Virus record (IMG/VR): IMGVR_UViG_3300028315_000508
Coordinates: 62,001 to 126,000 of that record
Source: a virus
Direction: 5' to 3' (one strand)
DNA: 64,000 nucleotides
The notes beneath the pieces were generated by a model that was not told where the DNA came from, ran no database searches, and saw only the letters and a list, made by a program, of their open reading frames with translations. The position numbers and the translations under genes were made by a program. Positions 1-64,000 of the stretch are shown here, piece by piece (the first letter of the stretch is position 1; the number at the start of each line of letters is the position of its first letter).

Positions 1-1
1 A

Positions 2-169
2 GTGTCACTGGTTAATGTCAACGAGGGACCATTCAACGTTGGCATCGGCGATAGAATTGCACAGATCATCCTGCATCGTCAATACGATGCTGATTTCAAA
101 GTAGTGGAGGAGTTCAGCCCGTGCTTTAATGAGCGTGGAACGGACGGATTTGGCAGCAGTGGCAAGTAG
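2..169 (+). CDS. dut: dUTP diphosphatase (dUTPase), C-terminal fragment
   Basis: The reading frame enters from the left edge of the window and ends at TAG 167-169, so only about 55 C-terminal residues are visible. They include GDRIAQIIL, a conserved dUTPase segment, and a terminal RGTDGFGSSG, the glycine-rich motif V that closes over the substrate in trimeric dUTPases. The enzyme hydrolyses dUTP to dUMP and pyrophosphate, keeping uracil out of DNA and supplying dUMP for thymidylate synthesis. Phages often carry it among nucleotide-metabolism genes. The N-terminal part with motifs I-IV lies outside the window. The family call is firm despite the truncation. Confidence 0.92.
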   Translation: MSLVNVNEGPFNVGIGDRIAQIILHRQYDADFKVVEEFSPCFNERGTDGFGSSGK

Positions 170-186
170 CCTCCTGGAGAATAATT

Positions 187-531
187 GTGACGGAGTACGA
201 AACATCGGGAGTACTACTCGCGAGGAGAAGCCAAATGGAGAAATTCGTTGTCGCATACGCGAAAATTATCACAGATAAAGAAGATGGGGTGTCGCTCGCC
301 GGAGTTTTCTTCGGCGGGCTCGGTGATACGGTCGATGAAGCCAACGCACTCGCAAAAGACTGCGTCAATACCATCAGAGGAGGAACGATCCTGCCACGGG
401 TCCTACCGATCGAAGGTGACGGCCAGCTTCTTGAGGCAATGTTCGACGCAACCGACAAGTTCGAACAAGTGACGGCTTACATGATCGAGGCGAACGAAAT
501 CATTACCAGAACACAGAATCTTAAGAAATGA
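187..531 (+). CDS. hypothetical protein, 114 aa
   Basis: I do not recognise this protein. The GTG start at 187 is chosen because CTGGAG lies a proper distance upstream. An ATG at 235 (MEKFVVAYAK) is an alternative that would remove 16 residues. The sequence is a soluble mix of helix-prone segments with a Gly-rich stretch (AGVFFGGLGD). There is no signal peptide or membrane segment. It ends in an ATGA overlap with the next gene, so the two are probably translationally coupled. It lies directly downstream of the dUTPase in the same direction. Confidence 0.75.
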   Translation: MTEYETSGVLLARRSQMEKFVVAYAKIITDKEDGVSLAGVFFGGLGDTVDEANALAKDCVNTIRGGTILPRVLPIEGDGQLLEAMFDATDKFEQVTAYMIEANEIITRTQNLKK

Positions 532-836
532 TCTGGTTCAGTCAGGAATTCGCACTCGCCGGACAACCGCAAGACGCCACCGTTCGTCTTGAGGGTACCT
601 ATAACGCACCAGACACCAATCTGCCTCGAATTCTGGTTCGCCTCTACGTCGGTAATCAAGACGATACAATCATTGTCAGAAATCTCTTCGAGAAAAATCC
701 GGCCATGCTCAGGTACCAAGAGCCGGAATCAGATGATGTCTACGAGAAATATCAGCACAACGTACAAAAGCTGATAAGCAAAATCGATGGTATGAACTAC
801 GAAGAACTGGTTTCGTGGTGCAGTACCCCTGCTTAA
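528..836 (+). CDS. hypothetical protein, 102 aa
   Basis: Starts in an ATGA overlap with the previous gene. The product is unrecognised. It has a predicted beta-rich first half (PRILVRLYVGNQDDTIIV) and a helical, charged second half (DVYEKYQHNVQKLISKI). No cofactor or metal motif is visible. It belongs to the small plus-strand run after the dUTPase. Confidence 0.75.
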   Translation: MIWFSQEFALAGQPQDATVRLEGTYNAPDTNLPRILVRLYVGNQDDTIIVRNLFEKNPAMLRYQEPESDDVYEKYQHNVQKLISKIDGMNYEELVSWCSTPA

Positions 837-856
837 GTTCCTGCGGTGTATTCTGA

Positions 857-864
857 CAAATATA
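857..864 (+). promoter_or_regulatory. candidate phage promoter element CAAATATA
   Basis: CAAATATA followed by CCG lies 5 bases before the ATG at 869. The same string sits 26 bases before the gene at 14056, and a related CAAAGATA precedes several other genes. If this were a -10 element here, the transcript would be almost leaderless, so at this site the match may be coincidental. Confidence 0.25.
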
Positions 865-868
865 CCGT

Positions 869-1333
869 ATGAAACTCAGACTCATTGCGGAATCCCACGC
901 GGATCGGATATCCCGAGAGCAGTCGGCCAAGAATCTTGTCGTGACCTCGCTCATCAAGGTCAGGAACATGCTTGGGCCGATGGGTCTGACAAAACGCCCA
1001 ATCCAGAAGCACAGGGTAGTAGAACCAATCGGCGACCCAGGTGTATTCAGGGCATTCAACTCACTGCGAGAAGTCGTTCGTGCCCGTGCCCAACGCGATG
1101 CTCGTAGTATTCTGAACGGCGAAAATGCCGAGCGGATCGGCGAGTTTTGGGGATTTCAAGTCCCAACTGGCTGGTACGACGTCCATGCGGGCCAAATGGG
1201 ACGACCGACTGCAACAGGTGCATTCGATAATATGATTCGAAACACCGTAGAGCAAGCAGCTGGCCTTGAAAACGATGAGGCCGGTCTCGCTACCAAGGCC
1301 GAACTGCTAAATCAGCTCGCAAGCCAGATCTAA
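869..1333 (+). CDS. hypothetical protein, 154 aa
   Basis: Unrecognised soluble protein. It begins MKLRLIAESHADRISREQ, and several genes in this window start with similar MKL-type N-termini. The central part is basic (KRPIQKHRVVEP, REVVRARAQRDARS). The C-terminal part contains a Gly/Trp segment (GEFWGFQVPTGWYDVHAG) and a helical tail. It is convergent with the next minus-strand gene; the two ends overlap by 4 bases around 1330-1333. No catalytic signature is apparent. Confidence 0.7.
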   Translation: MKLRLIAESHADRISREQSAKNLVVTSLIKVRNMLGPMGLTKRPIQKHRVVEPIGDPGVFRAFNSLREVVRARAQRDARSILNGENAERIGEFWGFQVPTGWYDVHAGQMGRPTATGAFDNMIRNTVEQAAGLENDEAGLATKAELLNQLASQI

Positions 1334-1677
1334 GAATCGTCCACGTGGGTAATAAGCCTGAAGTCGGCCAACACGTCGACAATCCTCTTGGTGAAACTGG
1401 CAAAATCTGGCTCCGCGATGTCTGGGACAACCGCTTCTTGGAGCAAATCCTTGTAGGCCATTGGTCCGCCAGCCCACATTACTCGAACACCGGTATTTGG
1501 CGGTGGTGCTCCGATGTTGAAGAGGACCAGAATCAGTTCACCATCAACGCCGACTTCCAATGCTTGTGAGTAGTCGAGATATGAGCAGTCCACGTGCTCA
1601 GAACCGATTTTGCATCGGTACTTCTCACTAAGCACCTCGAACAGGTGCTGCCGGACTGCTTTGTTGATGATGTCCAT
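1330..1677 (-). CDS. hypothetical protein, 115 aa
   Basis: Unrecognised. Begins MDIINKAVRQHLFEVLSEKYRCK, a helical start, then alternates short strands and helices with a Pro/Gly loop (NIGAPPPNTGVRVMW). It overlaps the 3' end of the upstream minus-strand gene by about 50 bases, and its start is preceded by a purine-rich GGAGGGG. It is the last gene of a small minus-strand group that begins with a HAD phosphatase. Confidence 0.7.
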   Translation of the reverse strand: MDIINKAVRQHLFEVLSEKYRCKIGSEHVDCSYLDYSQALEVGVDGELILVLFNIGAPPPNTGVRVMWAGGPMAYKDLLQEAVVPDIAEPDFASFTKRIVDVLADFRLITHVDDS

Positions 1678-2119
1678 CTATAGACCCCTCCACGTCCTTG
1701 TTGCCAGTCTCTTCATCTTCGTAAATTGGAGCGTAGATTTCGAGCTTGTAAGTCGGCTTCACAATGCCCGGTAAATCCAATTCGAGCGAATCTTCGCTTT
1801 TCTCGTTGGTTCGGCCTTCTTGAGTCAGCTGGCCATCCCGGTATAACTTCCACCGATAGCCAGGAGCTGGTTTGCCTTTATGCTTGACAGTGAGGGCACC
1901 TTCCCAACCGAGCATAGCACCAGGTGGCGTAGGTTGCTTCATACCAACCAGCGGGCGTCTACGAAGCTTCCTATCGATTTCGATGAAGACTTCGTTGACT
2001 GCTTCTTTGTGGATTTGGTATTGGGACTTGCTTATGCTGTCTTTGCATTCAAATACAAATTCGGCGGCAAGTTCATACGTCAGATCGTTCGAACTTCCGC
2101 CGCTTTGTGAAAAGGGCAT
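1628..2119 (-). CDS. hypothetical protein, 163 aa
   Basis: Unrecognised. The N-terminal third is helical and charged. The middle (residues about 70-140) is beta-rich and reads like a small carbohydrate-binding or Ig-like fold (GYRWKLYRDGQLTQEG, YKLEIYAPIYEDEE). The last about 15 residues are low complexity (HHQQSSPAAPVRGA). It overlaps both its upstream neighbour (about 40 bases) and its downstream neighbour (about 50 bases), which fits a translationally coupled trio. No enzyme motif is visible. Confidence 0.7.
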   Translation of the reverse strand: MPFSQSGGSSNDLTYELAAEFVFECKDSISKSQYQIHKEAVNEVFIEIDRKLRRRPLVGMKQPTPPGAMLGWEGALTVKHKGKPAPGYRWKLYRDGQLTQEGRTNEKSEDSLELDLPGIVKPTYKLEIYAPIYEDEETGNKDVEGSIDGHHQQSSPAAPVRGA

Positions 2120-2448
2120 TTGAACACCGGTGTCTTAGTAAGGCTCTGGAACCTGTCGGCTGCATCATCGAATACGAAATCGCAATGCTCAGCCATACGT
2201 GCTTTGTTCGCAGCTCCTTCGTCAACCGGACCAGTTTGCATCAGAGACGGGTCGATGTTCTTAGGGTCAATACCGAGAGCCCTAAGCCGCTTTTCGTCCT
2301 CTGGCCACTGTCGAAGTAGATGGTTGCTGGTGCAATAGAATTTGTGGCCAGCTTCGACCATTGCCGCTATGAACGGCACAAAGAATCCGGGGAAACCGTA
2401 AACTGTATGATCGAGATCAACACCAATCTTTAGCTGGGCATGTTCCAT
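2080..2448 (-). CDS. HAD-superfamily phosphatase / nucleotidase-like protein, 122 aa
   Basis: The N-terminus has KIGVDLDHTVYG, the DxDxT/V nucleophile loop of haloacid-dehalogenase hydrolases (first Asp nucleophile, second acid/base). A motif-II-like YCTSN follows at about residue 39, and a motif-IV-like DFVFDDAADRF near residue 91 could supply the Mg2+ aspartates. At 122 residues it is small and lacks a large cap, as in phage 5'-nucleotidase-like HADs. Its likely role is dephosphorylating nucleotides or small phosphometabolites, but the substrate cannot be read from the sequence. A second HAD protein lies at the right edge of the window. Confidence 0.75.
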   Translation of the reverse strand: MEHAQLKIGVDLDHTVYGFPGFFVPFIAAMVEAGHKFYCTSNHLLRQWPEDEKRLRALGIDPKNIDPSLMQTGPVDEGAANKARMAEHCDFVFDDAADRFQSLTKTPVFKCPFHKAAEVRTI

Positions 2449-4943
2449 TAAGTGACTTCTAGCTGGCCATAGGTGAATTCGTTGAACAGCGTGAGCTGCG
2501 TTCTCACGTCCATTCTACGTACCTTGGCACCTGGCCAGAGTCTGAGCCCCGCTTTTCCGTGCTCCTTATTTGCGTCCTGCTCGATCGGGAAGTACGGAGT
2601 GTCGATGTCAACAGGTGTTGGGAGACCTGCACTGAGAGTAGTGCTTGGCGGTATCAGAAGTTGATTCCACCAGATCCAGACTTGGTCATCTCTGACCATC
2701 ACCTCAAGCCTGTTCCAGAATTCGTCCTGTGTTCCACCGATGACAGCACCGCCATCGTAGACGACAAATCCTTCTGGCGATGCACTGGGTTGAGTTCCGA
2801 CCCCAGTGAAGGTACCGGCCTGAGAATAGACGGCACTCACTGCATAACCGGGAGCGAGACCACGGACGTAATCGTCCAAATCGTCTCCGGCGATGTCTTC
2901 TTCGTATGGCAGACTCATGTCGAGTGTGCCAACTTTGAATTGAATCTCTACCAGCCCGGTGGCGGAGTTGAACGAGAATTCGACTCGTACCACGGGGGAG
3001 GTGTACTCCTGATGAAGCAACTCGCAAATATCGCCAACGTCCCCAGGATAAGGAGTATTGGCAGTAGCATCACCAGTGAGCACAATAGAATCGCAACCGT
3101 CGAGGGCGATTGGCGGGAAACCGCCTGTCGGTTCAGTGCCGACCGTAGGGTCTTCGACCGCTGTCGGGAAGACGAACTTTCGTGTGTAATTGAAGATGAT
3201 GTTGTGGTTGGAATCTGGCGAGAGGACTCGGAGGGTTCCGAACGGTGGTAGATCATGGAAGTGGACTCCACAAACACGGACGTAGTTCAATCCATTAACA
3301 ACACCTTTGCCGAGGACTCGAACATATTTGTTCGTATTCTCGTCGATGTCGCCACGGATAATAACGTCGAACGGAACGAAATCCGAGCTATCCGGCCTGC
3401 CGATATCAGCTCTGATCAGCATATTGCAAAGATTGTGCCGATTCCAGAGCCAGACCGGTCGTTCGCTGAAATCGTCAGGGACCACCGAGCTTGCAACGAT
3501 CTTCAACCCAGGCAAAGCCGTATCGATGATTGCTCTGTGTTGCAGGCTCAAATCAGCATCGTCAGTTCCAACCGCAGATGCAACATCGAAGCTGAACAGA
3601 GGATCGTCGTACCCAGTAAGACCCCAAAGAGTGCGTTCCAGGACTCTGATCGCAGAAACCTGAACCGCTGCGTCTTTGTCCTCACTACCGCCTCCCGGCA
3701 CCAACTCTTCGCGAGCGATGGCGACGTCCCCGAATTGTGCCTTACCGACCCAAGTCCAAGCATGGTTCGGGTTGAAACGTGGCTTCTCTCTGAAGTAATA
3801 CCGTAGGATCGGCTCGCCAGAGACTTCGCCGACCTTGAAGAACCACAAATTGACCAACGTACCGATCGGCAGCAAGTCGATCGTGTTGTCAAGAACCAGT
3901 GCCTTTGGATTGCTGCCGGAAGCCGGATTTTCCGGATTCTGGTACATCCAGACGTTCGTAGCTGTGAATGGATCACCGATTGCGGTTGCCCCATCCACGT
4001 CCCATTCTCGAACCGTGTATTGGTTTGTGCTCAGAATGGTCGCTGTGTAATCGACCACGACGCCCATCTTCTTCGAGATGAGATGACCGTTGTAGAGGAG
4101 CGATCCAAGAAGGCCGGGAGTCGTTTCAGCGTTGAGATCGAAACGAAGCTGATTGCCTTCGTCGTCTTTTCCCATGAACCAGACCATCTCCGGCACACCA
4201 GCAGCACCAGGAGTGAAAGCCCAGCCGATTTCTGTCTGAAGCAGATTGTTCGAATCACGCTTCAAGACCATCTCGTGCTCAGCGGCACCAGGAACGATCG
4301 AGTCGTCATATCGCTTGAAGATCCAGGCTGGGTATTGCCCTTTGTTTTGTAGTGTCGCGGCAGTGTTGTTCGGATCGGCGATGGTCGATTCTGGGAAGAG
4401 GTAGACCTTCATTTCGCCGTAAGAATTGACTCCTGGCAGCTTACCGCCACAGGTCGGCGGTCGAATCGAGGCAGTATCGGTCTCGTCTTGTACCCAGAAG
4501 ATCTGTTGACATTCTTCGCAAGCACAGTTGAGCGGAATCGGGCTGTCGACGGTGAACCTGACGACGTTTCCGATTCTCTCGAGGCTGATGAATTCGGTAC
4601 CAGCCGCAAGGATGATATCTCCCTGCATCCAGCCGCCATCGTCTGGGAACCCTGCACCTTGGAATCCCAAGACGCCGATGCGAGTCTGTAGCAACGCATC
4701 AAGCTTGCATTTGTCGTCGTTCGACATCAAACCCGGTGTGTCGCACGTGGCGTTCGGGACCGGGTCTTCTGCGATGTGCGTTGCACCGTGGAAACTCGGG
4801 AAGAGTACCTGCGATTCTTTGAAGTACAGTGCACGCTGTTGTTTGTCGTAGTGATAACCAGTCGTGATCCCATCGGGACCCTGGACTTGTACGAACTGGC
4901 CATCTGCAAGACTTGTGTGCGGAGGGACGGTTACTAAAGCCAT
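2448..4943 (-). CDS. virion-like (tail fibre or structural) protein, 831 aa
   Basis: A large beta-rich acidic protein with many Gly/Asn/Pro turns, typical of phage tail fibres or baseplate decorations. Residues about 150-185 contain CACEECQQIFWVQDETD followed by another Cys (PPTCGGKLPG), suggesting a small metal- or disulfide-stabilised module. The C-terminal about 240 residues resemble a lectin-like (LamG-type) sandwich by strand pattern, with WNRLEVMVRDDQVWIWWNQ. A strong GGAG precedes the ATG, and a GTAAATAT element lies about 25 bases upstream of the start. The virion role is inferred from composition and size; no named family was recognised. Confidence 0.65.
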   Translation of the reverse strand: MALVTVPPHTSLADGQFVQVQGPDGITTGYHYDKQQRALYFKESQVLFPSFHGATHIAEDPVPNATCDTPGLMSNDDKCKLDALLQTRIGVLGFQGAGFPDDGGWMQGDIILAAGTEFISLERIGNVVRFTVDSPIPLNCACEECQQIFWVQDETDTASIRPPTCGGKLPGVNSYGEMKVYLFPESTIADPNNTAATLQNKGQYPAWIFKRYDDSIVPGAAEHEMVLKRDSNNLLQTEIGWAFTPGAAGVPEMVWFMGKDDEGNQLRFDLNAETTPGLLGSLLYNGHLISKKMGVVVDYTATILSTNQYTVREWDVDGATAIGDPFTATNVWMYQNPENPASGSNPKALVLDNTIDLLPIGTLVNLWFFKVGEVSGEPILRYYFREKPRFNPNHAWTWVGKAQFGDVAIAREELVPGGGSEDKDAAVQVSAIRVLERTLWGLTGYDDPLFSFDVASAVGTDDADLSLQHRAIIDTALPGLKIVASSVVPDDFSERPVWLWNRHNLCNMLIRADIGRPDSSDFVPFDVIIRGDIDENTNKYVRVLGKGVVNGLNYVRVCGVHFHDLPPFGTLRVLSPDSNHNIIFNYTRKFVFPTAVEDPTVGTEPTGGFPPIALDGCDSIVLTGDATANTPYPGDVGDICELLHQEYTSPVVRVEFSFNSATGLVEIQFKVGTLDMSLPYEEDIAGDDLDDYVRGLAPGYAVSAVYSQAGTFTGVGTQPSASPEGFVVYDGGAVIGGTQDEFWNRLEVMVRDDQVWIWWNQLLIPPSTTLSAGLPTPVDIDTPYFPIEQDANKEHGKAGLRLWPGAKVRRMDVRTQLTLFNEFTYGQLEVT

Positions 4944-4966
4944 TTGGAGTACTCCAGGTGATCGCC

Positions 4967-4974
4967 ATATTTAC
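4967..4974 (-). promoter_or_regulatory. candidate phage promoter element GTAAATAT
   Basis: Read on the minus strand, GTAAATAT lies about 25 bases before the ATG of the 831-residue virion-like gene. It resembles the T4 late-promoter box TATAAATA and the other AAA(G/T)ATA elements in this window. Position and direction fit a promoter, but no start site is known. Confidence 0.35.
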
Positions 4975-5034
4975 AGTATGTTTGGTGCGATCTGCTTTGC
5001 GAGCGGGATTTTCGGCCAACGTTTTTATCTTTGT

Positions 5035-6690
5035 CTACCATAGGAATATAAAATCCGGGGTCTGAGCATGGCACCGAGCTTTCACTTGAATAATTGACGA
5101 CGGCTTGTACTTGGCCTGCATCGATGCTTTCTCATTCCGTTGGACAAAGACCATCATCCGTCTTGCCTTCGACGCGTACTGCATTGCGTTAGAAATATCG
5201 CACTTCCGCAGATCGTTGTCTAGGAGGACCAAGTCGACAACCCCGCCGTCGTATTCTTCGTATTTCAGTCCGGTGAAGTCGCACAACCCTTTCTCTATGG
5301 CGGTCTGGACTTTCTGATTCGATTCTGTCACATAGGTGAGGCCGTTCAAAGCACAAGCAACCGCACGGCTGCCGTGATTCGGTGTCAGATCAAGAATGCG
5401 ACCTTTGATCCCCAATCTCTTCAGAACAATTGAGTAAAAGCCGGGATCAATTACTCTAGGTACGTCTCTGTTAGACACGTACATCATTGAACGATAAAAT
5501 TGGTGCGTGTCGTAAGCTTCTAACTTATGCTGCACCATATTATTCAGGGCCTTCAGAGTCCAACGCGGGCTCCTGATAGTTTCCCACAACTCTCGAAAAT
5601 CGAAGAATTGTTCAACCATCCGGCGTCCCGGTGGCGGTCTCGTCCCGTATCGCGGAAATGCCGTAAACGTGCTCTTCTTGAGGTACTTTGCCGGATTTAG
5701 ATTCCGCAGCTTGCCCCACTCTTCGTTCAAGACCCACTCTGGATAATCTGGGTCGATCCATCCTCGCTGAGTGATCTGCCGAGCAAATTCATGAACTGCC
5801 ATACGCCGCTCAATGAAACTTGCTTGCCGCCACTGAGCCATTGGAATGATGATATGTGCCGCGTACGAATCTTGACCAAGATCTGACTCGTATTGCCTCA
5901 AAACTGGCGGCACCTTTTCTAGTCGGCTTTGCTCTTTGGTGATCGTGAACGATCGCGGTATCCGACTGGCTCCTTGCTTTACAGACTTGTCCGGATAGTA
6001 TGTCTCCCAGTAATAGTTGTAGAATCTGACATGGATGTGATCTTGACGAATGAAGCACTTCCGGACTATCGGCTGCTCCTCAAGACATGATACGAGTCGT
6101 CGGCACCAGACCTTTACTTGTTTCTGCTTTGCGAATGTTTCTCTGGCAGTCCGGACCGGAATCCGGAATCGAACAAGCCACTTCGTGAAGGCGGCTGTTG
6201 TGATGCCAGCCATTTTAGCACATTTGGACTGGCTAAGGCCCTGTTCGACGTAATGCTCATGAACCCACGCCTTATTGTAGTACGGATTCTGTGGGTCTGT
6301 CGCGTCGATTCGTTCGGTTATTTTATAGCGGTCGAGTCTGCGACGAATTGTCCTTCGCGATACTCCGAGAGCTTGGGAAATCGATAGAATGGAATATCTG
6401 AGAACCGCTTTCTGGAGCCATTCTGGTGTGTCCCAGTTTTCTGGAACCTCGATGTTGACTACTTTTCTATGGCGGGTCGTCGGCCTTTTCTTGACGGGCT
6501 TCCCGCCAAGCCCCGCAAGCTTCTTCAATTCGCGAATGTAATTGAGGCTGCGGCTTGCGATCAGAGCATGATCGGCGGTGCGTAGATGCGGGTACGATTC
6601 GAACCACCGTCGTAGGGCTTTTGGGTCCTTCTTGTTGACGGCGGCGAATTTTGGGCGGAGTTGCTCAATCTCATCGTGGTAAGTGCTCAC
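5035..6690 (-). CDS. double helix-turn-helix protein fused to a methyltransferase-like Rossmann domain, 551 aa
   Basis: Residues about 95-125 form a clear HTH (SISQALGVSRRTIRRRL). A second HTH follows at about 150-175 (LSQSKCAKMAGITTAAFTKW), so the N-terminal third looks DNA-binding. The middle (about 190-400) is basic and aromatic and unrecognised. The C-terminal about 120 residues resemble a SAM-dependent methyltransferase core: GRILDLTPNHGSRA as motif I, then YVTES at the acidic end of strand 2 and VDLVLLDND at the motif-IV position. No intact DPPY/NPPY is seen, so catalysis is uncertain. It could be a DNA-modification enzyme, a DNA-bound regulator with a dead methylase fold, or a terminase-like accessory protein. 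Confidence 0.6.
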   Translation of the reverse strand: MSTYHDEIEQLRPKFAAVNKKDPKALRRWFESYPHLRTADHALIASRSLNYIRELKKLAGLGGKPVKKRPTTRHRKVVNIEVPENWDTPEWLQKAVLRYSILSISQALGVSRRTIRRRLDRYKITERIDATDPQNPYYNKAWVHEHYVEQGLSQSKCAKMAGITTAAFTKWLVRFRIPVRTARETFAKQKQVKVWCRRLVSCLEEQPIVRKCFIRQDHIHVRFYNYYWETYYPDKSVKQGASRIPRSFTITKEQSRLEKVPPVLRQYESDLGQDSYAAHIIIPMAQWRQASFIERRMAVHEFARQITQRGWIDPDYPEWVLNEEWGKLRNLNPAKYLKKSTFTAFPRYGTRPPPGRRMVEQFFDFRELWETIRSPRWTLKALNNMVQHKLEAYDTHQFYRSMMYVSNRDVPRVIDPGFYSIVLKRLGIKGRILDLTPNHGSRAVACALNGLTYVTESNQKVQTAIEKGLCDFTGLKYEEYDGGVVDLVLLDNDLRKCDISNAMQYASKARRMMVFVQRNEKASMQAKYKPSSIIQVKARCHAQTPDFIFLW

Positions 6691-6693
6691 GCC

Positions 6694-8139
6694 TTATCTA
6701 TTTTGGCAATCTGGGCATATCGCAACACCACCAGTATCGATGGCGTAATCGTATGACCAGTCATGCTTGTCGAGGCAATTTTCGCAGGTCTTCGCATCAC
6801 AATTGATGCAGTCGTAGATGTAGTTGCCGTTGTGGAGGTTCATCTGTGCTCCGCAGTACATGCACGAATTCGGATCGCGGAATTCATCTGCGTCCTCAAG
6901 GCCCTCGTACGATTCTCCTAGCCAAGCATCTTCGTAAGCCTGCTCGATAGCCTGTTCGTCACGGCGTTCTAGGCATGATGGGCAGGTGATCTCGAATCCA
7001 GGGCCTTCCCTGGTATCACAAGCTGGGCATATCGGCTGGCCACAATCAGAACATCTGGCATCCTGAGAATCAGCCAGTGGGCTATCTTGCCGCTTGATGA
7101 GGGCAGCACATTCGTCGCAAATTGGATCTCCGCAGATAGCACACTGCTGGTCGAAGATCATACCCCAATCACCATTATCGCCACCACAAATGACACAACT
7201 ATTTGGAGCGAACTCGTCGGCGTCTTCAAGACCTTCGTATGATTCCTTGACATAATGTGGTGGAATCGGCGGGCGGGGATGCCATGGGCTCTCACCAGAG
7301 TGTTCTAGTGTGCCTGGGGTATACTGATCTGCTGGGTAAGGTGAAACGTAATCGTCCGTCATGCATCTGGGGCATGCGATCATCTGGCCAGCATCTGGGT
7401 GCTCTCTACCGTTCTCCATGAACTCAGGCACCCAATCGAAATTGCTGCCGCTTGAGACGCAATAATCACACCAGATACCGCCGCAATTGCAGTCTTCCAG
7501 GTCTTCATGGCTGTAATCGCGACCGCAACCATCGCAGAAGTCAGTCTGGTCGTCGAATTCGTCGGCGTCCTCAAGGCCCTCGTATGATTCAAGACGTGGA
7601 ATGCCGCGAAGATCTTCTGGGTCTACCGGCTGAACTGGCAGATCGACGACTTCATGGTGCATAGCACGGGCTATATCACCTTTGGTGAGTTCGCCAAATT
7701 CGTCATTATCCTCGAGCCCAACATATTCGTCTTCTATCCAATCGGGCCGCCATGTTTCGGCGATTTCAACCATGTCTGGCGTGAATGAGACATCCGGATG
7801 CTTGGACCAGGACATCCCGCCACCAGATTCGTAGTGGCGATATGGGATGTCGACCGAATATGCGTTTTGGTCGTCGTAAGCGATGAGGTAGGCGTGGTCG
7901 TCGCCTTCTTGGCCGCCTTCTGTGTAGTCAACACCGGCGTCGCTCAGGATTTCGCCAATGCCGTTAGCGATTTGGTCACAGATTCCGCCACCACCGACTT
8001 CCGCGTCGCCGTATTCGTCGAATTCTGGGTCCCAAGAGTCATAGATAGCCTGGGCGGCGGCTGCCATCGCCGGTCGTAATTGTTCCAACCGGGCGGCCAA
8101 TGAGTCCTGGACACCCTCAATGATGGTGGCCAGTTTCAT
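6694..8139 (-). CDS. Cys/His/Asp-domain protein with zinc-ribbon modules joined by a repeated linker, 481 aa
   Basis: The N-terminal about 130 residues contain GGGGICDQIA (Cys54), EGDDHAYLIAY (His82) and AYSVDIP (Asp97). That order and spacing suit a papain-like or NlpC-like hydrolase, though I infer the fold from motifs only. After that a near-identical 12-residue linker, (E)SYEGLEDADEF, appears three times plus one degenerate copy (EYVGLEDNDEF), each near the start of a new segment. At least three segments carry CxxC pairs (CDGCGRDY, CVICGGDN, CSDCGQPICPAC, CMYCGAQM) expected to bind zinc. The rest is strongly acidic. It overlaps or abuts its neighbours in a minus-strand operon (6.7-11.2 kb). 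Function unknown. Confidence 0.7.
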   Translation of the reverse strand: MKLATIIEGVQDSLAARLEQLRPAMAAAAQAIYDSWDPEFDEYGDAEVGGGGICDQIANGIGEILSDAGVDYTEGGQEGDDHAYLIAYDDQNAYSVDIPYRHYESGGGMSWSKHPDVSFTPDMVEIAETWRPDWIEDEYVGLEDNDEFGELTKGDIARAMHHEVVDLPVQPVDPEDLRGIPRLESYEGLEDADEFDDQTDFCDGCGRDYSHEDLEDCNCGGIWCDYCVSSGSNFDWVPEFMENGREHPDAGQMIACPRCMTDDYVSPYPADQYTPGTLEHSGESPWHPRPPIPPHYVKESYEGLEDADEFAPNSCVICGGDNGDWGMIFDQQCAICGDPICDECAALIKRQDSPLADSQDARCSDCGQPICPACDTREGPGFEITCPSCLERRDEQAIEQAYEDAWLGESYEGLEDADEFRDPNSCMYCGAQMNLHNGNYIYDCINCDAKTCENCLDKHDWSYDYAIDTGGVAICPDCQNR

Positions 8140-9062
8140 CCAAGGATTACCTTGTTAGATTCGAAAACGTAATGGCCTAGTCGCGGTGAATAGTAAGCAA
8201 TTGATTCTTCAAGGTCGATCTCACCCTCACCCAACTCGATGTCGTTGTCAGGATTCTCAAGCTCTCGCTTGTTCTGTAGTCTTTCCCGTTCGAAATCGGC
8301 GGCACGTTCGATTTGATCGACTACGTCCGGTTCTTCTGGCTCTGGACCAGGACGCTCACCGATGGCTTGCTCATAGTCAAATTGGGCATGACGCATCGGC
8401 CTGTCTTCTTTGTCTCGGATACCAGCCAACGTCTTCTCTCGCTGGAAGTCCTGGAAAGCTTGTCTGGCCGCCTTCATCTCTGGTGTGTCCGCTGGCTCTT
8501 GCGGAGGTGGGCTTGTCTGCAGCTGCGAGACTACTTGATCCAGACGATCTTGCATTTGGCTGAGATCGTCTGGATATTGTGGCTCTGCTTCTTGTTTGCG
8601 TTGGGCTTTGGTCTTGAAGATGCCGCCGAGTTTCTTCTTGAGCCAGTTTTGGGCGGTCTTCATGAACCCATATTTGGGGAACATGACGTCTTTTTGAACG
8701 CCACGGATGAAATTGGCGTTGTAGGTGCGATAGTAGTTGTTGAAGACGTCGGGCAAGACGCGGCGGCCGATCCAATATCGTTGTTTCAGATCACCTCCCT
8801 GCATGATCTGTGGGAGGGCTCTGGCTAAAGCGTCTCGCTGCTTTTCATTGAGATAGTGGAGGTTGATGCCGCCAACGAGATTGTTTCTTGTATTTGGATG
8901 CCGCCAAGCACCGAGCAATAGAATATCCGGAGTCGGGTCATGCTTGAAGTTGGAATAAGCGAATTTCCAACGCGGGCCTTCGCCGTCTTCGAGAATCGGC
9001 ATCGAATCATAGGCGATTCGTGCTTCGATCAGTGTGAAATCTGTGGCATCAGCTAACTTCAT
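8136..9062 (-). CDS. hypothetical structural or assembly protein, 308 aa
   Basis: Residues about 45-80 (ILLLGAWRHPNTRN then LVGGINLHYLN) form a compact conserved-looking core. The middle (about 125-230) is a long charged, probably coiled helix (DLSQMQDRLDQVVSQLQ), and the C-terminal third is very acidic before ending ESNKVILG. This fits a phage assembly or tail-associated protein, but I cannot name a family. It overlaps its neighbours by 4 and 14 bases, so it is in one operon with the zinc-ribbon protein and the 715-residue protein. Confidence 0.65.
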   Translation of the reverse strand: MKLADATDFTLIEARIAYDSMPILEDGEGPRWKFAYSNFKHDPTPDILLLGAWRHPNTRNNLVGGINLHYLNEKQRDALARALPQIMQGGDLKQRYWIGRRVLPDVFNNYYRTYNANFIRGVQKDVMFPKYGFMKTAQNWLKKKLGGIFKTKAQRKQEAEPQYPDDLSQMQDRLDQVVSQLQTSPPPQEPADTPEMKAARQAFQDFQREKTLAGIRDKEDRPMRHAQFDYEQAIGERPGPEPEEPDVVDQIERAADFERERLQNKRELENPDNDIELGEGEIDLEESIAYYSPRLGHYVFESNKVILG

Positions 9063-11196
9063 GGTCGATCTCTAGGGCGTCTACCGGCCGCATCCCTTCG
9101 GCATATTGTTTCTTCTTCTCCGGTTTGCCTTCTTTGTCCTTGTAATGAGGCTTGGCACCCTTGTTCTTCATGGCATTGGCGATTGCATACGGGCATTTCT
9201 TGTCGCCGCTGTAATCATCATCGCATGCTTCCTTGCTGAACTCGTCTGGATGCTTGGAGAGCATCGCGTGGATCGAGCCTTTCCATCCTGGTGGAGACTC
9301 TTCGCTCAAAGTGCGATCAAGCCGTCGAATCATCGCCTCACAAGTAGCTACGATGACGTCGCGATCGATGACACTGAGACTCTCAGTGATAGTAGAACCT
9401 TCGAAAGCCTTCGCCTCATCCATGCCGAGTTGGTAACGATGGATATTGGCAAGCAAAACCAACTTCACCTTACCGTCGCGGAATTGATTCGATACAGCAA
9501 CTTTGGACACCGCGAGATCGCCGCCTTTGACCTTCGCTGTCCAACGCTGAGTCTTGATTCCGAGCTTGACGAACTCGTGCACCTCATTCGTCATTTCTTG
9601 GGCGATCGCTGTCGGCCCCATTGGTTGGTATCCGTCGCGGCTCCAGGCTGAATGCCATAGTCCGCCACTTGGGATCGGCTCGATTTCCGGGTCTTCACCG
9701 ACCTGCCACCAACCACGGGCGTCTCGAGGGATATTCGTCTTTTCTCGCGGTCTACCTCTGCCTGGGTAGTTCGATCCGAGCGGTCCGAGACCACGAATCG
9801 TGTAGCGAAGCTCGTTGGCCGTCATAGGGCCTGTCACTTTTGCTTTGCCGGTATCCTTGTCGACTTTGGCACCGGCACTGATAGCGATTTGGTTGAACTT
9901 GTCACTCGACTTGACGAGGTCACCAAGATTGTGGTTGATGGCGAGATCGAGAATGTAAGTGATTGATTCAGGATCGACCCACGATTCTTCGTGGCCGGTG
10001 CCTTCGATATTACCTGCTGCTGTTCCTTCATTGTCTCCGGCGGCAATGTCCATACTTTGGACGCCGATACCTTGGGTTGCCAGTTCTCGTGCGGCAGAAT
10101 CGAGCGACATTGACTGACCGCGAATTTCGACGGTGTTGTCGTTGATCTTTTCTACGGCCATGTCTGCAACATAGCCAGTTTCGCCGATCGGGATATCCTG
10201 CAAGGCCGTCTTGACTTCGTCCAGATTGCCTTTTGCACGGTCGAGAGTCGAGATTGCTTGGCCGAGGCCGGTGGATGCACCTCGAATCGGTGTCTCTGCA
10301 TCTTCGATTTCTTCGCCGAATTGACGCAGTTGGCTTTGAGCTGCTTCGATTCTTCCTTCATCTCCGTTCTCGAGTGCATCAGCGTATTGATTCACAAGAG
10401 CGAAGTATTTCGGAGAGAAAGCTCCGAATGGGTTTTGCGGGTTCTTGTCGTGGTGGCGTTCCTTCTGGTACTTGCCTTGTACGACTTGGGCGGCTTGCCG
10501 AACTTGTTTGGGGTCCTTCATCTTAAGGACACCAGGGACGCCGATGGCTGTGTGTTCTGTCCAACCTTCACCTGCGTCTGATGGCCGTCGTTTGCGGAAG
10601 TTGCCGGATGGGTCTGTAAAGAATTGGCTTCTTTCACCACCGGCCATCCCGCCTGCCGTGGTGCCACCGGTGCCGTGCTCCATAGCACTTTGAATCGTCC
10701 GGATGACGTAGGAGATGAAAGGCCCGCGTCTTTCGTCGTAGCCGGGATGCATCATCTGTGTCAAAGGGATGAAGCCGTTGCTGTAGAGATCTGCGATGAA
10801 TTCGCGATCTTTCTCTCGCCCGGCATGTCTTGCGACTTTCTTTGCCAAGCGAAACAGAGGGGCACCGCCTTTGTTGCCGTAGCCGGGACTTCGTGGATTT
10901 TCTGAGGCTCTGAATAGAAGTTGTGGATCACCGGCGATAGCGTATACGACTTCTTCCGGAGTCCATTTGGGAGCACGGCCGCCGCGTTGCCAACCTGGAA
11001 CCGGTTCGCCAGGACTTGACCATTCGGCGTCGTTCCATACTGGGTCATCGGTCAATGGGCCGATGGTGTGGAACAGAGCGTCTTCTGCTTTTTGGCGATC
11101 GTACTCAGGGCTTCTTGGGTCTTTCCACGACGCATTGTCGCCCTCATTTTCGAGGATGGCAAATCGACGGTTGAGCTTCGTAAGTATTGTAGGCAT
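9049..11196 (-). CDS. large protein with a sigma-factor-region-2-like segment, 715 aa
   Basis: Residues about 131-175 read EFIADLYSNGFIPLTQ then YDERRGPFISYVIRTIQSAM. This matches the hydrophobic/charged pattern of sigma70-family region 2 (DLxQEGxxGLxxA..FDxxxGxxFxTYAxxxIRxAI). The remaining about 540 residues match nothing I know and include a Cys-containing C-terminal segment (ACDDDYSGDKKCPYAIANAM) and a Lys-rich tail. There is no obvious region 4 HTH. It is first in a minus-strand operon; CAAAGATA lies 33 bases upstream of the start. It could be a phage transcription factor, or a virion protein in which the resemblance is accidental. Confidence 0.6.
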   Translation of the reverse strand: MPTILTKLNRRFAILENEGDNASWKDPRSPEYDRQKAEDALFHTIGPLTDDPVWNDAEWSSPGEPVPGWQRGGRAPKWTPEEVVYAIAGDPQLLFRASENPRSPGYGNKGGAPLFRLAKKVARHAGREKDREFIADLYSNGFIPLTQMMHPGYDERRGPFISYVIRTIQSAMEHGTGGTTAGGMAGGERSQFFTDPSGNFRKRRPSDAGEGWTEHTAIGVPGVLKMKDPKQVRQAAQVVQGKYQKERHHDKNPQNPFGAFSPKYFALVNQYADALENGDEGRIEAAQSQLRQFGEEIEDAETPIRGASTGLGQAISTLDRAKGNLDEVKTALQDIPIGETGYVADMAVEKINDNTVEIRGQSMSLDSAARELATQGIGVQSMDIAAGDNEGTAAGNIEGTGHEESWVDPESITYILDLAINHNLGDLVKSSDKFNQIAISAGAKVDKDTGKAKVTGPMTANELRYTIRGLGPLGSNYPGRGRPREKTNIPRDARGWWQVGEDPEIEPIPSGGLWHSAWSRDGYQPMGPTAIAQEMTNEVHEFVKLGIKTQRWTAKVKGGDLAVSKVAVSNQFRDGKVKLVLLANIHRYQLGMDEAKAFEGSTITESLSVIDRDVIVATCEAMIRRLDRTLSEESPPGWKGSIHAMLSKHPDEFSKEACDDDYSGDKKCPYAIANAMKNKGAKPHYKDKEGKPEKKKQYAEGMRPVDALEIDHEVS

Positions 11197-11228
11197 AGGA
11201 ATCCCTCGTCCTCAGATAGATCTATCTC

Positions 11229-11236
11229 TATCTTTG
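11229..11236 (-). promoter_or_regulatory. candidate phage promoter element CAAAGATA
   Basis: On the minus strand CAAAGATA precedes the 715-residue gene by 33 bases, inside a 52-base divergent gap. The flanks are rich in GATA repeats (AGATAGAGATAGATC), so other boxes may overlap. Confidence 0.4.
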
Positions 11237-11248
11237 ATAGGATTTTGG

Positions 11249-11791
11249 ATGTCGAAAGAAGCTGACTACTACTGCGATCCTCTTCACAATGTTGCTCCGA
11301 TGGACACAGACAAAGCGATAACGAAGGCTGTCTGTGAGTTTCTCACGGACAAGCTGACGGCCCTTGACGTAGCACATGCAAATTTAAATGACGAGACGCT
11401 GATTATCGTCAAGGGAGCATCACTACAACAGTTCCAAAGGGATATGCGGAAAAACATGGAGCACCGGGTAAGTGCTTCGTGCGTGATCAAGAATGATCCT
11501 AACGTACAGCAACAAGCTGAGAGAGAGGAAGGGTTTAGAGACCTAGTTCTTGTCGGGAATGAAATGGAAAACGTTTCCGGCAAAGAGGAACTGGCTCTGA
11601 TGCAATCATTCCTTCAGGACCTTGGCAAGAAATATCCGGTGGTAACCTGGAAAGGAATCGATGTCATAGTCGGCTACAATGGATCGGTGCGTCTCGATGT
11701 CACCGACCCGAATTTCTTCGACCGACTTGATGCTGTCATGGACCATCTACTGAGCCATGACGATCTGAAAGCATTTCCTCAACAACTTTGA
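11249..11791 (+). CDS. hypothetical protein, 180 aa
   Basis: The ATG at 11249 (MSKEADYYCDP) is preferred over a longer in-frame extension that would run back into the divergent gene. Unrecognised. It alternates helices and strands in two similar-looking halves: DKAITKAVCEFLTDKLTALD and then ELALMQSFLQDLGKKYPVV precede short beta strands. This suggests an alpha/beta fold without a catalytic motif. Its 3' end overlaps the convergent glycosyltransferase by 56 bases. Confidence 0.65.
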   Translation: MSKEADYYCDPLHNVAPMDTDKAITKAVCEFLTDKLTALDVAHANLNDETLIIVKGASLQQFQRDMRKNMEHRVSASCVIKNDPNVQQQAEREEGFRDLVLVGNEMENVSGKEELALMQSFLQDLGKKYPVVTWKGIDVIVGYNGSVRLDVTDPNFFDRLDAVMDHLLSHDDLKAFPQQL

Positions 11792-12437
11792 AATGCTTCT
11801 TGCTTACCCCACCGTTGTGCGGTTCTGTGATTCGGCTTTCTGCCGTAAAGTGCAATTTGCAACACAGTTCTGGTACAGGCATTGAGATTGGCCGGTGACT
11901 GTTGGCTGTCAACGCCTCCAAAAAAGCCAGTTCTTCGTCTTTCTCGTGATCCGGTGGATAGTTCACTTCTCTTTGTCTGATGTGCACCATTGTCCCGAGG
12001 ATCGCGTTTCGGTCATTCTTGAAATAACCAACCCGGCCTGAGACGTAGCTGTAAGAAAGAGATTCTGACAGCACTGCGATGTGTGCGTTCTGTTGGGCGA
12101 GTGTAGCTATTTGTACTTCAAGTCGATTTGGGGCGTGCCACCAATCGATATCGAACTGAGCGATAATCTGACCATTGGCGGCGGCCATTCCTTGGGCACG
12201 TGCCATTCCAGCGGTCATTTCTGCTGGAGTATCCAGCAAAAAGACGTCCCTCTCAGACTTGATGTTGAGATCGCTGGCTGCGAGCTGACTTGCAGCATTG
12301 TTGACTATGATAAGCTCTTTGTACGGATACGTCTGAGCTTTGAAGCATTGGATGCAGTGAAGTAAATCTTGCAATTGTTCACGCCCGGCGAGAGCGATTG
12401 CAGACACGAGCGGATATTCTTCTGTTTGGTCTGGCAT
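11736..12437 (-). CDS. glycosyltransferase family 2-like protein, 233 aa
   Basis: GT-A fold pattern: VSAIALAGREQLQDLLHCIQ then YPYKELIIVNNA at the N-terminus, and the metal-binding DxD as AQFDIDWWHAPNRL near residue 115, preceded by ARAQGMAAANG, the usual family-2 helix. It should transfer a sugar from a nucleotide donor, probably to a surface or virion glycan or to modified DNA; the acceptor is unknown. It stands apart from the main glycan island at 30-42 kb. The C-terminus has a Cys/His-containing stretch (PELCCKLHF). A GAAAGGAAGG Shine-Dalgarno precedes the ATG. Confidence 0.8.
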   Translation of the reverse strand: MPDQTEEYPLVSAIALAGREQLQDLLHCIQCFKAQTYPYKELIIVNNAASQLAASDLNIKSERDVFLLDTPAEMTAGMARAQGMAAANGQIIAQFDIDWWHAPNRLEVQIATLAQQNAHIAVLSESLSYSYVSGRVGYFKNDRNAILGTMVHIRQREVNYPPDHEKDEELAFLEALTANSHRPISMPVPELCCKLHFTAESRITEPHNGGVSKKHFKVVEEMLSDRHGSVDGP

Positions 12438-12561
12438 GCGTTATCTACCTTCCTTTCACTGTAGGTGTATATAGCAACAGATCGCTGTTCGCGTTGAATC
12501 AAAATTAGGTGGGGTCCAGCAGACCCGCGTAAAGAGCCAACCCCGAACAGGAGAAAGAGAG

Positions 12562-12945
12562 ATGATCGATAACCCTTATTATGCGAAACTGAAGACAGTC
12601 GTCACGACCGCCTTGGCGGCGTTCGAGGACGGCAAGGTCACAATGGCCGAGGTCTGGATGTTTATCCTTTCTCTCGGCGAAGCTGTCAAAACAGTCCTTG
12701 CGGAAGCCTCTGATTTCAGTGATCAGGACTTGGCTATGCTGCAGGAAGCTGGACGGCAGCTGTACGAAGAGCATGTTGAGCCGCTGAATGTGCCGGGACC
12801 GGACTGGCTGGTCGACCCGCTACTCAAGAATGGTGTCCTTCCGGCAGCTGTTGAGGCGGCTTTCCGATTGGCCAAACATCAGGCCGAAAAGAGCACCGAC
12901 GCTGGTGAGAGCGACGGCGGCGACGGCGGCGACGGCGGCGAGTAA
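12562..12945 (+). CDS. hypothetical acidic protein with a Gly-Asp tail, 127 aa
   Basis: Unrecognised helical protein (MIDNPYYAKLKTVVTTALAAF). It ends in DGGDGGDGGE, encoded by three tandem copies of the 9-mer GACGGCGGC, a likely slippage-prone microsatellite. CAGGAGAAAGAG precedes the start. A strong hairpin follows 12 bases after the stop, so it is probably a monocistronic unit. Size and acidic tail recall small phage head or tail accessory proteins, but that is only a guess. Confidence 0.7.
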   Translation: MIDNPYYAKLKTVVTTALAAFEDGKVTMAEVWMFILSLGEAVKTVLAEASDFSDQDLAMLQEAGRQLYEEHVEPLNVPGPDWLVDPLLKNGVLPAAVEAAFRLAKHQAEKSTDAGESDGGDGGDGGE

Positions 12946-12957
12946 CCACGATCAACC

Positions 12958-12990
12958 CTGCCCCACCGATGCTGTCTTTCGGTGGGGCAG
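12958..12990 (+). terminator. strong hairpin terminator
   Basis: An 11-bp perfect stem, CTGCCCCACCG pairing with CGGTGGGGCAG, around an 11-base loop, 12 bases after the preceding stop codon. Only a short AT-rich stretch (GATAATTAT) follows, so it may be an intrinsic terminator with a weak U tract or an RNA 3'-end stabiliser. Confidence 0.65.
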
Positions 12991-13024
12991 GATAATTATC
13001 TCAGGCTGATTCCGAGGGTGGAAT

Positions 13025-14011
13025 ATGTTTAGCCCGTTCAAAACGGGAAGCAGGTACATCGTACTGACCTGCCTTCTCTTCAGTTCGATTGCGAACGCTC
13101 AAGAGTTCTCTCTTCTCGGCCCTTCCACTCAGCCGACGCAGACGCAGACACGTCCTCCGGCCGTTCGTAGTGCCCAAGGAACCACCGGGACAACTACTAC
13201 TCCTCCGCAACCTGCTTTTATTCTCACCAACAACGGCCCTGTAGCCGGAGCACCGCCAGTAATGGCGGCGGCGGACGCAGAAGATCCGTACGACGTTCCG
13301 GACCCACAAATCCAAGGTGCCGACCAAGCCTACAAGGTCGGTGATCTCATTCAGCTGTCAATCAAGCCTTGGGACAAAAAGCCGGACGACCTTCATTCCG
13401 TCAAGTATTCCTGGACAGTTCTGCCGACGAAACAAATCGTCGTTTGGCCAGATGGCAGCAAGATTCTGTTCGGTACTGGCAATACTTCTACCACGTATGT
13501 TGTCGTCATGACGGCCTCGTACGTGTTTACAGAAGAAGATCCAGATGGTTCAATCACTGATATTGCCCAACGAACTGTCACAAAGATCGCTGCAGTCCAG
13601 GTCACTGGTGGAACCGGTACCCCGCCTACAGATCCCGGCAACGGTAATGGGAACGGAAACGGACTCTCTGGCCTTTCGAAGAGTGCCTTCGACTGGGTCT
13701 CGATGGTCAATACCTCGCCGACATACACGGCGGTTGCGGTAAAGGCCGACGCTGCGAAATTGGCTGCAGCATTCCGATCTATCGCCGACAAGATCCGCAA
13801 TGGCCAAATTACTGACGTCTCGACGCTGCTGGCCCAAACGAAAGCGACGAACGATGCGGCAATTGAGAACCGTAACGCATGGCTGCCATGGTTCACTCAG
13901 ATGTCGCAGCACCTGCAAACAGCATACGGCAACAACACCATTCGAACCATGCCTCAGTTCGAGGCAGCGTGGCGTGACATTGCAACTGGTCTTGATGCCG
14001 CTGCCAAATAG
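13025..14011 (+). CDS. exported protein with Ig/PKD-like domain, 328 aa
   Basis: The N-terminus is a signal peptide (basic start, then IVLTCLLFSSIANA, probable cleavage before QEFSLL). Thr/Pro/Gln-rich linker to about residue 70, then a beta-rich domain (GDLIQLSIKPWD, VKYSWTVLP, TTYVVVMTASYVF) with the strand pattern of PKD/Ig-like modules. A GNGNGNGNG linker follows, then a helical C-terminal domain (about 215-328). It should act outside the cytoplasm, on the cell surface or virion. Several small secreted proteins of this sort occur in this window, which is unusual for a phage and points to moron-like genes from a planctomycete-type host. Confidence 0.75.
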   Translation: MFSPFKTGSRYIVLTCLLFSSIANAQEFSLLGPSTQPTQTQTRPPAVRSAQGTTGTTTTPPQPAFILTNNGPVAGAPPVMAAADAEDPYDVPDPQIQGADQAYKVGDLIQLSIKPWDKKPDDLHSVKYSWTVLPTKQIVVWPDGSKILFGTGNTSTTYVVVMTASYVFTEEDPDGSITDIAQRTVTKIAAVQVTGGTGTPPTDPGNGNGNGNGLSGLSKSAFDWVSMVNTSPTYTAVAVKADAAKLAAAFRSIADKIRNGQITDVSTLLAQTKATNDAAIENRNAWLPWFTQMSQHLQTAYGNNTIRTMPQFEAAWRDIATGLDAAAK

Positions 14012-14022
14012 CCATTGGGTGG

Positions 14023-14030
14023 CAAATATA
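14023..14030 (+). promoter_or_regulatory. candidate phage promoter element CAAATATA
   Basis: CAAATATA lies 26 bases before the ATG at 14056, with a good AAAGGAGA ribosome site between. Same string as at 857-864 and one base different from the CAAAGATA elements elsewhere. Confidence 0.4.
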
Positions 14031-14055
14031 CCATTGTAAAAGGAGACACACTACA

Positions 14056-14520
14056 ATGGCTAACCTGTCCACCCTGCGGATTCTCGCCAACAGCGATCCA
14101 TACGTCTTCGCTGAGGAGATCAAAAAGTACGGTCTCCAGGTTGTTGGCCTCCGCAATCGAGATCCGCTCGAGACCCGTGTCCAGGCCGAATCGGTCTCGG
14201 CAATCGCCTCGACTCTGACCGAGGACATTGACGACCCGGTTGGGCTGCACCCAGCCACCGTCCAAGCGATGCGGATTGCCGAGGAATTCGGCTACATCGT
14301 CAAGGTCCTCGAAGAAATGGGCCTTCCGGGCGAAGAAATGGGTGGCGGTGCACCGCCGATGGCTCCGCCGAAGCCAGGCATCAAGCCTGGTGGCCCAGGA
14401 GTGAGGCCGGGACCAGGGCCGGGGCCGGGGCCAGGGAAGAGGCAACAGCCAAAGCGGAAACCATTCAATCCTCCGCGACCGCAAGAAGAACCAGGACCTA
14501 AGGCTTGTGGAGGTCTGTAA
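14056..14520 (+). CDS. hypothetical protein with Pro/Gly-rich C-terminus, 154 aa
   Basis: The first about 95 residues are helical and acidic (DPYVFAEEIKKYGLQVVG). The rest is low complexity: MAPPKPG then GPGPGPGPG, then basic (KRQQPKRKPFNPPRP). Unrecognised. The stop overlaps the next start (TAATG), so it is coupled to a second small acidic protein. The disordered basic tail could bind nucleic acid or act in assembly; nothing in the sequence decides. Confidence 0.7.
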   Translation: MANLSTLRILANSDPYVFAEEIKKYGLQVVGLRNRDPLETRVQAESVSAIASTLTEDIDDPVGLHPATVQAMRIAEEFGYIVKVLEEMGLPGEEMGGGAPPMAPPKPGIKPGGPGVRPGPGPGPGPGKRQQPKRKPFNPPRPQEEPGPKACGGL

Positions 14521-14948
14521 TGGAGAGATCCATCCAACGAATCCTGACGCTCATGGAAGATATGCCCACACCGGGTATGACTTCTGTGCTCAGTGGCGGC
14601 TCGAGTGCCCAACAGGCACAACAGGTCGGGATGGATATCATGCCGGGCGATTATGCTCCAGACGGTTACGAGGAGCATGAGTGCGGAGAGGAACCGGTTT
14701 CTTCAGATCTACTTGAGCTTGCACAAGAACTCATCATGCAGGCTGGCGGTGCTGACAGAGCACGAGAAATCATCGACAAAGTCCAGGATGTTCAAGAAGT
14801 CCTGAACATCGATGACGCAGCGGCCATCGCTCATATGGCCGACTTCATGCCAGAAGAGCCAGATCTTCCTACCGGGCGTGGAATGCAAGCTGGTTCTTCC
14901 CAGATGTATGCTGGTTCTCAGACTCCTGGTGGCGGTTCTCCATTCTAA
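14520..14948 (+). CDS. hypothetical acidic protein, 142 aa
   Basis: The start at 14520 overlaps the preceding stop (TAATG); a longer in-frame extension was discarded. Met-rich acidic protein with a central amphipathic helix pair (DLLELAQELIMQAGG, AREIIDKVQDVQEVL) and a Gly/Ser C-terminus (QTPGGGSPF). No family recognised. It sits between Pro/Gly-rich and coiled-coil proteins in what may be a head-assembly or scaffold operon. Confidence 0.65.
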   Translation: MERSIQRILTLMEDMPTPGMTSVLSGGSSAQQAQQVGMDIMPGDYAPDGYEEHECGEEPVSSDLLELAQELIMQAGGADRAREIIDKVQDVQEVLNIDDAAAIAHMADFMPEEPDLPTGRGMQAGSSQMYAGSQTPGGGSPF

Positions 14949-15007
14949 ACCCGCCAACTACTCCTCCATCAGCTCAAAAATAAGTTGAGTATCTAGGTGG
15001 ATGAGCT

Positions 15008-15571
15008 ATGTCCGTATTCAGCCGCAATCTCAATTCGCTCTTTGAAGACACATTGGGTGACAACCCACTTGATGTGGCCAGAGAGCTGGAGAGTAAGCTG
15101 GAAGCGGCACGGCAAGAAGTATCCAATCTCGAGAATCAGTTGAAGATCGTCACTCAGCGGTTAAACGGCGATCTGGCACTTGGCATCAGACGTGGTAATC
15201 CTGCTCTGAATGTTGGTGTCAATTCTGATGGCTGCAAGGTTGGTTATAAGACTAAATTCCTCCTATTGAATCCAGACGTGGAGCGAGGCGTTTGGACTGT
15301 AAAATCGCCTTGCAACCGATTTTTGGGCCAGTTCACGAAGCATTTTTCGCCCTACACAGTCCTGAATTCTGACATGAAAGACATGATCGACTCGATTCTT
15401 GGGCATTTTACCGGGCACTACAAATCGCTCGGTGAAGAACTCGAGGGTAATGGAGTGGTCATGGTGGAGGGGAAGAAAGCCACGCTGCTAGAATTGGCAC
15501 ATTGGAGGGACAACAAGGGAGGACCTCGTCGCCCACTCAATTCTAGGCTTGCCAGGAGAACGATAACATGA
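15008..15571 (+). CDS. hypothetical coiled-coil protein, 187 aa
   Basis: The N-terminal about 55 residues form a coiled coil (ARELESKLEAARQEV, NLENQLKIVTQRL). A compact alpha/beta segment follows with VGVNSDGCKVGYKTKF and CNRFLGQFTKHFSPY. ATGA-type overlap with the next gene at 15568-15571. Role unknown; it may act with the following 419-residue protein. Confidence 0.7.
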   Translation: MSVFSRNLNSLFEDTLGDNPLDVARELESKLEAARQEVSNLENQLKIVTQRLNGDLALGIRRGNPALNVGVNSDGCKVGYKTKFLLLNPDVERGVWTVKSPCNRFLGQFTKHFSPYTVLNSDMKDMIDSILGHFTGHYKSLGEELEGNGVVMVEGKKATLLELAHWRDNKGGPRRPLNSRLARRTIT

Positions 15572-16827
15572 TCGACCCAAAACTCAAGCAAGCCTGCACT
15601 GAGGTCGACGATTGGTGCGGCAAGCATGGAATTAAGTACGACATCGTCTGCGACGAGTCAGACTTGCAAGGGTTCATGTTGTTCAAGAAGGATCGCTCAG
15701 CACTTGGTGGACTTGTTGAACACCTCCGACCACTCATTGAGAGAGGCGATGTCCATCTCGAAATGAGAAAGGTCAGGGGTGGCAACATCCTGGCTTTCTC
15801 TCTAAAGGCCATTTCCGAAGAACAAATCAACAAAATCCTAGCGGAAGCTGGTGAGGAAGAAGTTGCAATGACATTCAAAGAACGAATCAGTGACGCGTTC
15901 ACAAATCCACCGGTCATTGTCCAAGAACAAGGAACCGGCCCAGACTTCCTCGCCTCCGCCAAGAAGATCGCTGAATCTCAGCGAAAATCCGCCACTGGCG
16001 GCATGACTCGTTCGAATCAGACGTCGCACCAGCGACAGCAACATACGAGCGACACCACTCAGGGCGGCGTCGAACATGGTGCATCGCCCAAATCCACGTC
16101 GCCCGAAGAAGACGGTATGCAATACCGAGCACAAACCACGAAGGGAGCAACTCTCAAAGGCGGACAAGCCACAAAAGGTTCGCCGATGCGATTTGAGGGT
16201 AAAGTCAGTGCCGCACTCCAGTTGCCGGTCGATCGCAACCCCACTGACTTCGATCTCGCTCTCAATGAAACTCTGCAAGGCATGGCTACTCCGACAGGAG
16301 CACAGCCAGGCGATCTTTTCAACCAATTCGCCAGGGCTCTGCAGGTTCTAGGTCAGCAGATGGGCATCGGTCCGCTGCAGGATCAGCTGAAGAAGCAAGG
16401 TATCCAGTGGAAGAAGTCGGACGACGGGTTGTCGATCATCCTGTACATCCAGAATGCCCAGACCAACGCACCGCAACCGATCGCTCGCATTACCTCCGAA
16501 ACTCTCCAGAATCCGAGAGATTTTGAGGATCAACTGACGAACATGCTCGACTTCGCGAAGGGAGAGGCACCCGGTTCCTTGCGACAAAAGCAGCAAGAGA
16601 TGAAGGACCAAGAGGGAGCGATCAGAGATATCGCTCAGGCTATTTCTCCGGAAGACCAGGAGAGCGAAGTATCGAAACAAATGAATCAGCCGCAGCAAGG
16701 TGCGGCCCCAGCGGCACCGCAGCCACAACCACAACCGAATGCAGGAGTGGCCGCCGCCACTCAAGCCGCCTCCCCCAAGCCAGTCTTAGCCGCTGGCAAA
16801 ATCAGAAAACGATCCGGTCTGGTGTAG
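15568..16827 (+). CDS. hypothetical protein with long disordered segments, 419 aa
   Basis: N-terminal about 100 residues are a small alpha/beta domain (YDIVCDESDLQGFMLF, GGNILAFSLKAI). Residues about 130-215 are polar and low complexity (Gln/Thr/Ser/Gly). A second folded domain spans about 215-335 (GDLFNQFARALQVLGQQMG, GLSIILYIQNAQ). The C-terminus is Ala/Pro/Gln-rich and ends basic (GKIRKRSGLV). The architecture resembles scaffold or tape-like assembly proteins, but no family could be named. Coupled to the preceding coiled-coil gene by a 4-base overlap. Confidence 0.65.
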   Translation: MIDPKLKQACTEVDDWCGKHGIKYDIVCDESDLQGFMLFKKDRSALGGLVEHLRPLIERGDVHLEMRKVRGGNILAFSLKAISEEQINKILAEAGEEEVAMTFKERISDAFTNPPVIVQEQGTGPDFLASAKKIAESQRKSATGGMTRSNQTSHQRQQHTSDTTQGGVEHGASPKSTSPEEDGMQYRAQTTKGATLKGGQATKGSPMRFEGKVSAALQLPVDRNPTDFDLALNETLQGMATPTGAQPGDLFNQFARALQVLGQQMGIGPLQDQLKKQGIQWKKSDDGLSIILYIQNAQTNAPQPIARITSETLQNPRDFEDQLTNMLDFAKGEAPGSLRQKQQEMKDQEGAIRDIAQAISPEDQESEVSKQMNQPQQGAAPAAPQPQPQPNAGVAAATQAASPKPVLAAGKIRKRSGLV

Positions 16828-16864
16828 TTGTGGGGAAGTACATATCGCGTAATTAGGAGGCGAG

Positions 16865-17512
16865 ATGGCCACACCTACAACCCCAGATAATAGAGTCAGG
16901 CTTCCTGCGGCCAAGATCGATTTTTCAACAGACGTCGGTTTGGCCAGCCAGGATCATGACAGCTACCCTCCTCCACAAGGGCAGGCTCGATTCGACCATA
17001 TGCGGATGTTCTTGATTGGATTGCTTGCTCAGCAATCATCTTATCAAGAACCAACACAATATCGAGACGGCACTCCGTGGTTCGATCTGAACACACTGCA
17101 GATCAAAATCAGGAAAGGGTCCGAATGGGTTCCTTATGCCGATGCTATCGCCCTGGAAGAGGACGAAGACGGCAACATCACGACGCTTGCAGATTGGTTT
17201 GCTGCTGTCTCATCATCTCTCGGTTCGCTAGCACCTGAAATTGTCTTTTCCGGCACTGTCAGTGCTGACGACCAAACAAGTATCACAATTCCGACGTCTC
17301 TCCGGACCTTTCTCTATTCGGATTCGCGGCCATTTGTCTACAAGAACGGGTTGCTAATCGACCCACGAAACACTCGCCTCGATCCAGGCAGTAATCCTAC
17401 TGCTGTTGACTTCACAGGAGGCGAGCAACTTGACACTGATGATACTTTCACCGTGATGATTCGTCGTATTCCTAGCGAGACTTGGTACACACCTAACGTA
17501 CCGGCACCGTAA
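16865..17512 (+). CDS. virion-like protein, 215 aa
   Basis: Begins with a good TAGGAGG ribosome site. N-terminal polar arm, then a helix (FDHMRMFLIGLLAQQ) and a beta-rich domain with EIVFSGTVSADDQTSITI and PFVYKNGLLIDP, a strand/turn pattern common in phage tail or neck proteins. It ends at the TAATG start of the next gene. The virion role is inferred from composition and from the similar neighbours at 17.8-18.9 kb. Confidence 0.6.
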   Translation: MATPTTPDNRVRLPAAKIDFSTDVGLASQDHDSYPPPQGQARFDHMRMFLIGLLAQQSSYQEPTQYRDGTPWFDLNTLQIKIRKGSEWVPYADAIALEEDEDGNITTLADWFAAVSSSLGSLAPEIVFSGTVSADDQTSITIPTSLRTFLYSDSRPFVYKNGLLIDPRNTRLDPGSNPTAVDFTGGEQLDTDDTFTVMIRRIPSETWYTPNVPAP

Positions 17513-17856
17513 TGAAGCTCTCAGACAGGTTAAACATCGTACTCGAAAATCGGGGCTTGGGCACAACCGAGCTACCTGACGATGTTCCTGTGCAGGAAGA
17601 AGAGCATCAATTCACGGTAGAACCAGACTCGATCCAGTTTGCCACTTTTGATGATCTCGCCCAGATGCTCAAAGGTGCCGACAAAGTACAACCAGACGAG
17701 GACGGCGTTCGTGTAGTGTGCGTCAAGGATGTTAGCTTGCGAGAGATGTGCCTGCCAGCGGTTCGCGGCAAGTTCATCATTGACGATATCCAACGCAATG
17801 GGACAGAGTATGAAGTCCATCTCGTCGAGAATCCTCTGCACGAGCGGCAAACATAG
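17512..17856 (+). CDS. hypothetical protein, 114 aa
   Basis: Overlaps the preceding stop (TAATG). Small acidic protein with FATFDDLAQMLKGADKV and a beta-rich C-terminal half (GVRVVCVKDVSLREM, EYEVHLVEN). Unrecognised. It lies between two virion-like genes in a tight plus-strand run. Confidence 0.65.
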   Translation: MKLSDRLNIVLENRGLGTTELPDDVPVQEEEHQFTVEPDSIQFATFDDLAQMLKGADKVQPDEDGVRVVCVKDVSLREMCLPAVRGKFIIDDIQRNGTEYEVHLVENPLHERQT

Positions 17857-17863
17857 GTGAACC

Positions 17864-18919
17864 ATGAAAATCCAACTATCTGAAAAATACGGCCAAAAGC
17901 GGAATTACCGCGAATACAAAGGCGAACTCGAATTTGAAATTCGTGACCGCCACGGCCGTGTCATCGATCGAATCCGCGAACCGAACATCGTCAAGATCTT
18001 CGCGAAGGAAATCCTATCGCACCGTCTGCCGTACTCGAAGGTGTGGGACCCGAATGCAAGCGGTGGTGCTGGCGACTGGGTGACGCACAACATCGACATC
18101 GACGAATTCGCAGCGAAGTATATTGTCTTTGGTGCGTCATTTGACGAAAACGGCAACCCGCTCGATACAGCAGATACCCGTTTTTACACGGAAGACTCGG
18201 TGGTCGGCGGCTTTGTCCCAATCAGCCTTGGTACAGGTGCGGAATATGATGGTGGGCTGATTAATGCCATCCCGATTTCCGAACCGACACGACCCATCAA
18301 GAGAATCGAACGCATCTTCTTCGAACCGTCTTATCAGCCTGCCGGGACGCCTCTCCTTGCTGATGACGTCCGGGCCATCAACAACATCGTCGTCCTTGAG
18401 ACGACACTTCTGAAGACAGAGTACAACGGGCTGGGTATTACAAGCAGCGACTTCTTCACACTCACCGAAGTCGCTCTGGTGGGTGCCGCTGAAGTCGGAA
18501 CAGTAGGTGCTTGCGAATGCGATCCGCGAGACATCTTTTTGACGGCGAGTGCGGACAGCGACGCCTTCCTTGCCAGTGCGTCCGGCACTGAGACTATTTC
18601 GCTTGATTCTTCAGAAACAGAGGTTGACGCGATCAAGGAAGGCGACCAAATCAAGATTGTCGCACCTGGATCGACGGCCGAAGCGGACCTGATCCTCAAC
18701 CAACTCAATCCGTATTATCTGGTGGTCAACAAGGCGTTGGGCGGCCGTGACCTCACTCTCGATCGCACGCCAGTTGACGCCGATAACATCGCTCTAACCG
18801 GTGACGTAGGCGTTCTGCGTGACGGCTTCAGAATCTTCTCGCATCGCATCTTGAAGACTCCGGTCAAGAAATCGGAGGACTTTGAGATTGTGGTTCGCTG
18901 GAGGATTATCTTCAACTAA
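17864..18919 (+). CDS. virion-like (tail or baseplate) protein, 351 aa
   Basis: Beta-rich, acidic, with many Asp/Asn/Gly turns. Charged start (KIQLSEKYGQKRNYREY), a central segment SEPTRPIKRIERIFFEPS, and FFTLTEVALVGAAEVG, a pattern seen in baseplate or tail-fibre attachment proteins. The C-terminus ends in a strand-rich FEIVVRWRIIFN. Its GGTGAACC ribosome site overlaps the end of the previous gene. Family not recognised. Confidence 0.6.
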   Translation: MKIQLSEKYGQKRNYREYKGELEFEIRDRHGRVIDRIREPNIVKIFAKEILSHRLPYSKVWDPNASGGAGDWVTHNIDIDEFAAKYIVFGASFDENGNPLDTADTRFYTEDSVVGGFVPISLGTGAEYDGGLINAIPISEPTRPIKRIERIFFEPSYQPAGTPLLADDVRAINNIVVLETTLLKTEYNGLGITSSDFFTLTEVALVGAAEVGTVGACECDPRDIFLTASADSDAFLASASGTETISLDSSETEVDAIKEGDQIKIVAPGSTAEADLILNQLNPYYLVVNKALGGRDLTLDRTPVDADNIALTGDVGVLRDGFRIFSHRILKTPVKKSEDFEIVVRWRIIFN

Positions 18920-18928
18920 AAATATCGT

Positions 18929-19702
18929 ATGAAACTTCGTACGATAAATGATGCAGTTTCCGACGAGCGTCGGCGAATCATCAAAGAGCTGAACAAGCTC
19001 GCCAAAGATGCTGAGCTTGCTGCTTCTGAAGAACTGCATACTCTTCTCAAGGACCCGGTTGGAATGGTCCGCCATACGCTGGCAGGGATCAAGGCCGATT
19101 TCAGCCTTCTTGAGGATGAGACGTGGTGGCACCAAATGTTCGAGTATTGGGACCACCTCGAGCCAGAGTTCCTCATGTCCGCCTATGAGGAAATCTACAC
19201 CGACGTCATGGAGCGAATTAAGAAGGCAGTGGAAGCCGGGGTGATGGTGGAGAGCAAACTTGGCGGATTTCTTGGCATCATTGCCAAAATAGGTCTTCTC
19301 TTTCTGATGCTCGCCTTTGGTCCTTCCCTCATGGGACTAGGTAAAGACAAGCATGGAAGAGACCACAGAAATCGAAGAGGTGGTGGAAGACGCGAGCCCA
19401 ACATTCGACATCCGAGTCGGGACGATCTGCCTCCAACACCAGCAACATTAGCCGCCGGTGAGAACACCTTCGAAATTAGAAGGCTAAATCCTTACATTGT
19501 CTACAAGTTCGTTGAAGCTTGTGTCAATGAAACCAAGAAGCGAATAGCTGGCGGTGAACTCGAATCATTTGAAGATCCAGCGGCTCCAGGCGATCTCGGT
19601 GCAGAACGTGAGATTCCTGACGCCGAGGATAGCACCAAAGCACCATATAATAGTGGTGAAGAGGTGACTTATCCAGAACCCGATGAAGAACTCCCATTCT
19701 GA
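18929..19702 (+). CDS. hypothetical protein with one membrane segment, 257 aa
   Basis: Helical N-terminal domain (SDERRRIIKELNKLAKDAELAA), then a hydrophobic stretch at about 113-130 (GGFLGIIAKIGLLFLMLAFG) long enough to span or lie in a membrane, a basic Gly/Arg linker (GRDHRNRRGGGRREP), and an acidic C-terminus. Could be membrane-associated or have a buried helical hairpin. An AAAAATATCG element lies just before the start. Confidence 0.6.
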   Translation: MKLRTINDAVSDERRRIIKELNKLAKDAELAASEELHTLLKDPVGMVRHTLAGIKADFSLLEDETWWHQMFEYWDHLEPEFLMSAYEEIYTDVMERIKKAVEAGVMVESKLGGFLGIIAKIGLLFLMLAFGPSLMGLGKDKHGRDHRNRRGGGRREPNIRHPSRDDLPPTPATLAAGENTFEIRRLNPYIVYKFVEACVNETKKRIAGGELESFEDPAAPGDLGAEREIPDAEDSTKAPYNSGEEVTYPEPDEELPF

Positions 19703-19711
19703 GGACAGATC

Positions 19712-20221
19712 ATGAAAACGATCCTTCTTGCTCTATGCGTGTTCGTGTCAGCGGTGTCAACAGCTGACGCCTGTCACAGATGTCGGTGCTACACACATTG
19801 CATCTACCAAGCTGCACCGGTCGTCACGAATAAGGTCGATGTGCAGTTCAGGCATCTTCGCTTCGTCAACCAAACGCCACCTGTCAGCCAGGACGAAATC
19901 AACACCGAGCTTGCATTACGGCGGCAATGGGAAATGCTCACGTCGGCGATCCCGATCGCCCCGCCGATCGACCAAAGGCAGCTGTTCCGTCCGTTCCAAT
20001 TCAGGGATAATCTACCTCCATACAGAGCTGCCCAACAAGTGCAGGACGAGGGGTACCAAGAGGTCAGGTACGTCAGACGGACCAAGGTCTATAGGGGCCT
20101 GGTCGATTTCAGTTTGCGTGTCGAGCCAGGCGGGAATGTGAACTTGATTCAAGCGACACAATCTGGCACTCAGACTCAATCATCCACGCAGACTCAGACG
20201 ACCACGGGAAGCGGGTATTAG
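19712..20221 (+). CDS. small exported protein, 169 aa
   Basis: Signal peptide MKTILLALCVFVSAVSTADA followed by a Cys/His-rich start of the mature protein (CHRCRCYTHC), which could form disulfides or bind metal. The rest is soluble with a strand-rich middle and a Gln/Thr/Ser tail (TQTQSSTQTQTTTG). GAGGACAGATC precedes the ATG. It ends 4 bases inside the convergent Cys-cluster gene. Confidence 0.7.
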   Translation: MKTILLALCVFVSAVSTADACHRCRCYTHCIYQAAPVVTNKVDVQFRHLRFVNQTPPVSQDEINTELALRRQWEMLTSAIPIAPPIDQRQLFRPFQFRDNLPPYRAAQQVQDEGYQEVRYVRRTKVYRGLVDFSLRVEPGGNVNLIQATQSGTQTQSSTQTQTTTGSGY

Positions 20222-20517
20222 TCTATTCCGTGGTACTTTCTGTATGATAAGCATGCTTCGCAACCAACCTCGAAATCGCGGCATGTTGCCGGTCGATGTT
20301 CGTAATGCTTGCATCGACCGTTTTCGAGCCAATAACAGGGCTGCATGCTTCCCTCACGATCCGGTTCTTTGATCTCTCGCTGTAAAACTTCATCCCTGAG
20401 ATGTGGCGGTAGATCGTAGATCTCGTGGCGGACAAATGGTGGTGTGCCCATTTCGTTGCAGCATACGCCGCAACCATCACAGGTCACCACAGGCAGTTGC
20501 CCATCAAATATTAACAT
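20218..20517 (-). CDS. YkgJ-type cysteine-cluster protein, 99 aa
   Basis: Contains CDGCGVCCNEMGTPPF near the N-terminus and CYWLENGRCKHYEHRPATCR near the C-terminus. This is the signature of the YkgJ/UPF0153 family, whose members coordinate zinc or an iron-sulfur cluster through eight cysteines. The biochemical role of the family is not firmly known. Lies divergently from the matrixin protease. A second related protein is encoded at 62640-63101. Confidence 0.85.
   Translation of the reverse strand: MLIFDGQLPVVTCDGCGVCCNEMGTPPFVRHEIYDLPPHLRDEVLQREIKEPDREGSMQPCYWLENGRCKHYEHRPATCRDFEVGCEACLSYRKYHGID
20505..20512 (+). promoter_or_regulatory. candidate phage promoter element CAAATATT
   Basis: CAAATATTAACATAGATC lies 27 bases before the ATG of the matrixin gene, overlapping the first codons of the divergent Cys-cluster gene. 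It has the same core as the CAAATATA/CAAAGATA elements. Confidence 0.35.
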
Positions 20518-20538
20518 AGATCAAACCGGAGATCCAAA

Positions 20539-21453
20539 ATGCCACAGACTATCTCTCCTCAGCTCGTTCGTTCGATCGCAGAACAAATGGGGCTGGTGCA
20601 GGCCGAGGCGAAGTTCGCCACACAGTATCTACAATATTACTACGAGCCTGACAAGAACAAGGTTCTGACCGAAACCGATATCGCGTCCCACACGCGAAGC
20701 TTCCAAAAGATGTTTGGGCTTACCGCCAATGGTAAGCTCGATGGTAAGACACTCACAGCGATGGCATACCCACGATGTGGGTGCCCTGACTTCATGATGA
20801 TCAGCAATGATCAGCAGGCAGTCAAGTGGGGACCGAAGAACATCACGTACTTTGTCGAAAAGTACGTCAACGGCATCAACAAGTCCGATCAGGACGACAT
20901 TCTCGATCTAGCATTCGAGCAATGGGAAGAGCACATCGAGCTTGATATTCGCCGCACGAACACCAAGAATTCGGCGAATTTGATCCTTTCGACAGGCCAA
21001 GGGCGAGCAGACAACTTCGATGGCCCATCAGGGACTTTGGCATGGGCATACTTGCCGCCAAACAACAATTTCCAGGGCCAGTTGTTGATGCGTTTCGACC
21101 TAGACGAAACGTGGATCGTCAACGCTCGCGATAGGGGCATCCTGCTCCTAAATGTTGCGTGCCACGAATTCGGGCACATGCTTGGTCTCGAGCATTCGAG
21201 TATCCAGAGAGCATTGATGGCACCGTATTACTCGGCCGGTATCACCAAGCCGCAGTTCAACGATGACATCACCAGAATCCAGGCTCTGTACGGCAAGAAG
21301 ACGACACCGCCTTCACCACCGCCACCGCCTCCGCCTGGACCTACTCCTCCTCCGCCTCCGAGTGGCGGGAATCGCGTCGAGATTACGGGGATCGATAGCC
21401 TCGATCAGGTGAAGATCAATGGCAAGCCAGTGGCCGATTTCACACTGATTTAG
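20539..21453 (+). CDS. matrixin-type zinc metalloprotease with peptidoglycan-binding-like domain and cysteine switch, 304 aa
   Basis: Residues about 5-75 match a PG_binding_1 domain, as at the N-terminus of vertebrate MMP propeptides. Residues 78-84 read PRCGCPD, close to the MMP cysteine switch PRCGxPD whose Cys blocks the catalytic zinc. The catalytic domain has HEFGHMLGLEH (His209, Glu210, His213, His219) and a Met-turn at ALMAPYY (Met227), the metzincin hallmark. After about residue 250 comes a Pro-rich linker and a short C-terminal module. No signal peptide is visible, so export may depend on lysis or packaging in the virion. A role in degrading host surface protein or the envelope is plausible. 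Confidence 0.9.
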   Translation: MPQTISPQLVRSIAEQMGLVQAEAKFATQYLQYYYEPDKNKVLTETDIASHTRSFQKMFGLTANGKLDGKTLTAMAYPRCGCPDFMMISNDQQAVKWGPKNITYFVEKYVNGINKSDQDDILDLAFEQWEEHIELDIRRTNTKNSANLILSTGQGRADNFDGPSGTLAWAYLPPNNNFQGQLLMRFDLDETWIVNARDRGILLLNVACHEFGHMLGLEHSSIQRALMAPYYSAGITKPQFNDDITRIQALYGKKTTPPSPPPPPPPGPTPPPPPSGGNRVEITGIDSLDQVKINGKPVADFTLI

Positions 21454-21791
21454 GGCATCTCTTCGATGTAGCACCCGAGCGGGTACTTCACAGGTCCGGC
21501 TTCTGCGTAGAAGTCAGTGCCGCCACCCTTGATTTGGTCGCGTTTGAGTTCTGCGACCTCTTGCGAGCCGGACCATACCACGGCTCTGCCTGTCTTGTCG
21601 ATCTCGTCGGCGAGCTTGAAGCACTTTGCGACGTCGTAATGGAACACCTTCTGGAATAATTCCATGACGTACTGGAAGGTGTGCTCATCGTCGTTCATGA
21701 CGATGACCGCCCAGGGCTTCGCTTTCTTCGGCTTTTTCTCTTCCGGAGCTTTGGTTGTTACGGGCGGCTCCAGAACTGCTGTGTCGCTCAT
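21450..21791 (-). CDS. clpS: ClpS-like N-degron adaptor, 113 aa
   Basis: After a disordered Lys/Pro-rich extension (residues 1-24), WAVIVMNDDEHTFQYVMELFQKVF matches the ClpS core, including the NDD..TF..V segment that forms the N-degron pocket. VWSGSQEVAELKRDQI matches the C-terminal helix-strand. In bacteria ClpS binds N-terminal Leu/Phe/Trp/Tyr and hands substrates to ClpAP. A phage copy may redirect host proteolysis or act as a mimic. It overlaps the 3' end of the matrixin gene by 4 bases on the opposite strand. Confidence 0.88.
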   Translation of the reverse strand: MSDTAVLEPPVTTKAPEEKKPKKAKPWAVIVMNDDEHTFQYVMELFQKVFHYDVAKCFKLADEIDKTGRAVVWSGSQEVAELKRDQIKGGGTDFYAEAGPVKYPLGCYIEEMP

Positions 21792-21793
21792 GA

Positions 21794-22195
21794 TTACTCC
21801 ACTGGATCAATTCCGATCTTGAAAAGTAGGACAGTCCGCTTTTCGCCCGCGAGTTTGTTGCGAGCTGCTTTAGTCATGATAAATCCATCAAACCAGTTGC
21901 GAGAGCGGACTTCTTTTCCATCTTTGTCGACGGCTACGCCCCAGCAGTGGTCGTTCCATAGAAAAATGTGCTCTCCGTTGATAACACATTCGGCGATCGT
22001 CTCGAACGTTGGATTCTCAATGTCGTCGGCCACGTCTACGGCATACATTTCGCCATCAGTGGTTTGTACACGTTGTTTGGCGACCACAGACAAGAAATGA
22101 GGTTTGGTTTTGGTGAAATGCTCTTTGAGAAATATAAGGTACTTCTCAGGATTGTGCGGTGTGAAGTCATACCGTTTCCTGAATGCCTTTTTCAT
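21794..22195 (-). CDS. hypothetical protein, 133 aa
   Basis: Unrecognised. Basic N-terminus (MKKAFRKRYDF), then a mixed alpha/beta fold with GEHIFLWNDHCWGVAVDKDGKEV and a final RTVLLFKIGIDP. Sits just upstream of clpS on the same strand with a 2-base gap, so they are probably co-transcribed and it may assist or be a substrate of the ClpS protein. No catalytic pattern is clear. Confidence 0.7.
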   Translation of the reverse strand: MKKAFRKRYDFTPHNPEKYLIFLKEHFTKTKPHFLSVVAKQRVQTTDGEMYAVDVADDIENPTFETIAECVINGEHIFLWNDHCWGVAVDKDGKEVRSRNWFDGFIMTKAARNKLAGEKRTVLLFKIGIDPVE

Positions 22196-22306
22196 CGCAA
22201 CGCTGCCTTGACACCCCTGCCTGCCGTCACACTTGGGTCGACAAATGGTAGATAGGCAAAATTACAAATGTAGTCTTGCCAGACCGCAGCAGTGGAGGAC
22301 TGAGCC

Positions 22307-24064
22307 ATTCCTACTATAACACCAGCCAGTGTCCCGACAAAAGCCCCTGGTACTCTATTCAGTGCATTCACTGGTGGGGATACCACGCTGAATATTCGGT
22401 GGCTCGTCGCTACTGATCCTGTTTTCTTCGAGACTCTGAACAGGCCGACAGCCGACATCACCGTTCGGCAACTGGTGCTGGCGAAAGCAATCGACAGCAT
22501 CCAATTGAGCCTTGGGCATGCGGCACTGTACCCATACCTAATACAGCCGCGAGTATCGTCCGGGACTCAAGAAGTCGATGTTCCGCTCCGTTGGATCTGG
22601 GACATCCACGCCTCCCTACCGAAGAAATGGGAAAACCTGCGTCTCGCCAAAATCAAGAGAATTTCCGGCGAAAACAGCACCACCAGTGGCTACGACGGTT
22701 GGCTCCGCTGCATCTTCACAGCCAACGTCGAAAACTCGGCTACCGAAGTATCGGTCTTCTACGCCGATTACCAAATCGACAGCAACCTCACCTACCAACC
22801 AGTGCGAATGGGCGTCGTCGACTCGCTCGAAGAAGCGGTCTCACTGGACCCCGGCGAAGTCGAAACAGTCGCTGGGTTCCTGATCTTTCGAACGCTCGAC
22901 GATACACTGCAGGAAGTCCAGGACTTCTACGACCTCCTTGTACCTCCAACAGACACCACCGATTCTGACGCTGACGGATTTTATGACAACCCAGCGATCT
23001 ACGAGATCGTTGATACTGTTGCCGGAGGGGTCGGTATCAGTGACGACTTCGCCACCGTTGCCCTCTCGCACGGAACGGGGCTCTTCACTGACAGTGCCTG
23101 GAACGCGATCCCGCAGCTCGACAGCGATATCCAATCTTGGATTGTTTCGTTCAACTATCCGTTCGACTCCCTTGCGAACAGGACGTCCATCGACAATATC
23201 ACAATCCCGAATGGATTGTTCAAAGAATTCGATATTGTCGCTCCAGCAGGTGACCAGCCGACTGGAGACACCAGCGGCCTGACGTACCCAGTGTGGCTGT
23301 CAAGGATTGAACGAATCGGGACCGGCTCGCAACAGCTTAGGCTGTATTTCTCGACGTTCAACGTCACGGACGCCGAATCCGGAGGAAATCCGAGCACCGC
23401 AGCAATCGAATTTGCGACTCTCGATTTGATCCGGTCTGCAACTCAAGGCGAAATCGTCGATATTGTCCCGATCGATAATCTGTTGCTCGAAACCGGCAGC
23501 GATGCTGACGATTTCTATCAACACTTTGGCCGTGGCCATGTGGTGCTGTCAAGCTTGTGGGATAAGACGACATCCGAGGTCGACGACTTCTTTGATGCGT
23601 TCGACACGATCGTCGATGTGCCTCCTGACACCACTTTCTCGCAATCTTCGACGCGTCTCAGCTCATTTGGGATCAGTCGAGTACCGAAGTACGTGCCGAC
23701 AATCGGTCAGTCTCAAGCCCTCAAGGGAAGCACGTCTCGCAGGACTGCTCCGATTCACCCGAGTTACGACAACCGATACGTTACCGAACTCGACCAGGGT
23801 GTCGGCAATCAAGTGGACCTTGAGGCACAAGTTGGCATCACACCGAATACTGCCATCGACAGGTTCGGCTTCCAGGGTGCATTGGTCCACAAAGTGGTCA
23901 AACTCATCGTGGACGCAACAGCTGTTGGGAACGATCCAACGTTCTACGACGACGAAATCTTGCCGCGTCTACGGATTCTCTTCGGCCGCGATCCTGCCTT
24001 TGGTGACTTCTGGTACAACGGTACCCGCTTGATGTTCCACAACGGGGACACCTGGCAAGGTTAG
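22307..24064 (+). CDS. virion-like protein, 585 aa, apparently starting at ATT
   Basis: The frame is open from 22304. GTG at 22475 would be the first ordinary start but has no ribosome site. ATT at 22307 has GGAGG 8 bases upstream and gives a convincing N-terminus (M)PTITPASVPTKAPG, followed by LNIRWLVATDPVFFETLNRP, which continues smoothly into RQLVLAKAIDSIQLSLGH. The protein is beta-rich with KRISGENS and TEVSVFYADYQIDS segments that read like a conserved tail or capsid-associated protein. I infer a structural role. AUU starts are rare (infC is the classic bacterial case), so a sequencing error changing ATG is also possible. Confidence 0.65.
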   Translation: MPTITPASVPTKAPGTLFSAFTGGDTTLNIRWLVATDPVFFETLNRPTADITVRQLVLAKAIDSIQLSLGHAALYPYLIQPRVSSGTQEVDVPLRWIWDIHASLPKKWENLRLAKIKRISGENSTTSGYDGWLRCIFTANVENSATEVSVFYADYQIDSNLTYQPVRMGVVDSLEEAVSLDPGEVETVAGFLIFRTLDDTLQEVQDFYDLLVPPTDTTDSDADGFYDNPAIYEIVDTVAGGVGISDDFATVALSHGTGLFTDSAWNAIPQLDSDIQSWIVSFNYPFDSLANRTSIDNITIPNGLFKEFDIVAPAGDQPTGDTSGLTYPVWLSRIERIGTGSQQLRLYFSTFNVTDAESGGNPSTAAIEFATLDLIRSATQGEIVDIVPIDNLLLETGSDADDFYQHFGRGHVVLSSLWDKTTSEVDDFFDAFDTIVDVPPDTTFSQSSTRLSSFGISRVPKYVPTIGQSQALKGSTSRRTAPIHPSYDNRYVTELDQGVGNQVDLEAQVGITPNTAIDRFGFQGALVHKVVKLIVDATAVGNDPTFYDDEILPRLRILFGRDPAFGDFWYNGTRLMFHNGDTWQG

Positions 24065-24199
24065 TACCAGAACGAGTCCTTCTATTCCATGCTCTGGGCA
24101 TGCTATACCGTGTGTGGCATAGCCCCATTCGCATGTGCAGCAGAATCCTACTCCGTCATAGTGGCCATATTTGTGTTGGCCGATGACGTCGTATCTCAT
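23969..24199 (-). CDS. small Cys-containing protein, 76 aa (tentative)
   Basis: Begins MRYDVIGQHKYGHYDGVG in an ATGA overlap with the stop of the Acb2/Tad1-type gene. FCCTCEWGYATHGIACPEHG looks like a metal-binding knuckle. The C-terminal third overlaps the 3' end of the convergent virion-like gene by 95 bases, which weakens that part. The coupling and the Cys/His spacing make the first about 45 residues credible. Confidence 0.45.
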   Translation of the reverse strand: MRYDVIGQHKYGHYDGVGFCCTCEWGYATHGIACPEHGIEGLVLVLTLPGVPVVEHQAGTVVPEVTKGRIAAEENP

Positions 24200-24402
24200 T
24201 CTCTTGCTACAGCTATTCTTGCCCACATCATTGCCTCTTCGAGCTTGGTGAATACCAGAGACTTTTCTCGTCCTGGTGCCAAAGATCGCTCCACTTCGTC
24301 ACCGAGTCCAGCCATCATCTCGGCCATTCTGTCCAGCTTGTCGACTTTGTCGACTGTCGGTGCTGGATGTGAGAACCTTGCACGCATGGGGATGCTAGCC
24401 AT
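24196..24402 (-). CDS. Acb2/Tad1-type hairpin protein (candidate anti-CBASS sponge), 68 aa
   Basis: The second half reads GREKSLVFTKLEEAMMWARIAVA, closely matching the conserved C-terminal helix of the Acb2/Tad1 hairpin family (REKSLALTxLEEAMxWANAAIA). The N-terminal helix (RFSHP....VDKLDRMAEMM) fits as well. Known Acb2 proteins are small helical hairpins that assemble into oligomers and sequester cyclic di- and trinucleotides, blocking CBASS defence; some family members act on Thoeris-type signals. Ligand residues cannot be checked here. Its length is close to that of known members. Coupled by ATGA to the 76-residue gene. Confidence 0.75.
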   Translation of the reverse strand: MASIPMRARFSHPAPTVDKVDKLDRMAEMMAGLGDEVERSLAPGREKSLVFTKLEEAMMWARIAVARE

Positions 24403-24482
24403 CTGGGAATCTCCAATGTATTTGAGGGAGGTTGGAACCTATTGGGGATTGAGAATCACCCGGATGTCCCAACCGGATAGTT

Positions 24483-24515
24483 GGCGGGACCAGCAATGGT
24501 CCCGCCGACTTTTAT
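24483..24515 (+). terminator. intrinsic terminator with GCAA tetraloop
   Basis: GGCGGGACCA and TGGTCCCGCC form a perfect 10-bp stem closed by GCAA, a stable GNRA loop, followed by GACTTTTATTT. It lies between the minus-strand Acb2-type gene and the plus-strand DUF932 gene, so it insulates the latter from upstream plus-strand transcription out of the 585-residue virion-like gene. Confidence 0.85.
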
Positions 24516-24580
24516 TTAACGTCCGGCTCCGGCTCGCAACACCCCAATGTCAACACAACCTTCTTTTGGAGATCAGATCC

Positions 24581-25756
24581 ATGTCAGGCAAGCAGTTCGA
24601 ATACAAGAATCTACAGGTCGGGAAGCTCGAACTCGATCTGGTCAAGCCGGAAGACGCAAAGGGAATCTCCCAAGGCACCGACTATTTGTTCCACGGCGGG
24701 ACGATGGTTCGCGGCGTCGTGGTTGACGGCGAGTCGATCCGCCCCACGGATCGATTCTGGACGTCCCTCTACTCCCGATTCGGCCTGAACAAGGCGTTCT
24801 TCAAATTCTTCGACCACACCGAGGTCTTCCAGCGTGTGGCCGACGTCGACCCGACCGGAATGATCCGCATCTGTGTCGAGCGAGACACCGCGACCGGTGA
24901 TGCTCGGCTGCTCGCGGCCACCGGCCTCAACAAGCCCGTCGTTGTCTACGACGACCTGCTGGAGTTGCTCGAGAACTTCAACGTGCAGGAAGGCATCAGC
25001 TACGACAATGGAATCGTGACGTCAACTCACGCTCCGCGTGTCGGCTCCAACCCGTTCTCGCTGGCCGGTGACAAGTTCTCCAACAAGTTCGTTCTGCACT
25101 GTCCGGTCGACGGCTTCGGCTCGCCGAACGTCTATCTGTCCCTGCTGCGATGGATCTGCGGCAACGGGATGGTCGGTTACGCCAATTCGTTCAAGACCGC
25201 GTTGAGCCTGGGTGCCGGTGGCGACAACATTCGCTACACCCTGGCTCGTACGCTGGATTCGTTCAACAACGATGAAGGTTATGCGGTTCTGCGAGATCGA
25301 TTCGAGACGGCCGCGAACTCTCACGCGAGCCTCCGGGAACAGCAGCAACTCTACAAGGTTCTGCTGAACCTCCAGAACGACACCAAGCTGCGTCAGACCA
25401 TCGGCGGAGGCAACGCGTCTCCGGCCGAAGTGCTGATGAAGCGATACGAGGACATGACGGGTCGCCCGTACGACATGTACTACCGCGATCCGAACATGCT
25501 GAGCGAGAAGCGTCAGCGATCTCTGCCGGTCGAGTGCCGTGTCTACGACATGATGAACTTCGCCACCGAACTCGCGACGCACAATCTGACGACCCCGAGT
25601 GCCCGGCAACTCCAGGCATGGGTCGGGAACATGCTCAGCGGCGAGTACGATCTGGAAGATTCGTGCGATCAGTTTGATCAGTTCCGCGACTTCTTCGTGA
25701 AGGAGAAGGTCGGAGCACCGGAAGGCGGTAATTCCTTGGACGACTCCGAGGAATAA
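24581..25756 (+). CDS. DUF932 (phage/plasmid TIGR03299-like) protein, 391 aa
   Basis: The ATG at 24581 follows TTTTGGAGATCAG; a longer in-frame extension through the terminator was rejected. The internal pattern NVYLSLLRWICGNGMVGY and the helical C-terminal half match the DUF932 family, common in phages and plasmids and of unknown biochemical role; some members are linked to DNA replication or recombination loci. Codons end in C or G much more often than in neighbouring genes (for example CTGCTGCGATGGATCTGC), which suggests high expression or a different origin. It is followed by an HTH-type protein 51 bases downstream. Confidence 0.75.
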   Translation: MSGKQFEYKNLQVGKLELDLVKPEDAKGISQGTDYLFHGGTMVRGVVVDGESIRPTDRFWTSLYSRFGLNKAFFKFFDHTEVFQRVADVDPTGMIRICVERDTATGDARLLAATGLNKPVVVYDDLLELLENFNVQEGISYDNGIVTSTHAPRVGSNPFSLAGDKFSNKFVLHCPVDGFGSPNVYLSLLRWICGNGMVGYANSFKTALSLGAGGDNIRYTLARTLDSFNNDEGYAVLRDRFETAANSHASLREQQQLYKVLLNLQNDTKLRQTIGGGNASPAEVLMKRYEDMTGRPYDMYYRDPNMLSEKRQRSLPVECRVYDMMNFATELATHNLTTPSARQLQAWVGNMLSGEYDLEDSCDQFDQFRDFFVKEKVGAPEGGNSLDDSEE

Positions 25757-25807
25757 TGCCACCTGTATTTTGACCCTAACTCTACTTCTCTTTCGAGGAA
25801 CCAAGCC

Positions 25808-26479
25808 ATGTCAGTCGAAACTCTCAGCTCCGCTCAACGCGATCTCTACCAAGCCATGCAGGCTGGTAAGGACAAGAACACCATCATTCGCGAACTCGGT
25901 CTTACGGAAGGCACGTTTGCGGCTCAATGCACCCGCATCAAGAACAAGGGGATTAGCCTCCCCAACTTCCCCGGCCACACCGGAACCAACCCGTCGTTCG
26001 GCCAGACACACCAGCCGTCACGTCAAGACGTGGCGTCGGGACGTGCGTCACGTCCGATGTCTACTGGCCCCGGTGAGAGCAAGTCTGTCCTCAACGAGGT
26101 CTCGGATGCCGGGCCTGCGGTCTATGATGTCGAGCGAACGATCAAGGAAGCCCAAGCACGCGGCGACATTCACGGAGAAATGCGTGATCTGCATCCGATG
26201 GCCATTCTTGGCGTCACGATCCAGTTCATGCGGCTCTGCGGCGGACGATTCCACGCTCACCAGATCATCGAAGATGTCTACGGAGCGGTTCGTCTGATGG
26301 CCGGTGATGGTCCGAAGGCGGATGATGTGGTTGCAGCTGCGACCAAGCCATTTACCGCCGGTCCGGAATCGCTGACGCATGAGGATCTCCAGGAATTCCT
26401 TGGCAAGGTCGAAGGCGTCAAGGGCGAGCTGGAGGACCTCTTCTCGAAGTTCCAACCGGTGGGGGCCTCTGGGCCGTAG
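25808..26479 (+). CDS. HTH-domain protein, 223 aa
   Basis: Residues about 5-50 form a LuxR/sigma-like HTH (SSAQRDLYQAMQAGKDKNTIIRELG then TEGTFAAQCTRIKNKG). A polar linker follows to about residue 105 and then a helical domain (MAILGVTIQFMRLCGGRFHAH). It may be a regulator paired with the DUF932 gene. A GAGGAACCAAGCC ribosome site is present. The family beyond the HTH is not recognised. Confidence 0.65.
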   Translation: MSVETLSSAQRDLYQAMQAGKDKNTIIRELGLTEGTFAAQCTRIKNKGISLPNFPGHTGTNPSFGQTHQPSRQDVASGRASRPMSTGPGESKSVLNEVSDAGPAVYDVERTIKEAQARGDIHGEMRDLHPMAILGVTIQFMRLCGGRFHAHQIIEDVYGAVRLMAGDGPKADDVVAAATKPFTAGPESLTHEDLQEFLGKVEGVKGELEDLFSKFQPVGASGP

Positions 26480-26522
26480 ACCATCATCGAAGTACGACGG
26501 AAGGCAAAGGAGAGGCTCGGAG

Positions 26523-26723
26523 ATGGCAAAGAAAGACCGAACCGAAAAGACGGCCCTCGAAATGGACTTTAACGAGTTCGTGACATGGGCTACCGGATTT
26601 ATTCTCTTCGGTATCGGGGAAGGCCGATCTCTCCGAGAATTAGTTCACACGGTGGTGGACCATGCAGCTCGTAATCCCAATTTCGGAGTGCCACGTAATG
26701 AGCAGAGAGAAAGTGAAGGCTGA
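26523..26723 (+). CDS. hypothetical small protein, 66 aa
   Basis: The ATG at 26523 follows AGGAGAGGCTCGGAG. Charged N-terminus, one hydrophobic helix (FVTWATGFILFGIGEG) and a helical C-terminus. The hydrophobic stretch is short for a membrane span. Overlaps the next small gene by 26 bases. Confidence 0.6.
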   Translation: MAKKDRTEKTALEMDFNEFVTWATGFILFGIGEGRSLRELVHTVVDHAARNPNFGVPRNEQRESEG

Positions 26724-26949
26724 CATCCTCGAGGCCAAGCGGTGGGACGAACTCGTCGATCGCACCCGCAAAATGGTGGACCGCTACGGTGCACCAACCC
26801 TCCGGCAGATGTCAGAAGTATTTGGCTGTGGCCTGGATATCCTCCACAACATCGGCGACGCGGTGGACGGATTACAGATCGTCGGTGATCCACACAATCA
26901 GGATCAGTTGAGAATCACCAGGGCACCAACAGAAGCAGAATTGAACTAG
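26698..26949 (+). CDS. hypothetical small protein, 83 aa
   Basis: Start chosen at MSREKVKADILEAKRW; an upstream in-frame ATG at 26662 is possible. Helical and charged, with GAPTLRQMSEVFGCGLDILHNI suggesting a degenerate HTH. Its end overlaps the convergent coiled-coil gene by 4 bases. Confidence 0.55.
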   Translation: MSREKVKADILEAKRWDELVDRTRKMVDRYGAPTLRQMSEVFGCGLDILHNIGDAVDGLQIVGDPHNQDQLRITRAPTEAELN

Positions 26950-27488
26950 GCCATCGTCTTCTGTATGTTGGCGATGACCTGTTTGAGGGCAGCCATCTCC
27001 TTGTCCAGACCGCCGAATGCCTGCCCGGCATCTGCGGTCTGGGCCTGTCCTTGCTGGATGCCAGTTTGCAAAGCCCCAAGATTGGTATTCAGCTTGTCGA
27101 TTTGGGGCTGCATCAGCTCCTGCCGCTCTTGCTGGGCTTGCATCTCTGCGTCTTGTTCAGCTTTCAGCTGGTTCGCTACCTCTTGATCTGAGTCACCGGC
27201 ATCGTCACCGGCAATCTTGTCAGCCTCTTTCTCGATCTCAGTAGCGTTGAGAGGCTTGTCTTCTGCTCCAGGCATCTCCTGGTCTGCATCCATCCCTGCA
27301 CCGGCAGGACCGGTGGGAGCCTCCATTGACGGGTCCATCGAAGCATCCAGTTCCATAAAGATATCTGGATCTTCGGTGATGAGAGCAGCGATGTATCTGA
27401 CTTGGTTAGTTCGCACTTGGAGGTCCGCCGCCTTGGGTCCATTTCTGAGTGGCCTTTCCCTTCCGTGCCGATCCGTGGGCTGAACCAC
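26946..27488 (-). CDS. hypothetical coiled-coil protein, 180 aa
   Basis: Residues about 80-180 are a long Gln/Ala/Glu-rich helix (KAEQDAEMQAQQERQELM, LGALQTGIQQGQAQ), predicted coiled coil. The first about 45 residues overlap the 3' end of the preceding HTH gene by 83 bases, so the true start may be the Met at about residue 45 (MELDASMDPSM). Probably a structural or accessory partner of the HTH protein. Confidence 0.6.
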   Translation of the reverse strand: MVQPTDRHGRERPLRNGPKAADLQVRTNQVRYIAALITEDPDIFMELDASMDPSMEAPTGPAGAGMDADQEMPGAEDKPLNATEIEKEADKIAGDDAGDSDQEVANQLKAEQDAEMQAQQERQELMQPQIDKLNTNLGALQTGIQQGQAQTADAGQAFGGLDKEMAALKQVIANIQKTMA

Positions 27489-28284
27489 TCATGCCGCTTC
27501 CACGGTTGCCTGGCTGATCCCGTGGACCAAGACCGGACTGCGGGACGCCGAAGATATCAGGGAATAGGGCCTCGACGTCCATACGAAGTTCGTTCGCGAT
27601 TGCACTGGCGGTGCCAATGCTCGGGTTTCGGCCGCCTGGGTCGCCTTGCCGGTCTTTCGGCGTTCGGAGAAGCCTGGAGATAGCTGGGACGTCAACGCCG
27701 ACAGCACGTGCGAGAGAGGTCACTGAGTGGCCTTGTTGCTCCATGGCTCGCAGCATCGGACTACGGTCCACGGTCGCCGGGTCAACCTTAGACTTGAACT
27801 CGCCTTCTTTTTCGAATTCGTCTTCGTCCCCACCTTCGAATTCTGGCTGGTCTTGTGTGTTACCAGCAAATCCTCCACCACCTGGAGGCTGCTCTTCGGC
27901 GAGAACTCGCTCGACATTGTGCCAGTTGCCGAGAAGCCGTGGGGTCATGATTTCGAATTCGTCGCCCTTGCTCTCGAAGACTTCTTGGTCTTTGCTACCA
28001 CCGATTGGGACAAGCATGGTGTGTCCGGCGTTTGTCGCCATCACCATGTATTCTCCGCACGGGATCGAGAGGGCATGAGAACCGACCGTTGTGACGTTCA
28101 GGAGAGCACCCTCAGATAGGTGCTGCTTGAGTTCAGAGACGCTTTTGAAGCGTCTCAGAGCGTCGAGGGCGGTGATAACTATATCCTGAGACGCGTCAAT
28201 CATCGCGTCGAGTTCGCCGACAATCGGGTCCTCGCGAAAGAGGGAATCCAGTTTGTCCTTGAACGGTACAGACTTTTTCGGCAT
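27406..28284 (-). CDS. Cro/CI-family HTH protein with N-terminal extra domain, 292 aa
   Basis: Residues about 175-245 match an XRE/Cro HTH: MLRAMEQQGHSVTSLARAVGVD then AISRLLRTPKD and ASAIANELRMDVEALFPDIF. The N-terminal about 110 residues are a separate domain (GEYMVMATNAGHTMLVPIGG) joined by an acidic linker (GGDEDEFEKEGEF); the C-terminus is Gly/Ser/Arg-rich. A sequence-specific DNA-binding regulator is likely. It is divergent from the Nudix gene, and a perfect inverted repeat of CAAAGATA lies between them, a natural site for shared control. Confidence 0.8.
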   Translation of the reverse strand: MPKKSVPFKDKLDSLFREDPIVGELDAMIDASQDIVITALDALRRFKSVSELKQHLSEGALLNVTTVGSHALSIPCGEYMVMATNAGHTMLVPIGGSKDQEVFESKGDEFEIMTPRLLGNWHNVERVLAEEQPPGGGGFAGNTQDQPEFEGGDEDEFEKEGEFKSKVDPATVDRSPMLRAMEQQGHSVTSLARAVGVDVPAISRLLRTPKDRQGDPGGRNPSIGTASAIANELRMDVEALFPDIFGVPQSGLGPRDQPGNRGSGMSGSAHGSARKGKATQKWTQGGGPPSAN

Positions 28285-28312
28285 AGTTCAGTTCCTCTCG
28301 AATTTGGCATTG

Positions 28313-28333
28313 TATCTTTGCTTTTCAAAGATA
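28313..28333. promoter_or_regulatory. inverted CAAAGATA pair between divergent genes (promoter/operator)
   Basis: TATCTTTG, 5 bases, CAAAGATA: perfect 8-base arms. Each arm points toward its own gene, 29 bases from the minus-strand HTH gene start and 5 bases from the plus-strand Nudix ATG. This arrangement suits either back-to-back promoters or an operator bound by the adjacent Cro-like protein. Confidence 0.55.
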
Positions 28334-28337
28334 GATT

Positions 28338-28781
28338 ATGAACGGTCTCCTGTTAGAGTTCGATGAGCGGCTTGATCTAATCCTTGAAGCGGAATTCAAG
28401 GAGAAGTACAAAGCTGCCGTAGCTATCGTCCAAGATCGTGATCGATGGCTGCTTGGGCTTGCCAAGAATACTCATGACGACAGGAACAACAAGTGGGTCC
28501 ACCCAGGCGGCGGAATTAAGGGAAGGGAGACTCCAGCACAGGCGGCTGTTCGGGAGACGAAAGAAGAGACCGGTATCAGAGTTAAGGCCGTTGGGAAGCC
28601 TTTCAGTACGCTGAAGCACAAGGGCGTGGCTTTCGTCCATTGCAAAGTGACGAGCCATGGCCAAGACCCGGACCCAAATCACGAATTCGCTGCTCTTGGT
28701 TTCTTCACACTGCGGGAGATGCGATCTCTCAAGCTATATCACAATGTCAAATCGCTGATTGATCGCGTCAAAAGCTGCTAA
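28338..28781 (+). CDS. Nudix hydrolase, 147 aa
   Basis: A complete Nudix box GX5EX7REUXEEXGU occupies residues 58-80, beginning GGIKGRE and ending ETKEETGI, with the metal-binding Glu pair intact. The typical N-terminal strand AAVAIVQDRDRWLLGL and the Pro/Gly turn HPGGG are present. Such enzymes hydrolyse nucleoside diphosphates linked to another moiety (oxidised dNTPs, ADP-ribose, NADH, NDP-sugars). Near a glycan island and an adenosine-deaminase-like gene, an NDP-sugar or modified-nucleotide substrate is plausible but unproven. Confidence 0.9.
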   Translation: MNGLLLEFDERLDLILEAEFKEKYKAAVAIVQDRDRWLLGLAKNTHDDRNNKWVHPGGGIKGRETPAQAAVRETKEETGIRVKAVGKPFSTLKHKGVAFVHCKVTSHGQDPDPNHEFAALGFFTLREMRSLKLYHNVKSLIDRVKSC

Positions 28782-28808
28782 TTGGTATTTAGGTGTGGAG
28801 GAACAGTT

Positions 28809-29162
28809 ATGCTCAAAGAAATGAGAGGTATGGAGTATACTCTAGAAATACTCCGTGCCCTACACCACAACGAAGGCCGCCATGACTCCGTGGCGATCTA
28901 CAACTTCGTCCAGAATGCCGGTCGTGTCGAAGCTTCCAAAAGCTACGTCCAGAAAATTCTGCCACGCATGGTCAGGATCGGCCTTCTCGAATCCAATGAA
29001 AACGGCTATACTCTGACAAAGCCGGTTGATGAGGTCACCGTCGATCAGGTCCTCGACATATGCGATATGCCGGACCGAGAGAGCCCCTTGTATTCGTTGT
29101 GTGATGGAATGAAAAAGGGTGTCTCTCTGACAACGATTGACGAATTCTATGACTTCTCCTAA
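28809..29162 (+). CDS. winged-helix (Rrf2-like) regulator, 117 aa
   Basis: Begins at the ATG at 28809 after GTGGAGGAACAG. Layout MEYTLEILRALHHN, then SKSYVQKILPRMVRIGLLES as the recognition helix region, GYTLTKPVDEVTVDQVLDIC as wing and dimer helix: this follows the Rrf2 family. A CxxxCxxxxxC iron-sulfur motif is not obvious; only scattered Cys residues are seen. It probably controls the glycan/nucleotide run that starts with the following genes, which overlap it. Confidence 0.7.
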   Translation: MLKEMRGMEYTLEILRALHHNEGRHDSVAIYNFVQNAGRVEASKSYVQKILPRMVRIGLLESNENGYTLTKPVDEVTVDQVLDICDMPDRESPLYSLCDGMKKGVSLTTIDEFYDFS

Positions 29163-29469
29163 TCTGAAATATCTCCCATTCTGGACCCTCTTCGAGTACA
29201 TCGGCGACACTCCGCCGCATCCTTTCATACCCGTCTATGTGTTGGAAGAGTATGTCAGGAACGCTCGAGGCCCGCAAGGACCTGTCTCTTACAACGCAGT
29301 CAACATCGCGATCTACAAGCCGGATTCTGAACTCGTAGCGACCGACATCCCGACAGAAATGTTAATCAGTCCGGAAGAGTTGGTTGATTGGGCCGACCGC
29401 ATCGCTGGTTGGTTTAAGGACCACGCGGTCGAGCTTGTAACTACGAGGCCAGAAAATGAAGAAGGTTGA
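29149..29469 (+). CDS. hypothetical protein, 106 aa
   Basis: The start at 29149 overlaps the regulator's end by 14 bases; a slightly longer start at 29137 is also open. Compact aromatic/Pro-rich protein (YLPFWTLFEYIGDTPPHPF) with an acidic helix at the C-terminus. Overlaps the adenosine-deaminase-like gene by 14 bases. Unrecognised. Confidence 0.65.
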   Translation: MTSPNLKYLPFWTLFEYIGDTPPHPFIPVYVLEEYVRNARGPQGPVSYNAVNIAIYKPDSELVATDIPTEMLISPEELVDWADRIAGWFKDHAVELVTTRPENEEG

Positions 29470-30415
29470 TACCCACCGGCACCTAGGAGGATCGATTTCG
29501 ATTGACTGGGTGTGGCACACCGTCCGCCAGCTCGGACTCAAGCATCTGGCGGAAAGTCTAACGGACGTCACCGAAGCTATGACGTTCAACCACGACGAAC
29601 CACGTGAATTTCATCGCTTCTTGGACAAGTTCAGAATTCTGGACGATATCCCATGGACCGAAGATCTAATCGACGGCTCCATCAAATCCGTATGCGACGG
29701 TCTCGAAAGGGAGAATATCGATTATTGCTGGCTCGACTTCTCCATCAACAAGTACATGGATGGACCCATGACTTGGCACAAACACGAAGCGATCGACTTT
29801 ATTCACAGCTCATTTGAGACGCATCGCCCCGGTGGGGTTGGGCTGGTGTTGTCTCTCAAGTACGAAGCCCATCGAGCTAGCCAGCGACAATATGCCGATC
29901 TCATCCACGACCCAAACGTCGCCGATAAGCTCGTCGGGATCGATCTAGTTGGTGATGAGGGATTCTTCGACTTCCGATTTTACGAGCCAATCTTCCGCGA
30001 ATGGAATGCTGCCGGAAAGATGACGAGGGCTCATGTCGCTGAGTCATGTGAAGCCGACAACGGCCTACATGCGATTGTCCACCTGAAAGTGACAAATATA
30101 GCACATGGGCTGAAAATGGCGGCGTCGTCAGAAATGATGGCGATCGCAAAAGATCACGGCGTAACCTTCGATCTTGGAATTGGCAGCAATTACCTCACCG
30201 GTGTCTGGAAAAGCCAGACTTATCACCCAGTCATGACTCTGCTCGAATCAGGGCAGAAAGTCACGCTTGGGACAGACGACCCCGTTCAATGCTCTACTAC
30301 GCTCGACATCGAATTTCGTAATGTGCAACAGAACTACGGCGTCTCTGAAGAAGAATGTGATCGGATGAGGAGAACTGCCGTGGAGAATTGCCAGAAGTAT
30401 GTTCGAGCACCTTAA
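29456..30415 (+). CDS. adenosine deaminase-like amidohydrolase, 319 aa
   Basis: TIM-barrel amidohydrolase motifs of the ADA family appear in order: DTHRHLGGSIS (first metal His pair, residues 5-12), HVAES in place of HxGE (acid Glu retained), IAHG for the third metal His, GSNYL and YHPV, then GTDDPVQCSTTLDIEF (metal Asp). ADA enzymes convert (deoxy)adenosine to (deoxy)inosine; relatives act on adenine or methylthioadenosine. The N-terminal His-x-His and TDDP are intact, so activity is likely. In a phage the target may be host nucleotides, modified bases or a signalling nucleoside. Overlaps both neighbours. Confidence 0.85.
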   Translation: MKKVDTHRHLGGSISIDWVWHTVRQLGLKHLAESLTDVTEAMTFNHDEPREFHRFLDKFRILDDIPWTEDLIDGSIKSVCDGLERENIDYCWLDFSINKYMDGPMTWHKHEAIDFIHSSFETHRPGGVGLVLSLKYEAHRASQRQYADLIHDPNVADKLVGIDLVGDEGFFDFRFYEPIFREWNAAGKMTRAHVAESCEADNGLHAIVHLKVTNIAHGLKMAASSEMMAIAKDHGVTFDLGIGSNYLTGVWKSQTYHPVMTLLESGQKVTLGTDDPVQCSTTLDIEFRNVQQNYGVSEEECDRMRRTAVENCQKYVRAP

Positions 30416-30962
30416 GCAGTTCAAGAAAATCCTTGTTTCCGGCCCACAGCGATCTGGTACGAGAATCTGCTCCGTAATGGTGTCAGAGGACACCGGAATC
30501 GAGCGAATCGATGAAGTACGAGCACCGCATATCTTCGTGCCTGGGCAGGAGCTGGCTTATGTGAAGTCACTTGTGCAGGAACGAGAAGAATTCGTTCTTC
30601 ACTGCCCACCGTTCAGCAGGTGGCTCCATGAAGTGTCAGGAGTAGCCGTCGTTCTGATGCGAAGAGCCATCGCGGACATCATAGAGTCGGAACGGCGAAT
30701 TAACTGGCGTAAGGGGCGTCAAGAACTGGAATATACCAAGTATGGATACTGGCGATGGAAGAAGCAGCCCGGCCTCACCAGGACGTTCAAACCAATCTCA
30801 CAAATCAAGTACGAGTATTGGGATAACGTACAAAAGGCACAAATAGAACACGCCTTTGAAGTGAGCTATGACGACTTGATGGGCCATCCACTATGGGTTC
30901 CGAAGGAAGAACGAAAGAACTTCACATGGGGGCAAACCTCGCAGAACCCGCAACTACTGTGA
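30399..30962 (+). CDS. sulfotransferase-like protein, 187 aa
   Basis: P-loop-like ILVSGPQRSGTRI at residues 11-23 matches the PAPS 5'-phosphosulfate loop of sulfotransferases. VVLMRRAIADIIES near residue 84 resembles the 3'-phosphate-binding segment, and FEVSYDDLMGHP matches the late conserved YDDL motif. It is short, perhaps a minimal or trimmed member. First of the sulfotransferase-type genes in the glycan island; overlaps the next one by 37 bases. Confidence 0.7.
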   Translation: MFEHLKQFKKILVSGPQRSGTRICSVMVSEDTGIERIDEVRAPHIFVPGQELAYVKSLVQEREEFVLHCPPFSRWLHEVSGVAVVLMRRAIADIIESERRINWRKGRQELEYTKYGYWRWKKQPGLTRTFKPISQIKYEYWDNVQKAQIEHAFEVSYDDLMGHPLWVPKEERKNFTWGQTSQNPQLL

Positions 30963-31663
30963 ATTTCGTCATCCTCGGCCGCATCAGAACCGGCACTTCA
31001 CAGCTCTGCTCGGCACTGGATTCACATAGCCAGATCCGTTGCAAACTAGAGCTGCTCAAGCACGGCAAATTCAACGTCGGCGTCGACAAAGTCGAATCGT
31101 ATCTGACGGAGAAGATCTATACCCCACATACCGAGAAGCCGGTCCGTGGTTTCAAGATCATGTACCACCAAATGTGGGGCCGCGAGACGCCAGAGTTCTA
31201 CTGGATCTGTAATGTCCTGCAGCAATTCAAAACGAAAGTGATCCACGTCAAACGGCGGAACTTTCTCGATCACTTTCTATCGATCATTCTGGCCAGAAAC
31301 TGCGATATCTGGAATGCCTGGACCGATCGTAGAATCGACAAGCACTTCGTGATGCTCGGGGAGGACACTCTTGATCGCTACAATCAGCCGGTGCATTTAG
31401 ACGTCAAATTGATGCTCAGGAAGCTGAAGAGCCAACAAAAATGGGAGCGATCAATCGACGCGATGTTCCCTGATTGTTTTGTCGCTCAATATGGAGAGAC
31501 GGACTTTGGTCTCATTCAGGAATGGCTCGGTGTAAAGCCAGAAGATATCAAGCCGTCAACGGTCAGAATGAGAACCAGGCCCAAGAGAGAACTGATTTCT
31601 AATTATGATGAGGTCGTCGTCGCACTGCGAGAAATCGGGCGAGATTGGATGCTCGAAGATTAG
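30926..31663 (+). CDS. sulfotransferase-like protein, 245 aa
   Basis: The start at 30926 (MGANLAEPATTVNFVILG) is preferred; 30893 is also open. NFVILGRIRTGTSQLCSAL is the PAPS loop. TKVIHVKRRNFLDHFLS corresponds to the 3'-phosphate segment. The C-terminal VRMRTRPKRELISNYDEV and RDWMLED are almost the same as in the 237-residue protein at 33460-34173, so the two are paralogues. They probably sulfate a surface or virion glycan. The Golgi-type membrane anchor of eukaryotic members is absent. Confidence 0.75.
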   Translation: MGANLAEPATTVNFVILGRIRTGTSQLCSALDSHSQIRCKLELLKHGKFNVGVDKVESYLTEKIYTPHTEKPVRGFKIMYHQMWGRETPEFYWICNVLQQFKTKVIHVKRRNFLDHFLSIILARNCDIWNAWTDRRIDKHFVMLGEDTLDRYNQPVHLDVKLMLRKLKSQQKWERSIDAMFPDCFVAQYGETDFGLIQEWLGVKPEDIKPSTVRMRTRPKRELISNYDEVVVALREIGRDWMLED

Positions 31664-31977
31664 TCGTCTTGTGCTTCGTGCTTGGCGATATGTCCCTCGA
31701 GAGCCTGTAGCTGGATGAGGATTGGCTCAGCTCTGTCGAGGTAGATCGGTCCCCAATTGGAACGGATGTGGTCGCGGCGTTCTTCGATTCCCATCGTGTC
31801 CATCTGGTGGCACAGCAGTCGGACGTCGTTCGTTTTGAGGACGTTGGTTGATAGGAGTAATGTGTCGAGTTTGTTCCGCAAGTCTCGCCATTGGCTGGAC
31901 ATTTCCACCCGTTGGCGGTTTTCCAATGCGGAGGCCACTTTCTCGACGCCAGTTTCGATATCGACTTGCTTTGCCAT
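31660..31977 (-). CDS. hypothetical coiled-coil protein, 105 aa
   Basis: Start at 31977 overlaps the stop of the gene before it (TAATG); a longer frame was discarded. Helical and charged (VEKVASALENRQRVEM, LRNKLDTLLLSTNVL). One of two small minus-strand genes that interrupt the plus-strand glycan run. Confidence 0.6.
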   Translation of the reverse strand: MAKQVDIETGVEKVASALENRQRVEMSSQWRDLRNKLDTLLLSTNVLKTNDVRLLCHQMDTMGIEERRDHIRSNWGPIYLDRAEPILIQLQALEGHIAKHEAQDD

Positions 31978-32351
31978 TAGACGCGTTGCCTTACAACTTG
32001 AACATCCTTGGCACCGCCCTTGAGAACAATTTCGCCTGTTTCGGCGACTTCGCATGTTTCGCGGACGACTTTGAGAAACTCTTCCTCAAAGACGATATCG
32101 GCACCGATCTTGCCATGACGCATTGGAATCACGAAATGAATCCCACCCTCCGCCGGATTGTAGGTAGCATTCAATTCTTGGACCATCAGCTGAATGTTGG
32201 CTGGGGAGAGATCGCCGACTTCGATGAAGTGAACCGTACGTAGAGTAGCACCCGGTCTCACAGTCGGAGGAGGGGCAACTTTGGGTTTCTTGTCACTGAG
32301 GACAACGGTTTGTTTCTTCTGCGGCTGCTTCTTAATTGGCTGAGATTGCAT
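31977..32351 (-). CDS. hypothetical protein, 124 aa
   Basis: Basic/Pro-rich N-terminus (QPIKKQPQKKQTVV) then an alpha/beta domain (LRTVHFIEVGDLSPANIQLMV, GIHFVIPMRHGKIGADIVF). Preceded by GGTGGAGG, with a minus-strand GTATATACGG further upstream. Unrecognised. Probably an operon with the following small gene. Confidence 0.65.
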   Translation of the reverse strand: MQSQPIKKQPQKKQTVVLSDKKPKVAPPPTVRPGATLRTVHFIEVGDLSPANIQLMVQELNATYNPAEGGIHFVIPMRHGKIGADIVFEEEFLKVVRETCEVAETGEIVLKGGAKDVQVVRQRV

Positions 32352-32408
32352 TGGAGTCCTCCACCCCGTATATACGCAAGGCGTTCACGAACAAGACAGG
32401 AGCGAAAA

Positions 32409-32720
32409 GTGAAATCGATTCTTATTACCTTTGCCGATGATGTCGAGCGAGACCAATTCCTGGAGCAAGTCCGGACCGTCAAGGCAGACGTGGTGACCAA
32501 GGCACTTGGCACCATCAAGCTCGACCCGCCGATCAAGGAGGATCACGAACGACAATGTGCCTTGTTCATCTCCGGTCAGAAGATGATGGAAGGTAGTCTG
32601 ACGGAACTAAACCGTCGATTTGACCAAGAAGTCGGCAGCCACTCAGGTTCCGTCATCATCAAAGAACTGCGTGGTGGAGAATGGCACGAGATCAGGGCAC
32701 GCCGCCTGCAGAGGACGTAG
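32409..32720 (+). CDS. hypothetical protein with GTG start, 103 aa
   Basis: The GTG at 32409 follows ACAGGAGCGAA at good spacing; a longer reading into the divergent region is unlikely. KSILITFADDVERDQFLEQV begins a small alpha/beta fold. Ends inside the methyltransferase gene. Unrecognised. Confidence 0.65.
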   Translation: MKSILITFADDVERDQFLEQVRTVKADVVTKALGTIKLDPPIKEDHERQCALFISGQKMMEGSLTELNRRFDQEVGSHSGSVIIKELRGGEWHEIRARRLQRT

Positions 32721-33460
32721 ACAAGTTCAGAGACGCGGTACAGCGTCGGATCTCGTACCGTCTCGAGCATGACGAAACTCCTGTCGGAGGTCTGAATCCG
32801 TATCACAGATACTACACAGAAAGCGGCATTGCAGCCTTCCGCCTGATACTCGACCATCTGCATCTCACGAAGACCGACAAGGTTCTGGAAGTGGGATGCG
32901 GAACCGGTCGAGTATCGGTTCCTTTCATCAAGCACCTCGACAAAAATTACCACGCTTTCGACAACAATCTCTGCTTCATTGAGTATTGCCGAACGCTCGG
33001 TGGTAATTTTACATATTTAGATGTGTTTCATGACGATTGGAACCCAGCGGGAACGATAGACCCGCTACAGGTAGAATTCCCGTACCGAAGCAGACAATTC
33101 TCAGCTGTCTTCTCGATGGTGGTGTTCAACCATTTTAGATATACCTGGTTCGAACACTATTGTTCGGAGATCTCACGGGTCCTGACAAAGGGCGGAAAAT
33201 TCTTCACCACCTTGATCGTCGCTAAAGAACCGCAAGAAGAGAAACAGCCACCATTCCAATTCAAACACCGCACTGATACCGAATGGTATGACTACCGGGA
33301 CGCCCCGTTGTATAATATTGCGTTTCCCGAGATCTTGATTCGGCGGGCTTTGATCAAGCACGGTCTGATGATTGCCGAGCCCATCAGATATGGGAGTTGG
33401 AATAAATCGCCATTGGCTTTGTCAGGGTTCGATGTGGTGATGGCACACAAAAGGAAGTAA
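32681..33460 (+). CDS. SAM-dependent methyltransferase, 259 aa
   Basis: DKVLEVGCGTGRVSVPFIKH (about residues 66-85) is a textbook class I motif I, and YHAFDNNLCFIEYC carries the acidic end of strand 2. FSAVFSMVVFNHFRY corresponds to motif IV, and GGKFFTTLIVAKEP to the post-motif. It should methylate a small molecule or sugar acceptor in the glycan pathway. Overlaps the previous and next genes (TAATG). Confidence 0.85.
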   Translation: MARDQGTPPAEDVDKFRDAVQRRISYRLEHDETPVGGLNPYHRYYTESGIAAFRLILDHLHLTKTDKVLEVGCGTGRVSVPFIKHLDKNYHAFDNNLCFIEYCRTLGGNFTYLDVFHDDWNPAGTIDPLQVEFPYRSRQFSAVFSMVVFNHFRYTWFEHYCSEISRVLTKGGKFFTTLIVAKEPQEEKQPPFQFKHRTDTEWYDYRDAPLYNIAFPEILIRRALIKHGLMIAEPIRYGSWNKSPLALSGFDVVMAHKRK

Positions 33461-34173
33461 TGCTCTATCATCGGCCCATACATTTTGTTATTCTGTCCTG
33501 GGGCAGGTGCGGCACTGAATGGCTGGTCCAAAGACTCAATTCTCATCCGGAAGTGCGGTGCCTATCGGAGTTCTTCGGTCTAGTCAAGAGCGAAAATGGC
33601 TGGATACCACCGGTCCTTGAACCTATGCTTCCACTATTTTACCAGACGATGGCGACACACCAGGTCCATGGTGTCAAAATCCTGTATACCCAATTGCAAC
33701 GAGAAGGTGAAGACCTGGATCTGTTTCTAAAGAGCGTGTTTGGCCGTGGTTCGGTCAATGAGAGGCTTGTGATCCATCTTCTACGCCGCAACTATCTTGA
33801 CCTACTCGTGTCACAAACACTGGCACACACGACTCGTATAATGCACTTCACTAAAGATCAGACAAAGTACCGAGAAGTTTACAATTCCAAGATCGTCGTC
33901 GATCTGAATTACTTCAGGCATTTCGTTGATCGCTATGAAAGGCTACAAGAATGGGCAGAAAAGATGGTTCCGAGAACCAGACGCTTCTGGTACGAAGATC
34001 TACAACGGGACGGATTGCAGAGCGTCTTGGATTTCTTGAATCTTCCACAAGCCGACTTATCCGATAGATATTGCAAGATGCGTACAAGACCAAAGTCGGA
34101 ACTGATATCCAACTTCGATCAGCTGGTTGGTGCACTTAGCGGTACGCAGTACGAATGGATGCTGGACGGATAA
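33460..34173 (+). CDS. sulfotransferase-like protein, 237 aa
   Basis: IHFVILSWGRCGTEWLVQRL is the PAPS loop with Arg-Cys-Gly-Thr, and LVIHLLRRNYLDLLVS is the 3'-phosphate segment. RRFWYEDLQRDG matches the YEDL motif. The C-terminus (KMRTRPKSELISNFD, YEWMLDG) pairs it with the protein at 30926-31663. The duplication with an intervening methyltransferase suggests different acceptor positions on one glycan. Confidence 0.75.
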   Translation: MLYHRPIHFVILSWGRCGTEWLVQRLNSHPEVRCLSEFFGLVKSENGWIPPVLEPMLPLFYQTMATHQVHGVKILYTQLQREGEDLDLFLKSVFGRGSVNERLVIHLLRRNYLDLLVSQTLAHTTRIMHFTKDQTKYREVYNSKIVVDLNYFRHFVDRYERLQEWAEKMVPRTRRFWYEDLQRDGLQSVLDFLNLPQADLSDRYCKMRTRPKSELISNFDQLVGALSGTQYEWMLDG

Positions 34174-34781
34174 TGTTAGCACACATGCACAAACTGGCAA
34201 TCAAAGGGCGAAGAGGGTTTCCCAAGCTCCTGAAAGAAATCGGTGCAAAAAGAATTGCCGAAATTGGGGTGGCCGATGGTGAAAACATTCAAACCCTGTG
34301 TGAATGCGACCCAGATATCATTGTCGCTATCGATGATTGGGCACAACCATCAAGAAGCACCGAGTTCGTCCATCGAACTGGCATCGTGAATGGATTTCAT
34401 CCTGTTGTTAAGATGGCACTGCAAAACAGGGCCATACTTCCAATCAGATTAGAATCTGAAATAGCGGTCAAGATCTTTGACGACGGTTTCTTTGACTTTG
34501 TCTACATTGACGCCAACCATACCTACAAATACGTGAAACGCGACATTGGTATCTGGTGGGACAAGGTTGCAGAGAATGGCATGCTCGCAGGGCATGACTA
34601 CAATCTATGCGAATTACGTGGCCCACAGGTCTCTGGCGTCAAAAGAGCCGTTCACGAATTTGCATCAGAACGTGGCCTCTTGGTAACTATAGTCGAGGAA
34701 GAATCTCCTTATTCATTTGATAGTTGGGTTCTGGTAAAAAGCGAATTCAACTACATGCTTGATCCATGGAAAAGACCATGA
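34173..34781 (+). CDS. class I methyltransferase (Methyltransf_24-like), 202 aa
   Basis: Start in a TAATG overlap. AKRIAEIGVADGENIQTLCE is a motif I variant, IIVAIDDWAQ the strand-2 acid, FFDFVYIDANHTYKYVKRD the family's typical motif IV (IDAxHxYexvkxD), and GMLAGHDY the following turn. These enzymes commonly modify sugars or macrolides. In the glycan island it likely O-methylates a sugar. Confidence 0.82.
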   Translation: MLAHMHKLAIKGRRGFPKLLKEIGAKRIAEIGVADGENIQTLCECDPDIIVAIDDWAQPSRSTEFVHRTGIVNGFHPVVKMALQNRAILPIRLESEIAVKIFDDGFFDFVYIDANHTYKYVKRDIGIWWDKVAENGMLAGHDYNLCELRGPQVSGVKRAVHEFASERGLLVTIVEEESPYSFDSWVLVKSEFNYMLDPWKRP

Positions 34782-35581
34782 AAGAAATCCTTGAATTCGC
34801 CTTGCAAAACCCAGACGCCGTCGAACATGTCGATATCAAGCTCAAAGCTGGAGCTATTCCTAAGTTGTTCGAATCTCAGCTTTGGCCTCGGGCTGTCAAT
34901 CCATCATTGATCATCGACGAGAGCGACGAAAAACAGGTGGCGACTCGTGCCAAATCGATCGTTCGAACATTCTTGCCGGATCTCTCTGGCAAGAAATTCT
35001 TGGACTTTGGCTCCGGTACGTCTAAAATAGCCGATCATGTCGAAAACGCGGCCGTCGCGGTGTCGTACGATGTGGCTGAATCGCTAGGAGTGCTTACCGA
35101 CTGGAATGTAGTGATCGAGCACAAGTATGACGTCATCCTGATGTACGATGTCATCGACCACATGACCAGCGATGGAAAGCTGGTTGGATGGAACGGGGTC
35201 ATCGAAATCCTCAAACAACTGGTAGAAGATGCCCTCGCTACTGACGGTGTGATCTACTGCCGCTTGCACCCTTGGACATCCAGACACGGAACTCACAACT
35301 ATCTTCTCGACAACAAAGCATACGGGCATTTTGTAAACGGACAGAATATCGGCATGCCTACCATCGTCACAAAAGAACCGGTCAACCAGTACAAAGACAT
35401 TTTCGCCAAATCCGGTTTGAACATGACGAAAACAAACCTTTTCAGACAACCAATTCCGCCAATATTCAATGATCCAGTATTCGACAGCTGGTCGAGAGAG
35501 ATATTCACCTGGCGAAACTCGAAGATCTTCCGCGAAGTGATGAATATCAATTTTGTCGATTGTGTTTTAGAGCGATGCTGA
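34778..35581 (+). CDS. methyltransferase-like protein, 267 aa
   Basis: Start in an ATGA overlap; an upstream ATG at 34766 is also open. GKKFLDFGSGTSKIADHV resembles motif I, VAVSYDVAE the strand-2 acid, and YDVILMYDVIDHM motif IV. The C-terminal about 90 residues (LHPWTSRHGTHNY, PVFDSWSREIFTWR) are an added segment. Another sugar or lipid methyltransferase is likely; the identity of the acceptor is not visible. Confidence 0.72.
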   Translation: MKEILEFALQNPDAVEHVDIKLKAGAIPKLFESQLWPRAVNPSLIIDESDEKQVATRAKSIVRTFLPDLSGKKFLDFGSGTSKIADHVENAAVAVSYDVAESLGVLTDWNVVIEHKYDVILMYDVIDHMTSDGKLVGWNGVIEILKQLVEDALATDGVIYCRLHPWTSRHGTHNYLLDNKAYGHFVNGQNIGMPTIVTKEPVNQYKDIFAKSGLNMTKTNLFRQPIPPIFNDPVFDSWSREIFTWRNSKIFREVMNINFVDCVLERC

Positions 35582-36333
35582 CCCATGTACCGGCACCTAG
35601 ATGGCACTCGGATGGCCAACTGCACGTCGCCACGGTCTATTTTGGCGATTCTCCATTAAACTCGCTGTGGCTTCGTCTACAGCAAGAGTTTCTCAAACGC
35701 ACCACGACCAACTATCGCTTTAGCGTATATCTGAATAATTGTGATCAGTCATTATTCAAAGACGTGGACATTCTGGGTGTAGCACCAAAAGGACTACCAT
35801 CAAGTCCGTCCCAGAACCACCTATGCTGTCTTCGAGAGCTAGTCAAGCTTATTGATTGCAGCAAGGATCTTTTGATACTGGATAGTGACTGCTTCCCGAT
35901 CCTCGAAGGATGGCGACCAATCTTGCAAACCGCCATGGCGGACAGAGGATTTCAAGCGGCTGCCCCGGTCAGAGTGGAGAACCTGGATCTATTTCCACAC
36001 CCTTGTGCGATGTTCGTTACTAGCCAAGGTAGGGAAGATTTCGAAATAATCTCTTCGAATTCTGACAATTTATTGGGCGTTAGGCGACAAGAACCGACAT
36101 GCTCCGTTCCGGTTTTCCCTTTGATCAGGACTAACAGGATTAATATTCACCCGATCGGAGCAGCAATCTATTACGACATGTTCTATCATCACGGAGCCGG
36201 ATCGAGACCGGCGATCTTCCACAACATCGATCAAGACCCATACTTTACCGGTAACTATAGCTGGGAGTACTCGATAGATCGCTTGAATCAAGACCCAACA
36301 GGATTCGTCAATTGGTTAATGCGAAAAGAATAA
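35575..36333 (+). CDS. glycosyltransferase-like protein (GT-A), 252 aa
   Basis: Overlaps the preceding gene's end. LHVATVYFGDSPLNSLWLR starts a GT-A-like domain; DLLILDSDCFPIL near residue 105 is a DxD-type metal site. Later ANIxHxG-type residues (YYDMFYHHGAG) fit a sugar-acceptor loop. The clan could not be named. It is flanked by methyltransferases. Confidence 0.65.
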   Translation: MLTHVPAPRWHSDGQLHVATVYFGDSPLNSLWLRLQQEFLKRTTTNYRFSVYLNNCDQSLFKDVDILGVAPKGLPSSPSQNHLCCLRELVKLIDCSKDLLILDSDCFPILEGWRPILQTAMADRGFQAAAPVRVENLDLFPHPCAMFVTSQGREDFEIISSNSDNLLGVRRQEPTCSVPVFPLIRTNRINIHPIGAAIYYDMFYHHGAGSRPAIFHNIDQDPYFTGNYSWEYSIDRLNQDPTGFVNWLMRKE

Positions 36334-37007
36334 ACGCCGAAATCCAGAAATTGCGTTCTGGAGTCGATTTCTCCGGCATCGTGCTGGAAAGAATCATTGA
36401 CTGGACACCAACCGAATCGGATACCAGTTGGAGACCATTCCAACGACCGAAACTGTTGCGACTTGTGTCGAAGTTCGTGACAGTTAACGGACTTTGGCTC
36501 GAGTTCGGTGTCGCAGCCGGATTTAGTATCAAAACGATAGCACAGTGCTGTGACCATGCATATGGCTTTGACACGTTTACCGGTCTACCGGAAGAATGGA
36601 AGAAAGGAGAAGCCACATTGCCGGTTGGGCAGTTCAGCCAAAATGGACAACTGCCAGCTGTCCCGTCAAACGTCACTTTGATTAAGGGCCTTTTCGAACA
36701 GACTCTGCCGCCATTCTTGAAGGCACATTCGGAACCGATAGCTTTCGTCCACATCGATTCTGACATCTACTCATCGTGTAAGTGCATTCTGCAGGCTTTG
36801 AAAGATCGGTTTGTCCCTGGAACAATCATCTGCTTTGATGAATTTACCGGCTACCAGAACTTCGCAGAACATGAAATACGTGCTTGGATTGAGACTATGG
36901 ACGACTCGGAGTATCAATGGGTTGGATACTTGGGACAAACTGCGATAGTCTCAATAGGCGATTCTGAGCTGGTCACAGCTATGATGAGTCGATGTCTGGT
37001 GCCGTGA
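36312..37007 (+). CDS. TylF/MycF-family O-methyltransferase, 231 aa
   Basis: LWLEFGVAAGFSIKTIAQC is the family's motif I (EFGVxxGxSI), YGFDTFTGLPEEW the following acid and loop, FVHIDSDIYSSCKCIL the motif IV with metal Asp residues, and CFDEFTGY the second metal motif. MycF/TylF enzymes O-methylate deoxysugars. This points to a methylated sugar in the phage-encoded glycan. A TTG start overlaps the preceding gene. Confidence 0.85.
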   Translation: MVNAKRINAEIQKLRSGVDFSGIVLERIIDWTPTESDTSWRPFQRPKLLRLVSKFVTVNGLWLEFGVAAGFSIKTIAQCCDHAYGFDTFTGLPEEWKKGEATLPVGQFSQNGQLPAVPSNVTLIKGLFEQTLPPFLKAHSEPIAFVHIDSDIYSSCKCILQALKDRFVPGTIICFDEFTGYQNFAEHEIRAWIETMDDSEYQWVGYLGQTAIVSIGDSELVTAMMSRCLVP

Positions 37008-37966
37008 TGTTGTTTCACTCGCACGTCACCACTCGGATCTTGATCCAAAATGATGGTTCCGACATCTATGGATCAGGTATGCAGATCCAATTGTTGATGG
37101 ACGGATTGCGAGAGCTAGGACTCAGTGTCGATTACAGCAATGACCCAGATATCGATCTTCGTCCATACAGCGTCGTGCATTTGAACCATTTGAGGCAGGA
37201 ATGGACTGCTAAGCAATATCTGAATTGCCTGGCACAAAAGACACCATACACTGTCAAATGCATCTGGGTCAGCGGCAGAGCCCATTCACAAAAAGATCTA
37301 CCGACAATTCGAGATATCGCTAAAAACGCTTTTGCTCTGACTTATGAAGCCAAATGCAATGAGCAGAGACTAATCAACCTCACTGGTAATAAGTCTAAAT
37401 TGTTCTACATGCTACCCGCAATCCACCCAACTTTTCGAAATGAAAAACCGTTGGAAGAAAGAAAGCTGGTGCACATTAACGGCAGGTATAGTAGGATCAA
37501 AGGGCATCTGGAAGTCATCAAAGCCTGCAAAGAGCTTCAAGTCCCTGTTGTGACCGCTGGCTGGATCACTGACGAAGCGTACTATCAAACTTGCAGAAAT
37601 GAAGAGTACGGAGACGTCAAGTCACGGCTGGACCATGAGGCCCTGAATTCGATATTGAACGATACGAGGGTCTATGTCTGTGCGAGCCAATACGAATTGG
37701 CGGCAACCAGTGTCGGCGAGGCTTTGGAATGTGGATGTCTTTGCCTTGCGTCGACCGGGTATGCTGCCGGTCCTGATTTCAATTTGCCAACATACGAGTA
37801 TGGCAACCAAAAAGACCTCGTTGCCAAGCTCAAGACCATCTATGAATCAGATCGATCTCCAACCGTACGCATGTGGTCCGTGCGTCGTTTAGCTGTAGAG
37901 TATTTGCGGATTTGGGTTAAAGCTGCCCCTGAGTTGAATTGGGCATTGCAAGATGTTGATGGATAA
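37007..37966 (+). CDS. glycosyltransferase family 4-like (GT-B), 319 aa
   Basis: The start overlaps TGA (TGATG); 36992 is an alternative. RILIQNDGSDIYGSGMQIQ opens the N-terminal Rossmann lobe. In the C-terminal lobe LVHINGRYSRIKGHLEVIKAC is the donor-binding strand/helix and SQYELAATSVGEALECGCLCL is the family EX7E motif. It transfers a sugar from a nucleotide donor. Coupled to its neighbours. Confidence 0.85.
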   Translation: MLFHSHVTTRILIQNDGSDIYGSGMQIQLLMDGLRELGLSVDYSNDPDIDLRPYSVVHLNHLRQEWTAKQYLNCLAQKTPYTVKCIWVSGRAHSQKDLPTIRDIAKNAFALTYEAKCNEQRLINLTGNKSKLFYMLPAIHPTFRNEKPLEERKLVHINGRYSRIKGHLEVIKACKELQVPVVTAGWITDEAYYQTCRNEEYGDVKSRLDHEALNSILNDTRVYVCASQYELAATSVGEALECGCLCLASTGYAAGPDFNLPTYEYGNQKDLVAKLKTIYESDRSPTVRMWSVRRLAVEYLRIWVKAAPELNWALQDVDG

Positions 37967-38747
37967 TCCGACAATTGGATTGATGATGATCCGTGATGAG
38001 CAAGACATGCTTCGTGAGGCTCTAGACAATCACACGAAGTTTTGTGATCTCATATTCGTTCTCGACGGGACAGAAGGCCCAGATGGAGAGTTATCAGAAT
38101 CAATTTGTAGGTCATACTCGCAGGTGGTTGGATACTGGAGAGACAGAGACACCGGCTATGACAAAATCGTTTGTGGATCTCGTCAGTTTTTGCTGGAAAG
38201 AGCCAGAGAAACAGTTGGACTGAACCATTGGTGTGTGATCTTGCATGGAGATGAGATCTGGGGTACAAGCCCACTCGATTTGATGACACCTACAAATGAG
38301 CCATTGGCTTATCGAGTGCGGTTTTATCACTTCTTCCCGCACGTGTCACAACGAGAATCGTGGGATTTTGGCGAGAAGACAATCGAAGAATGCAGTAAAT
38401 GGTACATGCTGCCAGCCACGCTTGAGAAGCGTGTTTTCTTCGATATCGGGCTTGATTATAACCCAAATCTGCATTTGAATCCTTTCCCGATTGATGTTGA
38501 CGTCCGGCAATCTGAGCTTGTCGTAAAATCGTACAATTACAGAACACCAGAGCAAGCACACAAACGGGCCGTCAGTAGAAAAGAAACTGGATGGCAGACC
38601 AACCATTACGCTCATCTGTTGGCTGGGCCAGACGAATTCTTCGTTGCCTCTTTGGCCCAAGACGGCATGAAGTGGAGTGGTTGGTCCAAGCCGGGTGAAG
38701 GTGAGGCGGTAAACACTGACGATGTGCCGCTACCTATGATGGTGTAA
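37953..38747 (+). CDS. glycosyltransferase family 2-like protein, 264 aa
   Basis: IGLMMIRDEQDMLREALDNH is the usual start of family-2/92-like enzymes, CDLIFVLDGTEGPDG the second strand, and WCVILHGDEIWGT a DxE metal motif near residue 98. The C-terminal half is aromatic. The last gene of the plus-strand half of the glycan island; ends convergently with a sulfotransferase gene (18-base overlap). Confidence 0.75.
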   Translation: MLMDNPTIGLMMIRDEQDMLREALDNHTKFCDLIFVLDGTEGPDGELSESICRSYSQVVGYWRDRDTGYDKIVCGSRQFLLERARETVGLNHWCVILHGDEIWGTSPLDLMTPTNEPLAYRVRFYHFFPHVSQRESWDFGEKTIEECSKWYMLPATLEKRVFFDIGLDYNPNLHLNPFPIDVDVRQSELVVKSYNYRTPEQAHKRAVSRKETGWQTNHYAHLLAGPDEFFVASLAQDGMKWSGWSKPGEGEAVNTDDVPLPMMV

Positions 38748-39380
38748 GCCACGATCGACTAACCCGACAGCCTCAGCTGTGTCTGGCCAATACCCGATGA
38801 AATCGCAAATCTTTGCTATTTCTCTCTCCGGGCTGTTCAAGATATCTTGATATTCGATCTTCAACATGTCGATGTCGACACTTTCAATCGATCTGAGTCT
38901 CGCTGATTCGTATCTTTCACAGATTTCTTTTGCCAATTCTCGCGAAGAAGGCATGCCAAAGCTTGGGAGCGTACTGGAAACGACGCTCGCGATTGATTCT
39001 TCGATGTCTCTATCGACCCAAATCAATTTGCGGTTGCAGGTCAAACAGCTCAAGAAATGCGGTAACAAGAAACACAGCCGTGGATCTTTGACGCCCCATA
39101 AACTTTGGTTGCATTTTGAGTTGACAAGATTGCGGTACTGCGGGAGGTGCTTCTCAATTTCACTCAGATCTGGGTCGAACCATTTATTGCCTGTCATCTT
39201 GACGTGCAAGTTTAAAAACTCAGTATCTTCGAAGAATCCTTTTTCATTTGATGGCATGGGCCGTAAGAGACTGTTGCCCATGTTGACACCAAGAAGGTGC
39301 AAAATACCGGCAGTTAAGCTGGTGCCGCTTCTGAGGCGTCCAAGGACGATGATGCAGGTCGATTGTTCATGCTTTAGCAT
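38730..39380 (-). CDS. sulfotransferase, 216 aa
   Basis: CIIVLGRLRSGTSLTAGILH at residues 9-28 is the PAPS loop with RSGTS. KGFFEDTEFLNLH and LWGVKDPRLCFLLPHFL match the conserved middle of bacterial sulfotransferases, LIWVDRDIEESIAS the 3'-phosphate segment, and MLKIEYQDILNSPE the YxDL-like motif. It is the clearest member of the set, and sulfation of sugar hydroxyls is likely. Confidence 0.85.
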   Translation of the reverse strand: MLKHEQSTCIIVLGRLRSGTSLTAGILHLLGVNMGNSLLRPMPSNEKGFFEDTEFLNLHVKMTGNKWFDPDLSEIEKHLPQYRNLVNSKCNQSLWGVKDPRLCFLLPHFLSCLTCNRKLIWVDRDIEESIASVVSSTLPSFGMPSSRELAKEICERYESARLRSIESVDIDMLKIEYQDILNSPEREIAKICDFIGYWPDTAEAVGLVDRGLHHHR

Positions 39381-40099
39381 AGACTCATCCCGAATATCTC
39401 TTTGGCCTGTTTCATGACTTCGGGATGAGACAAAGCTCTACGGAATTCCTCGTTGTCAGCATAGTTACGCCATCGATTGAAGACATCCATTTTGGAAGCT
39501 TTCCCTTCGAAACTGGCACCATCGAAGCTGGACCATCGACCAAATGGTGAAACTGTCTCTAGATGCTTGGTAGAGTACGGCCTCTCACATAATTCCAGTG
39601 AGATCTTGCGGCGGTACTCTTCGTCGATAAACCAACTATTGTAGAGGATTGGGTAGATGTTTGGGCGATTTATCGAGTGAGCATGGTCTAGCCATAGCTC
39701 GACGGCACGATTATTAGCGGCGTCGGCATGCTTGTGACAGCCCTGGAAGTTGAAACATGCCCGTAGTCTGCTAGCAAAGCAATTGAAGGGATCACGAATG
39801 ATCAGAACAACTTTGTTTTTGGCTATCTTGAGTGCATCGTCGACGAAGTGGTCTTCGTAATTTGTGATGACGCACTCACCGGTCCCTTCGTCTTCATATT
39901 TGTAGATTCCTGCTATCCCGAAATCACCGACCCCCAATTCTCTGTATTCGTCGTGGCCTTCCTCACCAAAATCGTTGTTGAATGTAGTGCTTTGGAAGTG
40001 ACCGGCGATCCATCGAATTATGGGATGATGCCCGGATCGACGCATTGCGATTACGTCAAAATAGGCCGTGGTTTCGTTCCAGTTCAGCATCTGGATCAT
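39374..40099 (-). CDS. sulfotransferase-like protein, 241 aa
   Basis: FDVIAMRRSGHHPIIRWIAG gives a PAPS loop with RRSGHH in place of RSGTS, as in some bacterial families, and KVVLIIRDPFNCFASRLRA is the 3'-phosphate motif. FGRWSSFDGASFEGK and MDVFNRWRNYADN fit the C-terminal substrate region. Overlaps neighbours by 7 and 44 bases. Part of the minus-strand half of the glycan island. Confidence 0.78.
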   Translation of the reverse strand: MIQMLNWNETTAYFDVIAMRRSGHHPIIRWIAGHFQSTTFNNDFGEEGHDEYRELGVGDFGIAGIYKYEDEGTGECVITNYEDHFVDDALKIAKNKVVLIIRDPFNCFASRLRACFNFQGCHKHADAANNRAVELWLDHAHSINRPNIYPILYNSWFIDEEYRRKISLELCERPYSTKHLETVSPFGRWSSFDGASFEGKASKMDVFNRWRNYADNEEFRRALSHPEVMKQAKEIFGMSLC

Positions 40100-40889
40100 T
40101 CCACAAAGTTGTCAATTTATTCTCGAATGACTCCCAACCGGGAGCGGCTCTCAATTGGTGGTTGAGATGGTATCCGATAGTATCGTACAAACAAGCTACT
40201 AATTGGCCGCTTTTGATCAAGCGGATCGCGAGTTCTGTATCCTCGCCACCCCAGATTCCATCAAGTTCAATTGAGAAACCGCCAAGTCGTTTTAAGATGG
40301 TTGTTTGATAGCTGATATTGCAGGACCAGCAGTCCCAAGCTATCGGACTGTTCATGTCATCGAACTCTGCATCCCAAGAGCAAGCGGTGAATCGCAGCCA
40401 CGGTCGCTTAGTTCTGATTCTGTAATCTTCTTCGATTACGTTGAGGTCGTCGTAACTGAGAGTACCGGCTTCGAATTGCTTCAAGAGCCTTGGGATAGAA
40501 TCTTCCGCGATGCAACTCCTACGACCAACAACCACAATTCCGTCATCACCAAAACGAAGATGAGACTCAACCAGATTGTTTGACGGGATGATGTCAGTAT
40601 CTGTACAAATCACTCGCGGCGATTTGACCTCTCCTATCGCCACATTCCTGGCTTGGCTTGGCCGATATTTTGATGTCTTCGGTGGCAGGAAGTGATACTT
40701 GATATGCAAATCAGGAAATTTAGCTAGGACATCATCAAGACCGTCTCCGCCATCGTCCACGATGTGAATCAAGAAGTCTTTGGTGGTTTGCTGGGTGTAG
40801 CCCCATAACGCCAACGACAATCTATCCGTGTCGTTATAAGTTGGGATGATCACCTCTATCGGAAACCGGCGGTGCATCAGCACCTCCAC
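40056..40889 (-). CDS. glycosyltransferase family 2 (chondroitin-polymerase-like), 277 aa
   Basis: IEVIIPTYNDTDRLSLALWG starts the GT-A domain, FLIHIVDDGGDG is the first acidic motif, VICTDTDIIPSN the DxD, and GGFSIELDGIWGGEDTELAIR the C-terminal galactosyltransferase-like (glyco_transf_7C) segment with the catalytic GED. These enzymes extend sugar chains. With the UDP-sugar dehydrogenase downstream, a uronic-acid-containing chain is plausible. Confidence 0.9.
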   Translation of the reverse strand: MEVLMHRRFPIEVIIPTYNDTDRLSLALWGYTQQTTKDFLIHIVDDGGDGLDDVLAKFPDLHIKYHFLPPKTSKYRPSQARNVAIGEVKSPRVICTDTDIIPSNNLVESHLRFGDDGIVVVGRRSCIAEDSIPRLLKQFEAGTLSYDDLNVIEEDYRIRTKRPWLRFTACSWDAEFDDMNSPIAWDCWSCNISYQTTILKRLGGFSIELDGIWGGEDTELAIRLIKSGQLVACLYDTIGYHLNHQLRAAPGWESFENKLTTLWNDPDAELERNHGLF

Positions 40890-42013
40890 GCTATCTGTAG
40901 GAAGTGCTCCATCGCTTCTTCCGCTGTGGAGTTGATTACTATATCACCTGTTTGTGGTGATTCGAGAGGGTATGAAGCACCAGTGTCAAGATATCCCTCT
41001 GGATCGATAAAGATGATCTGTTTGCCCTGTGTTCTTGCTTGACTGATAACGTTGCGTCTGTCTGCGTGGCAACCAATCACCAACAAGGTTTTCGTATCTT
41101 CACGGAATTCGATCTCCGGATAAATCGCAGTTCCGTCGAACCGTCTGCGATAATGTTCCGGTAGGCCAACTGAGGCTGGTAATCTATCGAAATTGCTTGT
41201 GATGATCTCACCGACAATATGCCCAGAGTCATGCAGCTGCTTCAAACCGTGATAGAATGGTGTCGGCTCGGCGATGAGACACGCATGGTGAATCTTGCTA
41301 GTCTTTCTCAACGTCCCTTCAAAATCCGAAAGGAAAGACCCTATCACATCGGTTTCAGCTTCAAACAAAAACTGTTTGTGATGCTGGACTCCATAGTGTT
41401 GATGCAGATAATTTAATGGCGGAATTCCGGCAGCTAGCGATGGACCACATCCAAGCTCCACGTGTGCTGGAAAAATCTCACTGGTGAGTTCGGAAATCGG
41501 CAAATACGTTGGGTTTCCTCGTGGTGTAATCTTCCGAATTCCGACTTTCTCGATCAGGTACCACGGTCTGTTGAGTGTTTCTGCCGATGGTGGGTTGTGA
41601 TAGATCATCAACTCGAAGCAATGGTATCCGTTGCCGAATTCGAATGATCGGGTGTCGCAGTTGAGATCGCCCAAGACATGGGAATGCCCGTTGCTCTTCC
41701 ATCCACCTTCTTTCATCGAATCTGAGACGAGCTGTCGGTACTTCTCGGTTTCGTCCCCACAATTTCTGATGTGGAAGAACAAATATGGTTCTACCACGCA
41801 GAAGCAATTGTCGATCAATCCATACCGGTCTCGATGGTGAATGACTCGTCTTTTTAGCGAATTCTGTCCTGACCATCCGGATAGGTCTTGGTTCAACTCT
41901 GACTGGTGTCGCCGCCATACCGTCTCCCTAACCTCGTATCCTCTGAATCTGATATCGAAGTTTGCCCTTTCCCGTTCCGTCAGGTTCTCCTGCAGTTTGA
42001 TAGGTAACCGCAT
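40877..42013 (-). CDS. SIR2-like protein with a novel N-terminal domain, 378 aa
   Basis: The C-terminal half follows the sirtuin/SIR2 Rossmann pattern: HVELGCGPSLAAGIPPLN (about 184-201, the GAGxS..GIP loop), HGLKQLHDSGHIVGEIITSNFD with TSNFD at 272-276 (the TxNxD motif), then LLVIGCHADRRNVI and KQIIFIDPEG. No zinc-finger Cys quartet is seen, so it is not a canonical deacetylase. SIR2-like domains in phages and defence systems often hydrolyse NAD+. The first about 180 residues are aromatic and Cys/His-containing and unrecognised. It sits inside the glycan island, overlapping both neighbours. Activity unproven. Confidence 0.7.
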   Translation of the reverse strand: MRLPIKLQENLTERERANFDIRFRGYEVRETVWRRHQSELNQDLSGWSGQNSLKRRVIHHRDRYGLIDNCFCVVEPYLFFHIRNCGDETEKYRQLVSDSMKEGGWKSNGHSHVLGDLNCDTRSFEFGNGYHCFELMIYHNPPSAETLNRPWYLIEKVGIRKITPRGNPTYLPISELTSEIFPAHVELGCGPSLAAGIPPLNYLHQHYGVQHHKQFLFEAETDVIGSFLSDFEGTLRKTSKIHHACLIAEPTPFYHGLKQLHDSGHIVGEIITSNFDRLPASVGLPEHYRRRFDGTAIYPEIEFREDTKTLLVIGCHADRRNVISQARTQGKQIIFIDPEGYLDTGASYPLESPQTGDIVINSTAEEAMEHFLQIAWRC

Positions 42014-42825
42014 TACTTATTGGATCTCCATTCTTCGTTGGCACGCTGAGCAGAAAAACCGATATACGGGTTGATCCCTTGCTTATTAGCGAGTGCGATG
42101 AAGGCATTGAGATCTTTGGGTAGACAAGCTCCACCAAAGCCTCTTTCGCCATCGTGTCCAGGAACGTTAGTGTGATTCGCAGTGACCCGGCCGTCTCCTA
42201 TCATAGCACAACGAACATTTTCCCAATCGTCGTCGGTGAAACCGAGAGTATCGCAAATTGATCTCAATTCATTGAAGAATGCGATCTTTACGGCGAAGAA
42301 TGAATTAAGGGCGAGCTTACTTATTTCTGTTTGCTCGCTCTTCATCATGCTGATTGCTATACCAGGCCACCGTTTTTTGTAGAGCGTGGCGAGAATGCGA
42401 CCAGCCCATTCGCTCCGCTCTGTTACGCCGATCAAATGCCTGCTTGGATTCAAAGCATCTTCGTAGGAGCAGCGGGCAGTCAAGAATTCAGGCGAATGTA
42501 CAAGCCCAGTTAGGTTATACTTTCTAGATAGTTGTTCGGTCGAGCCTGGGAGAAGCGTTGATTTTAGAACAACTACGCCATTCCATCCTTGGATTTCAGC
42601 ACAGAAGCTGTTGATGGCTGTTAGATCGTAGCCATCATCTGACGGCGGAGTCGGCAAACAGACAAAGACAAGATCACTCTGCTCCATACAATGACCAAAG
42701 TCACAATTGCTTCTCTCTTGGACGAGATCATACATCCAGACTTTGTCGGCGTACTCGAGGTAGGATCTGGCTGTCGCTGACCCAACGACACCCATTCCGA
42801 CCACTCCAATTTTTCGTACTTCCAT
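42013..42825 (-). CDS. UDP-glucose/GDP-mannose 6-dehydrogenase family protein, C-terminally short, 270 aa
   Basis: IGVVGMGVVGSATARS is the NAD-binding loop, VVLKSTLLPGST and SPEFLTARCS are conserved active-site segments, SKLALNSFFAVKIAFFNE the central helix, and GFGGACLPKDLNAF holds the catalytic Cys234. UDP-glucose dehydrogenases oxidise C6 to give UDP-uronic acids. At 270 residues it lacks most of the C-terminal UDP-binding domain of the usual about 390-430, so it may be a minimal enzyme or have lost donor binding. Adjacent glycosyltransferase genes support uronic-acid chemistry. Confidence 0.88.
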   Translation of the reverse strand: MEVRKIGVVGMGVVGSATARSYLEYADKVWMYDLVQERSNCDFGHCMEQSDLVFVCLPTPPSDDGYDLTAINSFCAEIQGWNGVVVLKSTLLPGSTEQLSRKYNLTGLVHSPEFLTARCSYEDALNPSRHLIGVTERSEWAGRILATLYKKRWPGIAISMMKSEQTEISKLALNSFFAVKIAFFNELRSICDTLGFTDDDWENVRCAMIGDGRVTANHTNVPGHDGERGFGGACLPKDLNAFIALANKQGINPYIGFSAQRANEEWRSNK

Positions 42826-45800
42826 TAAGCGAGTTCCAGCATCGTGGGAATAGTTGCATCCAGGACTGTTGAGCAGGTCCCGTATTTCTCTTCCCCTATC
42901 AGCCGTAACTCCAACCTGAGATGATCACATTCCCAGTCATACTGGTTGTTCTCGTCCAGAAATGTTTCGGCACTGCAAATGGTCTCTCCTTCTTCGGTCA
43001 TATCACAACCGATAAGCAGACAACCACAATCGAGACGAAGACCTGCCTCATTTAATATACCAGAGCCACACTGGAAGAGAAGCGTGGATGGTTGGCCTGT
43101 CGTGCCAAGTCCGGGGACGCCGAGGGCAGCGAGAATGTCGTCGTAAAGGCCACTCTGCCCCAAGTCTTCACCAGCATATGGCTGGAATCCTGACACACAG
43201 GCGTAGCCATCGGCATAATCTGTGAATAGATTAGGGTCCGTCCCGCATACTTGATGGCTTGTGAACAATGGGGTGGTGACGTCAAGCTCACCGTCGCCAT
43301 CGGCCTGGACTTCGACGGCGGAGTCGTAATCGCAAACTTGGTCAAGTGTGACATATGGGCTTGAATTCGCGTTTTTCATGTAGACGCTGTGAACAACGTC
43401 GTCGTCTCCGAACAAGGCGTTTGTTCCGAGAGAGTGATCTCCGAGTGATGTGATGTCTGGGGTGAGTCCATTTCCGGCTGCCGTGTAAGGGACGTCGTCA
43501 AATACGAGGTATTCATTACCGTCCGTGCCGACGATCTTCGTAACATTCAGTTGTGTTGGCTCGTTGTCCCCGCAGACGTACTTTGGGCCGCAAAATGTGC
43601 TATGTGGATCGTCCCATGGCCTTGCCCTCCAAGTTGTGCTTGTGAAATCTTCTTCGAGTGCGTTCATCCTGGCAAACCGACATCCCGGTAGATGAAGAGT
43701 CGGCTTGTCAATGTTTAGCGACGGACGCTGCAAAGCTAGATGCTTGAGCTGGTCGCCATCGAATCCTTTCACCCGATTGGTAAAATGAAGAGTCTGGTTC
43801 TTGGGCGTATCGTAGTCTCGATATAACCTCCCCAGATAACTGTCGTTCTTGAACGGGAGCTTTTGATCATACGGTGCAGTGAGGTACTCACTTTGCTCGT
43901 CGGTCAAGAAATGCTGTATTGTTGACTGTTTTGCCTTGCCTGAGAAGATGGGTCTTTGACTGCGGCTGTGAGGACAAGGCTTCATAGTGCCGGGTGCCGC
44001 CATAACGCTGTAGGATGGGAATGTCCAGTAGACACCCATGCCCATGCCTATGCTACACGGCCTGCACTGCCACCACTCATCGCCCACAACCGTTGGACGG
44101 TAAAGAAGCTCGTCGTCAACACGGCCCTTGTAACAATAATCGTTGACATCATCGAGTTCACAGAATGGAACACGAATTTCAGTGAATTCTCTCGTGAACG
44201 AACCGTAAGAACTTCCATCACTGTTGGTAGTGACGGCAGGTCCGGTCTCATCGAATTTGCCATTAAGGATCGAGTCTCCAGGCGAGATATCAGGATTGCT
44301 GAAGAAACCTGCATCTCCATTGCCAGCAGCAGGGCTTGGGCCGTACTCCGTTGAACGCGATTCAACACGCTCCGCTGTTGTGATCCTATCTTGGCCGAGA
44401 TAAGTGAACTTACACTCAGATCTGCCTGTGGCCGGTTGGGCAAGTCCTAATCGCTCGTTTGTTGGAATCTGGTCGACTCGATCGTCCAAAGTCTTCCAGG
44501 CAGCGTGCTCTTCTGGCAGATTCGCAAGCTTACGCAACCGTAAAGTAATGTCTTCTTCTTTGTACCCAAGACTGACCGGATCGAGGAGCGTGCAATCGTT
44601 AAGATTTTCCGGCAAATTCGGAATGATGGCTGGCGGAACTTGCAGCATACCAATCGCAGTGTCATATCGCTGCTCGATATCTCCACCAACACAGAGATCG
44701 GTCACCTCGTACGTCTCCGTCAAATCGATTCGCAGGACGACGCGATTCAAGAGACTGTGAAATGCTTTCAACCTGAAAAGGAACTCGACTGCGAATTCAA
44801 GTGTCACTGGGTCCGCATATTCGTTGAGCGTCTCCGTGAGAACTTGAATATCAAACCGATTGCTTTGTAGGTCTGCGATCAGATCTGGGACGACAATTGT
44901 CTGTTTCAGATAGGTCACAAACATGTAAAGGACTCGGGGTTTGTCGTTGCTACCCTCGATGTCCAATGAACCGTTCAGACTGATATTGAGGTTGTTAGTC
45001 TCACGGTTGAGCTTTACTCCATCTGCTCGTAGTGGGATTTCAGGCCCGACCAAGACTTCGTCCATCGCTTTGCCGAGTTTACCGCTGATCAGAACTTGGC
45101 TGTAACCAATGACGGCCAATCCATTCAGTTTGCTATGGATTTCTGTTGGGTTCAAGAATCCTTCGGCGTCGGCAGTGCAGCCCGCGTTGTTTCCGTAATT
45201 GACTGGGTCTGCTTTGATGGACGTTGAGATTTCTTTTAGCTGTGCTTCGGCAGGGCTACCTACTTCGACGAAATAGGCATCGACGGTGACGTTTCCGCCG
45301 TCCCTTGCTGAGTTGAAGTCGTCGAGACCAGCGGCTATCTGTGGTCGAAACATCAGCGGGATTGTGAAAACGCCGAATCCAGTAGCTGTACTTGATTCTC
45401 CTGCCCAGGAATCGAGAATAATGTCTGTTTGACACTGTTCTTCGATCGTGATTTCTTCTTGCTGATACGGAGATGGCAACCTTTCTCCGGGGCGAATGAA
45501 GCGTTTGCCATCGCTTGACCACCAGAGATTGCTAATTAGAATTTCGAACCCGAATAGTCTGAATAGATTGACGATCGCTCTTCGCGATCCAGCCAGATTT
45601 TGGAATTCGACGGTTCGGCGTAGCACAGCACGTCGTAATTCGTCGAGTGACTCGGGGAAATACGGCAGGTCCCAGCCAAGGAGCTGTGATAAGTATGGAA
45701 TAGCTTCGGCCGGGACGTTGAACACCCAGTTGATCGATTCAAGCAGATCTTGCTCGTCTTGAATGTCTTGTAGCGAATCGGTGAATGGTCGGTAGAGTGC

Positions 45801-46490
45801 GACCGTTGTGTCTTGTGCTTTTGTAGCGTTTGTGAGATATGGTGGAGGTGTCAGACGATAAAATTCGTCCATCACCGGTCCGGGGTGCTTGATCGGGAAC
45901 CGTAGCAGTGCCAACGCAATGCTTGTCGCGTCGATGCAAAGAAAGTCTTTGCGATCGTCTTTTGAGACGACCCTGGTGAAATATTCAGTTTGATAGACGA
46001 AGTTGTAGTTATCTGATGGCAGAAGTTCGAGTTCGACGAGAATGTCGGAGAGGTCGTAATAAACGGCACCAACGAGGTAGGGAATGGTGTCGGTGACGCC
46101 CGATGCTGTTGTGTAAGTCATGATGTCGCCATTCTTGGCGTTGGCAAGACTTACGGGCTCCCCGGTGCTTTTCTTGGCGATTTCGAGATTGCCTAGCTCG
46201 ATGACTCTATCGGCTAGTTCAATTGAATCGACATTTTCTGAGTAAATCTCATGGTCCGGGAACCTTTTGCCGATGTTCTGGTGTCCAGCTACTCTGGCTT
46301 CTGATGGGACGTCTTCGATAAAGATCTTGACGTTGAAGACCGAGCTGTTCTCAATACCGGCTCCGCTCGGAGTTCTTTTGTGCGGGACGACAAGGATGAC
46401 CGGGAGTCCAAATGGTCTCCAGGCGGTCCTGTCGTTGTTGACGGGAAAGAGAACGAAGTTGGGGTTGTTCTGGTCTTTGAGTGATGCCAT
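42825..46490 (-). CDS. giant tail protein with P2 gpI-like (TIGR02242) domain, 1221 aa
   Basis: Residues about 240-325 contain IPYLSQLLGWDLPYFPESLD then RRAVLRRTVEFQNLAGSRRA and LFRLFGFEI, the hallmark of phage tail protein I (P2 gpI), a baseplate or tail-tip component. The 240 residues before it and about 890 after it are beta-rich and unrecognised, with many Asp/Thr turns and several Cys (CACxx-type pairs), possibly receptor-contact or decoration domains. Normal gpI is under 200 residues, so this is a strongly extended version. GTAAATAAAGATA lies upstream of the start. Confidence 0.8.
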   Translation of the reverse strand: MASLKDQNNPNFVLFPVNNDRTAWRPFGLPVILVVPHKRTPSGAGIENSSVFNVKIFIEDVPSEARVAGHQNIGKRFPDHEIYSENVDSIELADRVIELGNLEIAKKSTGEPVSLANAKNGDIMTYTTASGVTDTIPYLVGAVYYDLSDILVELELLPSDNYNFVYQTEYFTRVVSKDDRKDFLCIDATSIALALLRFPIKHPGPVMDEFYRLTPPPYLTNATKAQDTTVALYRPFTDSLQDIQDEQDLLESINWVFNVPAEAIPYLSQLLGWDLPYFPESLDELRRAVLRRTVEFQNLAGSRRAIVNLFRLFGFEILISNLWWSSDGKRFIRPGERLPSPYQQEEITIEEQCQTDIILDSWAGESSTATGFGVFTIPLMFRPQIAAGLDDFNSARDGGNVTVDAYFVEVGSPAEAQLKEISTSIKADPVNYGNNAGCTADAEGFLNPTEIHSKLNGLAVIGYSQVLISGKLGKAMDEVLVGPEIPLRADGVKLNRETNNLNISLNGSLDIEGSNDKPRVLYMFVTYLKQTIVVPDLIADLQSNRFDIQVLTETLNEYADPVTLEFAVEFLFRLKAFHSLLNRVVLRIDLTETYEVTDLCVGGDIEQRYDTAIGMLQVPPAIIPNLPENLNDCTLLDPVSLGYKEEDITLRLRKLANLPEEHAAWKTLDDRVDQIPTNERLGLAQPATGRSECKFTYLGQDRITTAERVESRSTEYGPSPAAGNGDAGFFSNPDISPGDSILNGKFDETGPAVTTNSDGSSYGSFTREFTEIRVPFCELDDVNDYCYKGRVDDELLYRPTVVGDEWWQCRPCSIGMGMGVYWTFPSYSVMAAPGTMKPCPHSRSQRPIFSGKAKQSTIQHFLTDEQSEYLTAPYDQKLPFKNDSYLGRLYRDYDTPKNQTLHFTNRVKGFDGDQLKHLALQRPSLNIDKPTLHLPGCRFARMNALEEDFTSTTWRARPWDDPHSTFCGPKYVCGDNEPTQLNVTKIVGTDGNEYLVFDDVPYTAAGNGLTPDITSLGDHSLGTNALFGDDDVVHSVYMKNANSSPYVTLDQVCDYDSAVEVQADGDGELDVTTPLFTSHQVCGTDPNLFTDYADGYACVSGFQPYAGEDLGQSGLYDDILAALGVPGLGTTGQPSTLLFQCGSGILNEAGLRLDCGCLLIGCDMTEEGETICSAETFLDENNQYDWECDHLRLELRLIGEEKYGTCSTVLDATIPTMLELA

Positions 46491-46510
46491 GTAGCATTCT
46501 CCATTTCAGG

Positions 46511-46523
46511 TATCTTTATTTAC
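46511..46523 (-). promoter_or_regulatory. candidate phage promoter GTAAATAAAGATA
   Basis: On the minus strand GTAAATAAAGATACC contains both forms of the element (AAATA and AAAGATA), 21-33 bases before the 1221-residue tail gene. Confidence 0.45.
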
Positions 46524-46612
46524 GGGATCTATGGGAATCGCTACGGTGCCGCAAAGATAGGAAGCATACGGCAGTCACGTACATATTCGTGATTGCCCAG
46601 TGAGGACGATGA

Positions 46613-47113
46613 ATGATTGCTGAATCTGGCCACATCTTCACAAAAGACGAGTATGACGCCCAGTACGAAGTGGACTGGGAGACCGTTGGCGTAGATCTCG
46701 ACATCACAACGATTACGAAAATCCCCTACGTTTGGGGAGAAGCACCGTCAGGTTTCGTCAAGAACGGCATTCTCTTTAGACGTGGGATGGTCACTGTCCA
46801 ACGCCAGATTATTCGAGTCCTCACGAACGGATACGAGATCATCGCGGAGGGTAACTCGAGCTTTGAGGACCTGATCCAGATGAATTTCCCTTGTGAGGAG
46901 GGACCCACAGATCCTTTTGCGTACCATTTGGATTGCGGTATTCTCGATGAACCTTATATCAAGATTCTTGAGGGGCCGCATTGGGCAGATCCAGATGATC
47001 CAGACGATGTAGATGCCATCTGGGGCGATCTACAAGCTGACGGGTCGCCGGTGGAAGAAGTTACCGTCACCGGTGGTGCCGATATTCTCGAGTGGGTAGA
47101 TGTCTGGGCCTGA
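46613..47113 (+). CDS. hypothetical acidic protein, 166 aa
   Basis: Acidic soluble protein, beta-rich in the middle (GFVKNGILFRRGMVTVQRQII) and Asp/Pro-rich near the end (WADPDDPDDVDAIWGD). It is divergent from the giant tail gene. A GTGAGGACGATG ribosome site precedes the start. Unrecognised; a structural role is possible. Confidence 0.65.
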   Translation: MIAESGHIFTKDEYDAQYEVDWETVGVDLDITTITKIPYVWGEAPSGFVKNGILFRRGMVTVQRQIIRVLTNGYEIIAEGNSSFEDLIQMNFPCEEGPTDPFAYHLDCGILDEPYIKILEGPHWADPDDPDDVDAIWGDLQADGSPVEEVTVTGGADILEWVDVWA

Positions 47114-47155
47114 TACCAGGCAAGGACGCCCATGAACCAGATCAGAGATTAAGAT

Positions 47156-49006
47156 ATGTCATTTTCGAAGACACTCGCACTTTTGATCGCTGTCGCAAGT
47201 GTGGGTTGGATCGCGGTGTCTAACGCTCAGCAGCCGCCAAACTTCCAACTCGTATCATCGGGCAGAGTCGCACCAGCTAGCGGCTACAATGGGGCAACCC
47301 CGAATTTCGGGCTTCTTACACCCGGTCAATCGCAACTTCCCCAGCTCGTGCAGGTCAATCAACTCAATGCCGCTCCACATCCACGTGACGCCGTTGCCTA
47401 TGCTCTGGCCGACTGCCAGAGCCTACCGGCAGATTCCAGACCGTTCCAACGATACATCTGGATTCCGGATGGAGACCGCAAAAAGGCAGCAGCACTGAAT
47501 TTTGCCGTAAACACGGCTGTCTCAAGAGCTACAACCATCGTTACACCGGTGCCGGTCGCCAATGGCAAGCTAATGCGATATGACTTGAGGGCTCTTGCTC
47601 CTCGTGAATCGCAGTATGCGGCACTGCACGCCAATTGGGAGAAGCTGGCATTCGAGCCATACTTCCATCTGACGAAGTCGGCGACCGACGCTCTTCCGTC
47701 GAACGCCATTACTATCGCATCGCGAGACGATGACCCGGTGGGTTCCGTGCGTTTCAAAGTCGGAGACGTCATTTGGTACAGATCGCCGACTCACACTTTC
47801 TTTATTCTTGAGAATAATCGATGGGTACAACGATCGCGTCCAACTACCGTCCAATTGGTGGCAGCTCCCGCAGCCCACACGAATCTGACAAGTGCTGTGC
47901 TTCTACAGGGTCTTACTCAATCTGGGGCGGCACTGGTTCGATACGACTTCTTCATGACGCGAGTCCTGTCGTCCATCGACGGCGGCCTTTATTATGACTT
48001 CAGCGGAATCAATGGAACCATCGCCGCCGCCAGAAAAGGAGGAAGCACTAAGACAGATCAACAGATCATCTTAGAGGCACTGGGAGCAAACGAGCAAATC
48101 ATCTCTTCGTTGCGATCTGACCAAAGGGCCGCGATGTTCAGATCTAATGTCACTGGTAAACCTCGCCAGATCGAGGTCTTTCAGGGACAGGGTGTCCGTC
48201 CGGGGTCCGGTACCGGCTTGGTCACTATGACACACGATGTCTTTGACAATGATGTTGATCCGGCCCGCGATCCGATTCGCAACTTGCTGAACTTCCAGGA
48301 TCGTGCAAGAGAACTGATTGCTGAACGCGGTGGTACGTTTGGTGCCAACGGAATGCATCTGTTTGCGTTGTTCGACAGCACGGGCAAGTTGCAGGCGGAA
48401 GCTCCACCGAATGTCGTCGTGGACCATACGATTCCACGTCCGCATACTGGCCGTTTGCAAGCTGCTATTAGCTGCATTCGGTGCCATGGTCCGCAGGAGG
48501 GATTCCAGCCGTTCAATAATGAAGTTCAGACGATGCTCGCCGGTTACTTGAACATCTTCGGTGATGTTTCAAGTAGAGACACGGTCCCAGACCAATTGGA
48601 TCGCTTGGCTGGTCTCTACTCTGGCGACCTATCTAAGCCGATCAGACGTGGAAGAGATGACTATACCGATGCGATTTACAGGGCTACAGGTGGTATGCAG
48701 GTACCTGAAGCATCGCTATTGGTGGCAAACATCTATCAGGCGTACGTCTATGATACCGTGGACGCTCAGAAAGCCTGTTTGGAACTCGGATACGTCGTCC
48801 CAGCAGCCCAAGCAGTCTATTACTTGAACCAGATCCTGCCACCGTTAAATCGAGATGTTCTCGGTATCAGCCCAGAAGATCCCATCATTGGTGCACTCAA
48901 GGCTGGCCTCTCAGTCAACCGATACCAGTGGGAACAAGTCTACCCCGACGCTGCCTTCAGGGCGATGAAGACGTATGAATCGTCTCAGGAAAATATAGGG
49001 CAGTGA
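47156..49006 (+). CDS. exported protein with one c-type haem site, 616 aa
   Basis: Signal peptide LALLIAVASVGWIAVSNA before QQPPNF. Residues 440-444 read CIRCH, the covalent haem c attachment site, in the context AISCIRCHGPQEGFQPF typical of planctomycete large cytochromes. The regions either side are mixed alpha/beta and not recognised. Export to the periplasm is expected, with haem attached by the host. An axial Met cannot be assigned. Followed 10 bases downstream by a second haem protein, so they form an operon. Confidence 0.8.
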   Translation: MSFSKTLALLIAVASVGWIAVSNAQQPPNFQLVSSGRVAPASGYNGATPNFGLLTPGQSQLPQLVQVNQLNAAPHPRDAVAYALADCQSLPADSRPFQRYIWIPDGDRKKAAALNFAVNTAVSRATTIVTPVPVANGKLMRYDLRALAPRESQYAALHANWEKLAFEPYFHLTKSATDALPSNAITIASRDDDPVGSVRFKVGDVIWYRSPTHTFFILENNRWVQRSRPTTVQLVAAPAAHTNLTSAVLLQGLTQSGAALVRYDFFMTRVLSSIDGGLYYDFSGINGTIAAARKGGSTKTDQQIILEALGANEQIISSLRSDQRAAMFRSNVTGKPRQIEVFQGQGVRPGSGTGLVTMTHDVFDNDVDPARDPIRNLLNFQDRARELIAERGGTFGANGMHLFALFDSTGKLQAEAPPNVVVDHTIPRPHTGRLQAAISCIRCHGPQEGFQPFNNEVQTMLAGYLNIFGDVSSRDTVPDQLDRLAGLYSGDLSKPIRRGRDDYTDAIYRATGGMQVPEASLLVANIYQAYVYDTVDAQKACLELGYVVPAAQAVYYLNQILPPLNRDVLGISPEDPIIGALKAGLSVNRYQWEQVYPDAAFRAMKTYESSQENIGQ

Positions 49007-49016
49007 GGAGATCCCA

Positions 49017-49874
49017 ATGAAAAAGATCGCTTTTTTGATCGCTGTTTGTGCGTCTGTCTTGGCCATCTTGCCATCCTCCGCCAACGCTGGTTGGAAATGG
49101 CGAAGAGTCCAGACGAACTGCGGCTACACGTACCAGAGATACTACGTCCAAGAAGTCGCTCAGCCGCAAGTTCAGAACACGACGACAGTCGTCAACAACC
49201 TCATCGGTATTCCCGTGCCGGTGAACTACACCGAACCAATTACAGCACAGGGTTCGACGGTCTACGGCTACTCTTCCGTGACACAAGCTCAGGGTGCCCT
49301 CGACATGGGCCTGTTGTATAATCAGGCCGCACGTTTGACGGATCAAGCCCAACAACTCGCAGGACAAGCGGCAACCGATTTTGCGGCCCTTGTACAAGCT
49401 GAAGGGCAGAACAGGGCGGAAGTTGCGAAGATCATCGCCCAAGGACAGGCGGCCCGGATGGCTCTGGAGGCGACTCAAGGGCATCCACCACAACTGATTC
49501 AAAGGACCTTCGCGTTCAGAGTGACGCAGGGTGCCGATGGTCAGATGAAAGTCGAACAGATCCAGTCACAGCAGCCACAGGACTTCAGTTTGATGTCCTC
49601 GTCTGCGACGAATGTCTCGGATCTATTGAAGCAGCGTTGTGTCAGTTGCCATGGTAACGCCAAAGCCAGTGGCAATTTGAATCTGGAAGTGGCTATCTCC
49701 GATGCACAACAGAGGGCGATTCTCGAAAGAGTAACGACCGAAGACCATGCTCGAAGAATGCCGCGTAATCCGGACGGAACAGCTGGTGCCAAGCTCTCTA
49801 TTGATGAGCTACGCTTGCTGTTCAATGCAATGGCCCCCGCAACCAGTGGAAATACCTCTGGTAGTAGTCAGTAG
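49017..49874 (+). CDS. exported c-type cytochrome-like protein, 285 aa
   Basis: Signal peptide KKIAFLIAVCASVLAILPSSANA. Helical Gln/Ala-rich middle (ARLTDQAQQLAGQA, GQNRAEVAKIIAQGQAARMA). C-terminal domain has KQRCVSCHGNAKASGN with haem Cys208, Cys211 and His212, and DHARRMPRNPDG in the position of the axial Met. This is the short cytochrome domain found on planctomycete exported proteins. GAGGAGATCCC precedes the start. Confidence 0.85.
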   Translation: MKKIAFLIAVCASVLAILPSSANAGWKWRRVQTNCGYTYQRYYVQEVAQPQVQNTTTVVNNLIGIPVPVNYTEPITAQGSTVYGYSSVTQAQGALDMGLLYNQAARLTDQAQQLAGQAATDFAALVQAEGQNRAEVAKIIAQGQAARMALEATQGHPPQLIQRTFAFRVTQGADGQMKVEQIQSQQPQDFSLMSSSATNVSDLLKQRCVSCHGNAKASGNLNLEVAISDAQQRAILERVTTEDHARRMPRNPDGTAGAKLSIDELRLLFNAMAPATSGNTSGSSQ

Positions 49875-49934
49875 CAGAGGAGGACGGCCTTCGGCCACAC
49901 CACCAAAGCGTACCATCCGAACAGGAGAAAAGAG

Positions 49935-50336
49935 ATGAAGTACCTCGCATCGATTTTGGCAGTTCTCGCCCTCGTTTTTGTAGCCACCAACGACGCCAAC
50001 GCCCAGTGCTTCCGCAACAATGTTGTGGCAGTCAACGGCTTTTCGCAGTGTGTTGGTGGCTCGTGCTTTGTCCAGCAGCAGGTGTTGGTCCCGCAGTCCA
50101 CCGCGTTCTTCACTGGTGGCCGATCTGTCGCATTCATCAACCAGCCTGCATTCGTCAACGTCGGAGTGCCGGTCGTTTCGCCGGTGGTCCAGCAAGTCAA
50201 CATTCGACGTGGCTTGTTCGGCAACGTGCGACGAGTACAGGTGAGGAATTTCGCGGCGGTCCCGGCGGTGAACGTGATTACTCCTGGTGTCAACGTCGCT
50301 GTCGGACGCAGAAATGTGTTCGTCAGCGGGTTCTAA
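49935..50336 (+). CDS. small exported Val-rich protein, 133 aa
   Basis: Signal peptide MKYLASILAVLALVFVATNDANA, then a beta-strand-rich mature protein (AFVNVGVPVVSPVVQQVNI, NFAAVPAVNVITPGVNVAV). No catalytic motif; it could be a surface or matrix protein. The fourth exported product of this run; a strong terminator follows 27 bases after the stop. Confidence 0.7.
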   Translation: MKYLASILAVLALVFVATNDANAQCFRNNVVAVNGFSQCVGGSCFVQQQVLVPQSTAFFTGGRSVAFINQPAFVNVGVPVVSPVVQQVNIRRGLFGNVRRVQVRNFAAVPAVNVITPGVNVAVGRRNVFVSGF

Positions 50337-50362
50337 CGGTCCGCAAGGACAACAGTAGTATT

Positions 50363-50390
50363 CCGAGAGCCCGGTTCGCCGGGCTCTCGG
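50363..50390 (+). terminator. intrinsic terminator with TTCG tetraloop
   Basis: A 12-bp perfect stem, CCGAGAGCCCGG with CCGGGCTCTCGG, closed by the extra-stable TTCG (UUCG) loop. It ends the exported-protein operon 27 bases after the stop at 50336. There is little U tract after it (CGTATTTG). Confidence 0.85.
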
Positions 50391-50433
50391 CGTATTTGAA
50401 CATTCCAAGAGGGTATTCTTGGTGGGGGTTCAA

Positions 50434-50751
50434 ATGCGACACACTATCGCTGCATTCTGTTTGGCATTCATTGCCGCTTCATGTTCGACCCAATCGTTCG
50501 AAGACGCAACCGATTCAGTCGACAAGTCAGTGCTTCAACAGACGATGCTACAGCACCCTCCTCCAAAAACAAGAGAGGAACCTGTGGTGGGGCCGGTTGC
50601 GAAAGGGCCGGTTGCGAAAGAGCCGGTCGTGGAAGAACCGGTCGAAGTCCCAATTGAAGCACCACTTCCCCCACCGCCGCCACAGCCAGTTCAACCGGCT
50701 CCGGAGCCAGAGCCAGAACCAGTCAAACAGTTCAGATTGGTCCCAGATTAA
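50434..50751 (+). CDS. lipoprotein with Pro-rich repeats, 105 aa
   Basis: The ATG at 50434 follows GGTGGGGG. HTIAAFCLAFIAASCST gives a lipobox (AASC), so the mature protein is probably lipid-anchored. The rest is disordered and Pro/Glu-rich with a duplicated 15-base unit coding VAKGPVAKEPV. It ends at the TAATG start of the next gene. It may tether or regulate a neighbour. Confidence 0.65.
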   Translation: MRHTIAAFCLAFIAASCSTQSFEDATDSVDKSVLQQTMLQHPPPKTREEPVVGPVAKGPVAKEPVVEEPVEVPIEAPLPPPPPQPVQPAPEPEPEPVKQFRLVPD

Positions 50752-51110
50752 TGAAGAGAACTGTCGAACAAGAGAAGATCTGGCTCGACGAAAAGACCAA
50801 CTTCCACTATATTCGACGAGGCGTCGAACGGACCCCTCCCGGCACCAAAGTCAAAATCGTCGAATGTAACAGTGGCCTGTGCACGAGCGAAGGCACTCTC
50901 AAAGGCACCGTGGCGTTAGGGCTACTGAATGTCGACGGACACTTCGCCGGACAAATGATTGCCTGGAGCTACGATGCGGACGATCTGGTTCTATTTGCAA
51001 TCGAGCACCATTGGGATATGGACGACGATACCTTTCGCATCCTCACGGAGAACCTCTACGGCGAGACGGCGTCTGAGCCGTCCACCAAAAGAGAGGACGA
51101 GGGAAGCTAA
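50751..51110 (+). CDS. hypothetical protein, 119 aa
   Basis: Overlaps the lipoprotein stop (TAATG). Charged, mixed fold with KIVECNSGLCTSEGTLKG, MIAWSYDADDLVLFAIEHHW and a disordered acidic tail. Unrecognised, but coupled to the lipoprotein. Confidence 0.65.
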   Translation: MKRTVEQEKIWLDEKTNFHYIRRGVERTPPGTKVKIVECNSGLCTSEGTLKGTVALGLLNVDGHFAGQMIAWSYDADDLVLFAIEHHWDMDDDTFRILTENLYGETASEPSTKREDEGS

Positions 51111-51130
51111 AGGAGAGGCCGGGAGGCGTG

Positions 51131-51808
51131 TCAGATCATCCGTATTTCATGAAGGCGGGAAAGATCGACTTCTGGCAGCCGCCCGTACAACCTTCCCATT
51201 CGCCCAGCATACATCGATCTGACCCATCCCAATGGGAAGTCATTGACGACGATGTGCATTGGTACCCCCACTGACGTGCACACTTCAGCCAAACCGCTGA
51301 CAGCTCCGATAAACGCATAGGATACCGAAGCGAGTTTGACACATTCTTTTAATGGCCTCTCGCCGCCAAGATTCTCCAATCTCCATCCGGCATCGATCGC
51401 ACGCTTCGTAAATTCCTCGATCTCATCTTTAGTCGGCCGACGCTGTGCTTTGTCGCCGGTCATAGCATCGAACTGATAGCAAATCAATTTGGAATGCGGG
51501 CGTTTCTTCCAGACCCATAAGGTCCGAAAATAATCGTTACCGAAGTAGTATGGTAATTTCTGGCGATTTGCTCTCTGTGGCACGATCTCAAGCCAGCCGG
51601 GATCAGACAACACTTCCAGACATTCAACGATCTTGTTCTTGACATTTTGATTGAGATCACCGACGAATTCGGAGATGTAGACTGTCCTATCAGACTTGAT
51701 CGAGAGATGGTAGAAGAAATTGAGAGAAGACCAGACGTCGCCCAAACACGGGCTACTTACTGAGTGAATACTTCCAAGTGGGTTGTCATAGTTGCTCAGG
51801 GTCTGCAT
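51131..51808 (-). CDS. glycosyltransferase family 9-like (heptosyltransferase-like) protein, 225 aa
   Basis: The C-terminal part has KLASVSYAFIGAVSGLAEVCTSVGVPMHIV, matching the donor-binding loop of GT9-type GT-B enzymes. The N-terminal half lacks a clear acceptor motif and begins with an unusual Ser/Asn-rich stretch. It could modify a cell-surface or virion glycan. Alone on the minus strand, close to virion-like genes. Confidence 0.6.
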   Translation of the reverse strand: MQTLSNYDNPLGSIHSVSSPCLGDVWSSLNFFYHLSIKSDRTVYISEFVGDLNQNVKNKIVECLEVLSDPGWLEIVPQRANRQKLPYYFGNDYFRTLWVWKKRPHSKLICYQFDAMTGDKAQRRPTKDEIEEFTKRAIDAGWRLENLGGERPLKECVKLASVSYAFIGAVSGLAEVCTSVGVPMHIVVNDFPLGWVRSMYAGRMGRLYGRLPEVDLSRLHEIRMI

Positions 51809-52030
51809 TTAGCATTCTACAGCCTTAAAGCTACCGCCAATATCGACGACGGCAACATTCGAGTCCCATTCTTTCAGCTCGCCAATGAATTTCTCGCCGC
51901 CGATAGCCTCCCAGTGAACGATTTCACCGGGCTGACAGGTCCGATCCAGCTGCTTCGATGGCGGTGGTCTGAACCCGCCAGAACCCTGGAGTTTGATTTT
52001 CGGCAATCCTGCGACGTTTGGCTTACCCAT
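51809..52030 (-). CDS. hypothetical small protein, 73 aa
   Basis: Short basic/Pro start (GFRPPPSKQLDRTC) then beta-rich SH3-like residues (GEIVHWEAIGGEKFIGEL). Abuts the preceding and next genes with 1-base junctions. Unrecognised. Confidence 0.6.
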   Translation of the reverse strand: MGKPNVAGLPKIKLQGSGGFRPPPSKQLDRTCQPGEIVHWEAIGGEKFIGELKEWDSNVAVVDIGGSFKAVEC

Positions 52031-52449
52031 TATTGTGGCATCACGGCCTGCAGATTGGTGATCGTGACAGTGCCGCCTTTGATGAAGTTGATGTTGTCGA
52101 ATTCGATGTCGCCGCCGCCACCAGTTGCCGTGACGTCTCCGTCGATGACAGCCCCGTTGTCTCTGTCATAAATACGGAACCATCCACAGACACCAGTCGC
52201 ATCGACGTTGGTATCGTCAGCGATGGAGTTGGCAAATGCCTGTCCGTTGCTGAAATTCCCGAACGCCGGGTTCGAGAAATTGTTGGTCGCCAGAAGAGTA
52301 CCGGTAGCAGCTACTTGCGGACTAGCCGGTTTGCTACCTGTCCGGAATTCAATGAGACCGTTCGGGTTGGTGGAGCCAACATCGATGAGATCAACGATGG
52401 CGTCACCGGCGTCGTTCCGTGCTTGTGTCGATATGTTGACTGTCATCAA
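52030..52449 (-). CDS. tail-associated structural protein, 139 aa
   Basis: Begins MTVNISTQARNDAGDAIVDL and contains a beta-rich segment (GLIEFRTGSKPASPQVAATGTLL) that reads like the short head/tail proteins often seen upstream of fibre genes. Acidic and Gly/Asn-rich throughout (GGGGDIEFDNINFI). It is preceded by TAAAGATAGTC and overlaps the HTTD-repeat gene by 4 bases. Confidence 0.65.
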   Translation of the reverse strand: MMTVNISTQARNDAGDAIVDLIDVGSTNPNGLIEFRTGSKPASPQVAATGTLLATNNFSNPAFGNFSNGQAFANSIADDTNVDATGVCGWFRIYDRDNGAVIDGDVTATGGGGDIEFDNINFIKGGTVTITNLQAVMPQ

Positions 52450-53570
52450 TGTCTCCGTTTCCGGCGTCTGGATCTATCTACTTGGGTGATTAGACTATCT
52501 TTAATTAGCGGGTCTATTCGCCGCAACCTTCTCGGCAGGAATTGTGGCCGTATCTTTTGGTGATGCTCAACGACAGCGTTCTGTGGTGCTTGCACGTCTG
52601 CAAGCGTGATTTCGACAGCTGGTTGGACGATGCTCGGTGCTCTGACTGTTCCAGACTCCTTTAGCACCGAAGTGACTCTGATAGGAGTATGGAATGTCTC
52701 GAGAACACGAGGCGGTTCCGTTGTAGATTCAATCTTCGGATGCTTGACTTTAGCATCACCAGGCGGCTGAACCACTTCTTGCTTCGTGGCAGCTGTCGCC
52801 TTCGGCGGCAATTGTCGTGGTAAGGATACGCACGGGCAAGGATCAAATGAAAATGGTTCGAATCTGTCGACAACACCCCAACCCCATAAAGCATACAGAA
52901 TTCTTCTATTACTGCCAATAGCCGCCAAGATCTGACCGGCCGGATCGAACGCTTCTGGTAATATGAATTCTCCAGAACCGATCAGCTCAAAGGCTGTCAA
53001 GAACATCGGCCCGCCAGCACCACGATATTCTTCGTATAGCAGAGCTGACGTCGTGTGGTAGACGCTGAATTCAGGCGGCTCGAACAAGAGAGCGTCTGTG
53101 GTGTGTAATTGCCTGCCAGCACTCAGTGCCGCATCTGTAGAATGTGAGATGTCAAAGACAAACGCAATTTTGGCATCTGTCGAATGCGTTAACGAAACCT
53201 CTCCCTGCAGTAATGCATCTGTACTGTGCGTTAGCGAATTTTCGGCCTGAAGCAAGGCATCCGTGGTGTGAGTTCTTGGTAGAACAAACAAAGCGTCCGT
53301 CGTATGAGTTCTGCTAATCTCGGCCTGGAGTAAAGCATCTGTGGTGTGTGTGAGACTGTTCTCGGCCAGTAGCAGGGCGTCTGTGGTATGACTGAGGCTT
53401 GATCCACTGCTAAGCGACGCGTCTGTAGTATGCGTAAGTGACGACGTTCCTTGATTGAGGGCGTCGGTTGTATGGGTCCGCGATTCTTCCGCCAACAGTA
53501 GGGCGTCGGTCGTCTGAATCCGTGAATTTGCACCCGCCAGGGCGTCGGTTGTGTGGACAAGACTCGGCAT
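52446..53570 (-). CDS. HTTDALL-repeat protein 1, 374 aa
   Basis: The first about 175 residues carry about 13 copies of a roughly 14-residue unit with core (S/T)HTTDALL. The remaining about 200 residues share a C-terminal segment with repeat protein 2 (FxLIGSGEFILPEAFDP and following) and end basic (RSRRRKRRH). The regularity suggests a solenoid or fibre shaft. It follows the larger paralogue directly (TAATG). Probably virion-associated, adhesin-like. Confidence 0.65.
   Translation of the reverse strand: MPSLVHTTDALAGANSRIQTTDALLLAEESRTHTTDALNQGTSSLTHTTDASLSSGSSLSHTTDALLLAENSLTHTTDALLQAEISRTHTTDALFVLPRTHTTDALLQAENSLTHSTDALLQGEVSLTHSTDAKIAFVFDISHSTDAALSAGRQLHTTDALLFEPPEFSVYHTTSALLYEEYRGAGGPMFLTAFELIGSGEFILPEAFDPAGQILAAIGSNRRILYALWGWGVVDRFEPFSFDPCPCVSLPRQLPPKATAATKQEVVQPPGDAKVKHPKIESTTEPPRVLETFHTPIRVTSVLKESGTVRAPSIVQPAVEITLADVQAPQNAVVEHHQKIRPQFLPRRLRRIDPLIKDSLITQVDRSRRRKRRH
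52496..52503 (-). promoter_or_regulatory. candidate phage promoter element TAAAGATA
   Basis: On the minus strand TAAAGATAGTC lies 46 bases upstream of the 139-residue gene, but also inside the C-terminal coding part of the preceding repeat protein. Confidence 0.25.
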
Positions 53571-56500
53571 TATCCTCTCCTTCTCCTACGCTGACCTACG
53601 GAGAATGAGGATAACATTCGCGGTGGTTCTTGTACCGCAATCGTTGATTCGTGAGTCACGTGTGCATTTTGCGGTGGCATGATCGCTGCTTCTTCTTTTA
53701 TGGCGATGCTGCTCACCAGGCTCTTGATTGTACCAGCTTTCTTGTTTGGTCTTAATTTCGCCAAGGATTTGTGGAAGTCGCTCTTTGGAATCGGCTTTGG
53801 TATGCGTGATGTAGCCTGTCTCGGTACGACAGATCGTGGCCTTGGTGCCTCTACGGGTTCAATCTCGACCTGTAGCGGTTCCGATGCCGCCAGTTGCTTG
53901 ATGGTGCCAGCTGGCTTACTACTCTTTGTCAGTAATAGAGAGACATCGAAGCTTGTCAGGAATCGAAGAAGCGGTGGCTCTTGCTCTTCTGTTGATTGAA
54001 CCGGTGCGATATAGCTTGGGTCTAGCGACCTTGCCAAGCGTCTCGCCTCGGCTTTCTGAGCCGCTGGTGCGTCAGATTCCTGGAATTTCTGTAAGTCAAA
54101 TGCTGTTGGCCCTGATCCTGTCTCGATTGAGACCAGTGTTGGACGATCAGCATTGAGCGGATCGAGTTCGCCGAGAAGAAGCTTACCAGCCACAACTATG
54201 CAGCGGAACGGCTTAAGCGGTCTGTCGCATGCAAGGACACCGTCTTTGCCCCAACGATAAATCTGTTCGAGGCGTCGTCTGTTCTGGTAGAAAATCTCGA
54301 CTTCGATCTCTTTTGGATCGAATGGCTCTGGCAGCGTGAACGTTCCTTCGCCGACAATCTCGAACTTGGGAAATTCGAATCCATCGTTGGTCGGGCGGAA
54401 GAACGGAACAAAGACACCAAATCCGCTCAGCTCGAACTTGTTGAAATTCAGGACGCCAAGGCCAGGGCCTTCGAAAAGTCCAGAACCGCTGAGCGAGAAC
54501 TCAGAGAAGACGAGCGATCCAGAACCGGTGAAGACTGCCTGTAGTAAAGCGTCTGTCGAGTGGACCAACGTGTTGACTTGAGCCAACTTCGCGTCGGTGG
54601 TGTGTGTCCTAGTATTGTCGACGGCCTGCAACAAAGCGTCTGTTGTATGCAGTCGCGATGTTTCGCCAAGCAGCAAAGCGTCGGTAGTGTGTGATCTGCT
54701 TTCTTCGGCTTGGAGTAAGCTGTCCGTTGTGTGAGTCAGCTGCTGATCTGCAAGCTGTAACAAAGCATCGGTGGTGTGAGTTCTTTCCACATCGACCGAT
54801 TGCAGTAATGCGTTGGTGAAGTGGAACCTTTGTCCGGCTCCCTCCATCAGTGCGTCAGTAGAATGTGTGAGTTGACTTGTCGCCTGGAGGAGAGCGTCTG
54901 TGGTGTGACTTAGGCTTCCTTCGGAGAACAATAAAGCATCGGTAGTCTGAGTCAATGACCCTTCGCTGAATAATAGCGAATCAGTCGTATGCGTCAGACT
55001 GACGACGGCCTGCAAAAGAGCATCGGTGGTGTGGATCGCGGATCGTTCGCCGAATAGCAAAGCGTCCGTTGTATGGGTTCTTGACTCTTCGGCCTGAAGA
55101 AGAGCGTCGGTCGTGTGAGTCGTTGATCCTTCGCTCGACAAAAATGCGTCTGTCGTGTGTGTCCGAGATTCCTCAGACAGCAATAGAGCATCTGTCGTGT
55201 GTTCTTCAGATCCTTCACTGAAGAGAAAGGCGTCAGTCGTGTGTGTCCGAGATTCTGCCGTGAACAAGAGAGCGTCAGTGGTGTGAACCCTCTCGTTGTT
55301 GACTGCCTGTAGTAAGGCGTCAGTCGTGTGGACAATGGCTCCTTGGCTCGATAGGAAGGCATCGGTGGTGTGGGTCCGACTTTCTTCGGCGAAGAGCAAC
55401 GCGTCGGTGGTGTGGGTCCGACTTTCTTCGGCGAAGAGCAACGCGTCGGTGGTGTGGGTCCGACTCTCCTCGGCCAATAAGAGAGCATCAGTTGTGTGGG
55501 TTCGGCTCTCCTCCGCCAGCAACAGGGCGTCAGTGGTGTGAGTCAGCGACCTTTCGCTGAATAATAACGCATCGGTGGTGTGGGTCCGACTCTCCTCGGC
55601 CAGCAACAGAGCGTCTGTTGTGTGAGTCGTGGTGCCAGCTCCTGAGAGAAGAGCGTCGGTGGTGTGGGTCCGACTCTCTTCGGCAAACAGGAGAGCATCA
55701 GTGGTATGCGTGAGCGATCGCTCACTGAAGAGCAGAGCATCGGTGGTGTGAGTCCGCGATCCCTCACTTAGCAGCAAGGCATCGGTGGTATGCGTTCTCG
55801 CTCCGGCCCCTTCTAGCAACGTATCAGTAGTGTGGGTCAGACTATTTTCAGCCTGAAGCAAGGCATCGGTTGAGTGTGTCAACGACCCTTCACTGAATAG
55901 AAGGGCGTCTGTGGTGTGGGTCAGGCTATTTTCAGAAAATAAGAGAGCGTCGGTGGTATGAACCCGGCTCTCTTCCGCCAGTAGGAGGGCGTCTGTTGTG
56001 TGGGTCAGGCTATTTTCAGCCTGCAACAAAGCATCGGTCGTATGGGTCCGAGACTGTTCGCTCAGGAGTAAAGCGTCTGTTGTGTGAGTCCGAGATTCTT
56101 CCGCCAGTAGGAGGGCGTCAGTGGTGTGTGTCCTCGATTCTTCAGCAAGCAAAAGAGCGTCGGTGGTGTGGGTTCGGCTCTCTTCCGCCAACAACAGAGC
56201 GTCAGTTGTGTGAGTTCGAGATTCTTCACTGAAGAGCAACGCATCGGTGGTGTGCGTTCTTGATCCTTCACTGAAGAGTAATGCGTCAGTGGTGTGCGTC
56301 CTTGACACATTGACGGCTTGAAGCAAAGCATCTGTCGTATGCGTTAATGCTCCCTGACTGGTCAGGAACGCGTCGGTTGTGTGCGTTCTCGACTCTTCCG
56401 ACAACAGAAGGGCGTCGGTGGTATGGGATAAAGTACGCTCGAAGAATAATGACGCATCTGTGGTGTGCGTGAGCGATCGCTCTGTGAATAACAGAGCATC

Positions 56501-56824
56501 CGTAGTATGGGATAGGGTGCCTTCGGAGAGCAGTAACGCGTCAGTTGTGTGCGTTCTCGACTCTTCGCTGAGGAGTAGAGCGTCGGTGGTGTGAGTCCGA
56601 CTCACCTCAGCCTGAAGCAAGGCATCGGTAGTGTGGGTCCTGGACTGCTCGCTCAGGAGTAGGGCGTCGGTAGTGTGAGTCCTGGACTGCTCTGTCGCTT
56701 GGCTTTGGAGACTTGAGTCTGTGGTGTGGGTAAGCGACTGCTCAGCGAGGTTCAGACCGTCCGTAGTGTGGGTACGGGAATTCGCACCGGCTAGAGCATC
56801 AGTTGTATGGTCAAGACTTGGCAT
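53570..56824 (-). CDS. HTTDALL-repeat protein 2, 1084 aa
   Basis: I count about 54 tandem copies of a 14-residue unit. The core HTTD(A)LL is very conserved; the following four or five residues fall into classes (LAEES, FSEGS, QAENS, SEQSR). The repeats occupy about residues 5-770. The C-terminal about 300 residues switch to strand-rich Gly/Phe sequence (SGSGSLVFSEFSLSG), a folded segment similar to protein 1, then a basic tail (SVGQRRRRRG). Repeat-rich genes like this are slippage-prone, so length may vary between relatives. Probably a long fibre or adhesin. A CAAAGATA element precedes it by 21 bases. Confidence 0.7.
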   Translation of the reverse strand: MPSLDHTTDALAGANSRTHTTDGLNLAEQSLTHTTDSSLQSQATEQSRTHTTDALLLSEQSRTHTTDALLQAEVSRTHTTDALLLSEESRTHTTDALLLSEGTLSHTTDALLFTERSLTHTTDASLFFERTLSHTTDALLLSEESRTHTTDAFLTSQGALTHTTDALLQAVNVSRTHTTDALLFSEGSRTHTTDALLFSEESRTHTTDALLLAEESRTHTTDALLLAEESRTHTTDALLLAEESRTHTTDALLLSEQSRTHTTDALLQAENSLTHTTDALLLAEESRVHTTDALLFSENSLTHTTDALLFSEGSLTHSTDALLQAENSLTHTTDTLLEGAGARTHTTDALLLSEGSRTHTTDALLFSERSLTHTTDALLFAEESRTHTTDALLSGAGTTTHTTDALLLAEESRTHTTDALLFSERSLTHTTDALLLAEESRTHTTDALLLAEESRTHTTDALLFAEESRTHTTDALLFAEESRTHTTDAFLSSQGAIVHTTDALLQAVNNERVHTTDALLFTAESRTHTTDAFLFSEGSEEHTTDALLLSEESRTHTTDAFLSSEGSTTHTTDALLQAEESRTHTTDALLFGERSAIHTTDALLQAVVSLTHTTDSLLFSEGSLTQTTDALLFSEGSLSHTTDALLQATSQLTHSTDALMEGAGQRFHFTNALLQSVDVERTHTTDALLQLADQQLTHTTDSLLQAEESRSHTTDALLLGETSRLHTTDALLQAVDNTRTHTTDAKLAQVNTLVHSTDALLQAVFTGSGSLVFSEFSLSGSGLFEGPGLGVLNFNKFELSGFGVFVPFFRPTNDGFEFPKFEIVGEGTFTLPEPFDPKEIEVEIFYQNRRRLEQIYRWGKDGVLACDRPLKPFRCIVVAGKLLLGELDPLNADRPTLVSIETGSGPTAFDLQKFQESDAPAAQKAEARRLARSLDPSYIAPVQSTEEQEPPLLRFLTSFDVSLLLTKSSKPAGTIKQLAASEPLQVEIEPVEAPRPRSVVPRQATSRIPKPIPKSDFHKSLAKLRPNKKAGTIKSLVSSIAIKEEAAIMPPQNAHVTHESTIAVQEPPRMLSSFSVGQRRRRRG

Positions 56825-56831
56825 ACATCGT

Positions 56832-56856
56832 CCCCAAAGTTACTGTATCTTTGGGG
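56832..56856. promoter_or_regulatory. CAAAG-centred inverted repeat before repeat gene 2
   Basis: CCCCAAAG, 9 bases, CTTTGGGG: perfect 8-base arms. The right arm overlaps the minus-strand CAAAGATA (56846-56853). It may be an operator, or a terminator for the minus-strand gene to its right (stop at 56866), just before the next promoter. Confidence 0.4.
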
Positions 56857-56865
56857 TCTGATGTG

Positions 56866-57126
56866 TCAATTGCTGACTTTTTGCCAGTAAGCGTGAATTA
56901 CCCCAGGTTCAGATCTGGTAATGATCTTTTTGTAGAGCACATTCAGACGAGCGTTGTAATAGTAGTCCCCTCGGTAGGTAGCGGGGTCTGGTTCGAACGC
57001 CGTTGGCTCAATTACAGTTGCCCCGTCCAGCTCGAGGAACCACACTGTATTGTTGTTCCCGACGCTGCGTTTCCCGCGACGCTCGTAGAGGTCATCCAGA
57101 AATGCTTGTGTTTGTTCGCTTGACAT
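56866..57126 (-). CDS. hypothetical small protein, 86 aa
   Basis: The start at 57126 follows TGGAGGATTCC; a much longer reading continues upstream but is not supported. Charged N-terminus (FLDDLYERRGKR) then beta-rich with TVWFLELDGATVIEP and YYYNARLNVLY. Unrecognised. It is the first gene of the minus-strand unit that leads into the repeat proteins. Confidence 0.65.
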   Translation of the reverse strand: MSSEQTQAFLDDLYERRGKRSVGNNNTVWFLELDGATVIEPTAFEPDPATYRGDYYYNARLNVLYKKIITRSEPGVIHAYWQKVSN

Positions 57127-57189
57127 TGGAATCCTCCAATGGTATGTTCGACTCACACGGTATGTATTTCTGAAATGGGAGATCGTGTC

Positions 57190-57696
57190 ATGAAACAAAT
57201 CGTCTTTATCACCGCTGTCACTCTGATGTTTTGTGGATGCCCGAAGAGGCCATACGCTCAAGACCTTGAGGGGCTCACCGGTCCTGCATACGCTGCGGCG
57301 ATGAATGAGAGGTTGCATCGATTGCAAGAAAGGAACGCGGCGAGAGCTGCGACGGCCCCTGCTCCTACAAGGAGGGTAAAGGAGCCTGCGAGAGCAGTTC
57401 AAAGACCCGTGCTTACTGGTCCAGCTTATGCGGCGGCCAGAAGTCAAATGCTGTATCAGTGGCAGCGTAGGAATGCTGCCACTGGCTTTCATGGTCAAGG
57501 TCTTACCGGCCCGTATTATGCAGCTTACGAGGCCAACGTCAAAGCTAACCAGAGGCTTTGGAACGGCACTTGGCCGAACAACTTCTACTACCCCTACTAC
57601 ACCCCTCCTAGAAAGCCAGGAAGCGTCAGTCGTCTCAATGATCCCTGGCTCTGGTACAGTCAACAGCCGTATGGCTGGTTTCAGTGGCGTTACTAA
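57190..57696 (+). CDS. exported protein with LTGPAYAAA repeats, 168 aa
   Basis: The start at 57190 gives KQIVFITAVTLMFCGC, a lipoprotein-type signal with Cys at a lipobox-like FCGC. The unit LTGP(A/Y)YAA(A/Y) recurs three times, separated by helical Arg/Gln-rich segments, and the C-terminus is Tyr/Trp/Pro-rich (FYYPYYTPP). It may bind the cell envelope. Ends at the TAATG start of the next gene. Confidence 0.65.
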   Translation: MKQIVFITAVTLMFCGCPKRPYAQDLEGLTGPAYAAAMNERLHRLQERNAARAATAPAPTRRVKEPARAVQRPVLTGPAYAAARSQMLYQWQRRNAATGFHGQGLTGPYYAAYEANVKANQRLWNGTWPNNFYYPYYTPPRKPGSVSRLNDPWLWYSQQPYGWFQWRY

Positions 57697-58073
57697 TGCA
57701 TTTCTCAGAATTTCTGAATCGCGTCATCGATGACGGGATCGCAGCCGCTCGTGAGGACTATGCTAAACCGGCCCAAAAGCGTAAGCTTGAAGGCTCGATC
57801 GCCGGTTTTGAGGCATGTCGGAACGTCCGCCCTTTGCATGCTCATCAGGATCTCACGGAACTTTTGGATGCGGCGAGAACTTCTACTCATGCCGCTTCGC
57901 TCGGTGACGAACGTGAGGACTATTGGTGGTTCAGATGCTACGAACTCGAGGTCGAGTGGATTTGCAACTGCGTTTCTGCGGTGCTTATCAACGAAGGCAA
58001 ACCTCCAATAATTACTCCTACAGCTCGTGGAGTATTAAAAGCTGCAGATATCATCGGTGTTCGTGCTTCTTAA
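57696..58073 (+). CDS. hypothetical protein, 125 aa
   Basis: Overlaps the lipoprotein stop (TAATG). Helical soluble protein (NRVIDDGIAAAREDYAKP, AGFEACRNVRPLHAHQDL) with a Cys/Trp-containing C-terminal half (YELEVEWICNCVSAV). Unrecognised. It is the last ordinary gene before the hairpin array. Confidence 0.65.
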   Translation: MHFSEFLNRVIDDGIAAAREDYAKPAQKRKLEGSIAGFEACRNVRPLHAHQDLTELLDAARTSTHAASLGDEREDYWWFRCYELEVEWICNCVSAVLINEGKPPIITPTARGVLKAADIIGVRAS

Positions 58074-58699
58074 TGGACCTGTCCGGCACGGTTAGGTCCG
58101 GTACGTTGCGGAGCGGCCCGTTGAGCAAATGCTTGGTAGTCCATGACTTTTCATGGAGTGTCTTGCCCCGGTGCAGCCCGGAACGGCTCGTGATCGTCGC
58201 GGAAGTGCAGTGTAAGGTGACCAATGGTTTCCAAGCGGCTCGGAGGGTAAAGCGAGTCGTGGATTGTACCGGAGCTGCCCGTCTTGAGTAGAGTCCGGCC
58301 CGGCACTGTGAGGAAGCCGATGGCTTTTTCAAGGATGGGTGAGTTTTGTCCCGGTCTCGCCCGGTAAGGTAAGAACCGTTGTGGAACGCACAGGTGGCCG
58401 ATGGCCTTTCTTGGATCGTCGCGTCAAGCGAGGGTTCGGAATGGTAGGCATAGTTTCGGCTAGCGTACGGCTCAGCCCGGAATGTCATGCTTCGGTGGCC
58501 AATGGCTTTACAAGGATAGTCTAGGTGCTGTAATGCTGGTTCGGGATTGGTGCGTAGTGAATCGGTGGTGTATGGTAGCCAACGGCTTTTCGGGGCTAGT
58601 CCAGGCTCGGCGTAGCAGGTCCCGGCAAAGCAGGTGACCGGTTGGCGGGTCAGAGCTTGTCTGGGCAAGGGAGTCCATGACCTTCAACAAGGCAGAAAG
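58074..58699 (+). repeat. hairpin array, left block (7 units)
   Basis: No gene is supported here. Short hairpins begin at 58138, 58219, 58314, 58396, 58497, 58577 and 58672; first-arm sequences run AGTC, GACC, AAGCC, GGCC, GGCC, AGCC, AGTC, each pairing with its partner around a three-base loop (CAT, AAT, GAT, GAT, AAT, AAC, CAT). A T-rich stretch usually follows, then a loosely kept (A/T)(A/T)GGAT(A/C/G)G or GGCTAG. Between hairpins the sequence is rich in CGG and CCGG. Spacing is about 80-102 bases. The last unit runs into the ribosome-binding region of the next gene. Stop-free stretches on both strands here are explained by composition. Confidence 0.8.
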
Positions 58700-58966
58700 A
58701 TGGCAAAGCGTCAGCAGAAGTTCCAGCGGCCGAAGTTCACTGTCGACGAGTCGTTTCTCGGCGTGACGGTTGTCAAGATGAATGATGCGATGAGAGAATT
58801 GCTGTCGCAATTCATCGACGATGTCAATGATGTGGAACCAGAGATTCTGGCTCTCAGCAAGGCACTCATCGACCCCGTCAAGAGCCGTGAACTGCGAGAC
58901 GAGAAGAACAGACGCAACCATCGTCGCAACAGACAAGTATTTGATGAGGAAGAAGCTGTAGCCTAA
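58700..58966 (+). CDS. small basic protein inside the hairpin array, 88 aa
   Basis: The start at MAKRQQKFQRPKF follows CAAGGCAGAAAG. The N- and C-termini are Lys/Arg/Gln/Asn-rich (RDEKNRRNHRRNRQ), the middle is a helix (AMRELLSQFIDDVNDVEPEI). Its stop codon lies in a hairpin unit (58960-58972). The only clear gene within the array, so it is a candidate RNA-binding partner, but this rests on position and charge alone. Confidence 0.65.
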   Translation: MAKRQQKFQRPKFTVDESFLGVTVVKMNDAMRELLSQFIDDVNDVEPEILALSKALIDPVKSRELRDEKNRRNHRRNRQVFDEEEAVA

Positions 58967-61768
58967 TCGGCTAGGCTTTGCCATACCAATCGATACGAGC
59001 GATGGGTGTGGAGCGGTTGGGTTCACTTTGGCAGTCTGCGGGTGCCCAGTGCACTTTCCGGGACCGGCTCGTCCAGGTTAATGTAGGGCCGGGAAAGTCT
59101 CGATACGGAAAGTCTCTGTAGGGGTGCCCAGTGCACATCACACGGCACGTTTGGGTGCGGAATACCTCGTCTGGTAGCGGCACTGCGTGCTAAGGCCGGA
59201 GCCGGGGAGTCAATGGCTCTTTTATGGTTCGGCACGTAGGGGCACGTTTAGGATGGCCCGGTTAGCTGGGGTCCGGTACTCACCGGCGGGTTTAGGGAGC
59301 CAATGGCTTCACCGGGCACGTACCGGAAGGTCACGCTCGGGTTGGGCTGCCACCGGCTCGTCATAGAGCGGTTAGGAAGTCCACGACTTCACAGGGACCG
59401 GATAGGTGAGTCTTGTCCCGGTCTGGTCCGCACGGGATTGATCCGGCAATGAATAGCAGGTCATGCTACGGTAAGTTTCGGAAGCCAACGGCTTTACTGG
59501 GAGCGGTATGCTCGGGTGTTGCAGAGTGTGCAGAGAAGCGGTCTGACATGGAGATCAACGGTCTATCACAGACGTGGCATGAATCGGACAGCTCCGCCTT
59601 GGCGGCCAAGGGCCGCCACACGGCTAGATGCGGAAGTGTCGGCATTGGCAAGAGCGGGGTGCGTCCAGGTATCGTACGGGAACCAATGGTTTATTACCAG
59701 GTGCGGCCAGGAGCGGCTGTGCCCGGTAGGGCTGGGTCCGGAAAACCCCGGCATAGCAGGGTCAGGGAGTCCACGACTCACTCAATGGCTAGGGAAGGAT
59801 GGTCCCGGCAGAGTTCGGTTGCGTGCGGCACAGCGTGGAAAGAGCCGGGAAGCCAACGGCTTCTTTTGAGGCAGGGCATGGTGCTGTTTGGTACGCCAGT
59901 GATCGGCGTGGTGGTAACGGACCGGTTTGGTAGCCAATGGCTTTTATTTAGGGCCGGTACCGGAAGGTGCGGACCGGCATGCTGTAGTCCGGTGCGGTAC
60001 GGTGTGGAAGTCCATGACTTCACTTGGATTGGTCCTGCTTGTTTCGGTAGTGTTCGGCGAGGAAGTGCTAGGTGTGATTTGTTGAGGCACTGCCCGGAGG
60101 CCAATGGCCGCTTTTGAGGCTTGGATGAGCACGTAGTGGCACGGCACTGTAGGCTGTGGAGTGGTTTACCTCGGTGTTGCGGGGATCGGCAGGGTTGGGG
60201 AGCCAACGGCTTCTAACGGGCAAGGTCCGCCGCGTCTCGATGCGGAGCGTATTGGACTGGTACCCAATGGGTTTTATTGGATTGGTCCGCCATGGTAGAG
60301 CTAGGCTCGGTCGGGAACGTTTGGGATTGTCTCGCACTGGACTGGCTTGCACAGGTAGGCAATGGGAGTCGACGACTCTTTCAAGGCCCGTTTCGGAGCT
60401 GCCATGCCAGTTTTGGTACGCTCGGCAGCGGTTCGGAGTCCAATGGACTTTCAAGGCGAAACCAGGCACGGTTTGGTGCGTCTTGGACCGGCTACCATCG
60501 GAGGTCAACGGCCTTTTTCGGGCAAGGCAAAACGAGTTGCTGCCAGGCACGAGTGCTGCTGGGTACGGCAAGTCTCGGGACTCCATGAGTTTCCACCTAG
60601 GAAATCAAACGGGAGCGTAGCTCAAAATGGACAGAGCCGATTTTCGAAAATCGAGTATCGACTGCTACCGTGGGCAGGAGGTTATTTTTCCTCCTAGCAG
60701 CGGGTGTGGAAGATGCGACATGCGGGTTCGAGCCCCGTCGCTCCTACTACTGGTTGGTTTAGACGTGCATAACATAGGCGTGTCTGAGCCCGGCCCGTGA
60801 TTGGTAGTGTATAGTCCGGTCGGGAGGGGAGGCCAATGGCCTTTATTGGTCCGGAGAGGCATAGCGTGTCACAGTTCGGCTCGAGCACGGTAATGTCGGG
60901 AGTGGTTAGGTGTCCAATGGACTTTCCTACGAGGAAATCACATGGATTGCGTAGGCTATGCAAGCCAAGAACAGAACCGGAGGGTCTGGTATTGGAAGCC
61001 TACGGCTTTTCCTGGAATGGCTCGGATGGTCTAGAGTAGACCCAGGTGGAGCTGGGTTCGGAAATGTTGGGTTAGGGAGCCAAAGGCTTTAAGTGGATTG
61101 TCGCGTCTAGTCTAGGTGGTCTCGTCGTGGTGTGAGCGTAGCACGGTTTGTAGAGACTGGGACCGGCACGGTCAGCTTCGGACTGCAACGGGAGCCGATG
61201 GCTTCACAAGGATTGGACGGGAAAGGACAGCAATGCAGAGGTTAGGTATGCTCGGGTCCGGGAGCCCACGGCTTTATGTATGAATCGGCAGGGCTGGGCA
61301 GATTTCGGAGCGTCGCTGCTGGCAATGCCAAGAGCTTGGGATTCCATGAATCTCAATTGGATAGTCTAGGCTCGGTGCGGTAGTGTTCGGAATAGTGCGG
61401 CAGGCAAAGGGACTCAAAGAGTCTTCCAAAGGCTAGGTTGGCTGAGGCCGATCCAGGTGGTGCAGTAGCTCGTCCAGGATTGTTCCGGCATTGCGAGGAA
61501 GCCAATGGCTTTTCGAGGCTAGTTGCCCGGAGACCAATGGTCTTTCATGGATCGGCAGGGCTGGGTAAGTTTCAGCCCGGTGCCCCTAGGATCGTCAAGG
61601 AGACCAATGGTCACTCAAGGTTTGTCACGGATAGTCGTGGTTCGGTCATACTGGTTAGGGACCGGCGAGCCGGGGTAAAGCACGGCTAGGCTCGGGGACC
61701 AATGGTCATTTAACGTCGCACGTATTTCAGCAACACGGCACCGGTAAAATTCACCCACGGAGATTTCC
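58967..61768 (+). repeat. hairpin array, right block (about 33 units) with an embedded tRNA
   Basis: No gene is supported over these 2.8 kb apart from the tRNA. Hairpin starts include 59042, 59124, 59207, 59297, 59376, 59482, 59552, 59601, 59681, 59767, 59849, 59932, 60007, 60099, 60201, 60262, 60366, 60437, 60502, 60580, 60830, 60912, 60996, 61078, 61193, 61263, 61340, 61411, 61499, 61531, 61602 and 61697; a further unit at 58960 overlaps the small gene's stop. Arms of 4-7 bp change together (GAGTC/GACTC, AGCC/GGCT, GACC/GGTC, ACCC/GGGT, GATTC/GAATC). Loops are mostly N-A-Y (AAT, AAC, CAT, CAC, GAT, TAC, GAC), closed by C-G. Units face the same way as the flanking genes. Confidence 0.85.
60611..60746 (+). 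tRNA. tRNA with enlarged variable region, isotype uncertain (Ser-CGA or Arg-TCG)
   Basis: Acceptor GGGAGCG pairs with CGCTCCT (one G-T), positions 8-9 are TA, D stem GCTC/GAGC encloses AAAATGGACA, and T arm GCGGG/CCCGT encloses TTCGAGC. The anticodon arm seems to be the 16-base palindrome CGATTTTCGAAAATCG, which gives a 6- or 8-base loop rather than 7. About 67 bases then separate it from the T arm, containing nested stems CTGCTA/TAGCAG and AGGAGG/CCTCCT. A long variable arm favours tRNA-Ser, but 67 bases is far beyond normal; an insertion or intron is possible. No CCA is encoded. It lies between hairpin units at 60580 and 60830. Confidence 0.65.
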
Positions 61769-62251
61769 ATGCACATCATTAAGCTGATTCGCTGGTCCAG
61801 TGAAGAGATCAAAATCTTCAAGGAATTGGAGCGATGGCTCACACTGCACGAACGAGCAAATCTCATTGACGACGAGGTCAAGGCAGCCTGCAGATTGGCA
61901 CGCGACCCCGGCAGTCCTGTACCAGAAGCGAAATTGCTCGAATCTATTGCAGCCTGGGAGAAAATCAAGGCTGTCATGGAGCAACAGAGCGAAGATGCCG
62001 CCAAAATCGCACCCAATTTGCCAGAGGACGTCGGCGGCGTAGGAATTATCTCCAAGCCACGCATGGCCTACCAGCTACTCGAAGAGGTCGGCCTGACCTG
62101 CATCACCGACATCGAGCGAGCATTGCATCTCGCCAGATTTGGACTCGGCTTTCTTCGCGGCGATCTCAAAGCTGCGTCTCTGCTTGACGTACGTCCCGAA
62201 GATGGGGCCTACATTCTTCAATTCGAGAACGTCGATCCGGAAGAACTCTGA
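61769..62251 (+). CDS. hypothetical helical protein, 160 aa
   Basis: CGGAGATTTCC precedes the ATG. Almost wholly helical (SSEEIKIFKELERWLTLH, LESIAAWEKIKAVMEQQ), then RMAYQLLEEVGLTCITDIERAL with a small C-terminal alpha/beta segment. No family recognised. First gene after the array and upstream of the cyclic-phosphate receiver-like gene with an 18-base gap, so probably in one operon with it. Confidence 0.65.
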   Translation: MHIIKLIRWSSEEIKIFKELERWLTLHERANLIDDEVKAACRLARDPGSPVPEAKLLESIAAWEKIKAVMEQQSEDAAKIAPNLPEDVGGVGIISKPRMAYQLLEEVGLTCITDIERALHLARFGLGFLRGDLKAASLLDVRPEDGAYILQFENVDPEEL

Positions 62252-62269
62252 TCGGGACAAAGGTAAAAT

Positions 62270-62677
62270 ATGTCCGATCTCTTCCAATTACTATTTCTCG
62301 ACGACTGCCCGAACAGATGCAAGAAGTTTCGCAGCAGTTGCCCCTATGCAACCATTGTGCACACTGCGGTCGACGCGATCGCCAGAATCGAAGCACAACA
62401 TTGGGATATCGTCTCCCTCGACCACGATCTCGGCGGCGAAGCATACGTAGACAGCAAACGTGAAGATTGCGGGATGGAGGTTGTGCGATTCATCGTTGCA
62501 AATCAGCCGAAGATCCACAAAGTCATAGTGCACTCGTCCAACGGACCGGCTCGTCTGAACATGGTCTCTCTGTTGAAACAAGCTGGATACGTAGTTCAAG
62601 ACGCCAGCTTTCTCAATTTCTGGACGAGCGGGATAGTCGATGGAATCAACAGAGCGAGAGACAATCACGGTAGCTGA
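62270..62677 (+). CDS. cyclic-phosphate-processing receiver-like (cREC) protein, 135 aa
   Basis: QLLFLDDCPNRCKKF has the DD of a receiver fold, and HWDIVSLDHDLGGEAY supplies the HDLGG-type His/Asp motif seen in the cREC group rather than the usual phospho-Asp receiver. VRFIVANQPKIHKVIVHSSNG completes the alternating strand/helix pattern, with the HSSN loop conserved in that group. The family is proposed to act on or bind cyclic phosphates or nucleotides; no function is proven here. It ends inside the start of the Cys-cluster gene. Confidence 0.7.
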   Translation: MSDLFQLLFLDDCPNRCKKFRSSCPYATIVHTAVDAIARIEAQHWDIVSLDHDLGGEAYVDSKREDCGMEVVRFIVANQPKIHKVIVHSSNGPARLNMVSLLKQAGYVVQDASFLNFWTSGIVDGINRARDNHGS

Positions 62678-63101
62678 AGTATCGTCAGGCAAGATAGAAC
62701 TCGTCTTTGTCGACCAACTGCCGGTGCTACAGTTTAATTGCTCTTGTGAAGATGCTCTCCCTTATTGCAATGCTCTTTGCTGCCGTCGCCGCCCAGACTA
62801 CAACATGGCTCTCGAGGGCGTGGACGAGATGAAGCGGTTCGCCGACTCGTCGATACGGCACCCAACTCTCCCACTAGTCCGCTTGATGGCCTACAAAGAT
62901 GGTGCCTGCATTCATCTTGATGGGTGCAAATGTGCCGTCCATGCTCAAAAACCGTCGATCTGTAAACGATGGCATTGCAGTCCAGGCGGAATTGGCGAAG
63001 GTATTGAAATAAGAGACGGTGGTTTCAGCTTCGTGACCGTACATGGCGATTTGCAGCATGAGATGATCAATGGCTTACAGAGAGATTCCGGCACACCTTG
63101 A
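62640..63101 (+). CDS. YkgJ-like cysteine-cluster protein, 153 aa
   Basis: Overlaps the previous gene. CSCEDALPYCNALCCRRRP and CIHLDGCKCAVHAQKPSICKRW resemble the two half-motifs of YkgJ/UPF0153 proteins, which hold zinc or iron-sulfur. The N-terminal about 30 residues are beta-rich. Related in motif to the protein at 20218-20517 but with an added N-terminal part. Confidence 0.75.
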   Translation: MESTERETITVAEVSSGKIELVFVDQLPVLQFNCSCEDALPYCNALCCRRRPDYNMALEGVDEMKRFADSSIRHPTLPLVRLMAYKDGACIHLDGCKCAVHAQKPSICKRWHCSPGGIGEGIEIRDGGFSFVTVHGDLQHEMINGLQRDSGTP

Positions 63102-63390
63102 GTGTCCTTGTGCGAAACTGAAAGATCCACCACCGCCGACAAAGCTCGAAATGCGAGCGTTACCGCTCGAGACTGAGCCGAAGCCAACTAACGTCTGCAC
63201 CGAATGCGGATATGCAAGATCTGGTGACATCCCTGAAAGCTGCTGGAATCAGAATGCAAAGTTGGTGCTCGACGAGAAGTATAAGTGCCATTACTGCGGA
63301 TCACCGATCTTCTCCGATGAAGTCGCAGTGTGGTGCATCCACTCAACCATGGAAGGCGGGACATGTGAATACCGCCTAATGTCAGGGTAA
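63070..63390 (+). CDS. zinc-ribbon-containing small protein, 106 aa
   Basis: Overlaps the Cys-cluster gene by 32 bases. CPCAKLKDPPPPTK, VCTECGYARSGD, YKCHYCGSPIF and WCIHSTMEGGTCEY carry CxC and CxxC pairs fit for two zinc sites. No other domain. A nucleic-acid or protein adaptor is possible. Confidence 0.65.
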   Translation: MAYREIPAHLECPCAKLKDPPPPTKLEMRALPLETEPKPTNVCTECGYARSGDIPESCWNQNAKLVLDEKYKCHYCGSPIFSDEVAVWCIHSTMEGGTCEYRLMSG

Positions 63391-63391
63391 C

Positions 63392-64000
63392 ATGCCAAGC
63401 AAAATCATTCTATTCGATCTTGATGGTACTCTCGCCAACTATGATGAGGCTTTGCTTCGCGACCTGAAAGCGATGGAATCGCCGGGAGAAGCCGGACTCA
63501 TCGAGAAATACGGCATCCACGAAGATGGCCCAGCGTGGCTTTGTCATCGCATCAAGCTGATCAGAAAGCAGCCTGGATGGTGGCGTGATTTGGACCGTCT
63601 CAAGATCGGCTTTGAGTTACTTGATGAAGCCATTGATATCGGGTTTGAGGTCCATGTTCTGACAAAAGGCCCAAAGAAATCGTCAAATGCTTGGACCGAG
63701 AAATTCGAATGGTGCCAAGAACATTTACCAGCGGCGGTAAATGTCACAGTTACCCGTGACAAAAGCACGACCTACGGGTTGGCTCTCGTTGACGATTACA
63801 AGCCGTTCCTGCAGGGTTGGCTCGATCATCGATCTCGGGGATATGGGATTCAACCAGTGAACCCTGGGACGAAACTTACTGATTGGCACCCACGAGTTGT
63901 GCAGTACGACGGCACGGCAGTCCAGATGTCACGGGCACGCCGGGTAATGAGAGCTGTCTACAGCCGAGAACCGGGTGAAGAGGCCGTACTTGCCACAGGA
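63392..64000 (+). CDS. HAD-superfamily 5'(3')-deoxyribonucleotidase-like protein, N-terminal part
   Basis: Runs off the right edge with no stop in 203 codons. IILFDLDGTLANYDEALL is motif I (first Asp nucleophile), EVHVLTKGPKK motif II, and GLALVDDYKPFLQG motif IV with the Mg2+ aspartates; a Lys in VTRDKSTTYG suits motif III. The layout matches phage and mitochondrial 5'(3')-nucleotidases that dephosphorylate dUMP/dTMP. With the dUTPase at the left edge it suggests dNMP control, though these two genes are far apart. Confidence 0.85.
   Translation, partial: MPSKIILFDLDGTLANYDEALLRDLKAMESPGEAGLIEKYGIHEDGPAWLCHRIKLIRKQPGWWRDLDRLKIGFELLDEAIDIGFEVHVLTKGPKKSSNAWTEKFEWCQEHLPAAVNVTVTRDKSTTYGLALVDDYKPFLQGWLDHRSRGYGIQPVNPGTKLTDWHPRVVQYDGTAVQMSRARRVMRAVYSREPGEEAVLATG

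Follow-up and report, generated by a model that had tools for sequence, protein, structure and literature searches.

The window, that is, the whole stretch of 64,000 nucleotides analysed here, is part of a viral record of 146,091 bases. Positions 6694 to 8139 were found to carry an open frame on the minus strand, encoding a protein of 481 aa; the plus strand shows many stops there. This protein contains 107 acidic and 25 basic residues as well as 29 cysteines, and the whole protein gave no tblastn match among 50,697 records of isolated phages. It comprises a short leader, an N-terminal domain with a conserved Cys/His/Asp set, and zinc-finger modules led by an acidic peptide, SYEGLEDADEF, which we refer to as the tag. 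The features of the locus are listed below.

6694 to 8139, minus strand: gene of 481 aa, consisting of leader, Cys/His/Asp domain, degenerate tag and three tag/zinc-finger modules.
8116 to 8139, minus strand: leader MKLATIIE (aa 1-8), capsid-targeting-like, with (I/L)xE at its end.
7750 to 8076, minus strand: N-terminal domain (aa 22-130) with Cys54, His82 and Asp97; possible cysteine hydrolase.
7756 to 7764, minus strand: IAE (aa 126-128), strict (I/L)xE at the end of the N-terminal domain; putative cleavage site.
7696 to 7728, minus strand: degenerate tag EYVGLEDNDEF (aa 138-148).
7555 to 7587, minus strand: tag 1, SYEGLEDADEF (aa 185-195); the RLE in front is no consensus site.
7363 to 7536, minus strand: zinc finger 1 (aa 202-259), C-2-C-11-C-1-C-4-C-2-C-28-C-2-C.
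7243 to 7251, minus strand: VKE (aa 297-299), abutting tag 2; relaxed site, putatively cleaved.
7210 to 7242, minus strand: tag 2, SYEGLEDADEF (aa 300-310).
6973 to 7197, minus strand: zinc finger 2 (aa 315-389), extended, with 12 Cys.
6913 to 6921, minus strand: LGE (aa 407-409), abutting tag 3; strict site, putatively cleaved.
6880 to 6912, minus strand: tag 3, SYEGLEDADEF (aa 410-420).
6706 to 6864, minus strand: zinc finger 3 (aa 426-478), C-2-C-14-C-2-C-4-C-2-C-19-C-2-C, FYVE-like.
8136 to 9062, minus strand: overlapping upstream gene, 308 aa, starting with MKLADATDFTLIE followed by A; leader recognised by inspection.
9049 to 11196, minus strand: next overlapping gene, 715 aa, starting with MPTILTKLNRRFAILE followed by N; leader recognised by inspection.

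The 308-aa and 715-aa proteins are probably co-transcribed cargo; by eye, the latter (9049-11196) also contains a stretch resembling sigma-factor region 2. Elsewhere in the window, positions 20539-21453 encode a matrixin-type metalloprotease (Peptidase_M10, E 4e-34) with a peptidoglycan-binding domain, and positions 29456-42825 hold a host-like gene run in which sulfotransferases, methyltransferases, glycosyltransferases and an adenosine-deaminase-like protein were recognised by eye. Two adjacent proteins at 52446-56824 are built of many repeats of about 14 residues (THTTDALLxAExSR), the longer one with 42-bp tandem repeats in its DNA. In the region 57700-61700, the GC skew is strong (up to 0.20) and convincing genes are almost absent. 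Neither an RNA family nor a tRNA was detected in the window.

The initial annotation had described a linker repeated within one gene, and this is indeed what the 481-aa protein exhibits: SYEGLEDADEF occurs three times exactly and EYVGLEDNDEF once as a degenerate copy. As the best other unrelated six-frame match within the window reaches only 7/11 identities, three exact 11-mers in one frame are not due to chance. At the DNA level, the exact copies differ at 3-7 of 33 positions, all synonymously. Across all 11 copies found in the phage record, pS is 0.98 (saturated) and pN is 0.057; the peptide is therefore under selection, and the copies do not stem from a recent DNA duplication. These copies are distributed over six genes, so that the tag is not private to the 481-aa gene: four are found in this protein, three in a protein of 1312 aa, and four are single N-terminal tags following MKLREIYILED, MKIRSIIES, MKLRSIIE and ...IYRLASLITED. 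Single-module versions are also present in the same genome.

When 2.9 million viral contigs were scanned with a degenerate DNA pattern, about ten further related metagenomic contigs emerged, with dozens of tag copies, some of them internal, others N-terminal and placed directly after leaders of the type MKLxxIxE-S, KxIxxLAxxITEDPDE or ...KxIxxMITEDPDE. Applied to 84,980 bacterial and archaeal species genomes, the scan returned one match, in an unrelated protein, which we judged to be due to chance. What follows the tag varies: zinc fingers, the recurrent payload, make up about half, and the rest is unrelated. Taken together, these observations show that the tag is a selected, genome-wide and payload-independent peptide. 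In one contig (IMGVR_UViG_3300037586_004576, locus L021, 7189-9538), two adjacent genes are identical over about 100 bp, up to a point just behind the tag beyond which they differ; the tag region has thus served as a place of module exchange at least once. Upstream of one of these two genes lie a truncated reading, MKLKTITNEYEGLL followed by a stop, and a second leader, NPNVIALLITEDPDI.

With regard to the leaders, MKLATIIE has the form of a short N-terminal leader ending in (L/I)-x-E. Leaders of this type were found on other genes of the phage as well, with 7 pattern matches against 0.22 expected from shuffles, one of the seven (MKIQLSEKYG) probably not being a leader. Several leader-bearing proteins, including the 481-aa one, lack a tag immediately behind the leader, and the tag is therefore not needed for leader function. 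A scan for leaders followed by S-D/Y without the tag yielded two unrelated proteins.

The genome also encodes a large terminase and a portal, together with a head protease of the T4 gp21 family (S77; PF03420, 67.6 bits against a cut-off of 27; phrog_207, E 3.8e-38) and a gp23 capsid protein (PF07068, 269 bits). The protease gene lies outside the window, at 22826-23575 of record C1. The capsid and the protease of one relative, G001, are 85% and 72% identical to those of the phage, respectively, and the capsid pro-regions of both keep (I/L)xE motifs (TLAE, PITE and VILE in one; HLTE, PLME and VILE in the other). Matches to phrog_207 or PF03420 were confined to these two genomes, the other tagged contigs being mostly fragments. 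In T4, gp21 cleaves after L/I-x-E, and short N-terminal targeting propeptides bring internal proteins into the head (PMC9026906); a giant-phage homologue of the protease favours Ser after the cut (PMC10052503). The phage is T4-like and its host probably a planctomycete, as hinted at by a gene at 49017-49874 whose product contains a cytochrome c domain of planctomycetes (PSCyt1, above the Pfam cut-off). In a further relative (G002, IMGVR_UViG_3300027987_000382; locus L041, 4256-19224), the gp23-like capsid gene lies in at least three pieces over 15 kb, separated by unrelated genes, which points to large introns, scrambling or misassembly.

The linkers had initially been proposed to be protease sites or docking peptides. 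Across the related phages, the first part of this proposal gains from the gp21-family protease encoded and from the residues upstream of most tags, where [ILV]xE resembles the motif of the T4 gp21 protease. Internal tags have this triplet shortly before them far more often than expected: of 25 cases, 18 show it no more than 8 residues upstream, whereas the same proteins would lead one to expect 2.05 (P 7e-16, a nominal value because the cases are non-redundant but partly homologous), and the strict form [IL]xE is found in 12 of 25, against 1.24 expected. Two orthologous polyproteins with 54% identity retain both internal sites (VSE/IEE and LTE/IAE) despite changed surroundings. In the G002 and L011 orthologues, every site is of the [ILV]xE form. 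Roughly one in three positive internal sites has valine at P3, and none of the N-terminal leaders does, so the internal sites may be weak, slower, or partly decayed or drifted. The motifs could also be relics of fused leader-bearing genes.

Within the 481-aa protein itself, the motif accompanies only some of the tags. Only six [ILV]xE triplets are present, ending at residues 8, 63, 128, 239, 299 and 409; four of them are located at the leader or at a module boundary, the remaining two lying within a predicted helix (63) and within module 1 (239). Two of the four tags have the motif directly in front, in strict form for tag 3 and in relaxed form for tag 2. In contrast, the degenerate tag is directly preceded by WIED, with a strict IAE 10 residues before it, and tag 1 by RLE, which is why this protein fits the cleavage pattern less well than its relatives do.

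The segments behind the three tags exhibit complete ligand sets of 8, 12 and 8 cysteines. The CxxC sites noticed earlier in most segments are thus parts of complete cross-brace-type fingers, with 8 Cys in general and 12 in one case, and it is this 8-Cys cross-brace spacing, also seen in FYVE domains (PF01363), which rules out the original designation as zinc ribbons. A profile of ten modules picked up FYVE domains among PDB chains (2.3e-6 at best), with scores under the Pfam cut-off, and a structural model of modest confidence (pLDDT 70) placed FYVE-like folds at the top of a fold search (E 0.04-0.15). The phosphoinositide (lipid-binding) motif R(R/K)HHCR of FYVE domains is absent from every module sequence, so we refer to these fingers as FYVE-like rather than FYVE. 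No published phage FYVE-like finger was found in the literature searched, most subscription papers being outside its reach.

Given these observations, we propose, with a probability of roughly 0.55 and on the basis of sequence, that the gene encodes a head-targeted modular cargo, a polyprotein cut next to its tags by the gp21-like protease of the phage. We infer packaging, cleavage and ejection to proceed as follows. MKLATIIE, like a T4 capsid-targeting sequence, would take the precursor into the prohead core, where the protease would then remove the leader after IxE. What remains would be a small polyprotein in which the Cys/His/Asp domain, perhaps an enzyme, is followed by three FYVE-like modules, every one of them with the acidic peptide (E)SYEGLEDADEF at its front. 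The same protease may cut at [ILV]xE before the internal tags, and the modules so freed, with the tag at their start, would be ejected into the host along with the DNA. For the 481-aa protein, the strict sites predict cuts after residues 8, 128 and 409 and the relaxed site one after 299, tag 1 appearing uncut. As a flexible acidic peptide, the tag probably exposes the site, docks to the core or the protease, or both, and may double as a junction for module exchange, as was seen once.

Several other readings of the same evidence were weighed. The tag may act as a docking peptide for the scaffold core, the capsid lining or another phage protein, with its repeats providing avidity and the protein staying whole save for the leader. 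We consider this rather unlikely, albeit a serious candidate: the peptide is better conserved than the motif upstream of it, and the internal copies in the 481-aa and 1312-aa proteins often lack a strict site, whereas the proximity of [ILV]xE to most internal copies, and the persistence of the pattern at orthologous sites while the surroundings change, speak against it. That the tag serves chiefly as a recombination junction or as a linker for module swapping, with little function of its own, is improbable, since the ratio of synonymous to non-synonymous change indicates selection on the peptide and not on the DNA; the stretch shared by the neighbouring genes of L021 and the shuffling of payloads and modules between genes are what such a reading would explain. 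An equally poor prospect, or slightly poorer, is that the 481-aa protein is no head cargo but a zinc-finger regulator produced in the infection and acting in the cytoplasm. Modules of this kind occur in many regulators, and packaging of the protein is deduced indirectly; nevertheless, its leader type is common to several phage genes and fits the T4-like logic of capsid targeting, and the two co-oriented overlapping genes likewise bear (I/L)xE leaders.

The least probable reading, which we regard as very doubtful, is the earlier suggestion that the N-terminal domain is a cysteine protease cutting its own polyprotein at the linkers. Cys54, His82 and Asp97 do exist in this domain as had been claimed, and they are kept in all of its relatives (three distant sequences; His82 of the phage relative was assigned by inspection, the aligner shifting it by two). 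The loss of the cysteine in relatives, which had been named as an argument against the suggestion, was thus not observed. In an AF2 model built from two sequences (pLDDT 76), Cys54 begins a helix, and successive strands carry His82 and Asp97. The domain shares a conserved Cys/His/Asp set with papain-like cysteine proteases but not a detectable similarity of fold to known members: Foldseek returned no match at E<=0.001 in the PDB or BFVD, known proteases included. Relatives are rare; those found are encoded on a Rhizobium plasmid (E 2e-9) and in another phage (E 6e-14), and they have no linkers of the SYEGLEDADEF type; conversely, a search that had no positive control found no match to the domain among eleven related tag-bearing records. 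For these two reasons, the domain is more likely to be a payload enzyme than the linker cutter, a role for which we found no support. The Rhizobium relative adjoins a gene that resembles a macro domain by eye. The genes around the phage relative have a different leader in common, MWYK(I/L)(A/S). In contig IMGVR_UViG_3300042940_003066 (locus L058, 3914-8017), consecutive unrelated genes start with MWYK(I/L)(A/S), apparently another leader family, and one of them carries the Cys/His/Asp domain behind a GNAT-looking domain.

Cleavage of a head-targeted polyprotein by the gp21-like protease can also be put in a wider form, namely that this T4-like lineage builds true head polyproteins of several modules, each led by a tag and cut in the prohead between [ILV]xE and a tag starting with S/D, with a single leader sufficing to bring several ejection proteins into the capsid and the tag marking the point of module exchange. 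We advance this generalisation tentatively and place it somewhat short of even odds.

The nearest known kinds are the capsid-targeted internal proteins of T4 and the polyvalent proteins. The former (IPI-III and Alt; PMC9026906) also carry a short leader ending in (L/I)xE, which is cleaved by gp21 in T4, and form a small and diverse cargo set encoded together with an S77 protease and a gp23 capsid. Unlike the protein described here, they are not described in PMC9026906 as tandem modules with a repeated acidic peptide or zinc fingers. In the literature searched, again with most subscription papers outside reach, no head polyprotein with repeated peptides or a tandem tagged architecture was found. 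Polyvalent proteins of phages and conjugative elements are likewise multidomain; their packaging and injection have been predicted and their processing proposed, and they have been likened to viral polyproteins (Iyer et al. 2017, PMC5512222). The 481-aa protein differs from them in that Pfam and PHROGs searches revealed no zincin peptidase, ART or other typical polyvalent domain, and in that its cutter would be the head protease, acting in trans at repeated peptides. In phiKZ and SPN3US, head and inner-body proteins are processed by gp175/gp245 (PMC9026906, PMC10052503) behind a short motif whose last residue is Glu, with Ser favoured at P1' in SPN3US and several cuts in one propeptide, which resembles what is proposed for the tag sites; however, N-terminal propeptides are removed there, whereas the cuts in the present phage would free several cargo products. 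If this reading is correct, T4 capsid targeting would reach beyond single cargo proteins to cargo arranged in tandem, released by a protease and equipped with a reusable module peptide, FYVE-like zinc fingers would join the known phage head cargo, and a sequence signature would be at hand for finding unknown injected proteins in uncultivated phages.
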